Shown here in pieces: positions 1 through 64,000 of a stretch of 64,000 nt of DNA. Location: NCBI GenBank assembly GCA_000827325.1, contig KN832883.1:569552-633551 (forward strand), given 5' to 3'. Under the pieces are notes generated by a model. It was given only the letters and a program-made list of their open reading frames with translations. It was not told the DNA's origin and searched no databases. The DNA is from Oidiodendron maius Zn. Lineage: Eukaryota > Ascomycota > Leotiomycetes > Myxotrichaceae. A program made the position numbers and the translations under genes. Each line of letters begins with the position of its first letter. The first letter of the stretch is position 1.

Positions 1-1396
1 CAGAGCATCCTTGGGATACCACAGATCGCCACTGCAGATCCCCGAAATATACAGGCCATACTGGCGACTCAGTTCAGTGATTTTGAGATTGGGGCCCTGA
101 GGCGTCTGAATTTCGCTCCTATGCTTGGGGTTGGTATCTTTACTGGTGATGGTGAAGTATGGTAAGTGAGCACGCCTAATTCCCACGGGAGCTTTCATTT
201 CGGCTCGTAGTAGCCGCGATGCGTCATTCTTTGCCCAGAAGTTAAGCAGCAACTCATATAGGGAGCATTCTCGGGCGCTTCTTCGGCCGCAATTTAGTCG
301 AGATCAGGTCGCCGATCTTAACTTGGAAGAGACTCATGTTCAGCACATGTTCAGGCACCTTTCCACTCAGTCTGGATGGACTCCTCAAATTGATCTAAGC
401 CCACTATTCTTCCGCCTTACTATCGATTCTGCAACAGAATTTCTCTTCGGACAAAGCATACAGTCCCAGATACCGCCGAGTGAGAAGACTTGGATGCTCA
501 ACGAACAGTTCAATTCGAATTCTCTAGCAGATGCCTTTGATCGTGGCACTGCTGTGCTTGGCGTTCGTTCTCGACTTTCGGATTTTTACTGGCTTTACAG
601 CCCCAAACAGTTTGAAAAAGACTGCCAGCAAGTCCACCAATTTGCAGACCACTATGTCAGTCTTGCTCTGCAGCAAGCCGACGAACCCGTTGATGAAGAG
701 AAAGTTAGGTATGTCTTTCTGCGAGAGCTCGCAAAGACAACTAAAGATCCAATTGAGCTGCGCAGTCAGCTTCTGAACATTTTACTTGCCGGGAGAGATA
801 CTACTGCCGGTCTACTAGGGTGGACCTGCTGGAGCTTGGCTCGCCATCCCGCTATCTATAACAAATTGAGGACGTTAATTCTTGAAGCATTTGGCACGTA
901 CAATAAACCTCGCGCTATTACATTTTCCAGCCTCAAGGCCTGTACATATTTACAATATGTAATGAAGGAGGCATTGCGGCTATTTCCGTCTGTTCCTTTG
1001 AATGTTCGCCAAGCTACTCGAGACACAACCATACCCCTCGGAGGAGGACCAGATGGGACAAGCCCGGTGTATGTCAAAAAGGGCCAAGAAGTTGGTTATT
1101 CTGTCTATGTGATGCAACGCCGAGAAGATATTTGGGGAAAAGATGCCGCAATCTTTAACCCAGATCGCTGGGCTGATAAAAAGGTCGGGTGGGAGTATCT
1201 ACCCTTCAATGGGGGCCCTAGGATTTGCCTCGGCCAACAGTTTGCCCTCACCGAGGTCGGCTACGTCCTAACGAGACTGATACAGAAATTCGACAGGATG
1301 GAGAATTGTGAAGATCAGATTGAGCCTATTCACCATTATAGTGTTACTAGTGCCCCCAAGCAGGTTCTTGTTAGGTTGCATGAGGCAGATAGCTAA
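1..1396 (+). CDS. Cytochrome P450, CYP52-like (N-terminus cut off by the window edge)
   Basis: A membrane-bound heme monooxygenase of the fungal CYP52 type, a family that usually hydroxylates the terminal carbon of fatty acids or alkanes. Two exons are visible: 1..161 and 262..1396. The 100-bp intron has GTAAGT and TAG ends, and joining it restores the conserved stretch [17 protein letters not shown]. Visible P450 landmarks are the I-helix AGRDTTAG, the K-helix ExxR in [11 protein letters not shown], and the heme-binding loop [14 protein letters not shown] with its cysteine ligand. The first roughly 100 residues, including the membrane anchor, lie outside the window. It is followed on the same strand by an acyl-CoA synthetase, which fits fatty-acid metabolism but does not prove a joint role. 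Substrate is inferred from family only. The family call is firm; the CYP52 subfamily is likely. Confidence 0.9.
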
Positions 1397-2183
1397 TTTC
1401 CCTTGAGTTCGCGTGTCTCTGTATGTTTCCCTGCTCGCGTTTTGGTCTCGGTATTGTATAGTGGGATTCTTGTTTGACTTGTTGATGCATTTGTCCATAC
1501 TGTCGCTATTCTTGATCTTCGATCTTTATAACAGTTTTTGATAAATATCTCCCCACACAATGAAACAAGCCCCCAAATTTCTGCGTGCTCTTCAATGTCG
1601 CGTTCATTTCATGATTATAACGCGACCGTCCTCAAGCCCAAGCCCCTTGCCCCAACAGTTAACCGCCTTCATCACTGCAATAATCCATCTGGTAGTGTTT
1701 TAGCCAGGATCCGTGATTCAGGTACTTACTAACGCAAATGTATCAATCCCTCCCGCACTAGAGCTCTCAGGCATAATCCTTTCTTCGCTAGCCGTAAGGC
1801 CATGAGTATAGGCTACCCCAACAAGCTCTTACCAGCCCCATATACAGAAAAGATCATCCCAGATAGCCGGTCCCAACACATAGTAGTCCGTGAACTCAAC
1901 GTGTAAGGATTCAGATGCAACTCATTGGAGGAGAGGTTAAAAAAATAAAATGTATTGGCTGGATATAATATTAGTGGAGCCATTCCATGTGTCGGGCGGG
2001 GGTCGCGTAGAGGACCGAGGCAACATAAGCGAGCCAACTACTATGATACCTTTCCCGAATTACCAGAGGAGAGTTTCGTGTGTCATTGTCACCTGATTCA
2101 ACAGAATTACTCTTTAAACCACTTGCCTTAACAATCTCATTATTCCGTGCCATAGAGTACAGATAGAATCACAACAGCACCAA
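1397..2183. other. Intergenic region between P450 and acyl-CoA synthetase
   Basis: About 790 bases with no reading frame I can support. It must contain the P450 3' end and the promoter of the synthetase. No repeat or RNA gene was seen. Confidence 0.5.
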
Positions 2184-4477
2184 ATGGCGGTTCCACGAGC
2201 CCTAGAACCACGAATGATCCGCAAGCCCCCATTCACGGTGGACGCTCCAGGCTCCGAGCCAGTTGCGGGCGAAGCTATTCCGCGACGTAATGCGCGGTGC
2301 CCAGATAAACTGACTACTCAACCAGATCCTGAGATTGCCACCGTGCTCGACATTGTTCTGCAGGGAGCGAAGCGTTGGGGTGCTAAGGCGGCCGTTGGGG
2401 ATCGAAAGCTCATTCGAACCCATGAAGAAGTCAAGAAAACCAAACGTACAGTTGATGGGGAGGAAACGGAGGTCGAAAAGAAGTGGACATACTACGAACT
2501 TGGCCCGTACACATATCGCTCCTACAATCAATACGCGGCACTCGTACTCCAGCTTGGAGCGGGGCTGAGGAAGCTAGGCCTCAATCCCAGTGATAAAGTG
2601 CATTTATTTGCCCAAACTACGTGGGATTACTGTAAAAGTATAATCGTACTATGACTGACCAGTGATTAGTCCAAATTGGCTCTCCATGGCTCACGGCTGT
2701 ATGTCCCAGTCCATACCTATTGTTACCGCTTACGATACGCTTGGGGAGGCTGGCGTCGAATATACAATCCAAGCAACTAAAGCCAAAGCTATCTACACCG
2801 ATCCGCACCTTCTCTCCACCATTATGAACTCTGTGAAACATATCAAAGAGGTCGAGGTGGTTATTTACAATAGCGAAAGTCACAATAAGTTGAAACAAGA
2901 AGACATCGACAATCTCAAAGCCGCCCGCGATAATCTGACGATTATCAGCATCGAAGAGCTTCTTCAACTTGGGGCAGATAATCAAGTCGAGCCTGTTCCC
3001 CCGTCTGCATCTGATATTGCGTGCATTATGTTTACCTCTGGTTCCACGGGTCCTCCAAAGGGCGTACCATTGGCCCATAGCGCAGTGGTAGCGGCCGGTA
3101 AGATCCTTCCGAAACCACAAATCCAAGAGCCATATTCTGACGAATGGTTGCTCAGTGTCTGGAGCCCACGTGATCTTAGGAGATATTATTGACCAGAGGG
3201 AGAATGTCCTAGCGTATTTACCATTGGCGCATATTTTTGAGTTCGTGGTCGAGAATCTAGTGCTCTATATTGGAGGCACGCTCGGATACGGTAGTCCTCG
3301 TACTCTCTCAGATACGAGTGTCCGTAACTGCGTAGGTGATATCCGCGAATTTCGACCCACTGTTCTTGTTGGAGTCCCAGCAGTGTGGGAATCGATCAAG
3401 AAGGGTCTTCTTACTCGAGTCGAGAAGGCCGGTGCTATCAGTAGGACATTATTCTGGGCTGGTTATTACCTTAAGAGCTTTTTGATGGATCGAGGTCTTC
3501 CCGGCTCTGGGATCCTTGACAGGATAGTGTTCAAAGCCCCCAAGGAAGCCACTGGTGGGCGACTCAGGTTCTGTTTCAATGGAAGCAGTGCCATATCCGA
3601 GGATACGCTTAAATTCATCTCTTTAGTGATCACACCTATGGTAAATGGATATGGGCTGACAGAAACAACCGCAATGGGCGTCATTCAGGACCCGCAGGCA
3701 TATAGTGCCACTGCCCATGGTGAACCACCTTCCTGCGTCGAGGTCAAGCTAGTTTCAATACCAGAACTCTCGTACTTCACTGACCGCAATCCACCTCAAG
3801 GCGAGATCCTCGTTCGTGGTCCGGCAGTCATGAAAGGCTACTATAACAATCCTGAAGAGACAGCGAAGGCTATGGACGACCAAGGCTGGTTCTACACTGG
3901 TGACATTGGCGAATGGGACAAGGATGGTCAGCTGAAAGTGATTGATAGGAAGAAAAATTTGGTTAAGATGCTCGGTGGTGAATACGTTGCTTTAGAGAAG
4001 GTATCGATCTTTTAGGTCGTCACGATGCTCTTGTCACTGACTTTCCTCCAGCTTGAATCGGTGTACCGTGCAGCACCAACTATTCAAAATGTCTGCATCT
4101 ATGCATCTTCGCAGCATTCACGACCCATTGCCATTACCACTCTCTCCGAGCCAGTCTTGAAGGCGCTTGCCACAGAGTTGAGTCTGTCCGATGGTGATGT
4201 GGTGCGTAATAAGACTGTCAGGGCAAGGATACTGAAGGAACTGCAAGTCACTGGAAGAACAGCTGGATTGACTCCCATGGAGATCGTCTCGGGAGCTGTT
4301 GTTGTGGATGAGGAGTGGACTCCTGCAAATGTGAGCTACTCCTGGCATATTGCTGAAATATGAGACTAACTTGCCTCGTAATAGGGCATGGTGACTGCGA
4401 CACAAAAGTTGAACAGAAGAGCGCTAAGTGAGAAATACAGGAAGGAGATTGAGGACTGTCTTGCGCAGAATTGCTAA
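2184..4477 (+). CDS. Long-chain fatty-acid CoA ligase (acyl-CoA synthetase, Faa1/4-like)
   Basis: Activates fatty acids to acyl-CoA through an acyl-adenylate. Five exons close in phase: 2184..2620, 2670..3097, 3156..4000, 4052..4330 and 4385..4477, giving 693 aa, the usual size for fungal long-chain ligases. The first intron has a weak donor (GTGGGA), but joining it restores AQTTPNWLSMAHG. Motifs in order are the AMP-binding P-loop FTSGSTGPPKG, the NGYGLTETTAMG adenylate motif, and the fatty-acyl signature TGDIGEWDKDGQLKVIDRKK followed by the hinge and KMLGGEYV. There is no C-terminal peroxisomal SKL (it ends QNC), so a cytosolic, ER or lipid-body role is more likely than a peroxisomal one. 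It follows a fatty-acid-type P450 on the same strand. It could be a housekeeping ligase or serve a metabolite pathway; the sequence does not decide this. Confidence 0.93.
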
Positions 4478-5121
4478 TTGGATTTGATGCTTAATTTTGC
4501 TTGAAGAGTATGAGATGCTGTCCCCCCGTACTACTAGAGCCTTTATATGTACTGCTCAATTTCGGGAGCATGCATCAGAATCAAGGACAAGATGGGCTCC
4601 GAAGCAAGGTTCTCTGATTCCCTATCGCCTCTAGTAGACTAGTCTAGGAACGAGAGGATCGATAATCCCACTGATTTCCGGCACTAGGGATAGCTCTTCG
4701 TTGTTCACGACGTTCAATATCCGTAACGTCTTGAAGCCACGGTGTTTTGAGAGGTTAACACTAGCAGTGATCAAGTGAAGGGAGATACGAAGAAGACATC
4801 CATACTGCAGTCACCGCTACTTTCGGAGTCCGATATAACGGTTGTATCTGCCTCGATATTGCTCCTTTTATCGGCTCATAAGGCGCCCATTCTCACTGAG
4901 GAAAGCGCTCTCGAATTACCATCAGTGTTTCTCCCGTAGTCGCACGTTAATGCAAGAGTTTGGCCGGGATAACTTGACTTCGGTCCCTGTGGACTTCTTT
5001 GTACTTACTAGCAAAGCTGTCAAACGGTTTAGTTATAGCTCTTGTACGCGAAATCAATCATTAATATTTTAGTACCTAAGCATGATTCTATGGAACAGGA
5101 TGTATTACCTGTATATCGCAC
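4478..5121. other. Intergenic region, convergent gene ends
   Basis: The 3' ends of the acyl-CoA synthetase and the minus-strand Clr5 gene face each other here. The short frame at 4842..5072 has no recognisable domain. Nothing else is supported. Confidence 0.45.
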
Positions 5122-5945
5122 TCATCCAAAGTCTCCACAGCGACATTTCCTTCCACCAACGACGTGACCGCAGTAGATACAAATGCTTCCCATTTGGGGT
5201 TCGAGATTGGCATCATCACTGGATTGCTCATTGACAGGTGGCGCCAGATAGTCATGGAACACATGACGCGGTGTTTGGAATGTCGGGGTGCCAGAAGGGT
5301 CATTACGTGCATCCCGGTGCTGATCTAGCTGGCAGTTAGGCATTGGATGCTGTTGCCTGTGCGAGCTATTTTCAGCATTGGTTGGAGTGTAAAACGGACT
5401 ATAAATTTGCTTCCTAGTATGCGATTAGTCTTTGCGACACAAGATATTCAAGATGGTAATTAGGAAACTCACATAGGGTACGAAGACATTGCCATTCCCA
5501 CGCCCATTGTAGAAGTAGACATTAATTTTGCTGGCGCAGAATGGTGGATTGCTGTATTAAGACATGCCTGATAAGGGGTTAGAGATGTTGGCATTGATAA
5601 GTGATTCAGGCTCGATATCGTAGGAGGTCGCGGGGCGATTCGGTCAAGTATCTTTGGTGGTTGTGGCTCCGGCCACACTTGAGGCATTTCTTTTTGTTTC
5701 CAAGTTAACATGTGTGACCTGAGTTTGCTCGCACTATACATCGCTAGTCAGAGAAATTTTGCTGCCTTGGTGTCGAAGTATTGGGTAACTGACCTGATCC
5801 ACGGGTCTCGGTGATGCACCAATGCCTCGTGGATCTCGTCCAGTTTCCAGCCATAATTAGAGTAGAGATCATATATCCAGTCTCTGTGTAGCTCTAAGTA
5901 CAAATGAATATCTCGGTTTGGCTTTTTAAGAGCCATGCTGGCCAT
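5122..5945 (-). CDS. Clr5-domain protein
   Basis: Three minus-strand exons, 5794..5945, 5473..5733 and 5122..5413, join in phase to 234 aa. Residues about 14-70 match the fungal Clr5 domain: a helix with LELHRDWIYDLYSNYGWKLDEI, then the WISASKLRSHMLTWKQKE segment restored by splicing out a 60-bp intron (GTCAGT donor, TATAG acceptor). Clr5 domains occur alone or at the N-terminus of fungal proteins, often with repeats, and are thought to bind DNA or other partners; the biochemical role is unclear. The rest is low-complexity Pro/Ser/Gln sequence ending in a cysteine cluster (CIYCGHVVGGRKCRCG) that could bind a metal. It is shorter than many Clr5 proteins and has no visible repeat domain. I infer a regulatory role weakly. 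Confidence 0.7.
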
Positions 5946-7868
5946 CTGCTTTTATCCAAATAATATATTAGCAGTCGAATTATGTCCTTTTCTAGGATCA
6001 CGACTCTGGTGGGGTTTTCATGTCGATAAAAGGCGCCCCTGGTTATTTCATTCTCGTTTTAGCTTGGAGGCTGACGCAGCAAATGAAAAAGATTGGTTCT
6101 AAACGGGGCGATGGCACAGTCTCAACATGCACCCTGGAACGAAAAGTGTTCCAGGACTCGGAGATCTCCCGGGCGCGCGGTGGCTGATAACCTCGGGCCG
6201 GAAGCGAATTGACGCAGCCAGAGAATTAGCTGTTTCCTGGCCGGAATCTCGACACCTCACAACCATCAAGTTCACGTGATCTCGCGCCGCCTTTGCTCAG
6301 GCTGGCTCATGTCTGCTAAGGCCTGCTCACCCATTTCACCAGATATCGTCAACTTTTAGCGAGGGGCCCGAAAAGACCCCCTTGCCCCGCCAGGAATCCC
6401 AAATCTGTTCCCACAACCTGTGCCAGCCAGGACTCATTCCCAGATAGTTATCCCCGTCTGCCCGTCTTCCATGCAGGGACATTTTCTTGTGTCTTACTTC
6501 AGCGTGTTTGACGTCATTCTCTGCGGTTGTCCTGGGGCTTCATACTCTATAAATGACTGTCTCCAGTTAGCTAATGAAATATATAAGAGGATTCTGCTTG
6601 CTACTTGTGGCTGCTCTGCGAGTTTCCAAGCTTGGTTATAATCTATAAGTTTGAAGGCTAAGCTTTTGCCAAGAATGAAGATGCTACAGTACAAACAGTT
6701 AGATTTGCTAGAGATATATGTCTGCCTTTTTGAGTTTAAGGAGGAGAGGAGGTTTTGATACAAGGCTCAGCCGTGTTAAGGTTGGCCCGAAGAATGGAAC
6801 TAATGATGTTCTGACCTTTTTGGCCAGAACATCAATGCTAAAAGTATCCTTAATGGAACGGAGCTAACGATGTTCTGACCATTTTAGTCAGATTCATCAA
6901 TGCTAAAAATATCCTTAATGGGAAGCAGGGCTTCCGGGTAGAATGTTCCTCGGTTATTATAGCGACTAGGTCAGATCTTTTAGGAGAGTAGGGATTCCAG
7001 GAGGACGCTCCCAGGAGAATAAAACTGCGAGGAGAAAGCTTCTGGGAGAGCAGTTTCAGGAATACGCTCCCTTGAGAAAAGTCCCGACAGAAGGCTCCCA
7101 TGTCAATACGGGTGTGAGGAGAATGCCCCCGGAAAATCATAGCTCCTAGCCAAGTGGTTCAGCATCATAATAATACCAGTGATCTCGCTGCGTAAAAACA
7201 TTGCCGTAACATATTGCATTGTCTATCTTTTTCAAGTGCGTTATTTTTATTATCTCATGTTGTTATTGACTGGAGTTTTGCTCTTGCTGCTTGAGCTCTG
7301 AATTAGATGTCATTGGCTGGTTCTCGTAGCAAGGGACTTAGTGAACTTAATCATGATATCGGGTTAATTATTCCGGTCATCCCTGACTTGAAATCGAAGG
7401 CGAAGGGGAAGCCTTTTTTTGCCAACGACGGTATGTCATGTATATGAAACCTCACGAGAGATAGCTGGAAGTCTGGGACAAAATCTGCCGAGAACACGAA
7501 GGTGACAAGTCCGACGGTAATTGAGGATTCTAATGTCACAGATGCAGAAGATTATACATGAACATCACAGACAAGGCAATGCATGGCTTAGTATCGTACT
7601 GGCAGGCTTGTCAACATGGTAGCTGTATAGTGTATGTAGAACAATTTCAATTATATCTGCAACATATAAAGGTCCAGCAAGATTCAAAAGGGCTCTTTGA
7701 CATTTTGAGCCCCAATTAAAATCTCAATTAGATTTGACTATAGTCTAGCCCAAAAGCATCGTTGTACTAGCGCTAATATATTGGATACGCAGTATAATCC
7801 ATATCGCTTCCGAGGCGCCTCTAGTTAAGTCAGGTGAGGTTATTGTCTTTCACAATGAGACACCTACT
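5946..7868. other. Long intergenic region with hairpin-bearing direct repeat
   Basis: No coding region is supported in almost 2 kb; the frames here (for example 6420..6641 and 6850..7140) have no domain. It contains the imperfect tandem duplication at 6793..6916, followed by a purine-rich stretch of GGAG/CTCCC-type short motifs at about 6990..7135. This could be a decayed mobile element, but no terminal repeats or transposase fragment were recognised. Confidence 0.4.
6793..6916. repeat. Imperfect tandem duplication (59 and 65 bp) with palindromic core
   Basis: Two adjacent copies run 6793..6851 and 6852..6916. Both start AATGGAAC and end ATCAATGCTAAAA(G/A)TATCCTT. In copy one GATGTTCTG (from 6805) is answered by CAGAACATC (to 6833), so it can fold into a stem with a T-rich loop. 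Copy two carries a degenerate version of the same stem. Function unknown; possibly a footprint of a small transposon or a regulatory palindrome. Confidence 0.6.
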
Positions 7869-8192
7869 TTAGCAGAGGCAGTGCGGAACTCCAGCTACAA
7901 CGCTGCAGCATCCCGCGCCTCCACATTTTGCAGCAAGAACAAATGTTCCACCGTTGCAGACATCAATTTGAGCATTATTATTAGCGCATATGAAGGAGCC
8001 TAAGTAGGGAAATTAGTGATCGTCAGGAACATGAAATTACAAAGACCTACTAGAAGCACACGATGTGCTGGTAGGAGGAGGAGAGGTAGTAGAAGCGATA
8101 GCGGCGATAACGGGATTCGGTGCGGGGGCAGGACTGGCTGCAGAGAAGGAAACCATTAAAACGAGGATGGCTTGGGCGATTTGGAACTGCAT
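7869..8192 (-). CDS. Small secreted cysteine-rich protein (90 aa, eight cysteines)
   Basis: Two minus-strand exons, 8051..8192 and 7869..7999, join across a 51-bp intron (GTAGGT donor, CTTAG acceptor) into 90 aa. The N-terminus MQFQIAQAILVLMVSFSAAS is a clear signal peptide, followed by a Pro/Ala/Ser/Thr linker. The mature part has eight cysteines, including a CC pair in GGAGCCSVV, and ends HCLC. Size, secretion signal and an even cysteine number fit small secreted fungal proteins such as effector-like or antimicrobial peptides. The cysteine order is not a clear hydrophobin pattern: only one CC pair is present. It stands alone, about 1.9 kb from the Clr5 gene and 0.8 kb from the methyltransferase. 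Function unknown. I am fairly sure of the gene model because start, splice sites, phase and stop all agree. Confidence 0.75.
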
Positions 8193-9027
8193 GACTGCTT
8201 AAGTTATGGTGGTGTTATGGGATAAGTATATAATAATACTATGACTTATAAATTGAAGTTCCTGCAAATTTAGCTCTCTGATTACCAGCAGAAAGAGTGC
8301 CAGATGCCTCTTCTTATACTGAAATTTACGGCTATGAATTTCCTTTGTTGGCACCAATGCCGGGCACAATCGGTACATCTGCAATGTTCTGTGGAAGTAT
8401 ACGATCTTAGGTAAGCTTACCAAGTTCTGCACCCTGCACCAGCCAATTTAAGTAGCTGGGTCAGATCGTGAACCTAACACGACAGAAATGCCGAAATTCG
8501 TGCATCTAGGCGGTCAGACTGTGGAGCATTCAAAAGGTTCTTGTTGAACTTCGTATATTGTTGTTTCCCCTCCAATAGAAGATTTGCCATTATATCCCTG
8601 CTAGTAGTATGACCGAATTCTACTGCTGGTTCCGATTGGCTCCATATAATTAATACTCCGATCCTCCACTCGTACAGTGCAAGCGACTCTGCGAGAGTGA
8701 TTATTATTGTTATTGTCACTAATCGGCTCGCTTCGACTGCCTCCTTACGGCTAATCCTAACTAACCCTAACCTTTAACCTTCTAACTATTATACTTTTGT
8801 ATTTATGATTATCCCTAAAAGCTTTCGAATATTTGATGGCTTGCAGAATCTTATGTAACATTTCGTCGAGTAACTTTTCAAAACAGGAAAGGTGGCGGCG
8901 ATATAACTGATCCTTTTCCCAAAGTCAATATCCAAGGTACATTGCAAGCTTACACACCATGTCAAAATCCTCCCTTCACGTCAAAGGTACACTGTAATAC
9001 AGACAATACTTCCCACTGCCCATCACT
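8193..9027. other. Intergenic region with short telomere-like tract
   Basis: No gene is supported. At 8751..8772 lies a run of variants of the CTAACC/CCCTAA unit, resembling the fungal telomere repeat (TTAGGG on the other strand) but degenerate and short. The region also holds the promoters of the divergent flanking genes. Confidence 0.4.
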
Positions 9028-10145
9028 ATGTCTCCGCCCCCTCCCGTCACTGAAAAGACATTTACAAATTTCACTCCCTCCCAAGGCGCCAACTATGCGC
9101 AAAATCGCGGCGGCTACCATCCCACTCTTTATAAAACCATCCTCTCTCATCACACCTCCGCTGGTGGCCAGCTGAACTCCCTCCTCGACATCGGCTGCGG
9201 GCCAGGCACCGTTACTCGAGCGCTTGCGCCTCATTTCCAGCATGTTGTGGGTCTTGATCCGTCAGAAGGTATGATACAGAATGCGAGATTATTGGGAGGA
9301 ACGTCGGGAAATGGTGACAAGATTCAGTATGAAATTTCGAGTGCTGAGCAGCTAGGGTCGCACCTTGAACCGAGAATTGAAGAGGGGAGCGTGGATTTGA
9401 TTACAGCTGCCACGGCTGCGCATTGTAAGGATCCCCCCCTCATAAACTGTCATCAGTTTCCCTCACTCTTTGTCTTATATAAAGGCCAAGAGGCTAGAAG
9501 CTGTCTTGGAAGCCGTTATCCATTGCTTTCTCTAATCTTAAGAACTAAGATGGTTCCAAGCCTTATATGCCTAGCTGTAGATGCTGATTAAATGGAGGGT
9601 TTAACATGCCCCACTTCTGGCAGCGAGCAGCCTGCGTCCTCAAACCCGGAGGCACCGTTGCTCTATGGACAGTTGGCTCCGCGAAAACGCACGCCTCAAC
9701 GCCCAACGCGGCCTCTATCGAAGCCGCATTGAAAACCTTGGATGATAGCGAGCTACAACCCTACTATGAACCCGGCAACCGTCTCGCTTTAAATCTCTAT
9801 GTCGATCTTCCACTTCCATGGACGGTGGCACCTCCTATCGCGGAGTTTGATAAGGAATTTTATTTCCGGAAGGAGTGGGGACCGGAGGATGGGACCGGGG
9901 AGTTATTAGAGAGTAGCGGGGCAGAGATGGACCTGGAGGTGATTGAGAAGATTTGGGGGACTATGAGTCAGGTGCAGCGGTGGCGGGATGCGCACCCCGA
10001 AGAGGCTGGGACGGAGAAAGATATTGTGAAGAGGCTAGTTAGGGTTATTGCGAGCTTGTTGCACGAAGCGGGTGTGGAAGAAGGCAAGGAGATGGTTAAG
10101 GTGGTTTTTCGAGGTGTATTAATGATGGTGAAAAAGAGGGCGTAG
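9028..10145 (+). CDS. SAM-dependent class I methyltransferase (trans-aconitate methyltransferase-like)
   Basis: Two exons, 9028..9424 and 9598..10145, give 314 aa. Splicing out the 173-bp intron restores AAHWFNMPHFWQRAA, which is diagnostic of the fungal TMT1-like group. The SAM-binding motif I is LLDIGCGPGTVTRALAP, followed by GLDPSEGMI (acidic residue after strand 2) and VLKPGGTVALWT. The N-terminal segment FTNFTPSQGANYAQNRGGYHPTLY is typical of the same group. The protein is cytosolic, as no signal peptide or membrane segment is seen. Relatives methylate small carboxylic acids, but many fungal members are uncharacterised, so the substrate is open. It is not clearly part of the PKS cluster, lying about 4 kb away beyond decayed genes. 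Confidence 0.88.
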
Positions 10146-11021
10146 TCAAGACTGGAATATAATCTTAACCATTATCTGGAGCATTCCACTCAATGCATCG
10201 TCATGAAAAGTTTTGCAAATCTCTGCGTTATAATATATATCAAATGGGCGGAAGTGGTCAGTCGCATCGTTAAAATCAAAGACTATAGGCTCCCATCCTT
10301 TTCGTCCCAAAATTCTGGTAGGTCGCTGACTGCAGCATCCCCTCCAGAGCCATGTGCCTTGTCGTCCTCACTTTGAAATGTTAGCTGACTGGGACGTGCG
10401 AATGGCTGGCCATCTAAGAACACGACAAGTTAGGAAGCTAAGTGAATAGGTAGGCCTCCTTACCGTCGAAGGTAGCAGGTTAATTAATTAGTGCCTGAGC
10501 GGGAGATTTATTTACGTAGAATATAGCAATTCAGGGTGCAAATATAGTCGTAAGTCAGTTACAAACGGTACGAATATATTGAGAATCAAACAGTAGCTCA
10601 AAGCGTGCTTCTTTGAGAATATACGGGCAATACATACGAGTCTTCTATTGGGGAAGAGGCTAGGTAATTTAGTCTAAGGGTACTTGATCCACAGGTTCAT
10701 AGAGAGGACTAAGGCACGCATGAGATATAAGGACAACGAAAGAACGGTGACAGGGAGGGCAGCGGCTCTATGCATGGTATATTATGGTGCTAGCCTTGGG
10801 CAGGCTACTTCACACCGTAACTTCTTTGTCATGTACTACTATGCTTTCCTAGTCCAGTCAATTACCGCGAGAGAATACGCCGAAAGTGGCTTTTGCATCA
10901 TCATTTCCATGACATACGCTACGTGAACCGTTTCTGAGAACACGCGAGCATTGACTGAACCCTTATAATTTCTCTAATAATCTATATTAATAAAGTTATA
11001 GTCGGACTAAAAGCCTATGTA
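10146..11021. other. Intergenic region, nothing recognised
   Basis: AT-rich sequence. The 80-residue frame at 10684..10926 has no domain and no convincing context. Nothing supported. Confidence 0.45.
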
Positions 11022-11741
11022 CCTTAATAACCTCGGAGATCTGTAAAATATCATCGCGATGTAATTCATAGTCCCCAACAGTAGTAGTGAATGTCATTCA
11101 CTGGCATGTTCTCGTGCCAGCTCTCTTCCAATCTGAGTATTGGAGTAAGCCATTGGTTTACTATTCTACCTCTGGATCATGGTTCGCTTCGAGAGTGGCC
11201 CACAGGCTAGAGAGTATATCTGGCTTAAGGGCATCTTTGTCAGCTTACTAGCCATTGAACCTGTAGATATTTTCACTGGCTCGGCAGCTGAAATAAGTAG
11301 CGCCCAGTTAAACTTGTGCCCGGCTTGCATGGTGAAGGGTGGCACCTTTGGGTGTGGGTGGGATGCGTGGAGCAGAAGAGTTAGGATTAGCATCCCACCA
11401 GCACTTTCTCCGAACAAACTAACCTACCAAAATTAAGCATGGTATTCATCTAAAGATACAACGGAACTCTCACATTCTCGAATTCCCGTTCCTTGATCAG
11501 ATATTAGGCAAAGGACACAGTCTGACTCAGCTGACCAAGAAAAGGGACGAACCGGCACGGGTCTACTAGAGGTCAGCACCATAGAGTAACGCCATCTACA
11601 CTGCTCACCGTAAAACAAAATCGCCAAGGCAATCTTACCGCCGGAGGTCTTTAAGGGGTGCGAATGTAATGCGAGCCCAGGCACGGGCGGAACCACACTA
11701 GTTCTTGCCCTCGCCCAGAAGGGTTTCCGCCACGGCATCAC
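11022..11741 (-). pseudogene. Decayed alpha/beta-hydrolase (steryl acetyl hydrolase/esterase type)
   Basis: On the minus strand, pieces of one hydrolase appear in order but in different frames. First comes GQLSQT followed by an in-frame stop and YLIKERE; then the nucleophile elbow LFGESAGGMLILTLLLH with the catalytic serine; then WATLEANHDPEVE with a stop directly after; then, in another frame, GDYELHRDDILQISEVIK, the acid-residue region of these enzymes. The order and spacing fit an esterase of the sterol-acetyl-hydrolase type, and the oxyanion HGG region is not recognisable upstream. At least two stops and frame changes cannot be removed by plausible introns, so I call it a pseudogene. Some frame changes could hide real introns; a transcript would settle that. 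Confidence 0.6.
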
Positions 11742-12105
11742 ATGATTCTTGCGGGCGCTGGTTTGCCGTGTATCACGAAACCTGTGATTCTGCTTTTGGG
11801 CTATTCCTGTATTGGGTTAGCTAACGAAGTTGTAACTTCCGAGGCTTGAACCTCCTCTCATCCTCTGCCAATGGCAACTTGTTGGATGAACTCATATAGA
11901 CAGACTAGCCTCTACTTCCTCCGCGGCTTTCCCTCACTACGCCATCTTGTTCCTCGCCAGAAACCAGCAACACTATCGTTCTACTTCCCAGAAGTTACCG
12001 ACACGTACTACAACCACTTCCACTATATCCCTGGACACCATTCAGCTACACCCTGGTCGTGAACCTGTCAAGTCCAAGTAGCGATTTCTCGAGAGCATCT
12101 AATAA
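11742..12105. other. Intergenic region
   Basis: Contains only a short frame (11871..12062) without recognisable features. It should hold the promoter of the small membrane-protein gene. Confidence 0.35.
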
Positions 12106-12447
12106 ATGGAAGATCACAAAAACTGCGGCGGAGAGAGCTCTAACTGTTCCAACCCGGAACTGAAGGAGCTAGTTATACAGGAAGGAACAGTTCTGGAGGG
12201 CAGGGAAGATGCGGTCGCAAATCTCCAGGGAGCAATTACAAGGAGGGCTATCCTAGTAGTAGATAAAGGTATTAGGTGCGATCTTTCTCTATTAGAAGAT
12301 CCTGAATTTCAGAAGCGGGGGCGTGAGTTCCGTTTGAGTTTTTTAAAAATGCGGGCACGCGAGTCCCGGAATAATATTATCCGGCTCACAGTTCTCTCTG
12401 CAATAGGAGTTATTTTGTTGACTTATGTAATCTATGAATTCACATAA
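12106..12447 (+). CDS. Small hypothetical protein with C-terminal membrane anchor
   Basis: An intronless 113-aa frame with an ATG start. The first 90 residues are hydrophilic and charged. The last 23 form one hydrophobic helix (IIRLTVLSAIGVILLTYVIY) followed by only three residues, the layout of a tail-anchored membrane protein. No domain is recognised. It sits between a decayed hydrolase and a membrane-protein remnant, so it may itself be a lineage-specific or decaying gene. There is no signal peptide. The case for a real gene rests on length, start codon and the coherent hydrophobic tail; it could also be chance. Confidence 0.45.
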   Translation: MEDHKNCGGESSNCSNPELKELVIQEGTVLEGREDAVANLQGAITRRAILVVDKGIRCDLSLLEDPEFQKRGREFRLSFLKMRARESRNNIIRLTVLSAIGVILLTYVIYEFT

Positions 12448-13069
12448 CATAAATCAATAAAATAAGAAATCTTCTTACAGATCTCTCGCAGTCGTTGACT
12501 CAAAAACACTCTAAGTTCTTGTGGTCCGAGAGTATTTCAAATTCTGCAACCCTTGTAATTCGGGTTCCCACTCCTCGAGACGGCGGATAATTGCAAGCAT
12601 CTCCTTGTCGTATATTTTATAATTACACTTTACAGGTAGAAAGCATTTTTCGAGAAGAAGGCACAAGGGATAAAAAGGCTATCCGAGGTAGCCTGTAAGA
12701 GCGTTCCGCCAACACACCATCCTAAGCGGCCACTTAGCTAAGAACGAGTTGCAAAAAGTAATCATAGCGTTTGCATCAGGCCCGGCCCGCAAGCGCCTGC
12801 CAAAAGCAGGCAAAGCAGCTGCTTAACTTTAATACTTTAAACATAGGGTTGGCAGTAAGTTCATAGGATATGGGCTTTAATGGCGATGGCCTCTTCATTG
12901 CTGAGGAACTTGGCCAATGTATGCTATTTAGTTGGGAAATCAGTGTGAGCTAAAGAAAGAAGCCTAGTCAATATTGGCATTTGACATTAAGCGTTGGTAT
13001 CATCATTGCCGTCAGAGCTCGCTCGCGCCTCTCTCTTTTGCCTCAGCCGTTTTCTCCAGTACCGAACCT
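12448..13069. other. Intergenic region
   Basis: No supported gene. Sequence around 12770..12830 is GC-richer with short GC repeats. Nothing else seen. Confidence 0.4.
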
Positions 13070-13378
13070 TCAAGTAGATAAGACCACACCAATAACTATG
13101 AGACTGATCTCCGCGTTTCGTTCAACGGTGTTTGGGTTCACATTGTCGCCCAAACCCTTTTCTCGACCACTGCCTATTGTCTGACCATTGCAATAAGGCC
13201 CCCATTTGATAAAGATGATAATTCCCGCAATAAGCGTGACTAATCCGAGAATAAATCCCCAGATTGATGCGCGACATACCGAAATACGTCGCGTTCCGGA
13301 AAGACCGCCAGGACCGACGCAGGCACGAGGAGCTCGGTTGAGGCTCCAACACCGTCCTTGTCGGCGATCAAGGCGGGT
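13070..13378 (-). pseudogene. Membrane-protein fragment without start codon
   Basis: A 102-codon minus-strand frame, open from stop to stop, contains ACVGPGGLSGTRRISVC, then a strong membrane helix (SIWGFILGLVTLIAGIIIF) and a polar tail. It has no ATG, so it could be a last exon or a remnant. Just upstream on the same strand other frames look protein-like (VGFPDFENGPVAGWITV; CEPALIADKDGVGAS), which suggests a multi-exon gene or a broken one spanning about 13070..13540. I could not join them with a convincing intron and do not recognise the family. Confidence 0.35.
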
Positions 13379-13870
13379 TCACAGTATGTCTCGTTATATG
13401 AGTTAATATCAACACGAATATATTACAATACTGTGATCCAGCCAGCCACTGGGCCATTTTCAAAGTCCGGAAACCCAACCTCGTCTGTATGCGTAGATTG
13501 TTACACTATGAAAATGAAGGACATACTTCTTGGGATTGAGCAATCAGCGTCGACTAGAATCTAAGTAGCACGCAATACTATAGTGGAGATTATTTAGTGC
13601 TCCACATACATTGAAAGCTTTAGTCTCCACTCGAGGGACAGGTAATAGGCTTCTAAAGTGCTAAATATTTCACCAGAGATCGCTAATAGTAATTATAGCT
13701 GCCTTTGCGATCATAGAGTTAATTGAGAAGAAGTAATGTGACTGTAAGTCTCTTGGTGCAGCAATAGATTTACTGCATATCTACTTGGTATCCCACAACC
13801 CTAGTATTCAGTTCGTCATAGAAAGTGTCTCATTGATCAGATTGCTCAGTTTACGACACTATTTACTTTA
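13379..13870. other. Region downstream of the PKS
   Basis: Holds the PKS 3' end and possibly upstream pieces of the membrane-protein remnant (frames near 13430..13540). No independent gene is supported. Confidence 0.4.
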
Positions 13871-16800
13871 TTAGTAGTGCGCTAACAGGAATAGAGATGG
13901 GAAATTGTTCGAGCATACATTTGGCAAATTCAACACACTGAAGTGATGACCTGGAGTGAATTTGACATCAAAATCTCCGTCTGGAAGCAGCTTCTGCCAC
14001 CCGTCCGCATCGAGACACATAACGTTCGGACGCTGCAGAAGCCACTCTGTCAAGCCAGTCATCCGCACATTATCGGGCAGCTGCTGCCTGACTGTGTCGA
14101 GGCAGGGCGGTACATTGTATGATGCCCAAATAACAGTGACGCGAATTGGCGAAACAGTTGTCCTAACCGGCACCGGGCAATAGGCATTTATTGCCTTGAT
14201 TGTGGATACAAAATGCTGCTCTAAATTTTCATTTGTGCTGTCTTTTGAGCCTAGGATGCCCTGCTGCGATAGCCAGGCTGGCAGAGCTGCTGGCATTGCC
14301 TCGTACTCCAGTGGGCTGGGAGAGTCGATGAGTAGTAGATGCCCAATCTCGGCGCCTGCTGCCAGCAGTTGACGCGCGGCCTCGAGTGCATAATATCCCC
14401 CGCAAGAATATCCGACCAGAAAGTAAGGCCCTCTTTTGTGATACTTCTGGATTTCCTCGACCCAGAGGCCCGCCATGGCCTCGATACTGAGGTTGAAGGC
14501 GCGCGGATTGCGGATGAAGGGGCTTTGCAGGGCAACAATCAGTTGGCCAGGTGCGAAATCCAGCCTTGAATAGATGGCCGGCGAACCACTGCCATCGGGA
14601 AACAGAAATATGGTTCTCGTTGCCTGAGCAGAGCGGCCTTGGAGTACGATCGATCGCTGCTGTTGATGATGCTGGTAACCGGATCCGACCTTCGCCAACG
14701 TTTCGAATCTTGGGGCTGCTGGTGAAGATCCTGTGGCGCCTATTAATTCTTCTATCGATGTGAGAGTACCTGGCTTCACCTTAATGCCAAATCGCTGTTC
14801 GAGCATAGCAGTGATCTGGATATTCATTAAAGAATCTAAGCCCAACTCTGCGAGGTCTTGTACTTCGAAGAGCTCATGCACGTCGACACCGAGCTGCTCG
14901 GCAATTATGGACTGTAGTAATGGAAGCCCATCCTCTGCCGATGCGCAGAGAGAACTAATGTTTGAGTTCACGGACTCCTCAGTGTCCGAGTTCGTAAGCA
15001 CAGACTCAGAAGCGGGAGACGCCAAAGCTTGGAATTCAGTTGTTAAGTGCTTGTTCAGCCTCTGCGCTGTAGTGTGTGTCAAGAACATATGGCTGTCAAA
15101 TTCAAGACTTAGCTTCTCTTTCACAGCGGCTGCAATCTGCAATGAAAGAAGAGAGTCAATCCCTATCTCTACGAAATTATTAATCTCGTAGATCTCTTGC
15201 GTCGTGATCCCAACTTGCTCTGCAATTATCTCGAACACTTGGCCAGTAAGTCTGTCGAGTGGCGTCTGGATACACTTCCCGCCCTGAAGCATTTGTGCTA
15301 ACATAGCCTCGTGTGCAGCAGGGTGCTTCTTGAGCGCCACTTTTGGGTGAATGAGTACGTTCTCCTCACAAGAGATTGTGGGCGGTATGATGATATTTAG
15401 CAACGCAAGGGGAACTTTTTGAAATTTTAGATCGTTAATGAAAGCCACAATCCTATCCCCTTGCAATACTGATACATCACCAGCCACTGATTTTTCACCC
15501 GCCCAGTGCATCTTAACATGGACATGGTAGGGGACGCTGGGATCAATCGTGCGTGCGAGTCGCATTGACTTCCACCCTCCAGAGATGTAGATGGCGTCAC
15601 GTGTATCGACAGCATCATTCGCATTCATGACAAAGCCTGCAAGATGAACTAGGGCGTCAATCCAGAAAGGGCTGCAGAAGTAATTGCCTCCTTCTGTCCC
15701 ACGGTAGAGGTTCAACAAAGCTGTGGCTTCGAGATCCTCTCCACATATGAGAACCTCTTGCATTGCCTGGTATTTGGTGTTGTAATCGACGCAGGTAGAG
15801 AACAGCCGGTACACCATTCCACGAAGCAGCTTCGAAGTGTTTCCTGCTGAGACGCCCAGCACAAGTTCTTTAATTCGGTGTTCGATCAGATATGAGAGTT
15901 TCGACCACTTGTATTCCCAAACTTCCGCATCGCCGTAGAGAACAGTACACTTGGCGCTCCATTTTGTCTCGTCCCTTTCGGAGTCGTGGCGCCCGAAGCT
16001 TATTTCGATTTGGCACGTGTTGAGATTGGCTGAGACCAGCATACGCAGCAATCTCGACTCAGTAGGCCGAGCATGTGGCATTGTAATAGGATGCGTGATG
16101 GTCATGTCAGAGATCTCCATTCCGTTACCGCTACAGCGCAGATTATAATTGTCGCGAATATAGCGCGCAATGGTGAAGGCCATATCGCCGTATAATGAGG
16201 CTGGAACGAGCCCAGACCCGTTTACAGAATGACCTGCTATCGCAGCATGAAGGTCTGGGTCTGACATATTGCTCTCGAATAGCATGCTATGCTGGCTATC
16301 ACCGACAGAATTCTTCCAGACGAGCTTCTGCACTGTCGTGGTTCCTGGGCCGCTTTCTAGTGAATCGATTTCTCTGTTCTTTACCAATTGCCTTTTTATC
16401 CAGTAGTTCTTTTCTTCGAAACAGTAACTTGGAAGAACAAGTAATCTTTGGCACGACTCGTAGTCGCGATGATACCGTGACCAGTCACTGTCCACGCCGA
16501 GAGAAGACAGCGTTGATACGGCCTTTGCCATAGAGCGTAAACTTTCTTCTTGCCTCCGGAGAGTTGGTACTACCTTCACCTTAGGTCCCAGTATGGATTT
16601 AACCATATTTATGCACAGCGGATGGGGACCAATTTCTACCCAAACGGTGCTAGCATCAATGTGACCCCGAGCATTTGCTGTGTAGATTGAGCCGGCAAAG
16701 TCCACGGTTTCCCTGGTTTGCCTCCGGAGGTACCCTGGACTAATGACTCCGATATCATCGATTGTATCATTGAGAAGAGTTGATATCAATGGAATACGTG

Positions 16801-19800
16801 GCTTCTCAAAATTGACCCCGTTGGCAATTGTCTCGAATTCGTCTAGGATGGGATCAACTTGGGAAGAGTGGAATGCATATGGAATATCAAGGACAGTGCA
16901 CTTAAATCCACAAGACCTCAGTTTCTCTCTAGCTTTGGACATATCCGTGGCCGGTCCACTCAACACTGTATCGCTCGGGCCATTAATGCAAGCAATTTCG
17001 GCGGGGTAAAGAAGTGTGTCGAGTATAGTTTCTGCACTGGCCTTGATGGCCAGCATACTGTGGCTGCTAGCTTGGAGTTTCTTCTCCAGCAGCTCAGAAC
17101 GTTTCCCGACGAGGTAAATAGCATCTGACGGAGCTAAGATCCCACTAGCACACCTGTGTATAGTTAGCCAAATCAATACTGGAGCCCATTGCCCTATCCA
17201 TTATAGCCGGGGAAAGGAGTAACATGAACCTATGAGACTATCATAATGTGGAGTAGTGCCCGAAATGATACTTACAAAGCGCCGTATTCGCCAAGACTAT
17301 GACCAATAACCAGGTCAGCTCGTACTCCCAGCGAGGCCAGAAATTGGAACAAGCCGATTTGGACAGCCAAGATCGAGATGTGTAGTTGCACGAGCCGCAG
17401 AGGCGTGCCTTCATCTGCTGTTCCATCCACAATGGGTAAAAATGATGGAAATCCATGATCGAGTGCGACCTTGTTTAACCTCCGTATACTGGTTCTAAAT
17501 GAAGAATATGATCTGTACAACCCTTTACCAAGCGACGTATAAAATGTCCCTTGTCCAGTAAATGCAAAGATAACATTCGAAACTTTGTCTGGAGCCTTAA
17601 AATCCCCAAGCTGGATAGCAGTTTCCAGGCCGGCCTTTAACTCAGGAACAGTAGAACATACGAGCGAAATCCGGTGCCGATATTGGATACGTCGCGCGGT
17701 AGTTGTGTAGGATAGGTCGGATAGTGAGACATTTGGATTCGATTCCAGGTATTCAAGCATACTTTGCGAGTTTCCTCGCAAAGAACTAAATGTTTTCGCC
17801 GTGATATTAATGACATGATCCGACCGATCATCCTTTATGATCTGGTTTGCCTTGGGCCGCGCAGGGGGTTCTTCGACGATCACTGCAGTATTCCCTCCCG
17901 CTGCTCCGAAGTTGTTCACAAGAATTCGACGCTTGCTTCCGACAATCTCTTTTGTTGGTAAAGTCGTCTTTCTCATCGGTATGCGTACATTGCGCTCCGA
18001 AAGGTTTATGAAATTTCGATTAAGCCGACTTTTGACCCCAATATGCGGTGGTAAGGATCCTTCGCGGAGGACCAGTAAAGCCTTTATCAGCGAAGTAACT
18101 CCGGATGCAGCCTCTCCGTGGCCTATATTTGCCTTGACTGCATTTAGCCATAGCGGCGAATCTTCAGGGCGGCGTGGAGAAGCAGGAGCGAAGATGGAGG
18201 TAACAGACTCCATCTCGCAAGCGTCTCCTGCCTGCGTCCCAGTGCCGTGCATTTCCACATAATCGATATCAAAGGGTTGAATACCAGCAAGATCGAGAAC
18301 GTGTTTGTATAAACTCTTTTGGGTCAGGTCATGCGGCTGAGTAATTGATACTGCATCAGCTGAATAGTTAGTAGCTGCGGAGAGTATAACGCCCAAGACG
18401 TTATCATTATCAGCCTCTGCGGCATCGAGCCGCTTTATTACCACTGAAGCCACCGCATCTGCCCTGCAATAGCCATCCGCATTGTCATCAAAAGTTTTGC
18501 AGCCTCCAGTTGGTGAGAGAAAGTGGCCTGCGCTCAGGCCGACGTAATTATCGGGGCTAGCCAATATGTTTGCACCACCAGCAATTGCCATATCGCATTC
18601 GCCATTCCATATAGCACTGCACGCCGCATTCAAGGCAACAGAGCTTGATGAGCAAGCAGTGTCAATGCTGGTCGCTGGACCGCCGAACTTAAAGAAACGA
18701 TTGAGTCGACCCTATAGCACGATCAGTGTCTTGAGCCCAAATAAACGGAGTAATTTAACCTAGAACATACTGGACCAAATGCCCTCAAGCTTCCAGGGAT
18801 GAAATAAGAACCGATATCTGCTGGCATATTTTGTTCCTTGTATTCGTCCACTGTCTGACCGTAGAAAGTGCCAACCCTTCCCAGCTGCGTCGAAGCAGTG
18901 CGATTCGGCACAAATCCCGCCATCTCTAGAGCCTCATAGGCTGTGGTGAGTAGAATTCTTTGACCAGGCTCCGTTTGCAAGGCTTCTGTGGGGGACATAT
19001 TGAAAAATCTGGAGTCAAACATTCCCGGTGAGTCGATGAAACAGCCGTACGCGGGTTGAGATAGATCAGTCTCTGGATCAAAGCGATACTTGGGAATCTA
19101 TCCGCAGTTAGACAAATACAAGAGGTCATTTATCCACGGTGTAACATACCTTTTCATGACAGTCTCGGCCTTCCATAAGCAGTTGCCATAAATCATTGTG
19201 ATTGTTCGCACCCGGAAATCTACCAGCCATGCCAACAATTGCAAGCGGCGTTCTAGCTGGTTTGGTTTGCGTATAGATGCCTTTCCAAAAATTATTATCT
19301 ACCTTGACTTTACATGTGCTGTCCTTATTCAAATATAAGGCTAGGCTCTCCAAGGTTGACACGACCCCAAATGGTCGGAGGTTCCACAGGGGCCATTGAG
19401 AACCCGATAGCACTCTGTGACAGCCTTGACACATTAACTCCCAGTCGACAGGCTGAATTAGAATATGCTCTAGGACCTCTTTCAATAACGCCAACCTACT
19501 TGGTACTTTGCATAAAGACCCATTACTCCCGTTGATTAGTGTGCAGCATTCTGAGTCAAAGTCCGAATCGCCATAAATGCCACAAGTCTCGGGCACATCC
19601 AGAATCTCATCGATGGTCTCTGAAGAGAATAGATGCCCCGCATGAAATGGCACTTTTATCGGCAATTCGTAAAGCTTCACTTTAGGGCGTTTTGAGATCA
19701 GCTTCTGAGTCACCTGTTTAAGTGAAGCGGGTGGTCCACTCAAAGTCACCCTATGTGGACCGTACGCGCTTATGTATGTTTGACTGCGCCTAGGCAAGCC

Positions 19801-20491
19801 CTAAGATATATCAACTCTGTTACAAAACGAGGGTGGGAGCAACCCACGATCTCTTTATGGATATTGTCAAGAAAATCTTGTTCGGAGGCTTTATTGTCTC
19901 GCGATATGGTAATAGACCATTTCTGTCTTGGTGAAACTGGTCGTTCCAGCTCCCGAGAAACCCTGTCTGCCATGATACCTGTTCTGAAGGCGACACGAAC
20001 GGATTCCACCGCCAACGGAAGGAGTTGGGTAAGGCTGCTGGCAAGACTAACTGCTGCTGCAGATAGTTCCCCAAGACAAACACCAATAATGATGTTTTCT
20101 GACGCAGTGGGGTAAGGCTCAGAATGATCTTGCTCATATGCTCTGTATATGTAATTAGAATGTTTCAATGTCGCTCTCCACTTCATTCCAGAGAAACTTA
20201 CGCTATGAAAGATCCAAGCTGCAGTGTAACGATTTCGGCTGCTTGCAGCGCCGGATGGATGTCACCGTCATCTTGAGAGTGTCTGAAGAGCGAATAGATG
20301 TCATCTAATCCTGGGAACTCCGATCTCTCGAGCAGTGATAGTTTCAAACACTCGTCCCGGAGCGTCTTGTGTACGTTGTGGATGAATTTGGACTGTACAG
20401 AACCCTCATTGATGGTCAAAAGGAAAGCTTTTAATTCAATAGCGATATCCTTGGAAGCATCCCCAAAGAAGATTATCGATCTCGAACCCAT
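13871..20491 (-). CDS. Non-reducing polyketide synthase, SAT-KS-AT-PT-ACP-ACP-TE
   Basis: Iterative type I PKS that builds an aromatic polyketide from malonyl-CoA. Six minus-strand exons close in phase to 2093 aa: 20202..20491, 19848..20142, 19150..19800, 18771..19097, 17276..18711 and 13871..17153. The start is placed at [11 protein letters not shown], the usual SAT start. Domains: SAT (1-350; GVCLG with Cys119 and PFHAGHLF), KS (380-800; DTACSSS with Cys541, [16 protein letters not shown]), AT (910-1220; GHSLGEY with Ser993), PT (1280-1590; His1308, Asp1499), two ACPs (Ser1667, Ser1774) and TE (1845-2090; GYSCGG Ser1916, PGHH at about 2069). All catalytic residues I looked for are present. 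There is no methyltransferase or reductive domain. The last intron is long (122 bp). A thioesterase end points to release by hydrolysis, lactonisation or Claisen cyclisation. Product unknown. Confidence 0.96.
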
Positions 20492-22038
20492 CGTCAAGGA
20501 GATGCTTCGTATAGCAGGCCAATCTAGCTCGACGTTGTACACCAAATAATTGCAAGGTTAAAAGGATTTTTCAGTCCCGCCGAATGTTAGAGTTCTCCTA
20601 CTACCTGTAGCACCTATATGGCTGGCGTTGATACCATGCATGACTTTTCTGGGGCCTGGGTAACGCACAGGTCACTGTACCTTTTCACACAAGGCCGAAT
20701 CAATCAATCCGATGCCATCCCTCCAAGTCGTGGGGGGCACGTCTAGTAGTTCTCTTTTGATACAAATCACATTGCGGTTTGAACTGGATGGGTGGAATAG
20801 AGTGGTAGACGACGCACGATTAGGGGGTCGGCAAATAGGAAGGCGTCGCCATTGATTCCTGGATATCAAAGCGACTGTGCCTCTCGTAGATAGCCCTGAT
20901 CAAACGCCACGTCTGTGCAGGAGTCTAATATCCGACGCATACTCGAATTTGAGTGGCGTGAACCACGGTGCCTGGACGAAACATGTTGTTTCGGTTTCGT
21001 ATCATCTGATTTAGAGTGCTGAACTTACAAAGGTCCGGGGGCTCAGCATGGTCGTCGTAACATATTTCAGGGATACTTCGGCTTAGGCTTAGTGTCGGCC
21101 ACTCCCCAGTCGCAAGTTGTCCCCTGATATCTCCTGAAATTAATGTGCTGTACCTGAATATCACCACTTTTGAACCATAATTCCTAACTAGGAAAAGTAA
21201 AATGGCGCAGATAGCGGAAGCATCGATAGGATTATAGTATGCCTCGCGCTAGTGAGAGCAATCTAAGCCACTTGAAGCTACACATAATCCGAGACTACGA
21301 GCCGAAAGCATTAGTGTCGGGATAAGGAGAGCTGAACAGCCCGAATATAAATAGCTCGCTGAATGACCCGAAATAAATAAAAACGTGGTCAAAAACCGGC
21401 CTGATCAAGGAATCCCACGCGCGACCGGAAAAGAACATTGCCATGTACAACCCCTCTTTCGAGGATTGGGACATGTTGGAAAGTCATTCCCGGCATCGTG
21501 CAGATCTTGTGTCTCACAGGGGTGGCAACCGGGGATGCTCGACAACACCCCCGCCGTAAAGAAGAGGATGGTAACCATCAACGGTAATATAAATAAGGTT
21601 CACGTCTAGTACAGGTGCTTTCTGAAAAGGGAAGTAGTTTGTCGGCTCCACACTAGGTGTCGTGATATCCCTGGCACCCATATTAGAGTACCCAATCGAA
21701 CCGTAAGAGACCCGTGTTTGAGTTGCAAGTGAGGCAATTTAGAGATTTAGTTATACGGATCTTGCAATGGCATAATATACGGAATTAACTTTAGCACTTG
21801 GCTAGCATCACTACCACGTGACTCGGCGTTCTTGCTCAATTCAGAACTGTAAGCAATTTCCATTTACATGGGGTACATCTTTAGAAATATACGGAGAGCT
21901 CAAAAGTATAGTGGGTGTGCATCCTGACAACTAATAGGGGTATTGCTATCTCGTATACGCGCAAAATATTGGCCTCCATATATCAGACATCTGATATTCA
22001 TTTTTTTTATTAGCCATCGTTCCTATCTTTAGGCGGTC
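20492..22038. other. PKS upstream region with unrecognised minus-strand fragments
   Basis: Contains the PKS promoter. Minus-strand frames at 20672..20869 and 20925..21167 look partly protein-like. One has a strong GTAAGT donor near 21028 that could splice to TPAQTWRLIRAIYERHSRF, but the joined sequence soon hits a stop and I recognise no family. It may be a remnant of a gene once adjacent to the PKS. Confidence 0.35.
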
Positions 22039-22748
22039 ATGTGTTCTACGACTACCGCGTTCCCTAGTACGCAGCCGGCGCTGCGGATGAAGGTATGCTC
22101 TAATTTTACATGCTCATTCGGCTTCTCTAATGCTACCCCCCAGGTCGAGCTCACTGGCACTCACAGCGTTGGTGCGTTCTCATCACAGAATCCGTTCGCA
22201 CCCATAGAAACTAACTCCTTGAGCAGGAACGGTACACAGTGGTGCTAATCTGATAATTGCTGTAATGTAGCCCTAGCTTGTTGTAGAACCTGACAGTGTG
22301 CCTACTGGTTTCGCTGGATGGACTAACTGACTGCTCATAGACTTTTGGAAATGGGACTCTTGAGACAGTCCCGGGGTTCGAGCCCAAATTCACGATGAGT
22401 ATTCCTACCGGAGCTGACTGGCTGTATGTCGACCATGCGAAGAAATTCGCGCGGTCCAATATACGTGCGGTAGCACTTGACGATGAAGGAATTGCGATCT
22501 CTATGTCAGCCACCGCGATCTCCACCCTGAACGAAGAGCTAGGGGCTTTGCTGGCAGGGGACCCGAACGCCAAATCTATGTCTTTTGGGCAGACAGTTGA
22601 GACTCTCCACTTCGAGATCGGGAACAAAAAGTATAAGTTCCTAGAACAAAGTCCGTGGGTGGTCAGCATGCGGTTCACTGTTGATGGACCGACGGTCGGA
22701 GCAGAATTTGCCATTGCAAGATTGCTCTCGGGTTCTGGAGCTTTGTAA
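22039..22748 (+). CDS. DUF3237-like protein (middle splice junction unresolved)
   Basis: The last exon, from 22341 after the branch/acceptor CTGACTGCTCATAG, encodes FGNGTLETVPGFEPKF, PTGADWLYVDHAKKFARSNI and a C-terminal barrel strand pattern typical of DUF3237, a small beta-barrel family of unknown function common near fungal metabolite genes. The first exon (22039..22092) splices cleanly to VELTGTHSVGAF at 22144. However, no donor in exon two (open until the TAA at 22246) joins the third exon in the correct phase with a GT-AG intron. Either a base is missing, the gene is decaying, or the intron is non-canonical. It lies 1.5 kb upstream of the PKS and in divergent orientation to it. Confidence 0.6.
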
Positions 22749-23302
22749 TGGCTTGGCAGGATCCCTAGGTATGCGTAGTATCTTACCACGGAAATTTGAA
22801 ATATATGGCTATCCTCTTCCTCCGTCCATTGCTGCACCTCTCGTGTGAAATTGCAAAGTCCAGACAAGACAGCACTCGAACGTCGTAGATTCGAACTCAT
22901 AATACTAAATTATTATACAAAAATAGCTAGATTTGGACTACTTAAATAACTGGATCAACTTAATAAGAATGTCTTCTCTATACAATTTTCCGCATGTATA
23001 AAGGAGATAAATAAATAAGCGTCATTGCACGCTGCTGTCTAGTATACACCCCCCATTCACTTACTTTGTATCGTGTCAATTGCGCAGCAAAAGCGTTCTA
23101 ATTAATAGAGGTTTAGTATGACTAAAGTAGCCTGTGAGTAGTTTAGATACACTAGATTAAGCAGTCACCACATTGCATGCAGCCAGGACATCTCGGCAAA
23201 GTGTGGATAATATTCATCAAAATACGACATAGTGAAAGCGGACTACAATACACGAAGAACCTCCAATATTAATCCCTAGATTTGCAAACAGGTGCTCTAT
23301 GG
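22749..23302. other. Convergent intergenic region
   Basis: AT-rich and without supported features. A T-arm-like GATTCGAACTC near 22890 is not part of a foldable tRNA. Confidence 0.45.
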
Positions 23303-24596
23303 TCAAGCCTTTCCATGGGGGCTTGGTGCTGCCACCGATTCCATATTGGCCTGCACAATCCTACCCTTCTCCTCGTCGGCAACATCAAACTGGCGAGTAA
23401 CTTGGATGGTCGTGCGAGCCACGTTGGTTTTGTCCCGTTTCGACGCGCTGGCGATGAAGTGATATCTATTGCCGGGATCGTCGTCGTCAAAGCTACTGGC
23501 GGTGTTCACGCCCTTGCTAGAGAGCTTATACGACTGGCTGGGTGCAGTGTGGCCGCCTCCTGACTTCCCCAGCAGTAGATGACTGCGAGGACCGCTGGAT
23601 GGATACGGACTGCGACCGCGCAATTTGTCAAAGATGCCCATAATGGTTGGGATGCAACCGGCGATGATGACTGCATTGGCTTCACATGAGTTGAATATGA
23701 AGAGGACCACAGCGGTGCGGACAAAGTCCGTATTACGCTTCAGGTCCGCAGGTATCGTGTCAGCCTTTAAGACGGCCATGGCAAAAGCACTGTAAGCACA
23801 TTAGTCGAATTCTACTCTAGAATACATTACGAGCATACAAAACACCTGTGCTAAGCAGGAAGCAGAGGCCAATCTTCCGCTGCATCGGCATCTGTAAGCC
23901 CCAGATCATGTGTACGGGGATAACTGCGAGCGCAAGATCCATGAAGGCCAGATAGGCTGTATAAGGAACTAGTTAGCTCTGTGCATCTCTGTGAAACTAC
24001 ACATTGAGGGACTCACAAGCAACGGCGATGCCATTATACGTGACGATCTTAGGATCCCAGCATTTGCCATGTACCTCGGGGTTCCAGAGGGCTTCTGATG
24101 GTGAGCATTGGACGAAGATGAGAATGATCTCAACCAAGTCCCACACTACAGCAATGATACAGAGTACCTTAAGGAGAATGGTGCGCCATTTGGCGGGCGA
24201 CTGAAGTCGCAAAATCAGTGCTGCGACAGCCATCTTGCCGAAAACTAGAGCGGCCATAGACCAGCACTGCGAGATCCAGCTTAGGAATGCCGTGGTGACT
24301 ATATCATGATCACTCATCGGCGCATACGAAGTTCCACCGAGGTGTGAATATACTGTCCATGTTATACTCTGAGCCCAGACGAACAACTGCCAGACTGTCA
24401 GTTCATACTCATAAGAAGTGGCTAAGGGACCCACCAGTGCTATGGTCATCCAAAAGTCATCCCACCATACCCGTGCCTGATAGTTAACACGACAGTACCA
24501 TCTCAGCGCTACCATGATGGTCGATAGACTCGTCAAGGTCCAGCAGATTGGAAGCAGGATCGGGCCACGATCCGGCCCCGTATCTATTGTCGACAT
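23303..24596 (-). CDS. Seven-helix integral membrane protein (PTH11/rhodopsin-domain family)
   Basis: Three minus-strand exons, 24017..24596, 23839..23956 and 23303..23789, give 394 aa. The N-terminal part resembles the widespread fungal rhodopsin-domain proteins: LRWYCRVNYQARVWWDDFWM in loop one, FGKMAVAALILRLQSP, a cysteine-containing loop VQCSPSEALWNPEVHGKCWD, then AYLAFMDLALAVIPVHMIWG and MQRKIGLCFLLSTGVFAFAM, restored by splicing. I count about seven membrane segments, then a roughly 120-residue hydrophilic tail rich in Ser/Asp/Lys that would lie in the cytosol. Members are often found in or beside metabolite clusters and some act as surface receptors in pathogens, but most are uncharacterised. 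It is intact and lies between the PKS and the monooxygenase. Confidence 0.85.
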
Positions 24597-26491
24597 TATG
24601 GGAGAATTAGATTTGGCCGAGAACCAGTTTAACTTGTTTGAGAGAGGTCTACTCTATGCTTGTTGTCGGTCTGCAAAGCTAAATACCTCGCAATTCTGCA
24701 GAAGGATTTGAAGGCAGGTGGTGTCCGTGTTTGTCCGTCCAGCGGTGGCAGCATGAACAACTTAGCCGTTATGACAACTTGGGGCAAGAAGATATCTGAT
24801 ATATAGAGCAGCGGTGGTTGACGCCCTTCGCGAACACAAGCCCATCCGCGTATCAAAGATGCGGATCGTCCAGCCCCAGGGAGCGTTGCAAGTTAAGCGG
24901 AGAACAACCCGTACAGCGGCAGCTTGAAAGCTGACTTGGCCTGGATATGGCGTAGCGATGAGCCAGCTTTGCCAGGAGGGTGGAAGCTGCAATTAAGAAC
25001 CTTGTTGAAACATAACGCACTCTCCCGGGCTTGTGACGAGATAAATACTCCTACAAAAGAAATAAATGGAACGTCCTGGACAGACGGATGCACGACTGAA
25101 CGGTCGACCTGTATTTTGCAGCTCCAATTATCGAGTATACACGAACTCCTGTAGTGTTACGGAGTTACCAGTGGCACAGCAGGCCGACTGCAGCAGGAGG
25201 GTGGTGAAAATAAGATGCTGGCCATCCCTGTATATGCTCGAGGAGGGCCAAATATGATGAAGGTTTACTGCGGCCTGATTATCGGTCCCGGAAGGCCCCT
25301 GTAAGTGTTTGAATGCCTCTGCCCCGGGACTCAGTGGAGATATGGAACTTGGGACTGAGATATTACCCCGCGGCAGCGAAAGGGTACCGAAAGCCTCTAT
25401 CGGAGTAGTGCCTCATCATATGCGCCGCGACACGTTCAGTTAGGCTCTGGAGGTAATGCAGTTCGACTTGCTGTATCTATGCTGATTCCTTCCCGATGGT
25501 TTGCATATGTGATACATATGACCCGAAGTGCTCGCGTTATATTCCCTGACGGTATTAAGAATATCCAATGAATGAGAAAGCCGTCAGCGGGGTCATTATG
25601 TGCCGCTGGAACACTTCACGAGGTTTTCGTGCGAATGGTTGAGTATGTGCTGTGCAAGCTGGATGTCCTTGAAAAGTGGCACTAGGGTCATAAGCAATGT
25701 ACAGGCCCTCCGGTGCAGAAGACCCTTCCGTTCCACACCCCACCACGCCACATGGCCTTATCAGGGCCTCGTGGAGCTCAGACGTCGACTATCGGCAGTG
25801 TTGACACGTTCCCCATCCCGCGCGCTTGTCCAGGATAGCACGCCACATTTTCTTACAATTTCTTACAGTACAGATTTTATTCCCGAGGGTTGCAGTAGCG
25901 GGAAAGTGGCTCTGGGCGATAAAAATAGGCACGATTCAGAACCTGGCAATTACTATAGCCGAGAAGTGTTTTATCAGAAAATACTGTTCCTATCATCCTA
26001 GACTAGTGCAGTCATAATCCCATGCCAGTCATCGGTACTGGGATATTTTATTCGGTCACTGTCCAGGACGACTCTAAGACGTATGGTATTGGCGAACTAC
26101 GGGACATGCTACCTTGCAAGTTCCTCATTTGCGTCGGAAGCGAGAAGAGGGAATAACTGATACAAGTTTGGACGGATGATAAAAAAATCTGACGGCAAAT
26201 AGCTACAGCTAGCAGAGCGAAGACACACTAATTATAGTTTCAGGGACGCTACATCAAAACTTCTTCATGCTCCATTCAAGCTACAGCATACGGAATATCC
26301 CAAGGTATTAGATAACAGTATGCTTTATTGCAAGATACTCTAATATAGAAACATTACGTGACTGAAACAGTCCTGCTCTAAAGCAGGGATTAATCCGCCT
26401 TTGTTTTGGAAAGTACTCCGTCTCCATTGTTCACCAACTGCAAACTGGTTCCGGCCGTGCTCACTGTATCATCCCGCTTGAAGATTGACGC
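24597..26491. other. Long intergenic region
   Basis: Several short overlapping frames (for example 25600..26001, 133 codons) show no domain, no consistent start and no splice pattern. Nothing is supported in about 1.9 kb. It could be a site where cluster genes were lost, which is inference only. Confidence 0.45.
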
Positions 26492-27772
26492 TCACGATAT
26501 GTCGCCTCGGAGACGGTGATGCACATCCCATTTCGATGCATGGAATGACTTCTGAGCCATCCGCAGGTGTTCGTCTAGATCAATATTCCAAATCCAGTCA
26601 AAGCGATTTCGTAACTCCCTGGCAGGGTCTCTATCTCCTGTGCTGCGAAATTGATATATCGACGCTGCAGCCCTGGACTCGACAATTAATTTCTCTGTCC
26701 GGGGCCGCCGACACGAGTCAAATGCTTTAAACGCTGCTTCGATGTCCTGGCTATTGTTCACACCATTCATCAGCCTGGCCAGCACGAATGCATCCTCGAG
26801 ATCCATGCTGACTCCTGCTCCAATGTGGGGTGTCGTACAGTGTGCGGCATCTCCAGCGAGAGCAATTCTTCCTCGCCAAAAGGGAGGCAGAGGCGTTGGT
26901 AGATCGAAGCCAGCCCAGTGGTCATAGGTCTCAATGAGAGAGAGGACACGGCGCGCTGCTGCGCCAAAATGGTTGAAGTCTCCTTTCAGATTTTCTTGCG
27001 AAGATGGAATTTGCCACTTCTGATTAGGCCATTCGCCGCGAACATCATACTTGCAGCCAACAATATTGAGCACGGTACCCTGCTCAATGGGGTAAGTGAT
27101 AACGTGGGCACCATCACCCGCATAGATTTGGCCAGTCATGGCCAAAGTCTCACCAATGGTTTGGATTGCGCGGTCCATCTTAGCAAGACCGCGGTAGGAG
27201 TATATGCCGCTGTAATTTGGCTCCTGTGCATATACAAAGCGCCGAACACTGGATCGCACACCGTCACATCCAATTACTGCCGCCGCCGTGGACTTGGTGC
27301 CATCCGAAAATGAGAGTCTGACGGCACCATCAGTCTGGGTAATATTTTCGAGTCGTTTGTTAAACCGAATAGATTCCCTAGGAAGCATCTTAACAAGGAT
27401 GGAGAGGAAGGCGGCACGGCGGATACTTCGATACGCATTCCCTTCAATTGGCCAAAGCAGCTGAGCGTTGTCGGTTCTTCCATCGCGGCAATCAAGAAAC
27501 ACATCACGCTGGCTTCCGAGCCCGTTTCGTGTTGCCAGCCTGAGGAACTCTTGTTGGATGGCCGGATCTATTTTGTACATAGCCCTGACGCCATTTGGAG
27601 CGAAGGTAATACCGGCGCCAAGCTCGGAGAAGGTGTCACTGGCTTCGTATATCATGAATGGTACTCTGTATCGTTGGAGGCCGATGGCTAGGCTAAGACC
27701 CGTAAACCCCCCACCGATGATAGCGATGCAGAATTCAGCTGAGTGGCCATTGGCAGCACTTGTAGTCGCCAT
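26492..27772 (-). CDS. FAD-dependent monooxygenase, salicylate hydroxylase-like
   Basis: An intronless gene of 426 aa. I start it at MATTSAAN (27772) rather than the upstream in-frame ATG at 27877, because the FAD fold begins about 15 residues later. Group A flavoprotein hydroxylase motifs are all present: the dinucleotide-binding GGGFTGLSLAIGL near residue 20, the DG motif in GCDGVRSSVRRF, and the FAD-ribose GD motif in LAGDAAHCTTPHIGAG. Relatives hydroxylate phenolic rings, often with decarboxylation or dearomatisation of polyketides. The gene is divergent from an O-methyltransferase with 706 bp between the start codons and lies 7 kb from the aromatic PKS. I infer it could oxidise the PKS product. 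Substrate not provable from sequence. Confidence 0.9.
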   Translation of the reverse strand: MATTSAANGHSAEFCIAIIGGGFTGLSLAIGLQRYRVPFMIYEASDTFSELGAGITFAPNGVRAMYKIDPAIQQEFLRLATRNGLGSQRDVFLDCRDGRTDNAQLLWPIEGNAYRSIRRAAFLSILVKMLPRESIRFNKRLENITQTDGAVRLSFSDGTKSTAAAVIGCDGVRSSVRRFVYAQEPNYSGIYSYRGLAKMDRAIQTIGETLAMTGQIYAGDGAHVITYPIEQGTVLNIVGCKYDVRGEWPNQKWQIPSSQENLKGDFNHFGAAARRVLSLIETYDHWAGFDLPTPLPPFWRGRIALAGDAAHCTTPHIGAGVSMDLEDAFVLARLMNGVNNSQDIEAAFKAFDSCRRPRTEKLIVESRAAASIYQFRSTGDRDPARELRNRFDWIWNIDLDEHLRMAQKSFHASKWDVHHRLRGDIS

Positions 27773-28478
27773 AATGCAGTAAATAAGCTCTATCTGGAAG
27801 TATCTTTGAAAGGTTGGCTGCTCTAGGGAGGGTAATAACTGGCATTTCACCTTATACAAGGTAAAGGATTCGGACACTATATATCTAATTGGATCATAGC
27901 GTCTCTACCTTGTGATAGAAAAGGATTATTGTCCGCTTATCAGCTCATCAAGTAATAATAGCTATAAAAGAATCCCCTTCGGGTTTAAGGAAGAAAACAG
28001 AAACCCTATATTTCAGTACATATACTAATCGTACATATGTTTGATTTCAAGATATTTATAAGTGTGGGCTAGAGGGGCGTAAACAATGTGCTACAATCTG
28101 AATAATGCCAATTGCCTAATCTGTAAGGATTGTTATATCTGCTAGTATTAACTATGTGGCAAAGGGGCCCCTGATTAAGATCTTCAGGGGCTACGTCTGC
28201 TACCCCTCCTGGTCAACCAGTCGCTTCCGAATACAGGCGTCAATCCGATGGCGTAAGTAATGTAACGCAGCCACACGGACCTGGGGCGGGGCAGCTCAGG
28301 ACGGCTGTACTACCCCTAATCGACTAGATACGTCAACGGTCAAACGGGCCACATGTTAGAGCTTTATCATTGTACAGTACTTCCAAGCTTTTATGCCACT
28401 AACTCAGAGAATCAAATTTCCCTCTTTATTTTCTTGGTCAATAGTAAATCTTTGCTGATTTCGTTACCTACTCTCGTC
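27773..28478. promoter_or_regulatory. Shared divergent promoter of monooxygenase and O-methyltransferase
   Basis: 706 bp separate two divergent start codons, so both promoters lie here. It contains GC-rich stretches near 28200..28300 and a short inverted repeat around GGGGCCCCTGA and TCAGGGGC at about 28166. A common regulator for both genes is plausible but I cannot name a site. Confidence 0.5.
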
Positions 28479-29991
28479 ATGATGTCGACATATACTCCCC
28501 TCTCCTATAATGGAGAGGGTTATGGTTGGTCCGACTTGGACGAGCTTGCAAGCAGACTAGAAGCCCTTGTAGCTCGACCACCGGAAAGCATCGCGGAGAA
28601 TGCATCACGAAAACGACTTCTGGAAGCAATGAAACGAGCTATTCCCGAGCTCGAAACTCCAGCCGAAGCCGCGCAACGCGTCCCATACTCGGTGGGTGAG
28701 GTCTTGACCTTGCTAATGTGAGGCTAACGATAAAAGCCGTTCGAAATTATGGGAGCAAAAATTGCGTACGATCTCGACCTCTTCAATATTCTCAACCGGA
28801 GCGAAAATCCACAGTCGACATCAGCTCTTGCACAAATAACAGGAGCCGAAAAGGAATTGCTAAGTATCGATGTATTGTTGGATTTTCTGAGTTCGGAGAC
28901 TAATAAAACACAGCACGATTGCTCAAATTCTTGGCTTCTATGTCAATGATTGATGAAGTTGGAGTCGGCCTCTGGGGACCTTCAAGACTAACTGGGATAT
29001 TCACAGTGCCTACGATTGCTGCCGGGATTGCCCACCAGTACGAACCCCACTCATTGAACCACCATTGGCAGAACTAACAAGATACAGTACTGATAATCTA
29101 GGCACAGGTATACTTGCCCTGCCGGGTTATCTCAGGAGACATAACTACCGGTCGCCATCAAACATCACGGATACAGCATTCACAGACGCAAACCCTAGCG
29201 CGCCTCATATCTTTGAGTGGATGGGGAAGAATACTGAAAACTTGCGGACATTTATGCTCTGGATGGGAGCGCATCGTCTCCGTGACAAAGAATGGCTTGA
29301 TGTTTTTCCGTTCCACGATGTTGTCTGCAACGGTTTCGAGACAGGCAACACTCCGGTTTTTGTAGATGTAGGCGGGGGCATCGGTCATCAATGCAAGGTG
29401 AGTCTTCCTGAATATTTTGAGCTTGCTAACGATCCCAGGCGGTGTTGGCAAGATACCCAGAGCTGAAGGGCCGAGTTTTCCTAGAAGACGAAACAGAAAC
29501 GCTTAAAGGCGCGCTTCCAGTCCCAGGGATGGAAACTGTCGCTATGGACTTCTTTAAGACGCAGCCCATTAGAGGTAGGAACCTCGATGGTGTCTGAGAC
29601 TAGTACTAATGGAGAGCAGGTGCACGAGTTTATTATCTCCGAAGCATTCTACACGGTTAGTAGTCTCCAAACTCGCTCAAACATTAACTAATATGCAGAT
29701 TGGTCGGATTCTCCGTCTCGGATCATCCTCTCCATTATCCGGTCAGTAATGGGGCAGGAGTCAATCATCTTAATAGACGATCACGTCGTGGCAGAGCTTA
29801 AGGCTCACAAAACGGTGATGCAGATGGATATGACCATGCTGCTCGCTCTTGGGGCTGAAGAACGCACTGAACGTCGTTGGCGGCAGCTCGTTGAGTCCGT
29901 GGGACTATTCATCGACCAGATATATTGCTACGATGAACAGGGTGGTGATAGCATAATCGTAGTCAAGAGAAAGAAGGGTCTTTCTGAGTAG
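28479..29991 (+). CDS. O-methyltransferase (plant-type family 2), seven exons
   Basis: Exons 28479..28691, 28737..28863, 28914..29037, 29088..29397, 29439..29574, 29620..29655 and 29699..29991 close in phase to 412 aa. At first sight the locus looks broken, but each apparent stop falls in a 41-50 bp intron. Splicing restores RVPYSPFEIMGAKIAYDLDL, LLKFLASMSMIDEVGVGLWG, the SAM-binding FVDVGGGIGHQCK and RSILHDWSD, whose His is the catalytic base of this family. Exon six is only 36 bp. The enzyme would transfer a methyl group from SAM to a phenolic hydroxyl. It is divergent from an aromatic hydroxylase and near an aromatic PKS, so a tailoring role is a reasonable inference. Confidence 0.88.
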
Positions 29992-30823
29992 GGGAGGTTT
30001 AGAATCAGATGTCGCGTACAGCCTGTCGTATTTTTTGGGTTTTCATGTCAACAAAGACGTAAAGGGTTTTGATATACTAAACGGTATTAAGCCGAAAACT
30101 CAGGTACAATTTTACTTACGATCATTTTCTGGGCATTTAGAATTGAATTCTAGAGTCGGTTCTGTGCTCATCGATTCGCCAGGCATAAATGCTACAGCTT
30201 TGGTTACTTTGGCCCTTTCCTGGCCGTGGCATTAAGCCAGGCTCTATGGGGCTGTGCAGGACTCTTAATGGGCGCTAGCAGTCGACCTACGAATATCGTG
30301 CAGATCGGGGGAAGGGAGCCAACCTATGTGACTAATGAAGTGCGGTAAGGTATCCAGAGTTGATATGTGGAAGTGCTTAGTAGTAGAACCAACACAAATT
30401 TAACGCCAATTTCCGTATAAGATAATGAAGCTAGAGTAAATTGCAAATGATCAATTCTAAGTGCCTATGACAATGAGCAGTGAGAACGATAGTCCCACAA
30501 TCAATATCCTTCCATTTCACAGCGTTCCAAGGCGTGCCTAACGCTGGAATTTCACAACGCACTGTATAATGTATACTTATCAGTGTATTTAAATAGCTTC
30601 TTTCACGGTAATGTCAAATCAAACCGTTATATCCATCAATTATTTCCAACAGGAAATTCACAGATCACAGCCAAATGACACATCTCGCTTACTGATTTTA
30701 TATAAATCAAGAACTGAGTCCTGCAACAATTATCTCCTTTCTCTTTTTCCATCTTCATATTAGAATTCCTAGATACACAATACTCGTTATTCAGTAGTTT
30801 CTAAACCATTGTTTTACTCCCAG
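29992..30823. other. Intergenic region
   Basis: AT-rich, with a possible promoter and 5' part of the F-box gene near the right end. No other feature supported. Confidence 0.4.
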
Positions 30824-31473
30824 GTCCTGACACCATCTGCTGCGCTACCTCTTCTACGTGGCCATGACGGAAGGAGGGGGATACATCCCGTCTGGCAAAA
30901 TTACGACGTCCAGTGCTTGATCTTCGGGCATCTCAAGCCACAATATCTTGCTCAACTTGCCCAAACTTGCAAGTACTTCTTTGAAATAGCATCCGATGAA
31001 CTATGGAAAAGATTAACCTCCATTTCGCCACTTCTGTCCTGTCTCCCTCTAGATTTTTTACGTCGCGAGCTTCGAGCAAAAGATATCCAACGCTTTACTT
31101 TTTACGGGCTCAAGGTTTAAAAGGTGCGAGTGGAAAGTAAGTCGTCGAAAGAGTTATTCATTTACTAGCTCAATTTTGCTCCAAGAAGGCCTTAGAAAAA
31201 AATATTGCTCAGAAATCATGGAGAGAAGTCTGGAAAGAAATTGCGAACTTGAGACCTGTCTCGGGTTTCTTGTCTAATCTTCGCGTTCTTCGTATTAGCA
31301 ATGTGGTCGAAGAGCTCTTGATCCCGCTCATTGGAATATCTGGGTTAAATATGGCTCAAGTATATATCAAATACATCCAAAACAGAGAGCCTGAGAGCGT
31401 TGTGCTGAGAATATTGGATCAATTCCAAGCTACCCCAAAACTAGAATACCTGTTCGTGCGAGACGCTGAGTAG
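30824..31473 (+). pseudogene. F-box protein fragment, probably broken
   Basis: The first piece encodes an F-box: HPVWQNYDVQCLIFGHLKP followed by LAQLAQTCKYFFEIASDELW, the Skp1-binding helices of SCF ubiquitin-ligase adaptors. It has no ATG in frame and begins just after a plausible acceptor (CTCCCAG at 30823), so an upstream exon is missing or unrecognised. An in-frame TAA interrupts FYGLKV before KVRVE. A second piece, from about 31190 to 31473, encodes WREVWKEIANLRPVSGF and leucine-rich sequence ending in a stop. It is much shorter than most F-box/LRR proteins. I regard it as a truncated or decaying gene. Confidence 0.5.
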
Positions 31474-31755
31474 AATCTCGTTCCGTTGAAATTAATCCAA
31501 CAATCACGTCTTAAACATCTGCGACTTGACCCTCGAATCCAGACCCGCCGGCACAATCTTTACAAACCTAGGTAGTAATGTCCTCGGTTTCTTTCTACTA
31601 TATTACACAGCAAGCAGCAGGAGGTGATACGTCCATTCTATATTCGAGGCAATAATAAATAAGTTGCTCACTTCAGTGCTACAAAGTACAGTACACCGCT
31701 CAAATAGCTGCTAATGAACGAGCCAAGAAAGGTACTAGAGCAAGACCCTTAAGGT

Positions 31756-34080
31756 TCAAGCCTTCGAACCCTTCACCTCAGTGGCGTCCTTCTCTGGATC
31801 ATCTACGTCAAGTTTGCCCTTAGTTTCCACCGTGACGTCCGCAGGTTTGGTCCGCACAACGTTAATGGAGGCCGAAGTCTTGTGGCAAAAAACCCTCAAA
31901 CTCACCACCAACGGCGCATTCCAAGGATCCTCTGGCTTATCGCTATTAGCGGCCTGGTCAGTGGCAGCAGAGTCACCACTGTCAGCCTGAGGGGCATCAT
32001 CGGCGCCAAATGACCCGCCCATTGGGGCTACACCAGGCGCAGCGTCAGAAGTAGACGTTTGTGCCGCGGCAGGAGTGGTGTCTACAGCTGCAACCTGCAC
32101 AAAATCCCCTGTACTCTTTTCGGCCCTTTGGTCCACCGGATCGGTCTGTCCTTTGGCGTGGGCGAGGTCGTACGAGAGCCCAATGCGAATTAGTTTATCA
32201 CGCCGGGACAGCCAGTTCTGCTTCACGACGTCTTCGACCTTCGGAAGACTAGAATCCCGAGAAGCCATAACCTGCATTTTGACCTCATACTTTCCGGGCT
32301 CGAGAGATACCTCCGCAGTTGCTGAACGATCTCCGCTGGAGTAGCCCCGTACAATATATTCACTGTCGCCAGCACTGTGGAGTCTGAAGGCGAGTTGGAA
32401 GCTGTATTGTCCTGTCAAACCTCCAAAGTAGCGAGAATCGAGCTGGGAAAGTACGATGACTGTCTGACTAGGTTCTGTAATTTCGACCTCAAAGCTGGTG
32501 TCGTTGTAGTCGCCGGACCATGGTACTTGGACAGTCGTCCAATGCTGCGAGACATTCCAGTCGGGTGTAAACAATCTTGTACGCCAAAATTGGACGTATC
32601 TCTCGAGGAAGTCGTCATACGGCATCCAGAATATTCCATCATTGCCAAATTTATAGTCGAGTTCTTTGATTGCCTCTGCTGTCCACTCCTTGGATCCATC
32701 ACTCCAGGGGCCATTCCACTCCGTCTCGCCCCAGGGGTTCTTCACCATGAGAAGGCGGTTGTTTTGGTATTCAGCAGCTCTCAAGACGGAGTAAGCATGG
32801 CCGTCCTCAATGCCTTGTCTACCCTTCTCCTCGGGATCTGGATGGCCATATTCTCTAGTGCCTGCTCCAAAGAGGAACTTTTTATTCACTTGGAGAAGAC
32901 CCTCCTTCCAGAGCAGGTCCTTATCAAGAATATCGTCAGAAACGATCTCAGTGGTAATACCACCCGTGAGATCTTCGACGCCCTCACTATATTCATAGTC
33001 AGCAGCGATAAACATAAGAGGCATACAAAACTCACCCAGGCCAACCTCCATCAATGGCATTGAAATCACCATGTGCCTTCGCGAATGCTTTCTCAATCAA
33101 AGGAACCCACGTCTCCGAAGGGTGGGCGCAGCTAGCGTAGTAGAGCGCATCCGAGTTCGACTGGAAAGTCTTGCGCCAGAGTTTTCGGGATACCTCTGGC
33201 TCTAGTCGAGAATGAGAAGAATCCCACACAGCCCGTCTCTCATCATTGCAATCATCGTAGTCTGGGGCTTTGAGATAAAGCTTGTCATCGATGACTTCAG
33301 ATACCCACTCCCCGTCACGGTGGAAAACAAAGCCGTAGACCCCGACCTTCTCGTCCCGGCATGTGTCTGGACACAATCTCTGGATCAACCGCGGGATCTC
33401 CTCATCGACGCACAGAGACCCCAGAGACGAGATGAACCAACAGTCTCCCTCCGCGCCCTGACGCATGTCTCTAACATGTGCCCCCTTGCCAACAAAAAAG
33501 TGCGGATCCTCAAAGATCCATCCCACACGTCGTGCGCAAGCGGGAATAGAAGAACCCCCAGCAGCCTCCTCAGACTGGGCCGGCTGCACATTGCCCCAGA
33601 AAATCGGTCCACCAGTCGATGTCGCCTTCTGTGTCACATCAAAAGTGATTTGGTTGCCGCCATCGTCATCAGCAGTGGCGGGGGAGTCGGACGTAGCAGT
33701 CAATGCATTCAAGCAGTAATCCATATCATCGAGATCGAAATGTGGATCGGTGTATTTCGTATTTGTCCGTCTGCATTCTGCGACGATTTGCTTGACCTTG
33801 GACTCGCATTCTCGGACCGCAGCATCATATGATTCCGTGACAGGTGTTCCCTTGATGATGCCCTGGGGCATGCGATCCGCAACTTGCTTCGTGTATAGGT
33901 CGGTAGGAAGGACGGAGGGTGCTGTGCGCAGTGTTAGTGACCACCATTCTTCCGGTTGGACTGGAGCTTACGTTTGGCGGCGCTGACGCCGGATTCACCC
34001 AGCGTGGCCTTCCAGAAGTTGTCGATAATCTCCTGGGAGGACAAGGCTGTGGTGGCTGGTGTAGCTGATGCAGCAGCCAT
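31756..34080 (-). CDS. Calpain-family cysteine protease
   Basis: Three minus-strand exons, 33972..34080, 33036..33921 and 31756..32986, join to 741 aa. The start MAAASATPATTALSS lies in exon one, and splicing restores SAAKPPSVLPTDLYTKQVAD and DGGWPGEGVEDLTGG. The C2 peptidase triad is complete: Cys197 in GAEGDCWFISSLGSL, His395 in DGHAYSVLRA and Asn415 in VKNPWGETEWNGPW. Calpains are intracellular proteases that cut a limited set of targets. After the protease core come beta-rich C2-like domains (DYNDTSFEVEITEP...) and then an acidic Ala/Asp/Ser-rich tail of low complexity. No EF hands are seen. It lies between the methyltransferase and the RiPP-like locus but is most likely a cellular protease rather than a cluster enzyme. 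Confidence 0.92.
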
Positions 34081-34805
34081 GGTTGCAGTTCTTGATAGTG
34101 ATCGGAAGTAGGTAGTTCTGAAGAAGCCTTGGGTAATAGAGTCTCGTTCTTGCTGAGGAAGTTAATCAAGACGAAGGTGGCCAGAGCTGTCAGCAAGAAG
34201 ACAAGAGGTAAGCTTGGGTTTGAGCTCCTCAATTCTATTCAAGGGGTCAGCCGCGGCTGAAGTAAGCTCTTTAGAGTTTAGTGCTGATGCACTCAGGCAC
34301 GGGCCAGGCCGCGAAGTGCGGAAACCCCCCCTTCAATTCGAGAGGACGATTGGTTCTCCTCCCCTTCTGAAAAGTATTACAGTGGTTGTGTAAACCATGA
34401 TTTAGACGGGGGAGATGGACGCATTGCAAAATTCATCAATAAGTCTGTATATGCTGTGTAGATAAAACTGTGATGGAACTTAGCCTTAAGTATTAATATT
34501 TATTGTGCGTAATAATGTTGAGTGATAAAATATTATGCTTGTAAAGTTGGTTTTCTCATGCTGCACATGAGAAACTCTCTCATCTGTCAATGACATCCAG
34601 CTATTCTAGTCTCTAAGTCAGTATCAATGCGAATCGCTACAATGCCGATGGGTTTGACCTCGGTCGGATGATCTTCGCTGACATTGTAGCGACCTTCCTA
34701 AGTGGATTTCGCCAGCATACGCCGCAATCCCGACCCAAACTAGATCCACCAATATCTATTCATTTATCAGTTCTTCCTCCGCAATGAATTTTGAGTGTGT
34801 GCTTC
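34081..34805. promoter_or_regulatory. Divergent promoter region and leader of the HxxHC membrane protein
   Basis: Shared upstream region of the calpain and the HxxHC gene. An upstream ATG at 34784 opens a 22-codon frame (34784..34849, counting its stop) that overlaps the main start at 34806 out of frame, so it could lower translation of the main product. Confidence 0.45.
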
Positions 34806-35537
34806 ATGGATTACAATATGAACTCGCAGCCAAATGTAACGGAAACTGAGAGCGCACATCTGATGCTCGACTGTAATGACGAAGAAAAAGACCAAAACTC
34901 ATCGGTCTTAGTATATACTGGTCGCCGTCAATGCTTTCCACTATCAAGGGCTACTTTAGCCATCCTCCTTACATGCACTTCCCTCGCCAGCATCCTTCTA
35001 TTCGGATTCATGCTACATACTCTCCGTTTTCGCAGTCACCAGCAACCCTCTGAAAACACGCTACCATTGCCTGGAACAGAGTTTGGTTCCTGTGGCGACA
35101 CCCCATCCTCAGCACGTCAATCAAACTGCACATTCGATATCATGTCTTTCTCATGGCTTCCCTCACCATGCGCGGATCCCGAGCTCACGGCAGAATTTGC
35201 AGGTGTACGAAATTGGACGTGGTGGTTAGACACAGATAAGGCGACTGCCGTGTCGCCTGAAGAAGTTTCTCGGGGAGACCATGCGGAACTCTTCGTCACA
35301 AGGGAATACCACATGTATCATTGCACGTACATGTGGAGAAAATTGCATAAAGGATTGCTGAAGAGTCTTGAAACTCCAGAAAAAAGAGGGATCATAGACA
35401 CTTATATCGGGAAATATGGTCATACCTCACATTGCGAGATGATGCTGCTGGGTATGGAAGAAGACCACGGTACAGTGCAGAGAAACGTTACCGATACAGC
35501 AATAGTGATGAAATTCCCTCGGTGCATGTGGACATGA
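34806..35537 (+). CDS. Membrane-anchored UstYa-like protein with two HxxHC motifs
   Basis: An intronless gene of 243 aa. The reading frame is open from a TTG at 34791, but the first ATG is at 34806. One membrane helix (about residues 48-73) is followed by a lumenal/extracellular domain with many cysteines: EFGSCGDTPSSARQSNC, then SFSWLPSPCADPELT. HxxHC appears twice, as HMYHC (169-173) and HTSHC (206-210), the same signature that defines the UstYa (DUF3328) oxidases of ustiloxin-type pathways. The overall sequence is divergent from the classic UstYa next door, and the segment between the motifs is different. I infer a copper/oxidase-like or related role in peptide modification. The 78-bp gap to the UstYa gene and its tail-to-tail orientation support joint function. 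Confidence 0.75.
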   Translation: MDYNMNSQPNVTETESAHLMLDCNDEEKDQNSSVLVYTGRRQCFPLSRATLAILLTCTSLASILLFGFMLHTLRFRSHQQPSENTLPLPGTEFGSCGDTPSSARQSNCTFDIMSFSWLPSPCADPELTAEFAGVRNWTWWLDTDKATAVSPEEVSRGDHAELFVTREYHMYHCTYMWRKLHKGLLKSLETPEKRGIIDTYIGKYGHTSHCEMMLLGMEEDHGTVQRNVTDTAIVMKFPRCMWT

Positions 35538-35614
35538 GACGGGGCATGAGAATAAGCATGGCGGAATGAACCGTACAAATAGACGCAATTAATACGCCTT
35601 CAGTCCATTACTGC

Positions 35615-36612
35615 CTATCTACTAGGATTATGTGAGTGGCCATGTCCTGCTTCTGCACCCTGTCCTTTGGCAGCTCTCGCATGGTTATTTCGCTGCCACT
35701 CTTGAATCTTGTCATACTTTTTACATTTATGTTGTGTATCGAAATCTGGCGTTGCTCCCAATTCTGCCCCTGGCTCTATTCGATGCAGGAATGGAGTTAT
35801 ATCTGAGTAGCACATGAGCCGTATACGAAGCGCCTCAATACAGTGATCGACATGCTGCGAAATTCATTAGTGAATGGCCTTGTAAGGTTTATTTGCGGCT
35901 TACAGAACGTAAGAAGTCGGCATCATCTTGGAACGTCGGATTATCGCTGTAATCGTACTCATCCTTGTATGTATACTGCCTGACCATATCCAAACAATGC
36001 ATACTGTGAAAAACTTCAAGTCCAGCCAATATACCACCTTTGTCAGAGCGGAGCCAATTGCCATCGTCAGACTTATTCAGAGCTGGAAGAAGTTCGTAGG
36101 GCACATCAATGGTTCCGACTATTTCTAGTATCAACAAATGATAAAGGCAAAGAGATATGGGGATATACTCTTCCACAAATCGCTCCATGCTTTCTCTAAC
36201 TCTGGCGTTGGTGGCCCTTTATATGGGCTTGGTTGAAAGAATGCATTGGAGAATTGAACGTCTTCATATTCAACAACGTCAAATACCGGAGCTTGATAAA
36301 CAGGTCAGTAATACAGGTTTTTATCCGAATCAAGCGTTATATAATTAAATGGTAGCGCAACTTACACCATGCATTAAGTTGGCGAGTGCACTCTAGGTCC
36401 GTGGGTTTTCTTGGATATATCCAGCCGTAGCAAATTATTGCAAATTGTATGATGTTCAATATCCAACCCAGCAATGCGAATTTATGCAATATTCTTTTTC
36501 GACGGCTGACTGGCGACGATATTTGGCTCGGCAGAAAACTCTCTAATTCTGAATCCTTAACAGCCATTTGTGAATAAGAATTCTGTTGTGTTTCCATGGT
36601 GCTCTTGAGCAT
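35615..36612 (-). CDS. UstYa-family (DUF3328) protein, RiPP-type oxidative cyclase candidate
   Basis: Four minus-strand exons, 36366..36612, 36169..36291, 35904..36124 and 35615..35854, join to 276 aa (271 if translation starts at the ATG at 36597). There is one membrane anchor (FALLGWILNIIQFAIICYGW), then the classic family blocks: VFDVVEYEDVQFSNAF, PSPYKGPPTPELEKAWSDLW, and both catalytic-type motifs HSMHC (163-167) and HVDHC (198-202), the latter beginning exactly at an exon start. Family members in ustiloxin, asperipin and phomopsin pathways form oxidative macrocycles on ribosomal peptide cores. A Gly/His-rich tail follows. The gene is divergent from the repeat-bearing precursor 911 bp away, the layout expected for a RiPP cluster. 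Confidence 0.92.
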
Positions 36613-37523
36613 GTTTATTCCACTTTCGGCGAATGTAAAGGAGCAGAATTTCGTCAGACAACATACGACTCAATGGGCTATCACTAGATCATGCGTTTTC
36701 AAGTTCCGGCGATAAGGGATTCTCTTCGATGCTATGTTCTTAGCATGCGGCACTAGCACTGTGGCACAGTTATGGCGCCGTGCGCCTAACTTATACAGGA
36801 AGCTGCCTTATTAACAAGAATGGAGTGGGTGACTAGTACGTCAAATTCCTTTGTGTGCCAATCTTTGACGTGATTTGGTTGCATACGAGGAAAAAGGTTA
36901 GAAAAGCGGTGGATAAGTTTACGTCTGCGTGTTTTCTTTGTATGCCAAAGCTGAAGAATTTCATCGCAAATTAAGAGCTGTAGTCAATTAAAGTTGCATG
37001 CTAATTAACAGCGAAAATTGGAATTCAGATGCGAATCCTTTGGAAGGCATATGCGATAAAGTATATCTAAAACGACGTCAGCCCCGCACGCCACAGCTGA
37101 GACCCCGCACTTCCACAAAGACTGTCAGCTCTAGATCATCTTTTACAGTAAGTAGTCACGTAAAATTGCTGACGGACGTGCGTCACCTTCCTAAGTTGCC
37201 TAAGAGCAATATCTAACTGGCTCGTTCGGTGTAGAAGTGTTGATCGCCGTAATACAAAACTGGCTTCCGTCTGACGACTTGGATTCTATGGCCAGATAAC
37301 CATTTTCTCTCACCATACTTTTTGAGGCAGGTATAACAGACTTTCTGATAGCTATTTATCCGGTCTCATATTCCAGGTAAATGTTCAAAAGAGTCTATAG
37401 CTTGGCCCCGCCCTGTCCTCTAATGATTCGTATATAACCCCTCTCCAAACACTCAATATCCCTTCCTCCATCTAACCATAACTTATTTCTCTTTTCATAT
37501 ATTTTGCATCCGCAGCATAAAAC
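36613..37523. promoter_or_regulatory. Divergent promoter between UstYa gene and precursor gene
   Basis: 911 bp between two divergent starts. A TATA-like TATATAACCC lies at 37431, 93 bp before the precursor ATG, followed by a CT-rich leader typical of strongly expressed fungal genes. The 72-codon frame at 36998..37216 is not recognised and I do not call it a gene. Confidence 0.55.
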
Positions 37524-37820
37524 ATGAAGCTCTCTCTCTTCGTCCTCGCTCAGGCCCTCCTGGCTGTAGCTCTCCCAACACCTGCCAATGACGTTCTCGC
37601 CGAAATCGACGCTCGGGAAGCCAGCCCCATTGCAGAGGCCGATCCAATCTACTACATCAAGCGCATTGGTTATACCGATACACTTGAGAGCCGCGAAGCT
37701 GAGGCCGAAGCCGATCCGATCTTCTATATTAAGCGTGTCGGTTACTCGCCCGAGAAACGCGAAGCGGAAGCTGAGGCTGATCCAATCTTCTATATTAAAC
37801 GCACCGGGTATTCACCATAA
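37524..37820 (+). CDS. Secreted repeat precursor peptide, putative dikaritin-type RiPP precursor
   Basis: An intronless 98-aa protein. Residues 1-17 form a signal peptide (MKLSLFVLAQALLAVAL). The rest is three repeats of the pattern DPI(Y/F)YIKRxGY(S/T), at residues 40-51, 64-75 and 86-97. Kex2 dibasic sites KR occur at 46-47, 70-71, 78-79 and 92-93. Each repeat is preceded by an acidic leader: REAEAEA twice and REASPIAEA once, like the Ste13-trimmed spacer of yeast alpha-factor. Kex2 plus dipeptidase trimming could release DPIYYI/DPIFYI hexapeptides and GY-containing peptides such as VGYSPE. Tyrosines are conserved in both parts, as needed for UstYa-type crosslinking. It is not an alpha-pheromone of the usual filamentous type (no WCxxxGQxC). 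The nearby UstYa gene makes a RiPP precursor the best reading. Confidence 0.88.
   Translation: MKLSLFVLAQALLAVALPTPANDVLAEIDAREASPIAEADPIYYIKRIGYTDTLESREAEAEADPIFYIKRVGYSPEKREAEAEADPIFYIKRTGYSP
37641..37814 (+). repeat. Three in-gene core repeats of the precursor peptide
   Basis: Copies at 37641..37676, 37713..37748 and 37779..37814, spaced 72 and 66 bp apart. The protein motif is almost constant: copies two and three differ in one residue, copy one also has Tyr for Phe, and only the residue after KR (Ile, Val, Thr) changes in all three. The nucleotide sequences of copies two and three are also close, which suggests recent duplication. Confidence 0.85.
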
Positions 37821-38559
37821 AGCTTCAGGCAGCGGCTTAGACGGGCATTAACTTTTGTATCGAACACGGGCGAGATTCGTATTTCCGATCATACGCCCAT
37901 TATACGTACACGTTACAGGACTTTAGTGCCCGAGACGTCTTGAGAGTAGTAGCATGGCGCTCCCTGCTTCATAGTTCCCTTACTATATAAACCATCAAAC
38001 TACTGCGCCACTCTGCCTCTTATCGCCTTGTGCTATGTCTCACTAGACTACGTATATCCTGTTCTACGTGTCTACTTGTCGAAGCGCTTCCTCGTCTTAT
38101 AATCCTGCTGTAGTTTACTAATGAAGCTAGATACAAGTACGCAAAGCCTCAAGCTCAATAATTTACCTTGATATATATGTGATATGGCTATTTTACAAGT
38201 TCAATGAGGTTATCAGGCCGATATTTCGGGCTGAAGTGTCTGTTTTCGAAGACCTCTTATACAGTCACGAATGATTTTGATAGGTTGCACAATGCTGTCA
38301 TGCTTATTCGCTAGTCCGTGAGAGTCCCCGCAGACGTCCGCGATGCCAAGTTGTCCATCCGATACACACGTAATACAGTCTGCCTTGCTACTATCAGTCC
38401 CAGCTGAAGTTAAGCTACCTTTAATTTACCGCCGCTAGCAGTAACAGGAGAATTTCGAGGGTGACACTGGTCAGAGACTTGATTATTTGGACCTGGGAAG
38501 GTGGTAGGACAATTAAATAACCTCAGGCTTACTAGCATCTGTCAAGTATTATTCTGAAA
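37821..38559. other. Intergenic region between precursor and regulator
   Basis: Precursor 3' end and promoter of the Zn2Cys6 gene. No other feature supported. Confidence 0.45.
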
Positions 38560-40450
38560 ATGTCCGACCCGGTTGATGAACTGGCACCCCAAGCTTGCGT
38601 TTCATGCCGCGAAAAGAAGCGGAAATGCTCCAGAGAAGTGCCCGTATGCTCGCTTTGCCGCAGGAATAGAAGACCATGCCACTACCCTCCGAAAACTGCT
38701 AGTCCTTTCGCCGAGAGCAGTGAAAGTTACATTCGACAAGTATGTTTGAGTAATTTATTTCCCAATTATTGATACAATAATGGATAACATTCCCTATTAC
38801 TTGGAAATAAGATTGACAGTGTATTAGAATACCTTCCCTGCCATATTCTTTCTAGACCTCTACACTTTCAACAAACGACGAAGTGTGATTCCGGCGCCAA
38901 CTATTACCCTTCCAGACAAGTATTACAAAGCACTCGGAAGCAGAGAACAATTGCATTATCACGTGGATAACTACTTCTCTATGATTCATCCTATCCTTCC
39001 GATAGGTTCGAATAATTCTCTTTATTTCTGCCACATCAAAATTCTCCTTACATGTAGCTAATATAACTTCTTAGTATCTAAACTTCGGATCTATCATCAG
39101 CTGTCAAAATCACTTGACGCTCTCGATGCGGATCTCGTCCTTCTATTTCTAGCAATGCAAATGCATTGTGAAAGAGACGGCCATAACCCCCCTCGGACAG
39201 AAATTTATGACCTTGCAAAGCAATGCTGCTTGCATGCCGAACAGAGCAATATGTTTTCTCCGAGGTTGCTTCAAGCGTCTCTGTTAATTGCTATGTACGA
39301 GGTTGGGAATGCCATATATCCAGCTGCTTACCTCACAGTTGGTCATTGTGCCCGGCTGGGACATGTCATGGGGATAAATAACACCAAGGATGGACCTCAA
39401 ATGTTTTCGAAGCCAGGTAATGTCAGTCAAATACTGCTTATCACAGGTCCTTACGATAGCTGCAGAATCATGGGCGGAGGCAGAGGAGAGGCGTCGAGCC
39501 TGGTGGGCTGTTATCATGCTAGACAGGTGAGGCTATTAAAAACCTTCATGTAATGCAAAAGACGCCTAACTTGTAAGGTATGTTACACTTGGTGGTGGCA
39601 ACCGCCCATTTGCATGCAGCGATGCGAATCCAGGTGATCTTCTTCCCATGGATGAAGAGAGTTGGGAAAAAGGAGTAAGTATAGTAATCGTGATAAGGCG
39701 GAACCCTATAGCTAATGAAGCCAGGAACCTACACTTATCCAGCCTCTGGTGGTGTCAGAATATACTGCAGTTCGGGCATCGCCTTTTGCTCGCACAAGCC
39801 AGGCGTCTCATCTTCTCTCACATGTTCTTCGTCATGTGAATGACGGTTACGAGGATGTGAAGTTCCACTATGAAGAAGCCATACAGCTTCATCGCACGAT
39901 AGATACTTTTAGCCTTGCAATTTCCCACGAACTCAACGATATCAAGGGTGCAGTGCGTGACTGGACACATACTTGTTCGCACTTCACAGCAATGGCCATC
40001 TGTTACAGCGCCCAAATAACACTTTACGATACCTATTGGTGTGCAGATGCTGATGCTATCAGAGGAGTTGGAATTCCCGAGCAGCTTGAAATGCAGCAGA
40101 TTTCTATCAATGGCATTAAAAGCGCTTGTTTCGCCGTCCATCAACTTGCCAAGATGATATCTGAAGCCGCTCAAATTGGAGACATGTGCAGAGTGAACCC
40201 ACTAACTACTGATTGTCTATACCAAGCCTCTATGCTCCTTCATTCTTATATCCGTGAAACAGGCAATAATGAATACGCGCAGGCAGTTATAGATATTGTA
40301 CAGGCCCTAAAAGTCCTGGCTGGAATCTGGGATGTGGCAAGTATGGCCTTCACCTCCTGTGCGGCAGTTCGGACAACATTTGCTAAGTATTGCGCAGAGG
40401 AGTATCTTGGTATGCTTGATATTGAGAGCCTTGGTTTGGATGAGCAATAG
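38560..40450 (+). CDS. Zn2Cys6 transcription factor with fungal-specific TF domain
   Basis: Six exons close in phase: 38560..38739, 38828..39005, 39075..39416, 39460..39526, 39578..39674 and 39743..40450, giving 523 aa. The N-terminus carries a binuclear zinc cluster of the form CX2CX6CX6CX2CX6C (ACVSCREKKRKC ... CSLCRRNRRPC). Splicing then restores the fungal-specific regulatory domain: FPAIFFLDLYTFNKRRSVIP, DNYFSMIHPILPIVSKLR, ARLGHVMGINN and AEERRRAWWAVIMLDR. There is no long coiled coil after the zinc cluster, so dimerisation mode is unclear. It follows the RiPP-like precursor on the same strand, 740 bp away, and precedes an SDR, so it is the natural candidate for the pathway-specific activator. 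Binding sites (CGG-type) were not identified with confidence. Confidence 0.9.
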
Positions 40451-40584
40451 ATCGGATCTTTGTTATTCTGGTAACAGTAGGATGTCTTTTCGGGATTGTT
40501 ATTTACGGCCGAAGAGCAGCATAAAAAGGCTAGCATTGTCTAGGTCAGCTATTCTTTGCCAAAAAGAGTATGTGAAATTAACAT

Positions 40585-41645
40585 TCAATCGTCAAAGAAC
40601 AAAAGCTCTTTTGTCTCCTCTTCCATCATATCCCACAACTTCTTTCCTGTGCCTCGATCACGGAAACCCGCTTCAATATCTGACCTAGTTCTCCCCAGCC
40701 TGCCCCATGGGATGATATAAGCCCCATTATTATGAAGTCCGATTGACTCTGAAAATCCAGCATAGAGTTCCGTCAAGGCACCTAGATGGGGATCGTGCAA
40801 CATTAGCCAGCTGACGACTGTGGATCCAATCGGATTCGAATGTCGTTGAAGGTTTGTTTTTAAGTGGCCTGGATTCAGAGACTAAGGATTCATTCGGTCA
40901 GCAATAGTTGGCGAAATAAAAGCGGGAGGATATATTGACTGACGACCCCTACGATATTGTGGTTGCCATATCTCTGGGCCAGTTCCATTGCGAGGAGCAC
41001 GTTGCCAACTTTACTTTGGCCATAGTACGTCATAGAACCTTTCTCTCCTTTCCACCCGATCGGCTTTTTGGTGCCGATATCCTGCCAGTCTATTCCATCC
41101 CCTCTCGGAGAGAGCATGATATGACCATCACTGCTGACCCATACGACTCTTACGGAGCCCTTTGGAGCCGTTTGGGCTGTTGAGAGTAGTATAGGCATGA
41201 GTAATTTGTTCATGATGAAGTGGGCCACCACGTTTGTTCCCCATTGGAGCTCGTATCCTTGTTGGGTCACACTCCCTTTAGACACATTCATAACCCCGGC
41301 ATTAAACCAAACTGTATGTAGGACTTCTTCTTGCGCTAAGAAGCTTTTTACTCCAGGAGCAATGGTTGACAGGTCACTGAGGTCGATCACTAAATACCTT
41401 ATTTCGCCTTTGCCTGATGTTACAGAAGCTTTGATTTCTGCAGCAGCCTTCTCTGCGGACGCATCAGTTCGCGAAGTGATATATACCTTGGCATTTTTTG
41501 AGTAGAGGATTTTGGCGAGAGCAAGTCCAATACCTGACGTTCCTCCAGTAATAAGATAAACCTTGCTCGAGAGATCTGGAAGATCATTTTCTGTAAATGA
41601 AGGCTTGGGTGGGTATAGTTCGCTCAGAGCCTGACGGAGAGGCAT
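40585..41645 (-). CDS. Short-chain dehydrogenase/reductase
   Basis: Two minus-strand exons, 40944..41645 and 40585..40881, give 332 aa. Splicing restores VGVSLNPGHLKTNLQRH, the PG motif after the active site. Rossmann-fold landmarks are TGGTSGIG at 33-40 for NADP(H)/NAD(H) binding, WFNAGVM, a serine in VVWVSSDGH, and the catalytic YxxxK in TYYGQSKVGN. The size and the LSSKVYLITGG start match the retinol-dehydrogenase-like SDRs that are common in fungal metabolite clusters. It converges on the Zn2Cys6 gene with a 134-bp gap. It may oxidise or reduce a cluster product; substrate cannot be told. Confidence 0.92.
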
Positions 41646-42499
41646 GGCTTCGGTTAGAAAAGCAAAGAAAATAACTGTTGCGCACTGAAAAATAATTGAT
41701 TACAAGAGAGGCTATCTTCCTAGGAGCAGGAGAAAGATATATATAATAAAATTTCCACACTGCTCAGACAGCTCATAGACGCGGTCTATATGCGGCCTCC
41801 TAGCGGACGCTAGCGGAGGGAAGGCGCGTATTTCCGTCTATAATCGCCAAATCAGCATTGCATCTACCTATGTCATTCATTTGGAACAACGTCATGTTCC
41901 AAAGGCTAGATTTGGACGATATTCCAAATAGATTGTAGTGCTGGGGTAAAAGTCTTAAGTTAGATGTCCCGGGATAAATCGCACGCTGAAAATCCACGCA
42001 GAAGTCGCAATATCTCTTACAACTTTTGACTCGTCGAATGACTTATCTCTAAAATTAAGCAATATAGGTATATTTATTACTCAAGAACCTAGTATGACTA
42101 TCTCCACTGTCTATATAAGTACTGCTGGTGTCATTTTATCCTGCCACAACTGGCTCTTTTGCTGACTGCCATCGGCGACTTGACCACTAAATCTCGCAGT
42201 GGTGTACACGTAACTAAATACTAGCGTATACGTAACTGAATAGTGTAGTATTTTTATCTCTTACCAGGCTAGAGGCGGTAAATGGACTGAGGAATGAATG
42301 CGAATTCGCTAGACATGACATGAGTTAGTTGAAGCAACAATAGAAGGTGGACATGTGTATTTTCGTGACTACATAACTCAACTCCAAGACCAGCCTCGCC
42401 CCTATACGTCCCAATACACTTAACTATGCTATAGGTAATATAAATCCATCGCAATTTTGGTTTCTAGAAAAAGCCAAATGCACGAATGCTATCACAGTA
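41646..42499. other. Intergenic region
   Basis: No supported gene. AT-rich with short direct repeats such as GTGTACACGTAACT / GCGTATACGTAACT near 42200..42240. Confidence 0.4.
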
Positions 42500-42964
42500 T
42501 TATCTTGTAAGCAGCTGGATCGTAGCCAAATCAAAGAAAAATGTCATATGGCCAGGATAATCTGAAATCGAAGGAGACTGAGGGACGCCATATCTTAATT
42601 TACCTTGCTTTTTTTCATAGCACCAGCCTTGCAGTAGTGGCTTCGCAAGAACAGTACGGCCGATCATTCTATAGCCGTACTCAAATGGCCTCACCACCAC
42701 CGCGACATCGCAGTTCAAAAATAAGCAAACAAGATCTCCAAGCTGCATCTCTGTAGGAGCGATACCAATATCGCCGCTACTCGTTGCGAAAAGATAGGGG
42801 AGGCTATGCGACTTTTCACTAATACCAAGTTTCGAATAGCCACCTGACTCATACATCTCGGAGAGAACTGTGAGATCTCTCAGTTGGTTGAATTCCCCAG
42901 AGCCTTGTAATGCTAGACCCCGTAAAGAGACAATCCTACACCTTTCAGTTATTTCACACATCAA
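42500..42964 (-). pseudogene. C-terminal fragment of a HET-domain protein
   Basis: A 154-codon frame whose middle (GIAPTEMQLGDLVCLFLNC and VAVVVRPFEYGYRMIGRTVL) matches the conserved end of heterokaryon-incompatibility proteins; the intact HET gene at 46613 has the corresponding GDSICILFGCSVPVLLRR. The HET domain itself is absent, and the upstream sequence is taken by the start of an O-methyltransferase on the other strand. So this is most likely a remnant left by truncation rather than a gene. Confidence 0.6.
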
Positions 42965-44587
42965 CGAAAGCGATAATTAAAGAATGGTCTAACGGTCCGA
43001 CTTCAAAAGATACAACATTGCCCAGCAGAGAATTGTATGAGTTGCAGCGTACATTAATTTCAGCAGCAGGCATGGTCACGGAGCTCGTGCAGAATCCAGC
43101 GATGAGGCTTCTAGAAGTATCAAACCAGTACTTTGAGGCTCGCGCTCTTTTCATCGCGGCCGAGAAGAGGATTCCAGATATCCTATCTGAAGCAGGTGGC
43201 AGTGGCCTCTCCGTAGATGATCTTGGACTTAAAATTGGAATTGAAAGTCGCAAGCTTTGTATGAATTCTTCCAGCGATTGTACGCCGAGCCGCCGAGCAC
43301 TAATTTGCAAGAATAGCTCGGGTAATGCGAACACTGTGCTCAATCCACATCTTCAGAGAAGTGGCACAGGATGTATTTACGAACAATACCGTGTCACAGG
43401 CCCTTAACTCAAACGAACCGCTTAGAGCATATATCCTCTTATTGTATATTCCCTTTCCACTGATAAACGTATTGCAATGAGTACCCGGCGCTAACAGTTG
43501 TTAGTGGTCTTGATCTGTACAGTGCGTCAGATCATCTGCCTAAGACACTATCTCATTCAAAGAAAGGCCCATCCTACGATGTCTCAGTAACCCCTTGGCA
43601 GGACGCTATTGGAACAACTAAAACTCGGTGGGAGTGGTTGGGCGAAAAAACAACCATTGCCGAAGTCAAGTAACAGCCTTTGGGCTATCCTGGAAGCATT
43701 ATACCGCCTCCTGGGGATGACGACAACACAATTGCTAGGCCTGAGCTTGATATCTTTGGACTAGCAATGGTTGGTGGTGGTCAAGTGTTCGGAGCCGCTC
43801 ATATCCACGGTAAAGCCTTTCAATCAATCATGTCATTCAGTCTAACAGTCTCAGACTATCCGTGGGAGTCACTAGGAGAGGCGAAGGTCGTTGACGTTGG
43901 TGGAGGCGTTGGTAAGTCGCATTAGGCTATCTCCAGGCCACAGCATTATTGGCAAGTGTATATTAACGTACTTGCAGGAGGATTCTGCATGCAACTCAGT
44001 TCCATCTATCCCAGGCTTAAATTTGTAGTCCAAGATCGTGAGGAGTTTCTTGACCAAGGCCGTAATGAAGTTTGGGCAGAGGGAGCACCGGAAGCCTTGA
44101 AAAGTGGACGAGTGGAATTCATCCCGCACGACTTTTTCCTCCCAAATCCAGTAAAGGATGCAGAAATATACTGGCTACGTTACATTCTGTAAGCTGCTAC
44201 CCTTCGATATTTATGTCTCTTCAACTCTCCTGTATTCGTTACTTCGGCTAATATTATAGACATGACTGGTCTGACGAGTATTGCGTTCAAATCTTGAGTG
44301 CTATCCGGCCAAGCATGTCACCCAATTCGCGAATTCTTGTCTGCGACCAGGTGATGAACACAACCCTAGGCTGTGAAGAGTTATCCAGGGCGCCTGAGCC
44401 ACTTCCAGCAAACTATGGTTATTACACCCGCTATAGTCACCAGCGGGATTTAGCCATGATGAGTATTATCAACGGAATAGAACGAACACCTGCGCAGTTT
44501 AGGGACGTTATTGAACGCGCTGGTCTGAAAATGGCGAAAATTTGGGAATGTAGGAGCCAAGTTTCTCTGGTCGAAATCTGCCTTTAA
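42910..44587 (+). pseudogene. O-methyltransferase with one in-frame stop codon
   Basis: Five exons, 42910..43258, 43317..43443, 43505..43911, 43978..44188 and 44260..44587, keep phase throughout and would give about 473 codons. Splicing restores RKLSRVMRTLCSIHIFREVA, LRAYILLFGLDLYSASDHLP, the SAM motif VVDVGGGVGGFCMQL, and LHDWSDEYCV with the catalytic-type His. However, TAA at 43671..43673 interrupts the frame between IAEVK and QPLGYPG, in a linker upstream of the SAM domain. No plausible GT-AG intron removes it. Everything else is well preserved, so inactivation is recent, or the stop is a sequence error, or it is read through. The start is uncertain; 42910 is the first ATG in frame. The intact relative is at 28479. 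Confidence 0.75.
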
Positions 44588-45007
44588 CAAACTTCCACAT
44601 CATGTCTATGTTGTTCAAATATCAGTCTAGTGCGCGAAAGGATCGCCGGGCCGAATACAATTCGTGTAACCATCCATAAAATCCCTTCATATGTGCTCTG
44701 GACGTTGTTTCTTTCAATAAAACGCTTAAATACACATTGCTTAACCCAGTTGCAAATTAATACAAAAATTTCACAATGGAAGTGAAATAGAGCAGACTTT
44801 GGAACACTTATACAAATATTTGTCAGGAGGTTTCCTAAGTGAATTCTCCGAGGTTGCCCGATTCCGGTGGAAATAACCACCGGAGTTCATTCAGCTAACC
44901 CCACCTTGGCACGACTACAACACCCACAACTAAAGCCCTGAGTTCTCTGCAGGTTCTCAATTCACTATCATTCTATATTTGAAGATATACAACTACGAAT
45001 TTGAACA
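44588..45007. other. Intergenic region
   Basis: 420 bp containing the aldolase promoter. Nothing else supported. Confidence 0.4.
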
Positions 45008-45814
45008 ATGTCGTCCTCTATTACATTACCTCCAACCATCGACGTCTCGCTGCCTGATTTGGCCAAGATGATCGACCATTCCCTGCTCCACCCGACAATG
45101 ACCGATAGCGATATAGCTTTGGGCCTCCTGCTCGCAGCCAAGTTCAAAGTGGCTACTGCATGCGTCAAGCCTTATGCTATTCCACAAGCGCTAGCTGCTC
45201 TCGAAGGAACCGGTGTTGATGTATGCGCGGTGATTGGATTTCCAGCTGGGAACAGTACCACCGAAGTGAAAGTGTTTGAGGCAACGAGGGCTGCAGAGCT
45301 TGGTGGGAAAGAAATCGATATGGTTATCAACATCGGCAAGGCTTTGAGTGGAGACTGGAAGTACGTCACGGCAGAAATACAGGCTGTCAATTCGGCAGTG
45401 GTTGAAAAGGGGGCGATCCTTAAAGTTATCTTCGAGAATGACTACCTAGGCCCTGAAGAAATTGTGAAGTTATGCAAGATTTGTAGTGATATTGGGGTGG
45501 CTTTTATTAAGACGAGCACCGGGTATGGCTTCGTAAAGCAGCAGAGCGGAGAGTATAACTACCGCGGCGCAACTCTTCCACACCTGAAGCTGATGAGGGA
45601 GAGCTCAAGAAGTGAAGTACAAGTCAAAGCAGCAGGTGGGGTGCGAACGCTGGATGACTTACTGAGAGTTAAGGCTTTGGGGATCAAAAGAGTGGGAGCA
45701 ACAGCGACAGAAGCGATTCTGTTAGAGGCTATGAAAAGAGGTATTGGAGAGAAGAAAACAGAGGTCAAAGTTCTGCCACTGCAACATCAAGAAGCTGCGG
45801 GAGCAGGTTATTGA
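45008..45814 (+). CDS. Deoxyribose-phosphate aldolase
   Basis: An intronless gene of 268 aa. It cleaves 2-deoxyribose 5-phosphate to glyceraldehyde 3-phosphate and acetaldehyde, salvaging deoxynucleosides. Class I aldolase landmarks are visible: IDHSLLHPTMTDSDI near the start, ATACVKPYAI, VIGFPAGNSTTEVKVFEA, EIDMVINIGKALSGDW, the Schiff-base lysine in AFIKTSTGYG, and VKAAGGVRTLDD with the second active-site lysine. Length and motifs agree with fungal DeoC proteins. It appears to be a metabolic gene rather than part of the flanking clusters. The cytosolic location is inferred from the lack of targeting signals. Confidence 0.95.
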   Translation: MSSSITLPPTIDVSLPDLAKMIDHSLLHPTMTDSDIALGLLLAAKFKVATACVKPYAIPQALAALEGTGVDVCAVIGFPAGNSTTEVKVFEATRAAELGGKEIDMVINIGKALSGDWKYVTAEIQAVNSAVVEKGAILKVIFENDYLGPEEIVKLCKICSDIGVAFIKTSTGYGFVKQQSGEYNYRGATLPHLKLMRESSRSEVQVKAAGGVRTLDDLLRVKALGIKRVGATATEAILLEAMKRGIGEKKTEVKVLPLQHQEAAGAGY

Positions 45815-46612
45815 TAAATAGGCGGCCACTTCTAGGTAATATGTGCAATTTAAGTCTTATTCCATAATTATGACGTATAATCTCTAATAGCCGCATTTAT
45901 GCCCGATCATGCATGCGATGGATACCAGGCTTAATTGTCTGTAAGAGATAGATGTCAAAACATTCTTGCAGCTCATAAGTCTAGGTCAACTCGCTTCCAG
46001 GTAGGGGAAATACGTATTATATCCGCTGAACTTGAGTCTAATTAGGCCTATCGGAAAATCATCAATCGCTGGGTGCGGTTTAAAGATAATTAGGCTGATG
46101 AATGTAAAGTACTAGAGGCAAGTAGAGCAACAAGTTGGTGGGAACTCTGTGGTTATAGATAGATGTAATGTCCTGCTGTAATACGATGAAGAGTTTAAAA
46201 TGTCATAAATTATACATGTTGTAATATCAAACTGCTGACTGCAACATAGAGCACATAAAACACAGAGACTGACATATTATGAGCGAGGAGCAAAAATCGA
46301 TGCTTGCTTCTTGTATGCTAGTTGTCGGTGTTCGGGTAGACAGCTAATTTCTCTGTGCTTTTTAGTGATCATTCAAAACAGCGCTTAGACAGAAGAATTG
46401 ATGAGAATATAAAGGGAACCACATGTCTTAAAGCCCCTATCCTGCACTGACCGTCCCCGGTCCGAAGTATTTCGTAGCATTTATCCTCTCTAAATCATGC
46501 CGATATATTGGATAAATGCGCAACTACTAAGCATATTAAAACTAATAGCACACAATAAACCTTGGCCAAGAACTCTCATAGCTTCGGCTTGAGTTGGGTC
46601 AGCATGCCTTGA
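45815..46612. other. Convergent intergenic region
   Basis: About 800 bp of AT-rich sequence between two converging genes. No feature supported. Confidence 0.45.
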
Positions 46613-49269
46613 TCAATGAATCATAAAAATCTTGCTATCCTTCATAATCTCGTCCTCCGACTTTCTCCAGAACGCCTGACCATCCATCATTTCATGTAGG
46701 TACGCTTCTCCAATTAATTGGTAGTAAGGTCCCTCCTCCACTTCGTGTCTTCGAAGCAGGACAGGCACGCTACAGCCGAATAAGATACAGATCGAGTCGC
46801 CTTCTTTCGCCTGTCTTGGCGCAAGTCCCACACCTCCTCGATCAGTGGTAAAAAATCTTCGGTTCCAGATTACACTCTGAACGCGTCTGAGAAAATCTTT
46901 GAGTAAGGTTGGCGTGCGGCTACTATTGATCCATTTCTGAGTGTCAATGTCCATGTCTTGGCTTGGAGTTTGAATGCATTCCAGGAATGCTCGCCCGTAC
47001 CACCGAGGGGCCTTATTTCCTTCTTCATCTCTATCAGCAACGAGCGTTCGCCATAACTGTTCAAACGACACGGATGCCTCAAGTCCTATACTTTGCGACG
47101 GAAGTCCCGCCATATCCAGCCACTCACTCTGAACTATTCCCTTAGTAGCATGACCTCCTATCGCAGATATTTTTGCGATCTCAATGCCTACCACTTGCAA
47201 GATTCTAATAGTATCACTCCTGTGCTCCACCTTACTGAATTGTGCCTCGGCCGGTCTTCCCAACGCGGCATTGTAGCAATTTCTGTCAGGAAGTCCGACA
47301 AGACTATCGCCATAGAGACGGTTATTATTATTAGGGTCATCGTAGGTTGCAAAAGGAGAGCCCAAGCTAGTTAAGACCCATGATGGCAAATTATCACTTG
47401 GTCGTTCCAGACGATTCGCCTTCTTCTGATTCCTGATCGGTGCCCAATGTCTGCAAATGATATCCAATGATCCAGACTGTTTCACGCAAAGCGCCACAAA
47501 GTCAAAGTAGACATCCTGAAATTTTTTCCCATAATCGAGGTCAAAATCTTTCGTCGACTGATCCAACTTGGCAAGCGCCAGTAGTCCATAGATGCTGTCC
47601 CGTGGATCATTCGATTCAAACGGAACAAGGGTTGATACAAGAGTTTCTAAAGAATACCTTCTAGATATAATGTCACCTTTTCCCGACTTCCAGAAAAGAG
47701 AGTTGCAGATATTAACCAAAGTAGGCGCCGGCAGTCTACGATATGCGTAGCTCGGATTTAGGAAAGCCGCATTTGCCTGCAGGTTTGAAAAGCGATCAAC
47801 CCGAGAGGCAAGAGCTGCGATTATGTCGGCAAAGTCTTCCCAAGATATGGAACTTTTCCCCCAGTATAAGTCTACTCTTTTGGCGCATGCCACCTCCTGG
47901 AACACCCATAGCCTGGTGAACCACTTATTGCGCAAAAGATCCTCCAGAGCTTGCCATCTCTTCTTGCTTGATTCTTCCTGCACGACTCTATCGAAGTTGC
48001 TGATGTCGAGTAACTCCGTAATAAGGGCGATCGGATTGTCATTATCCGAAGTATCCGAAGTCCCTGGGTCAAGCCAAACAATGACAGAAGATGCTTCAGC
48101 ATATGTCTGACCCATTCTGGAGACCTGGGCACTTCTTTCGTAATTGTCTTGCTGGTTGATACAAATAGAATCGACCCAGATATAGACTGGTGCGTTTACC
48201 TTTCGCAGATGCCTTAGAGCATTATGAGCAGTTGGGTGGATGTTTAACATCCAGAAGTTGGACCTTTCGTAGATTTTCAATGTCTCGCGTGGGGGTTCGT
48301 TCCCCCAAACGTATGACAGAGCACAATAATCTGGAAAATCATGTTTCACTCGGATCATTGAGGCGAAAATCTCACTGTCTGGAACTCCGGGAAGCAGCTT
48401 AATTAGCCTGATGGAATTGGCATCTTCGAGTCGTTGATATTGATACCTAACAATACGACCTTCAACACCGGGGTCAATATATGCTGAGTAGGTATAATCT
48501 CCATTCCGGTGGCCTTGCTGATTCTGCTCGACCCGACGTATAGGCATATCTAGTCCACTCTGGGGTAAAGGCCATGTTGGATCGACAGGCAAACTTTGGG
48601 TATTATTTACACCGGTGGCGAGTACATGTTGTTGTCGAGCACTTGGAGAGTTCATGAGGATCTCTCCCTCCGTTGAAGACCTCGATTGCCCATAAGAATT
48701 CATCCTGCTACTTGCACCTGAAGCTATCTGTTCGAAATCTGTAAGAGCCTCAGCTTGTTGCCATAGATGGGCAGAGGATTCTCGGTTTTGATTTGCGCTC
48801 TGAGGTTCTGAGCAAGGTCGATTTGCTTTCTTGCAGGCGTCACATCGAGACCCAAGGGTTCCGTCCCAAATACGATTCTCGGGTAGACACTGTAGTGAAT
48901 TATGATGATTAAATATTGATGACATATTTAGACGGCTGCAGTCCGGCTTACCTTTATCTTACTCTGGCGGCAAGGCGCACATTTCATCCTGCTCAGTTTC
49001 CGGCGCTTGCTGTCCGTGATGTCCTCTTCAACATTCAGCGAGCATGGGTAATTATTTTCATCGCACCGGTCGCAGCGCGCCTTATTCTTGAGACGGGTAC
49101 ACTATTCGATGGATGTCAGCAATTAAACGGATGTGGTACATGGCTCAGGGCTAACGCGTACCCCAGCATGGTCTTTCTTGCATGTGTCGCAACGTTGAGG
49201 CTCAGGAGATACCTCTATTGGCCTGCCTGTTAGGACATGCTCTCCAGTTTCTAGTGCGAACGACTCCAT
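46613..49269 (-). CDS. HET-domain protein with two N-terminal Zn2Cys6-like clusters
   Basis: Three minus-strand exons, 49162..49269, 48952..49101 and 46613..48889, join in phase to 844 aa. Residues about 255-430 are a heterokaryon-incompatibility (HET) domain: YCALSYVWGNEPPRET, IWVDSICINQQDNYERSAQV and a KWFTRLWVFQEVA block. HET proteins trigger cell death when genetically different hyphae fuse. The unusual part is the N-terminus: four CX2CX6C units at 27-37, 46-56, 77-87 and 102-112, spaced like two binuclear zinc clusters. Both introns fall immediately before a cysteine of these units. The C-terminus has the conserved GDSICILFGCSVPVLLRR block. Whether the zinc clusters bind DNA is unknown. 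Confidence 0.88.
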
Positions 49270-50631
49270 GATGATACTTCATATGGCTCAGATTTACGCT
49301 ATAAGGGACACACAGTGTCTCCCAGCCTTGCACCAGGCGGCTCTGCAGTGGTAGGTGATGGTAAAGCGAAGGATGACGGTTATGACGAAGTGCGATGGTG
49401 ATGCGTTTTCAGCCCCACCCGCGCAGAAACCGAAACTGACTAAATTAAGAGTACGTTACTCCGTATTATTAATTTGCACAACGACGACACCAGCGGGCAC
49501 CGGTGGAGGTAGTGCTTTGTAGACTCATTCAGCCTCACCTTAGCAAAGGCAAAACAGGCGAAGATATCTATCGCAAAGAAAGGCTCTTTTAATTTTCAAC
49601 TACGGGACATTGGAATCATGATTCCTTGCATGGCATGGAAGTGGGGCTGCCCGTGTGCCTCGAAAATACCGCGTCTCGCGCGAGATGCACTGCCACAAGA
49701 CAAATTCTTCACCACACCCTTCAGAGGCAATAGAGAAAACAATATCAGCCGGCTTATACTTCACATGTAGAGATAGGAAGGGTAACTCGAAATCGATCTC
49801 TTGGCTGCCTAGCCAGATTTACGAGTGGCCCCTCAGATGTGTTGTCTTGAAAGGGGAAATGAGTTCGAGCCGCAATCATCGCCGCCGATAGCGGACGACT
49901 TATGGCAGATGGAGATCATATGAGTTCCAATTATAAGTTCGCAATAAATGATATTAGATAGTACGGTTATACAGTTACCGCCTGGACTTGCAATCAAATA
50001 TATCGAGCTCATCCGCGTGAGGGCGGATTTATGATCACGTGACTTTCCCGGTCCGCCAGTTGGGCGCTCCCTCCAGTCATCCTCACAATCCATCCTCACA
50101 ATTGTAGGGCTGCCCAATGAAGTGATCAGCCACAGTCACTCATACCCAAGGCCCGGACGAGAGGCTGGTGGCAGCACGAACCATCGCCGGTGCCTAATCA
50201 AGGCGCGACACGGCGCAATTCGGGATCTGCTTCGCACTTCGCGCATACCATCATGCGGCGCTATTCAAGATGGTGCGAGAGCCAACGGATGCCATATGTG
50301 AGAATGGTGTCTTATGACCTCCTTGCAAGTGCGAGAAATTCCCTCAAATAGCCGTTGCAGGGTGGATCTCGCAACGCCCGGCTTCAGTGACTGCGAGAAG
50401 TGCGTGTCCTCCTCTCATTGGCACATATGCAAGGAAAATGAGCCAGGGCATCGATTTGCGCTTCGCACTTCGCTGTATCTTTGCGATGTGCATCAGAATT
50501 TGGTGAGGGTATTTCGCACTTCGCACTTCTCGCACTTTCCGTCCTCCCCTCTCTCGCACGTTTGAATCATCTTCGCACTTCGCGACCCCCCCCCCAGCAG
50601 TTACAACCTAGCTTCGCCATATATATTTAAT
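49270..50631. other. Intergenic region upstream of the DUF2235 gene
   Basis: No gene supported in 1.36 kb. The last 400 bp hold the dispersed GCACTTCGC-type repeats listed separately, and a poly-C run at 50587..50595. Confidence 0.4.
50228..50582. repeat. Dispersed TTCGCACTTCGC motif repeats
   Basis: The motif CTTCGCACTTCGC or close variants occurs near 50228, 50457, 50512 and 50570. Partial and inverted forms (GTGCGAGAA, TGCGAGAAGTGCG) lie near 50326 and 50389. The copies sit in the 400 bp before the DUF2235 start codon. They could be a regulator's binding sites or remnants of a simple repeat. Confidence 0.55.
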
Positions 50632-52432
50632 ATGTCTTCAGTTCTGCCTAGTCTCAATCTTACTAAGTTTCCTACTAATGATGTTTCTGATTCTGCCAGA
50701 AACCATCGCTGGGTGATCTTAATTGATGGTAAACAACATTCTCCTTGTCATTGGGAGACCTTTCGCTAAAAGATGGGTGAAGGAACTTGGTGCGACCACA
50801 AGCCTAACAAGAATACCATGGTAGGGATATTGAGTGAACTTATGGAAACAAGCAATTTCCAAGTTGTCAGATATTACGCAGGCATCGGGACGTATAGTAG
50901 TTATTCGGACAGATTTGTTGGAGGTATGCCCTCTCTTGACATGCCCTCCAAGGTGTGGCTGGTGCGTGCCCGACCCTTTCCGCCAGGGCGACGTGTGTTT
51001 CGGGCACCAGGCACAGTCAAGACTTCTCGGCCCACGTTCTTCCTGTGAACGCCCGAAATTCTCCTGGCATAATCATTTCCTTAGCTGCGTTTTATTCATG
51101 CTGCAGTCGGCCTGACCAATTTTTTCTTTTCCAGGATTGACTGGATGGGGTATTCGAAGACGGCTCTTCAAAATATTCTGTAGGCTTACGTGCGCCGTCT
51201 AAAATCCCTGCAAATCTGATCAACTTGGCAGGTGACCTGGTTCAGGAGTACCATGAAGGTGATGAGATAGTTGTCATCGGCTATAGTAGGGGTAGGTACA
51301 CCACTCACCGCTCATGACGTGGACTGATCTCGATCAGGTGCATTTATGGCCAATACCCTGGCCAACTTGCTCAATTGTGTTGGCATTCCTCAACCCTGGA
51401 CGGAAGAGATTTTGAAGGAGTGCTTTGAATTGTTCTGGACAAACAAACTCTACGAATTGGAAGAGCGTCGTAAATGCAAAGAGCAATGCCATTGTAAGGA
51501 CCGCGAAGGTTATACCATACTCTTGATATTCCAGCTGACAGAGTGTGTCAGCTTTGGAGGCCCCCATCCAATTTTTGGGTTGTTTGGATACTGTCGGGTC
51601 TCTCGGCGTACCAAACACTGGAATTTTAACCCCCTTGAAGTGCATACCTAGATTCATCAGACACCTGCAATTCCGCAGCACTGACTTGTCGGACAGTAAG
51701 TCTCTCCGCAGAGTCATCATAGGGCCTCCATGACGCATCAGAAGCACTGACTCCAATGCAGATGTTCACGTTTTCCGCCAGTATCTCGCTCTCGATGAGT
51801 ATCGGGCAATATTTGAGCCTACATTGATGCATATTGACATAGAAGCACCCCAAAATATCATCCAGGAATGGTTTGCAGGCAGTCATTCGGATATGGGTAG
51901 AGTTTTCCCAGATGGCACAGGATTAGGCAACATTGTGCTTCGGCGGATGATCGAACACCTTAGCTCTGTCAACGTCAGATTCGATGAGTCACAGTTGGAG
52001 AAACACTTCAGAAAGTACAGTGGAGGCCGAACGAATCTTAGTATTGAAAATGCTCAAGAGTGGATCCATGCCTGGCCGAGAAATACGTGGACCGTATTCT
52101 GGAGCGGAGGTGGTCTGAAGAAACGTGTTCCAGGATGGTATGGCCGTAAAGGCAAGAAGACAAACGAGGTAATCCACCCTTCTGTGTATTATCGCGAGCT
52201 GGCGAAACATGGCAACCCGCGCAAATATCCAAGCCTTCCAGGTCATACTCGTTGCTCAAATCCCGATGGAAGTTATGTCTGGAAGAAGGGTGGTAGCTGG
52301 AGCTCTACCGGATCTTGGTCATCTAATAGCAGCAGGGCTTCTCGAGGCCTGGACATGAGTGTTGTTCCTGAAGGAACCCCTGGTGTGCTCGAAGGCCTTT
52401 TGGGAGGCTACTCTCTACCTGAGTTATTGTGA
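50632..52432 (+). CDS. DUF2235 (Tle1-like) alpha/beta-hydrolase domain protein
   Basis: Proposed exons 50632..50728, 50783..50923, 51160..51291, 51338..51508, 51552..51695 and 51762..52432 all join in the same phase, giving 451 aa. Family landmarks are WVILIDGTWCDHKPNKNT, VVRYYAGIGTYSS, the nucleophile elbow VVIGYSRGAFMANTLANL, FLGCLDTVGSLGVPNTG and WFAGSHSDMGRVF with the catalytic-type His. DUF2235 overlaps with bacterial type VI secretion phospholipases; fungal members are uncharacterised, so lipid hydrolysis is an inference. The tail is rich in Ser and Trp. The second intron (50924..51159, 236 bp) is longer than the others and its acceptor is the least certain point; a better-looking pyrimidine-rich acceptor at 51134 would give a wrong phase. 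Confidence 0.8.
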
Positions 52433-53997
52433 TGATGCTCAAAGAGTATGGTCAGACCTGTCTGCTACTTTTCATAGCTAATACCTTCGAGTAGTGAAGC
52501 GTCGATAGTCCTTATATCCTCCGGCCGCAACATATCATTCGAATTTATTAATACAACGGAGCATATTTGGAGCAGATGGACTCTCGGCAACGGCATGACC
52601 TGGGTCACAGATAACAACTCGTATGTCTGCTCCATCGTCCTGAAAAGATTTTTTAGTCAGGGATTATGGAATGATCCGAAAGTTCATGTTTGTCTATAGA
52701 AGCCTTCAATCGTTCGCTGCTTCTACTGCTATTATCTAGCCCACCTGAGAATACTCCCTTCTAATATATGTTTGTTAAATTTTCCTGAAACCTTGATAAT
52801 AAATATTCCATACCTGCTTGTGGGAATCAATCACACACTTATCTACGTCCCCATTACTTCTTTATCCCTTGGAGACTTGCTTAATGAGAGTTGCACATGC
52901 TGTCTGACGAGATGCTGGTTTCCTGCCATGATGTTAATGATGCTTATGACTCCAACGTACATGGAATGCTCTCCTGATCTATGGGCTTAGTAGTAAAATC
53001 CTCGTGAAGAACTTGCAAAGCACTCGCTACTATACAGTCATTCATTCCATAATAGACAACATGTCTCCACGGCATAATAATGGTATTCTCAAGCCCTAGA
53101 TAATTTATTTAGAGTCTGGGTCTGGTAACCTCAACTCATGTTGTCTTCTCGCCTTTTATTTGAGTCTTCCAAGGTCCAAAGATGCTGTGCTCTGCCAGTG
53201 CGCATGCTAATCCCTAAACAAAATTCCTCTCCCCAACCTACAGCCAGGAAACTCCAATATGATCTGTCTCTCTTCCCAATGCTTTATCCTTACTTTAACG
53301 ACGTATAGCATAATTTAAACGTCATCTCCTTCGTTCTTTGCTCGTTTGCAACAAGGTTCGAGCTGCGTTCGGTGTTTTCAATGTGATATTATCGCTCAAA
53401 TTATGCAGCCATTACAAACATAATAATCTGTTTTTGTCTGGATTCATCGAGGAGAATCGTCGAGAATTGAATGTCATTTTATCATTTGGGAGACTAATTG
53501 AGGTATTTCGGCTCTTACCCTAAAAATTGATAATCGGTTCCGGGATCGACATTCTTCCTCTCCTCTCAAATGTCAGAAAGAGGTGCAGAGGTTTTAGCTA
53601 AGGAGAACACTGTGTCTTGATTGTTATTAGGCATAAGGGTATAAAACGACTGACATGAAGATGATTGGACGGGAGGTATCTTGGGGGGGCAACTAACCAA
53701 ATCAGGTAAATTAACCCACCGGAGACTAGTGCTTCCGTATTACGGATTTATTTGACTGCCCATTTGCACCCTTCCGATTTTATTTCGCTCCTTCCTGTAT
53801 CCTCCTTGAATCTTAGCATGATGTGATCTTGCGGCATTCTAATATCCTCATATCTTCACACCATTGCTTGACAATCACTGTCTTCTGTCGGCTGCTACCC
53901 CAGACCACGACAGCGAAGTCCGGTCCATTCAAACGTTCGGCCTTGCAGAGTGAAAGCTGTTGAAGGATCTGTATCATACATAACCCCACTTCTCGCG
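52433..53997. other. Long intergenic region
   Basis: No supported gene in 1.5 kb. The hydrophobic frame at 52772..52990 and the frame at 53338..53523 lack domains and credible starts. Confidence 0.45.
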
Positions 53998-54628
53998 ATG
54001 ACGCGCACTGCGCTCTTTGTGATTGACATCCAGGGTGAATTGGCCCAAGATCCGAAGACTGAGATTCCACATGCCAAGCGAATTCGGGAAGCTGGAGATG
54101 CAATTCTAACCAAAGCACGAGAAGCGATTGATAAAGCCCGTGCAAATGGGCAACACTCGGACCTTGAAATTGTCATTGTGCAGCACGAGGAGAAGCCCGA
54201 GGAGGGGACAATGATAAGAGGGAGCAAGTCGTGGGAGCTTGTATTCGCACCCCGAGAAGGTGATGACACGGAAATACTTGTGTCAAAGGACGTTAGTGAG
54301 TTGCCTGGCTTTTTCACTAGTGTGTTTCATTTCCTTACTCTGACGGATTATCAAAGGCGATACATTTGAATCGAATCCCCAGCTAGCTTCCCAGCTCAAA
54401 GCCCGAGGGGTGGAGAACATTGTGGCATTTGGGATTCAGAGTGAATACTGTGTCCGGTCTACTTGCAACGGTGCTCTAGCAGCTGGTTTCAAAGTCACGC
54501 TGCTGCAAGGCGCCCACTCCACCTACGATGTCGACGGTAAGAAGGCGGAGGAAATTGAGACGGAAGTAGGGCAGGAGCTCAAGGAGAAAGGTACCGACAT
54601 CATTCCATGGGCATCTTGGCAGCCTTAA
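53998..54628 (+). CDS. Isochorismatase-family hydrolase
   Basis: Two exons, 53998..54295 and 54357..54628, give 189 aa, the usual family size. I start at MTRTALFVIDIQ; the frame is open further upstream but without another ATG. Motifs: FVIDIQGEL with the catalytic Asp, LVSKDV with the catalytic Lys, SDTFESNPQLASQL restored by splicing, and the nucleophilic cysteine in FGIQSEYCVRSTCNGALAAG. Family members hydrolyse isochorismate, nicotinamide or other small amides; which one cannot be told. The antisense frame at 53813..54145 is a shadow. It is a cytosolic enzyme with no visible cluster partners. Confidence 0.9.
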
Positions 54629-55189
54629 ATGTTAGAGTGACTCTACTATTGACTCAAAATTTGGTATCTTGCTTACAACAGCAGTATATTACTCCGAGTA
54701 CATGCCAATAAAGCTTTCATTTTATATATTTATTCTAAAAAGAGCTCTGCGCGATTACATTGATCGAAGTAGGGAACTTAACACATTTGAGAGTCATTTT
54801 GTTACATCGTTGCGCTGCAAAAGAAGCGCTAGGATTCAGTCAAGATCCAAAAAAGCAAATATTAGTAAGGTTTAGCACATGATGCGAGATCTTAACAGGG
54901 AAAGTGAGCCACACGTGATTCGAATATGTCCTCAGCCATGTTCTCAACTTCTCTCGAAGCCTAAACCGCTATCAACACCATGGAGCTCGTTCTCAGCCCT
55001 GGTTGTCGCCATACGGATTGGTGTGAAATACCATGGACATCAATTGCATTCTGCAGAAGCTGCGGATTTGCCATAATCTATTCTAGTTTCAAACCAACTC
55101 GTGACGAATATGCCGAAGTTCACGTCCAGCCTTTATCTCTACTATAGAGTATAACGAGCCGAGATTGAGTCACTGTAATGTTATTACTA
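54629..55189. other. Intergenic region
   Basis: No FAD-binding N-terminus of the following oxidase can be found here, which suggests its 5' end was deleted. Nothing else supported. Confidence 0.4.
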
Positions 55190-56885
55190 TGTTAGATAGA
55201 AGGAACAGGTAGAAAGGAGGCAATGGAGTTGGAGTTTAGTCCTGTTATTTTGAGCAACATGGTTCCGTCTGGGGGTATTCTCGGCGCAGCAATCTGATTT
55301 CGACAGCTGGGAAGTGCCTGGATGGTCAGCTGATGATATGCTACCATACTTGAAGAAGGTATATTGGACTCCTATTAATGGTTGTAAACTACGGCACAAA
55401 TTAGATAACCATGTCCATAGCTCGAAACATATCACGGGTCTGGCGAGAAAGAGAAACATGGCCATGACGGGCCAATCCATATATCGCGCGGTACATATCA
55501 TACCTCTAGACTAGAAGATGACTTCATCACAGCCGCTGCAAAGGTTGGATGGCCTGAAATCGAGGGTTTGCGGAACCTGGATGCAAATAATGGGGTCAAC
55601 GGGCGATGCGCTACATATCACCCCACGGCAAGCGCCAAGATGCGGCATTCAGATACCTGCACCCCCGGCTTCAAGACAACAAGCATCCAAACCTACACGT
55701 GCTTATAGAAACCCAAGTTGTGCGTATTTTATTCGAGAGCAAGAGAGCAGTTGGGGTTGAATACAGGCCTAACCCGAGGTATCGGACGAGGGTCTCGAGC
55801 TCACATCCACTTCGGAGGGTCAGAGCAAGAAAATTGGTAATCGTCTCTTGCGAGGCTCTCGGGACCCTTCCTGTGCTGAAGAGATCCGGCATTGGTAACC
55901 CCGAGATTCTTGGGCGCGCCAGTGTTCCTCTCATTGCTGATATTCCCGGGCTGGCTACGAATATCAAGACCATAATCTGCTGGTATATCTGTACAAATCT
56001 TGTCTGACTCCAGAAGAAACACTTGATGCGATCACCAGTGGCCGCAGTAATCCTGAAGAGCCGATTAAGAGCGGTGACAAAATTCTGGGTTGGAATGCTA
56101 TGGGCATTACCTGCAAACTTTGGCCGGATGATGCCGATGTAGCTGCCCTTGGACCTGACTTTCAGCAAGCATGGAACCAGGACTTCCAAATAATCCTAAC
56201 CGGCTGTTGCTACTGATGGCACTACTCAGCGGGTATGATCGCAACCTTCAATGATGTGGCACTGATTATCATTGGCATTTCTAACCGTCGACAGATTCCC
56301 CGGCAATCCATCTAGTCTTCCGGTCGGGCAATATTTTGGTTTGTCGGCATTTACAGCGTATCCTTACTCACGCGGGCACTTGCATATCACGGGTCTAGAG
56401 CTTGATGATAAGCTGGACTTCAAAATTGGCTTCTTCTCTGACGCTCGCGACATTGACATAAAGAAGAACATATGGACCTACAAGAAACAGCGCGAGATCG
56501 TGCGCCGCATGGAGATATACCGAGGAGAAGTTCCCGCTGGTCACCCGCCTTTTCTAGCTGGATCCAATGCTGCGTGCATCGAGATAGGCAGCCCACTCAG
56601 AGGCGTCCAGGACATCAAATACCCAGCCCAGGATGATACCATCCTCGAGATGTGGCTCCGGGAGAATGTCAATGCTACATGGCACTCAGTCGGTACATGC
56701 ACAATGGCTCCTCCTGAGAAGATGGGTGTCGTGGACGCAAAGCTGAGTGTTCGCGGTGTTGAGGCTTAAGATCGCGGACTTGAGTATTCTGCCGCGCAAC
56801 GTTGCTGCGAATACTAACAACACTGCATTAGCTGTAGGTGAAAAATGCAGCAGATATCTTTATTAAGGAGCTAGGTCTGAGTTAG
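55190..56885 (+). pseudogene. GMC oxidoreductase (alcohol oxidase-like) pseudogene
   Basis: Pieces of one flavin oxidase appear in order but in changing frames: NMVPSGGILG, then SDFDSWEVPGWSADDMLPYL, DDFITAAAKVGWPEIEGL, RYISPHGKRQDAAFRYLHP (shifted one base), VGVEYRPNPR, then a further shift to DHNLLVYLYKSCLTPEETLD, then FPGNPSSLPVGQYFGLSAFT, NATWHSVGTCTMAP with the active-site His, a shift near 56765, KIADLSILPRN and a GLS-type end. Sequence and order match fungal methanol/alcohol oxidases. The N-terminal FAD-binding GxGxxG part is absent. At least three frameshifts and several stops make it non-functional. Introns cannot explain them all. Confidence 0.85.
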
Positions 56886-58600
56886 CTAAAGCCAGATCAG
56901 GAGAATTACAGCCCACGCGTTGTGGCGGGTACGATTAATTAGTGTGCTTACCCTCCGGAACTGATGTCTATATCAAGCTTGATTTAGGATTTTTAAGGTT
57001 AAACTAGCCGAAAGTAAATTAAGGGGGATGTGTTGGAAACGTTTTGGGACGTGCACGAGAATACCCCATCCAGCATCAGTTTGAGCTTGTAGCAGCATAG
57101 AGAGCGGAGTGACAGGCCACGGATACATCTACCCTCCTATTGGGGGTATGGGATAGCATATTATAGGATGAACACCCCCTCTTGACTTCCCTCACGATAA
57201 AATGCTTTTCTTAATCCGTAGATGATGAGTGGCCAATTTTTATTGGGTAGGGGGGTTTAGGGGTACCCGAATATCACGTTACATTCCCCACACCGGTCCA
57301 CGTAGAAAGATCACGCCGCAATTTGCTACCTATTGGCTGCAAGCAGATTAGATCTCATCCTCATCGCGCCACCTCCTGTCCGAAGCGGCACACTGGCGGC
57401 AGTGCATGAGGGGAAATCTAGGGCGGCGACAAAATGGTTCACAGCCTGTTTCCGATAATGCAAGTGTCTATGTTCTGCATTACCAGTCTAGCATCTCACG
57501 TATTCGTCAAAGGGCGTTCTACTGAAGTGCTAGCATTATGCGCCACGATATAGTCAAATGTACGGATATTAGCTACTGCAGCGACGCCATCTCTGATCGT
57601 GTAGGCAATCAATATAAGTGTGCTTTGATTTGCCGGAGTAAAAGGGGCCGAACGATAAGTTGTAGAATCTCCGGCATGACACGTGATCCGGAGCTACTTC
57701 TGCCAAAATGGGGCGGATGGCAGTATCCTTTAAGAGTTAGTCCCTTTTAAGGTTGTCTACGAATGGCATTCTATGAAACGGTCTTTACAAGGGGTTGGAC
57801 CTCCCGTCCGAACCTATACCTGGACACCTTTGCGTTGCCGAATCTGGCATATTCGTCCGAAAGCTTTGGCCAGGCCCTGTTGATTTGAACTAATCAAGTC
57901 TAGACTTAGCAAAACGACTCGAACTTCAATGCCTTGAAATAGCCTTCTGTCAATTAATTTGTCCTTGGAAAATACCAGCTCTGTTCTCTGTCTGTTCATC
58001 GTCGATGAGCCTTGGCCTCCATGCCGTGTGGCTGCCACAGCCTACGCATCATGAGGCGCACCCCAATCCCTGTGAGGCGTCAAAACCTTATCTTGTGGCT
58101 GTCTAAGGGGCTTTTTGGCTGTTTGTAAGGGGGGAAAGAATGCAACGTTAACCTATCGGCCTCTCCGCGGCAACTTGGTATAGACGATTAGCTATCCGCT
58201 CCGCACAGGAGAAACTTACGTATATCCAACATGGATTCCACATCAATTGCATGCATGTGAGTCCCATTCAGGAGTCGAGGCAATGGTTAACCAGGAAGAA
58301 TTCAACAGGCACAGATTCATCCGATGGGTGGTTACTACGACGGGACAGTAACATGAAACATGGCTTTGTGCCATTGCTTGCCAAGAAAGTTTCCCCGGCT
58401 TTTCTTCATCCATTCGAGTGCCACTAGATATCTTGAGTAGCTAGATTGCTTGCTGCAAAGGTACATAAAAGGCACTTATCCGCTCTTTGATTTACCTTTT
58501 ATCTGAACAGGTCGACATCATCCTTCCTTCCAACGCAGAACCAACTTCAAAATATACATTCCTTCAAACTTGTTGCCCTTACATATATATATTTCTCGCC
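56886..58600. other. Long intergenic region
   Basis: No supported gene. The 70-codon frame at 57538..57750 has no domain. It contains the promoter of the secreted lysozyme-like gene at its right end. Confidence 0.45.
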
Positions 58601-59302
58601 ATGTATAACAAACTTGTACTTGCGACCTTCTCCTTGGCGGCCGTTGTAGCCGCCGCCCCTGCCAGAATTACCGCTCGATTTGGGGACACTTATGTCTATT
58701 ACACAGGCGATGGCTCGACCGGTAACGGGTGGCCCTCAGAAGCTGCCTGGGGCTCCTGGGATGATCTTTGGAATGCCAATGTGCCACTCATGCAGCAGTC
58801 CTGCGGATGGAATGGATGGGGTGCCAACGACTCTGCCGATGAAATCAACGATATCGAGAGCGCTATTCAACAGCTTGCTGGCTCTACAGGTGTCGATAGC
58901 CGCTTTATTTTGGCCATTATGATGCAGGAGAGCAAGGGATGCGTGCGTGTTATTACCACTGGAAATGGCGTGACAAATCCTGGTTTAATGCAGTCTCATG
59001 ACGGGTCTGGAACTTGCGTCAACACCGACCCTTGCCCGGCATCTGAGATTACCCAGATGATTACCGACGGCACTGCTGGCACCTCTTCTGGCGCTGGTTT
59101 GCAGCAGCTACTTGCCCAGGCCGAGAGCGCTCTGAGTGATACCAGCAGCCGTGCCTTCTATTCTGCAGCTCGTCTTTACAACAGTGGCTCTGTCGACTAC
59201 TCAAATCTCGACGACGGCTTTAGCAGCACTCCCTGCTATGCTTCAGACGTTGCGAACCGCTTGACCGGCTGGACCCTCGCCGCCAGCTCGTGCACGGCTT
59301 AA
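58601..59302 (+). CDS. Secreted lysozyme-like (SLT/transglycosylase fold) protein
   Basis: An intronless 233-aa protein. I start at MYNKLVLATFSLAAVVAAAP (58601), a clear signal peptide; the upstream in-frame ATG at 58487 would bury it. The mature part has the lysozyme-like core: FILAIMMQESKGCVRVITTG with the putative catalytic glutamate in MQES, then NPGLMQSHDGSGTC, like the GLMQ motif of bacterial soluble lytic transglycosylases. Eight or so cysteines suggest disulfides for secretion. Such proteins could cut peptidoglycan, giving defence against bacteria, or chitin-like polymers; the substrate is inferred from fold only. It has no neighbours that explain its role. Confidence 0.8.
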   Translation: MYNKLVLATFSLAAVVAAAPARITARFGDTYVYYTGDGSTGNGWPSEAAWGSWDDLWNANVPLMQQSCGWNGWGANDSADEINDIESAIQQLAGSTGVDSRFILAIMMQESKGCVRVITTGNGVTNPGLMQSHDGSGTCVNTDPCPASEITQMITDGTAGTSSGAGLQQLLAQAESALSDTSSRAFYSAARLYNSGSVDYSNLDDGFSSTPCYASDVANRLTGWTLAASSCTA

Positions 59303-61182
59303 GATGTCAGCATCTTACGTCCACAAAGCCAGTCTAGCTTTCGCATATTCCCCAGCAAGGAGAATCTACTGGAAAATCTACGCAGATGTGGAACTACTTT
59401 GTAAGATGGAATTTTTGGGTGTGCTGTACATATTTTTTCGACCTCACTGTACATATTTCGATAAACGGAGATCGCAGCCCTCGGGCGGGCAACTCCAATG
59501 AACATAGCTCTTAACAAGATCCATCTTGAATCTTTAGTTGTCTCCGTCCCTGAATTACATCTTTGAGACCATATCTCTGTATCACATAATGTAGTCTCGT
59601 AGTCTGAGTAAAACTATTGTATAGGTCAGGTAGCAATATATAATGTATTAAGAGCATTAAATCAACTAAATAACTAAGGGTTATGGAGGTGCGTACTCCC
59701 TAATATATAAACCTAAAGCCCCTATAAGCAGCTCTGACCAGCGCTGTCGATCAACAACCTTAGAGCCACACCCCAGGTAGTAAAGCCCTCTTATACTAGG
59801 CTGCCCTCTGCTGCCTTATATTGTAACAAAAGGGCTTTCCTTCTCCTTCAGCAAATATCGATCCAGCCTTGGCTTGAATTTCCATCTATCTCGCTATTAC
59901 TATTATGTGAAGGATATTGGGATATTCGGGTCCATACGGATGATCAGTATATCCACAACGTAGTGAGTAGGATGGCAAACTTGTTAGAAAATCATCGAGG
60001 GAGGAACTTCTACCCATCGCAACTGCACACCTAACGGTAACTGTTGGTTTCTAGAGACATATCGATAAACTAACCCAAATTAGATTAGCATTATGCTATA
60101 GAACAATGAATAGAGGTAAACGAGGGTAGAGGCAGGAGGAAAAGCGGAAAAATCAGAGGAACTAGAGGAATCAGAGGATCCAGAAGAGCTAGGGGAGCCA
60201 GAGTATGTCAGTTGAAGCAGAGTAATTGAAGCAGTGCAGAGCAGGTCAGTTGAAGCAGCGTAATTTCAGAATCTGGGCTCCATATCCCAGTTAAATGATG
60301 TACAGCTTCTTTGTACTCGCCTTCGATATTCCTAAGACAGTCTGGTTTTATTATTAGGCCAGATAACCGGTTATCCTACAGTTGAAGGATTGCATATAGT
60401 CGATCGCGAGGATCCGAATACAGGGTATGCCTCGTGAGGTCGGCCAGATCAGTAAAGGTATCAAATGAAGTCAAAGGGTATATCATACAACAAATCCAAC
60501 CAAGTGTAACCTTGTCAAAAATATCGGATAGTAGGATGTGTTCTGGGCAATATAGATAAAAGCACCTCCTATACACGCTACTTTTGACACCTTTTCAGTC
60601 CTGATTGCCTAGGCGAGCGTTCTTCACTATAGTAGATGGGTATATTGGATTATGCCATCCCAATGTTCGTCCTGGAGATCGGGCAGCTGCTATCCTCAGG
60701 TACGATGCCCTGCTCATTCTCCACTAATGCAGGGCGCTGGAGAGCATCAGCAATGCAGGAGCATGTGAGCTTTCGGGGTTGTCGCTCTAGGAAATGATTA
60801 AACTTCTGACTGGCCCTTTTCGTGACTACTCCGCTCGAATAACCATTTACTTACCTGCATTGCCTGCACTGCCTTCTTTGGTACCTCTATCGTATTGTTA
60901 CTTCGAGACCCTCTTTAACTATTGTCTCCATCCGAGCTATCTCCAAATGCTTCAATCAATTGACTTAAGATTGGATCTCCAGCCCCGTAACGATACCCCG
61001 CAACTCCTCATTTTCCGGGTTCTCCGCAGATTGTGGTGGGGGTTATCATCTTCGAATATTCATCGGTAAGATCTAAGCCTCATTTGTGGCTATGCAATGT
61101 CAACACCAACTCTGCTTTTTTCCCTAAGCCTCACGCGCACCATTATCCGTACATGCCCCTTTACCGTAGCGACACCAGCACT
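59303..61182. other. Intergenic region with HET remnant and short repeats
   Basis: Besides the HET fragment at 60376..60576 it contains purine-rich microrepeats (ATCAGAGGA-type, 60150..60200) and a direct repeat GTCAGTTGAAGCAG(A/C)GTAATT at about 60208 and 60245. It resembles a site of repeated insertion and decay. Confidence 0.4.
60376..60576 (-). pseudogene. HET-domain protein remnant
   Basis: A minus-strand frame ending in DLTRHTLYSDPRDRLYAILQL, the SDPRDR-IYA-LL motif found after the HET domain in incompatibility proteins. Immediately after the stop the same frame continues with family-like sequence (GLIIKPDCLRNIEGEYKEAV), then further stops. The HET domain proper is missing. It is a decayed copy, the third HET-related sequence in 20 kb. 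Confidence 0.6.
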
Positions 61183-64000
61183 ATGTCTGCTGTAGTGTCA
61201 AATATTTCGCGGCTGAAGCCTGAAATTCGCCTGGCGCAAGCTGTTTCGCAGTTCGAAGCAGACCTCTCGAGCGAGCAGAAGGCTGCTTTCCGTACCTACA
61301 GATCTCAATCGCTAGATTCCCCTCCAGATCCCCGCGACGTCATGCGACTTACAGCTGAGATAGACCGTCAAAATTTAGGAAATATCGGTCGCGGGCGGTG
61401 TTTTGGGCCTCGACTGACCAATTTCCTGCAAGCCGTTCAGCAATTCGCTGCACTTGGTGATATAATAATAGGCGGCTCCCAGAACCTCATTGCTTGTGGT
61501 GTCTGGACGATAGTACGGATGTCATTGCTTGTCAGTCCCCATTGACCTCCTTGGCTGCAACGCCTGCTGATACTTCGTAGTCAATGGTAAACTTCTCTTC
61601 TTACCTCGAGAAGTTGTCAAGTCTCCTCATGGCCGCTGGTCGCTCAGCTCCCCGTTACCAAATGATGGCCTTGCTATATCCCCGATCAGAGAGCTTACAG
61701 TCATACCTGTCTGAATATTTCATTGTAGTGGTTCATCTTTGTCATCATCTGTTAAAGTTTACATTAAAGTCCGCCCTCGGGCAATATACATCGAGTCTGG
61801 GTGATTCGGACACCAAGATGTACCAATCGCAACTAGATCTTTGGGCGAATGCGATCAAAGAGGAAGTGAGCCTAGTGATGGCGAAAACGATTGAGGAGGA
61901 GGCCAAGGAGAACTCTAAATTTAGAATGTTTTCCAGCAAGTTCTCCGAATCCTTATCGCTCCGCCAAAAGCTAAAGACAACTTTTCGGATCCTTGATGCT
62001 TGCTCAAAATATGATTATGAGATAACGTGGAAGCAGACACGACGGATCGGAAGCACGACTCTACTTAATGGATTCGCTGAATACCAGGAATGGAAAGGCC
62101 AAGGAACTTCTAGTACACTTATATTCATGGGCAAACTAGGGTCCGGAAAATCCGTTTTGCTTGCCAATTTAGTTGACGATCTATATCTTGATGGTCGAAG
62201 CAAGAATGTTACTGTAGCTTACTTCTTTTGCCGGCACGACATTCCAGAGAGTTTAAAAGCGCGGACAATTATCGGTTCTCTGGCTCGACAATTACTGCGC
62301 CCGATAGCCGACCTTACCATAGCGACGGGGTTTATCAATGAGACAACTACTCTTGCTCTTGATTTCGAAAAAATATCTCATTTACTGAAACTTGCACTTC
62401 CACCTAAGTCTAAAGCATACTTTGTCCTTGATGGACTAGATGAATGTGACTCTGCGGAAAGAGAAATATTGATTTCACAGCTCCGGAGCCTCCAGCACGC
62501 ATTCTCACTGCTCCTATGTGTATCAATCAGACTCGACCCAGATAACATTTTAAATTTAAGTCCGCAGCGGTTTACTGCTGTTCGGATCATATCGATTCCC
62601 GAGGACAATCCTGATATTGAGGCATTCATCTCAACAAAGTTAGAGAGCTGTATCGAGTCTAAAAAGCTAGTGATAGGACACCCTGCGCTTATCCTAGAAA
62701 TACATGACGCTCTCCTCAAAGGGTCCAAGGGAATGTTTCTCTGGGTAGCTCTACAAATAGAATCTTTATGCGATATGAAAACGGATGAAGCCATTCGCCA
62801 GGCTCTAGTGAATCTCCCCAAGGACCTCCCAGAAGTTTTTTTTCGCATTCTCAGGAAATCAGAAGAGTTTGGAAAGCTTTACCAGAGACGAATTCTAGAG
62901 CTTATAACTATCGCACGCCGCCCTTTAACAACGGAAGAACTTCAGGAGGCCTTGAGTGTAGTCCCCGGCGATACTAACTGGACCCCTTCAAAACTTCTCA
63001 ATGATATATATTCGATATTACCTTGCTGCGGAAGCCTCGTTACTGTCGATGAAGAGGAGAAGACCATACGGCTCGTGCATCACAGCGTCAAGCAATTCGT
63101 CCTTAGTAGTTTCAAGGACTCTGCCAACACAGCCATCACAATCAACAGCGCAAATAAAGCGATGGCAGATATTATTGTTACATACCTCAATTATGGCATT
63201 TTCGAAACCCGCCTGTCCACCATGGTGGTTCCGCAAGTAACTACCGCATCAATGCCATCACAAATTATTCATTCAACGATAAACTCATCAAGCAGTGTTC
63301 GAAGTATAGCATTGAAGCTTTTGAAGTCAAGGAAGCAGACTGACTTCAATATCGGCAAGACTCTTGCAGAAACAAGTAATCTTTTCAGTCCTCGTGCAGT
63401 AGATGAATTCCACTTCTACTCCTATGCAAAGTTATATTGGCTGCAGCATATCATGTGCATTTTAGAGCCAGAGACAATCGCCCACGGTCTAGTGCTTAAA
63501 TTATTCAAAGGCAATGCAGTGAACATAAATGCGACATGCAGAGATGGCCGGACGCCGCTATTGTGGGCTGCGGAGAGCGGACATGAGGCAGTAGTGAATC
63601 TCCTTCTCGAGAAAGGCGCTGAGCTCGAGTCTAAAGGCTCTAAATTGGGTCGGATGCCGCTATTGTTAGCTGCAGAGAGCGGACATGAGGCAGTAGTGAA
63701 GCTACTTCTCGAGAAAGGCGCTGAGCTCGAGTCTAAAGACTCTGAATTAGGTCGGACGCCGCTATTGTGGGCTGCAGAGAGCGGACACGAGGCAATAGTG
63801 AGGCTCCTTCTCGAGAAAGGCGCTGAGCTTGAGCCTAAAGACTCTAAATTAGGTCGGACGCCGCTATTGTGGGCTTCAGGGAGCGGACACAAGGCAGTAG
63901 TGAAGCTGCTTCTCGAGAAAGGCACTGAGCTTGAATCTAAAGACTCTGAATTGGGTCGGACGCCGCTATCGTGGGCTTCAGGGAGCGGACACAAGGCAGT
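61183..64000 (+). CDS. NACHT-ankyrin NLR-like protein, truncated by the window edge
   Basis: Exon one 61183..61530 and exon two from 61581 to the window end join in phase (VRMSLLSMVNFSSYLEKLSS). A roughly 300-residue N-terminal region (with SQFEADLSSEQKAAFRTY) is typical of fungal NLR-like proteins. The NACHT ATPase has Walker A FMGKLGSGKSVLLANL and Walker B AYFVLDGLDECDSAERE. After a winged-helix-like region come at least four and a half ankyrin repeats from about 63540, each 34 aa and nearly identical. Fungal NLR-like proteins act in non-self recognition and regulated cell death; ligand binding is by the repeats. The start is MSAVVSNISR; an ATG at 61153 is also in frame. The open frame continues past the right edge, so more repeats are expected. 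Confidence 0.92.
63541..64000 (+). repeat. Near-identical 102-bp ankyrin repeats
   Basis: Units of 102 bp (34 aa), each with GRTPLLWAAESGHEAVVKLL-type sequence and EKGAELESKDS, repeat at least four times and continue beyond the window. DNA identity between neighbours is very high by eye, with changes limited to a few bases. This shows recent expansion or gene conversion, as reported for fungal NLR repeat domains. Confidence 0.9.

Follow-up and report, generated by a model that had tools for sequence, protein, structure and literature searches.

A probable small dikaritin-like gene cluster with two likely oxidases in Oidiodendron maius, one of them outside Pfam's UstYa model

A locus of Oidiodendron maius Zn, a leotiomycete and root-associated fungus, is read here, with a probability of about 0.7, as a small dikaritin-like (ust-RiPS) gene cluster with an unrecognised core and two likely oxidases. 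To judge from the sequence, its product is probably an oxidised, ribosomally made short peptide. The locus lies in a stretch of 64,000 nucleotides (the window) on contig C14 of the genome that was searched (45.9 Mb, 58 contigs). A precursor, an UstYa oxidase, a second HxxHC protein, a Zn2Cys6 regulator and a short-chain dehydrogenase (SDR) had been placed between positions 34806 and 41645 by the first-pass annotation, and the open frames and Pfam matches recover all of these parts almost to the base. In window coordinates, the features are the following:

34806..35537, + strand: second double-HxxHC protein, of 243 aa, with a membrane anchor and without a Pfam match, motifs HMYHC and HTSHC
35615..36597, - strand: UstYa (DUF3328) oxidase gene in four exons (36366-36597, 36169-36291, 35904-36118 and 35615-35854)
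37524..37820, + strand: precursor, a Kex2-repeat protein of 98 aa in a single open frame, with a signal-like hydrophobic start
37635..37673, + strand: unit 1 of the precursor, EADPIYYIKRIGY
37707..37745, + strand: unit 2 of the precursor, EADPIFYIKRVGY
37773..37811, + strand: unit 3 of the precursor, EADPIFYIKRTGY
38560..40450, + strand: Zn2Cys6 regulator, several exons, ends approximate, PF00172 in the first exon (36.4 bits)
40585..41645, - strand: SDR, PF00106 (67.3 bits), probably split into two exons, 40893-41645 and another frame at 40585-40881

The Zn2Cys6 and short-chain dehydrogenase assignments are borne out by these Pfam scores, and we infer from position alone that both genes are members of the cluster; the SDR has 20 further matches in the genome at E<=1e-20. 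The features of a dikaritin locus are found, namely a signal-like precursor repeated at Kex2 sites, a nearby PF11807 gene with two HxxHC motifs, and tyrosine in the core. The tyrosinase of ustiloxin- or phomopsin-type clusters is missing, as had already been remarked: PF00264 has no match on contig C14 and its nine matches genome-wide all lie elsewhere. No S41 peptidase match was obtained on this contig. The earlier proposal of a dikaritin-type RiPP is thus upheld by the secreted Kex2-repeat precursor, the intact UstYa neighbour, the second double-HxxHC protein and the precursor relatives described below, while the crosslinked product stays a presumption.

The precursor consists of three units of the form EADPI(Y/F)YIKRxGY. 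Pairwise comparison of the units shows synonymous differences at 5-7 of 13 codons and non-synonymous ones at 1-2 of 13, and no DNA repeat was reported there by TRF at score 40. The repetition is therefore maintained at the protein level, and the units seem ancient and conserved as protein. The description of a secreted precursor with three repeats and Kex2 sites is confirmed for the signal-like start, the three units and the KR pairs, but the first spacer carries SR instead of KR, so that not all units are flanked by two dibasic sites. The gene is single-copy, its only match in a search of its own genome being itself. A resemblance to apidaecin was dismissed as a chance match (14.8 bits for a cut-off of 23.1).

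The same layout could be that of a linear signal, in other words of an unmodified secreted peptide, pheromone-like or other, processed by Kex2 and Ste13 while the neighbouring oxidases act elsewhere, and this explanation is considered improbable. In its favour, KR followed by EAEAEA is the arrangement of alpha-pheromone precursors, and layouts of this type occur in other Kex2-repeat proteins too (PMC6339444). Against it, the 98-aa precursor is devoid of Cys, GQ or PG. According to PMC10569646, GQ or PG is found in the vast majority of Leotiomycete alpha-factor repeats, and an alpha-pheromone identity was rejected on this mature-repeat feature; the same paper reports another O. maius alpha-factor, of 89 aa with 2 repeats. 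In PMC7329392, DUF3328 genes are near none of the yeast alpha-mating factors and near just 3 putative fungal pheromones. A strict pheromone pattern gave zero matches genome-wide, and the pheromone search thus provides no positive control.

Under the preferred reading of an oxidised peptide, the first candidate enzyme is UstYa. An intact four-exon gene model encodes 269 aa with the motifs HSMHC and HVDHC, and two exons score above the PF11807 threshold, with 43.9 and 58.7 bits, in agreement with the classic UstYa annotated at first as divergent from the precursor. The protein corresponds to OIDMADRAFT_169633 (a 259-aa record), with 100% identity over 96%. The two divergent genes are separated by 926 bp from start codon to start codon, and no paired CGG site is present in the stretch between them; a scan for bacterial-type promoters, not applicable to a fungus, returned zero sites. 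Comparison of UstYa with solved structures yielded only chance-level hemagglutinin rows (E 0.18 or worse), and its model had no Foldseek match in a viral library at E<=0.001.

The second candidate enzyme is encoded by a gene convergent to UstYa, with 77 bp between the two stop codons. Its annotation as a second anchored HxxHC protein just past UstYa holds for the position, the motifs and the anchor (one predicted helix in the AlphaFold model), but PF11807 does not match it. Among ten paralogues in the genome, three reach PF11807 weakly (11.2-13 bits for a cut-off of 25, E 0.094-0.34), and NCBIfam gave only unrelated weak rows for 35 members of the family. When 23 diverse sequences are aligned, including 12 encoded at other O. 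maius loci, the invariant positions comprise all six residues that define the two HxxHC motifs, together with C96, G97, A103, C108 and C122. This signature, CG..A..C..C, is distinctive, since UstYa alignments have other invariant columns outside HxxHC. The monomeric AlphaFold models of this protein and of UstYa (mean pLDDT 81.9 and 74.0, respectively) share the same order of elements, an anchor helix, a strand, and two successive helices each bearing one HxxHC motif. An hhalign comparison of the two families gave a probability of 3.7, then 13.8 with a broader HxxHC alignment, and finally 77.9 (E 1.8e-5, motif on motif) when both alignments were broadened, this stepwise broadening being carried out without an unrelated control alignment. 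The family retrieved no rows among solved structures, and the model had no Foldseek match in the PDB at E<=0.001. On the basis of these alignments and models, we read the second HxxHC protein as a probable remote branch of the UstYa superfamily with an UstYa-like working, outside PF11807. Among the open-access papers retrieved on HxxHC, DUF3328, RiPPs and Kex2-repeat proteins (KEPs), none names the family in its title or abstract opening.

A biochemical reference is provided by CctR, a dimeric DUF3328 copper enzyme with two HxxHC motifs and two coppers per monomer, which needs dioxygen and electrons and for which an accessory protein delivering electrons or Cu(I) is suspected by its authors (PMC12435403). 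As modelled, both oxidases of the locus resemble CctR in their N-terminal anchor helix and in the two HxxHC motifs carried by two helices. Unlike CctR and the DUF3328 enzymes, the second oxidase does not reach the threshold of Pfam's model and shows a Cys signature of its own.

A protein search detected 19 relatives of the precursor at E<=0.01, including sequences from Hyaloscypha bicolor and Hyphodiscus hymeniophilus. Together with the window precursor, they provided 44 units from 17 of 20 sequences, P0016, P0018 and P0019 being left out as they end inside a unit; these units are not independent, since relative P0001 shares 94% identity with the window precursor. GY and the first basic residue are imposed by the anchor of the count, and their constancy is therefore built in. 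At the free positions, Pro is kept in 41/44 units, Tyr, two positions before KR, in 42/44, and Ile in 41/44 (Val in 2, Phe in 1). The internal basic pair is KR in 42/44 units, RR in one and KC in one, so that Arg follows the first basic residue in 43/44. A dibasic pair in the spacer is found within the next 14 residues for 34/44 units; of the ten spacers that lack one, several are mere C-terminal ends. Two of the exceptions (P0013 and P0017) look like reading across an intron. Several sequences among P0013 and P0015-P0019 also end or shift frame just after DPI(Y/F)Y, which would fit an intron placed within the unit Ile codon in those species.

On these grounds, the following pathway can be proposed. 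The precursor would enter the ER and Golgi, and its units would be oxidised by the two HxxHC proteins of the locus, UstYa and its neighbour, both of which have four His and two Cys in a site like the copper-binding one of CctR. The most likely oxidation would be an ether link between the conserved Tyr and an adjacent residue, even if the kind of oxidation is a guess. Kex2 would cut after KR, Kex1 would take off KR, and a Ste13-type dipeptidase would trim EA-EA-EA and the conserved (D/E)P. The latter would suit a dipeptidase accepting XP, as XA and XP are named as STE13 sites in PMC10569646. Cleavage at both basic pairs would yield (I/V/L)(Y/F/L)YI plus xGY-tail fragments, these core boundaries being a guess too. 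The cores proposed at first, DPI(F/Y)YI or (I/V/T)GY(S/T), equal the fragments released by a Kex2 cut at the internal KR, but the conserved stretch spans this pair. Oxidation across the internal KR before cleavage would give a longer two-Tyr core instead, for example (DP)IFYIKRTGY with an uncut KR inside a ring or bridge. The [M+H]+ values calculated for candidate peptides, unmodified and with loss of 2H, are 555.318 and 553.302 for IFYI, 571.313 and 569.297 for IYYI, 767.397 and 765.382 for DPIFYI, and 1344.731 and 1342.715 for IFYIKRTGYSP (1340.700 with loss of 4H). This variant, rated as rather unlikely, would account for the stronger conservation of the internal pair (42 KR and one RR of 44) relative to the spacer pair (34 of 44), for a conserved Tyr on either side of it and for the presence of two different oxidases. 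It is opposed by the fact that YIKR could plausibly be a Kex2 site in its own right, with RR in place of KR in one unit, and its conservation argument is reduced by the built-in anchor residues and by the C-terminal ends among the pairless spacers.

The association of precursor and oxidases could also be fortuitous, both enzymes serving another pathway that the precursor merely adjoins; the window does contain an NR-PKS region, together with further oxidative genes. Such a coincidence is nevertheless judged very improbable, given the situation in Hyphodiscus hymeniophilus and the recurrence of the association in the O. maius genome. In Hyphodiscus, the locus tag of the precursor (D0Z07_6266) is only three away from that of the second HxxHC protein (D0Z07_6263), both being reported on a contig of 1,626,522. 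Two pairs of UstYa and HxxHC homologues have equal longest contigs (2093 and 23,466) and presumably share them. No Hyphodiscus UstYa was found among the named entries of 48 UstYa matches, many entries carrying no name. The search of the repeat in fungal proteins suggested by the first-pass annotation has been rewarded by the 19 relatives and by the HxxHC neighbour in Hyphodiscus, but not by an UstYa named for that fungus.

In O. maius itself, the HxxHC family comprises 15 genes grouped into 12 loci, and PF11807 is found within 4 kb of 9/15 genes and 8/12 loci. By chance, 0.09 of 12 loci would be expected (binomial P 5e-15), a figure derived from 36 merged PF11807 loci under the assumption of independent, randomly placed loci, which fails for paralogous clusters such as C17:37-46k and C1:6.50M. 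Kex2-repeat precursors are present at six of the 12 loci (the window, C13:25.7k, C11:635k, C14:734k, C14:350k and C11:189k), versus none in controls. No such precursor was detected at the other six, within 6 or 7 kb for five and about 9.6 kb for C17:37-46.6k, by a detector that reads single open frames and can miss intron-split precursors. A stricter version of this detector found zero in four arbitrary 7-kb stretches and in the rest of the window, and zero at eight PF11807 loci of 3.4-3.7 kb, which are shorter than most test stretches. Looser settings also reported an ankyrin-repeat frame of the window, its antisense and off-frame readings of true KEPs, all discarded by eye; the ankyrin frames are not reported by the stricter version. 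The precursors outside the window are:

L033:3177-3497: Kex2-repeat precursor, unit NVATYGI-KR, beside HxxHC and UstYa genes
L037:3340-3762: Kex2-repeat precursor, unit SYVVGPE-KR, beside HxxHC and UstYa genes
L038:2836-3213: Kex2-repeat precursor, unit TNDYPKYGSVGDFEAVNKE-KR, beside HxxHC and UstYa genes
L024/L045, C14:350179-350538, + strand: Kex2-repeat precursor, Tyr-free repeat ALNAVIVDE, between two Pfam-negative HxxHC genes
L025/L046, C11:189067-189609, + strand: Kex2-repeat precursor, Tyr-free repeat ALNAVKPDSE, between two Pfam-negative HxxHC genes

The two loci with Tyr-free repeats (C14:348.7-353.4k and C11:187.6-192.2k) have the same order, HxxHC (-), precursor (+), HxxHC (+), and neither has a PF11807 match within 250 kb. 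Being closely alike, they may trace to one event. The mycorrhiza-specific O. maius proteins OmSSP4 and OmSSP5, described in PMC5938622 as having no Cys, two internal repeats and 102 and 108 aa, were considered as candidates and set aside, as their length and GRAVY match none of the four single-frame KEPs computed; two other KEPs lie on split frames.

These arrangements, observed in one genome, suggest that the HxxHC family may be a branch of copper peptide oxidases invisible to DUF3328-based mining. A more specific proposal, which we advance tentatively and somewhat short of even odds, is that the Pfam-negative family constitutes another branch of dimeric copper peptide oxidases, dedicated to Kex2-repeat precursors, that would act in pairs, either with UstYa on Tyr cores or as two different members of its own on Tyr-free repeats without UstYa. 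According to PMC7329392, DUF3328 genes are enriched beside Kex2-repeat genes, Tyr is commoner in the repeats concerned (65.6% vs 38.2%), and a DUF3328 gene is among the 15 nearest genes in 1758/7878 KEPs. If the proposal is true, it would explain the modification of part of the 78% of fungal KEPs that have no nearby DUF3328. Since fungal RiPP mining relies on the DUF3328/UstYa model, a sister family under its detection limit would widen the range of searchable clusters, and its occurrence beside repeat precursors with and without UstYa would make the processing of DUF3328-less KEPs testable. With its three closely spaced genes, the window offers a convenient test case, and deletion mutants of O. 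maius are already published (PMC5938622).

By its layout, the locus precursor is a KEP. The locus resembles those of ustiloxin and phomopsin in its signal peptide, its repeated Tyr-containing units ending in KR and its adjoining DUF3328 oxidase. It differs from them by a contig without tyrosinase or S41 peptidase match, by a second oxidase outside PF11807 and by its core. The ustiloxin core is YAIG, and that of asperipin-2a is FYYTGY. The latter resembles, by eye, the F-Y-I-[KR]-T-G-Y of the locus, and asperipin-2a likewise involves one PF11807 gene and no need for a tyrosinase; unlike it, the locus has a motif split by a dibasic pair and an extra HxxHC protein. Asperipin-type clusters lack tyrosinase as well (PMC12048977). 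The phomopsin core is YVIP (PMC7329392) and also differs from that of the locus. YIKR, FYI and YYI are absent from the main text of PMC7329392, as are YIKR and FYI from that of PMC6339444.

Other genes of the window can be noted. The cluster is adjoined by a calpain-family cysteine protease (31759-33967, - strand) in two overlapping frames, probably a spliced gene. The NR-PKS region (13874-20000, - strand), with SAT, KS, AT, PT-like, ACP and thioesterase domains, is grouped with a FAD monooxygenase (26495-27904) as a separate biosynthetic locus. Further on, a HET-domain protein (46616-48958, - strand) and a NACHT/ankyrin-repeat protein (61581-63998, + strand) are of kinds known from heterokaryon incompatibility.
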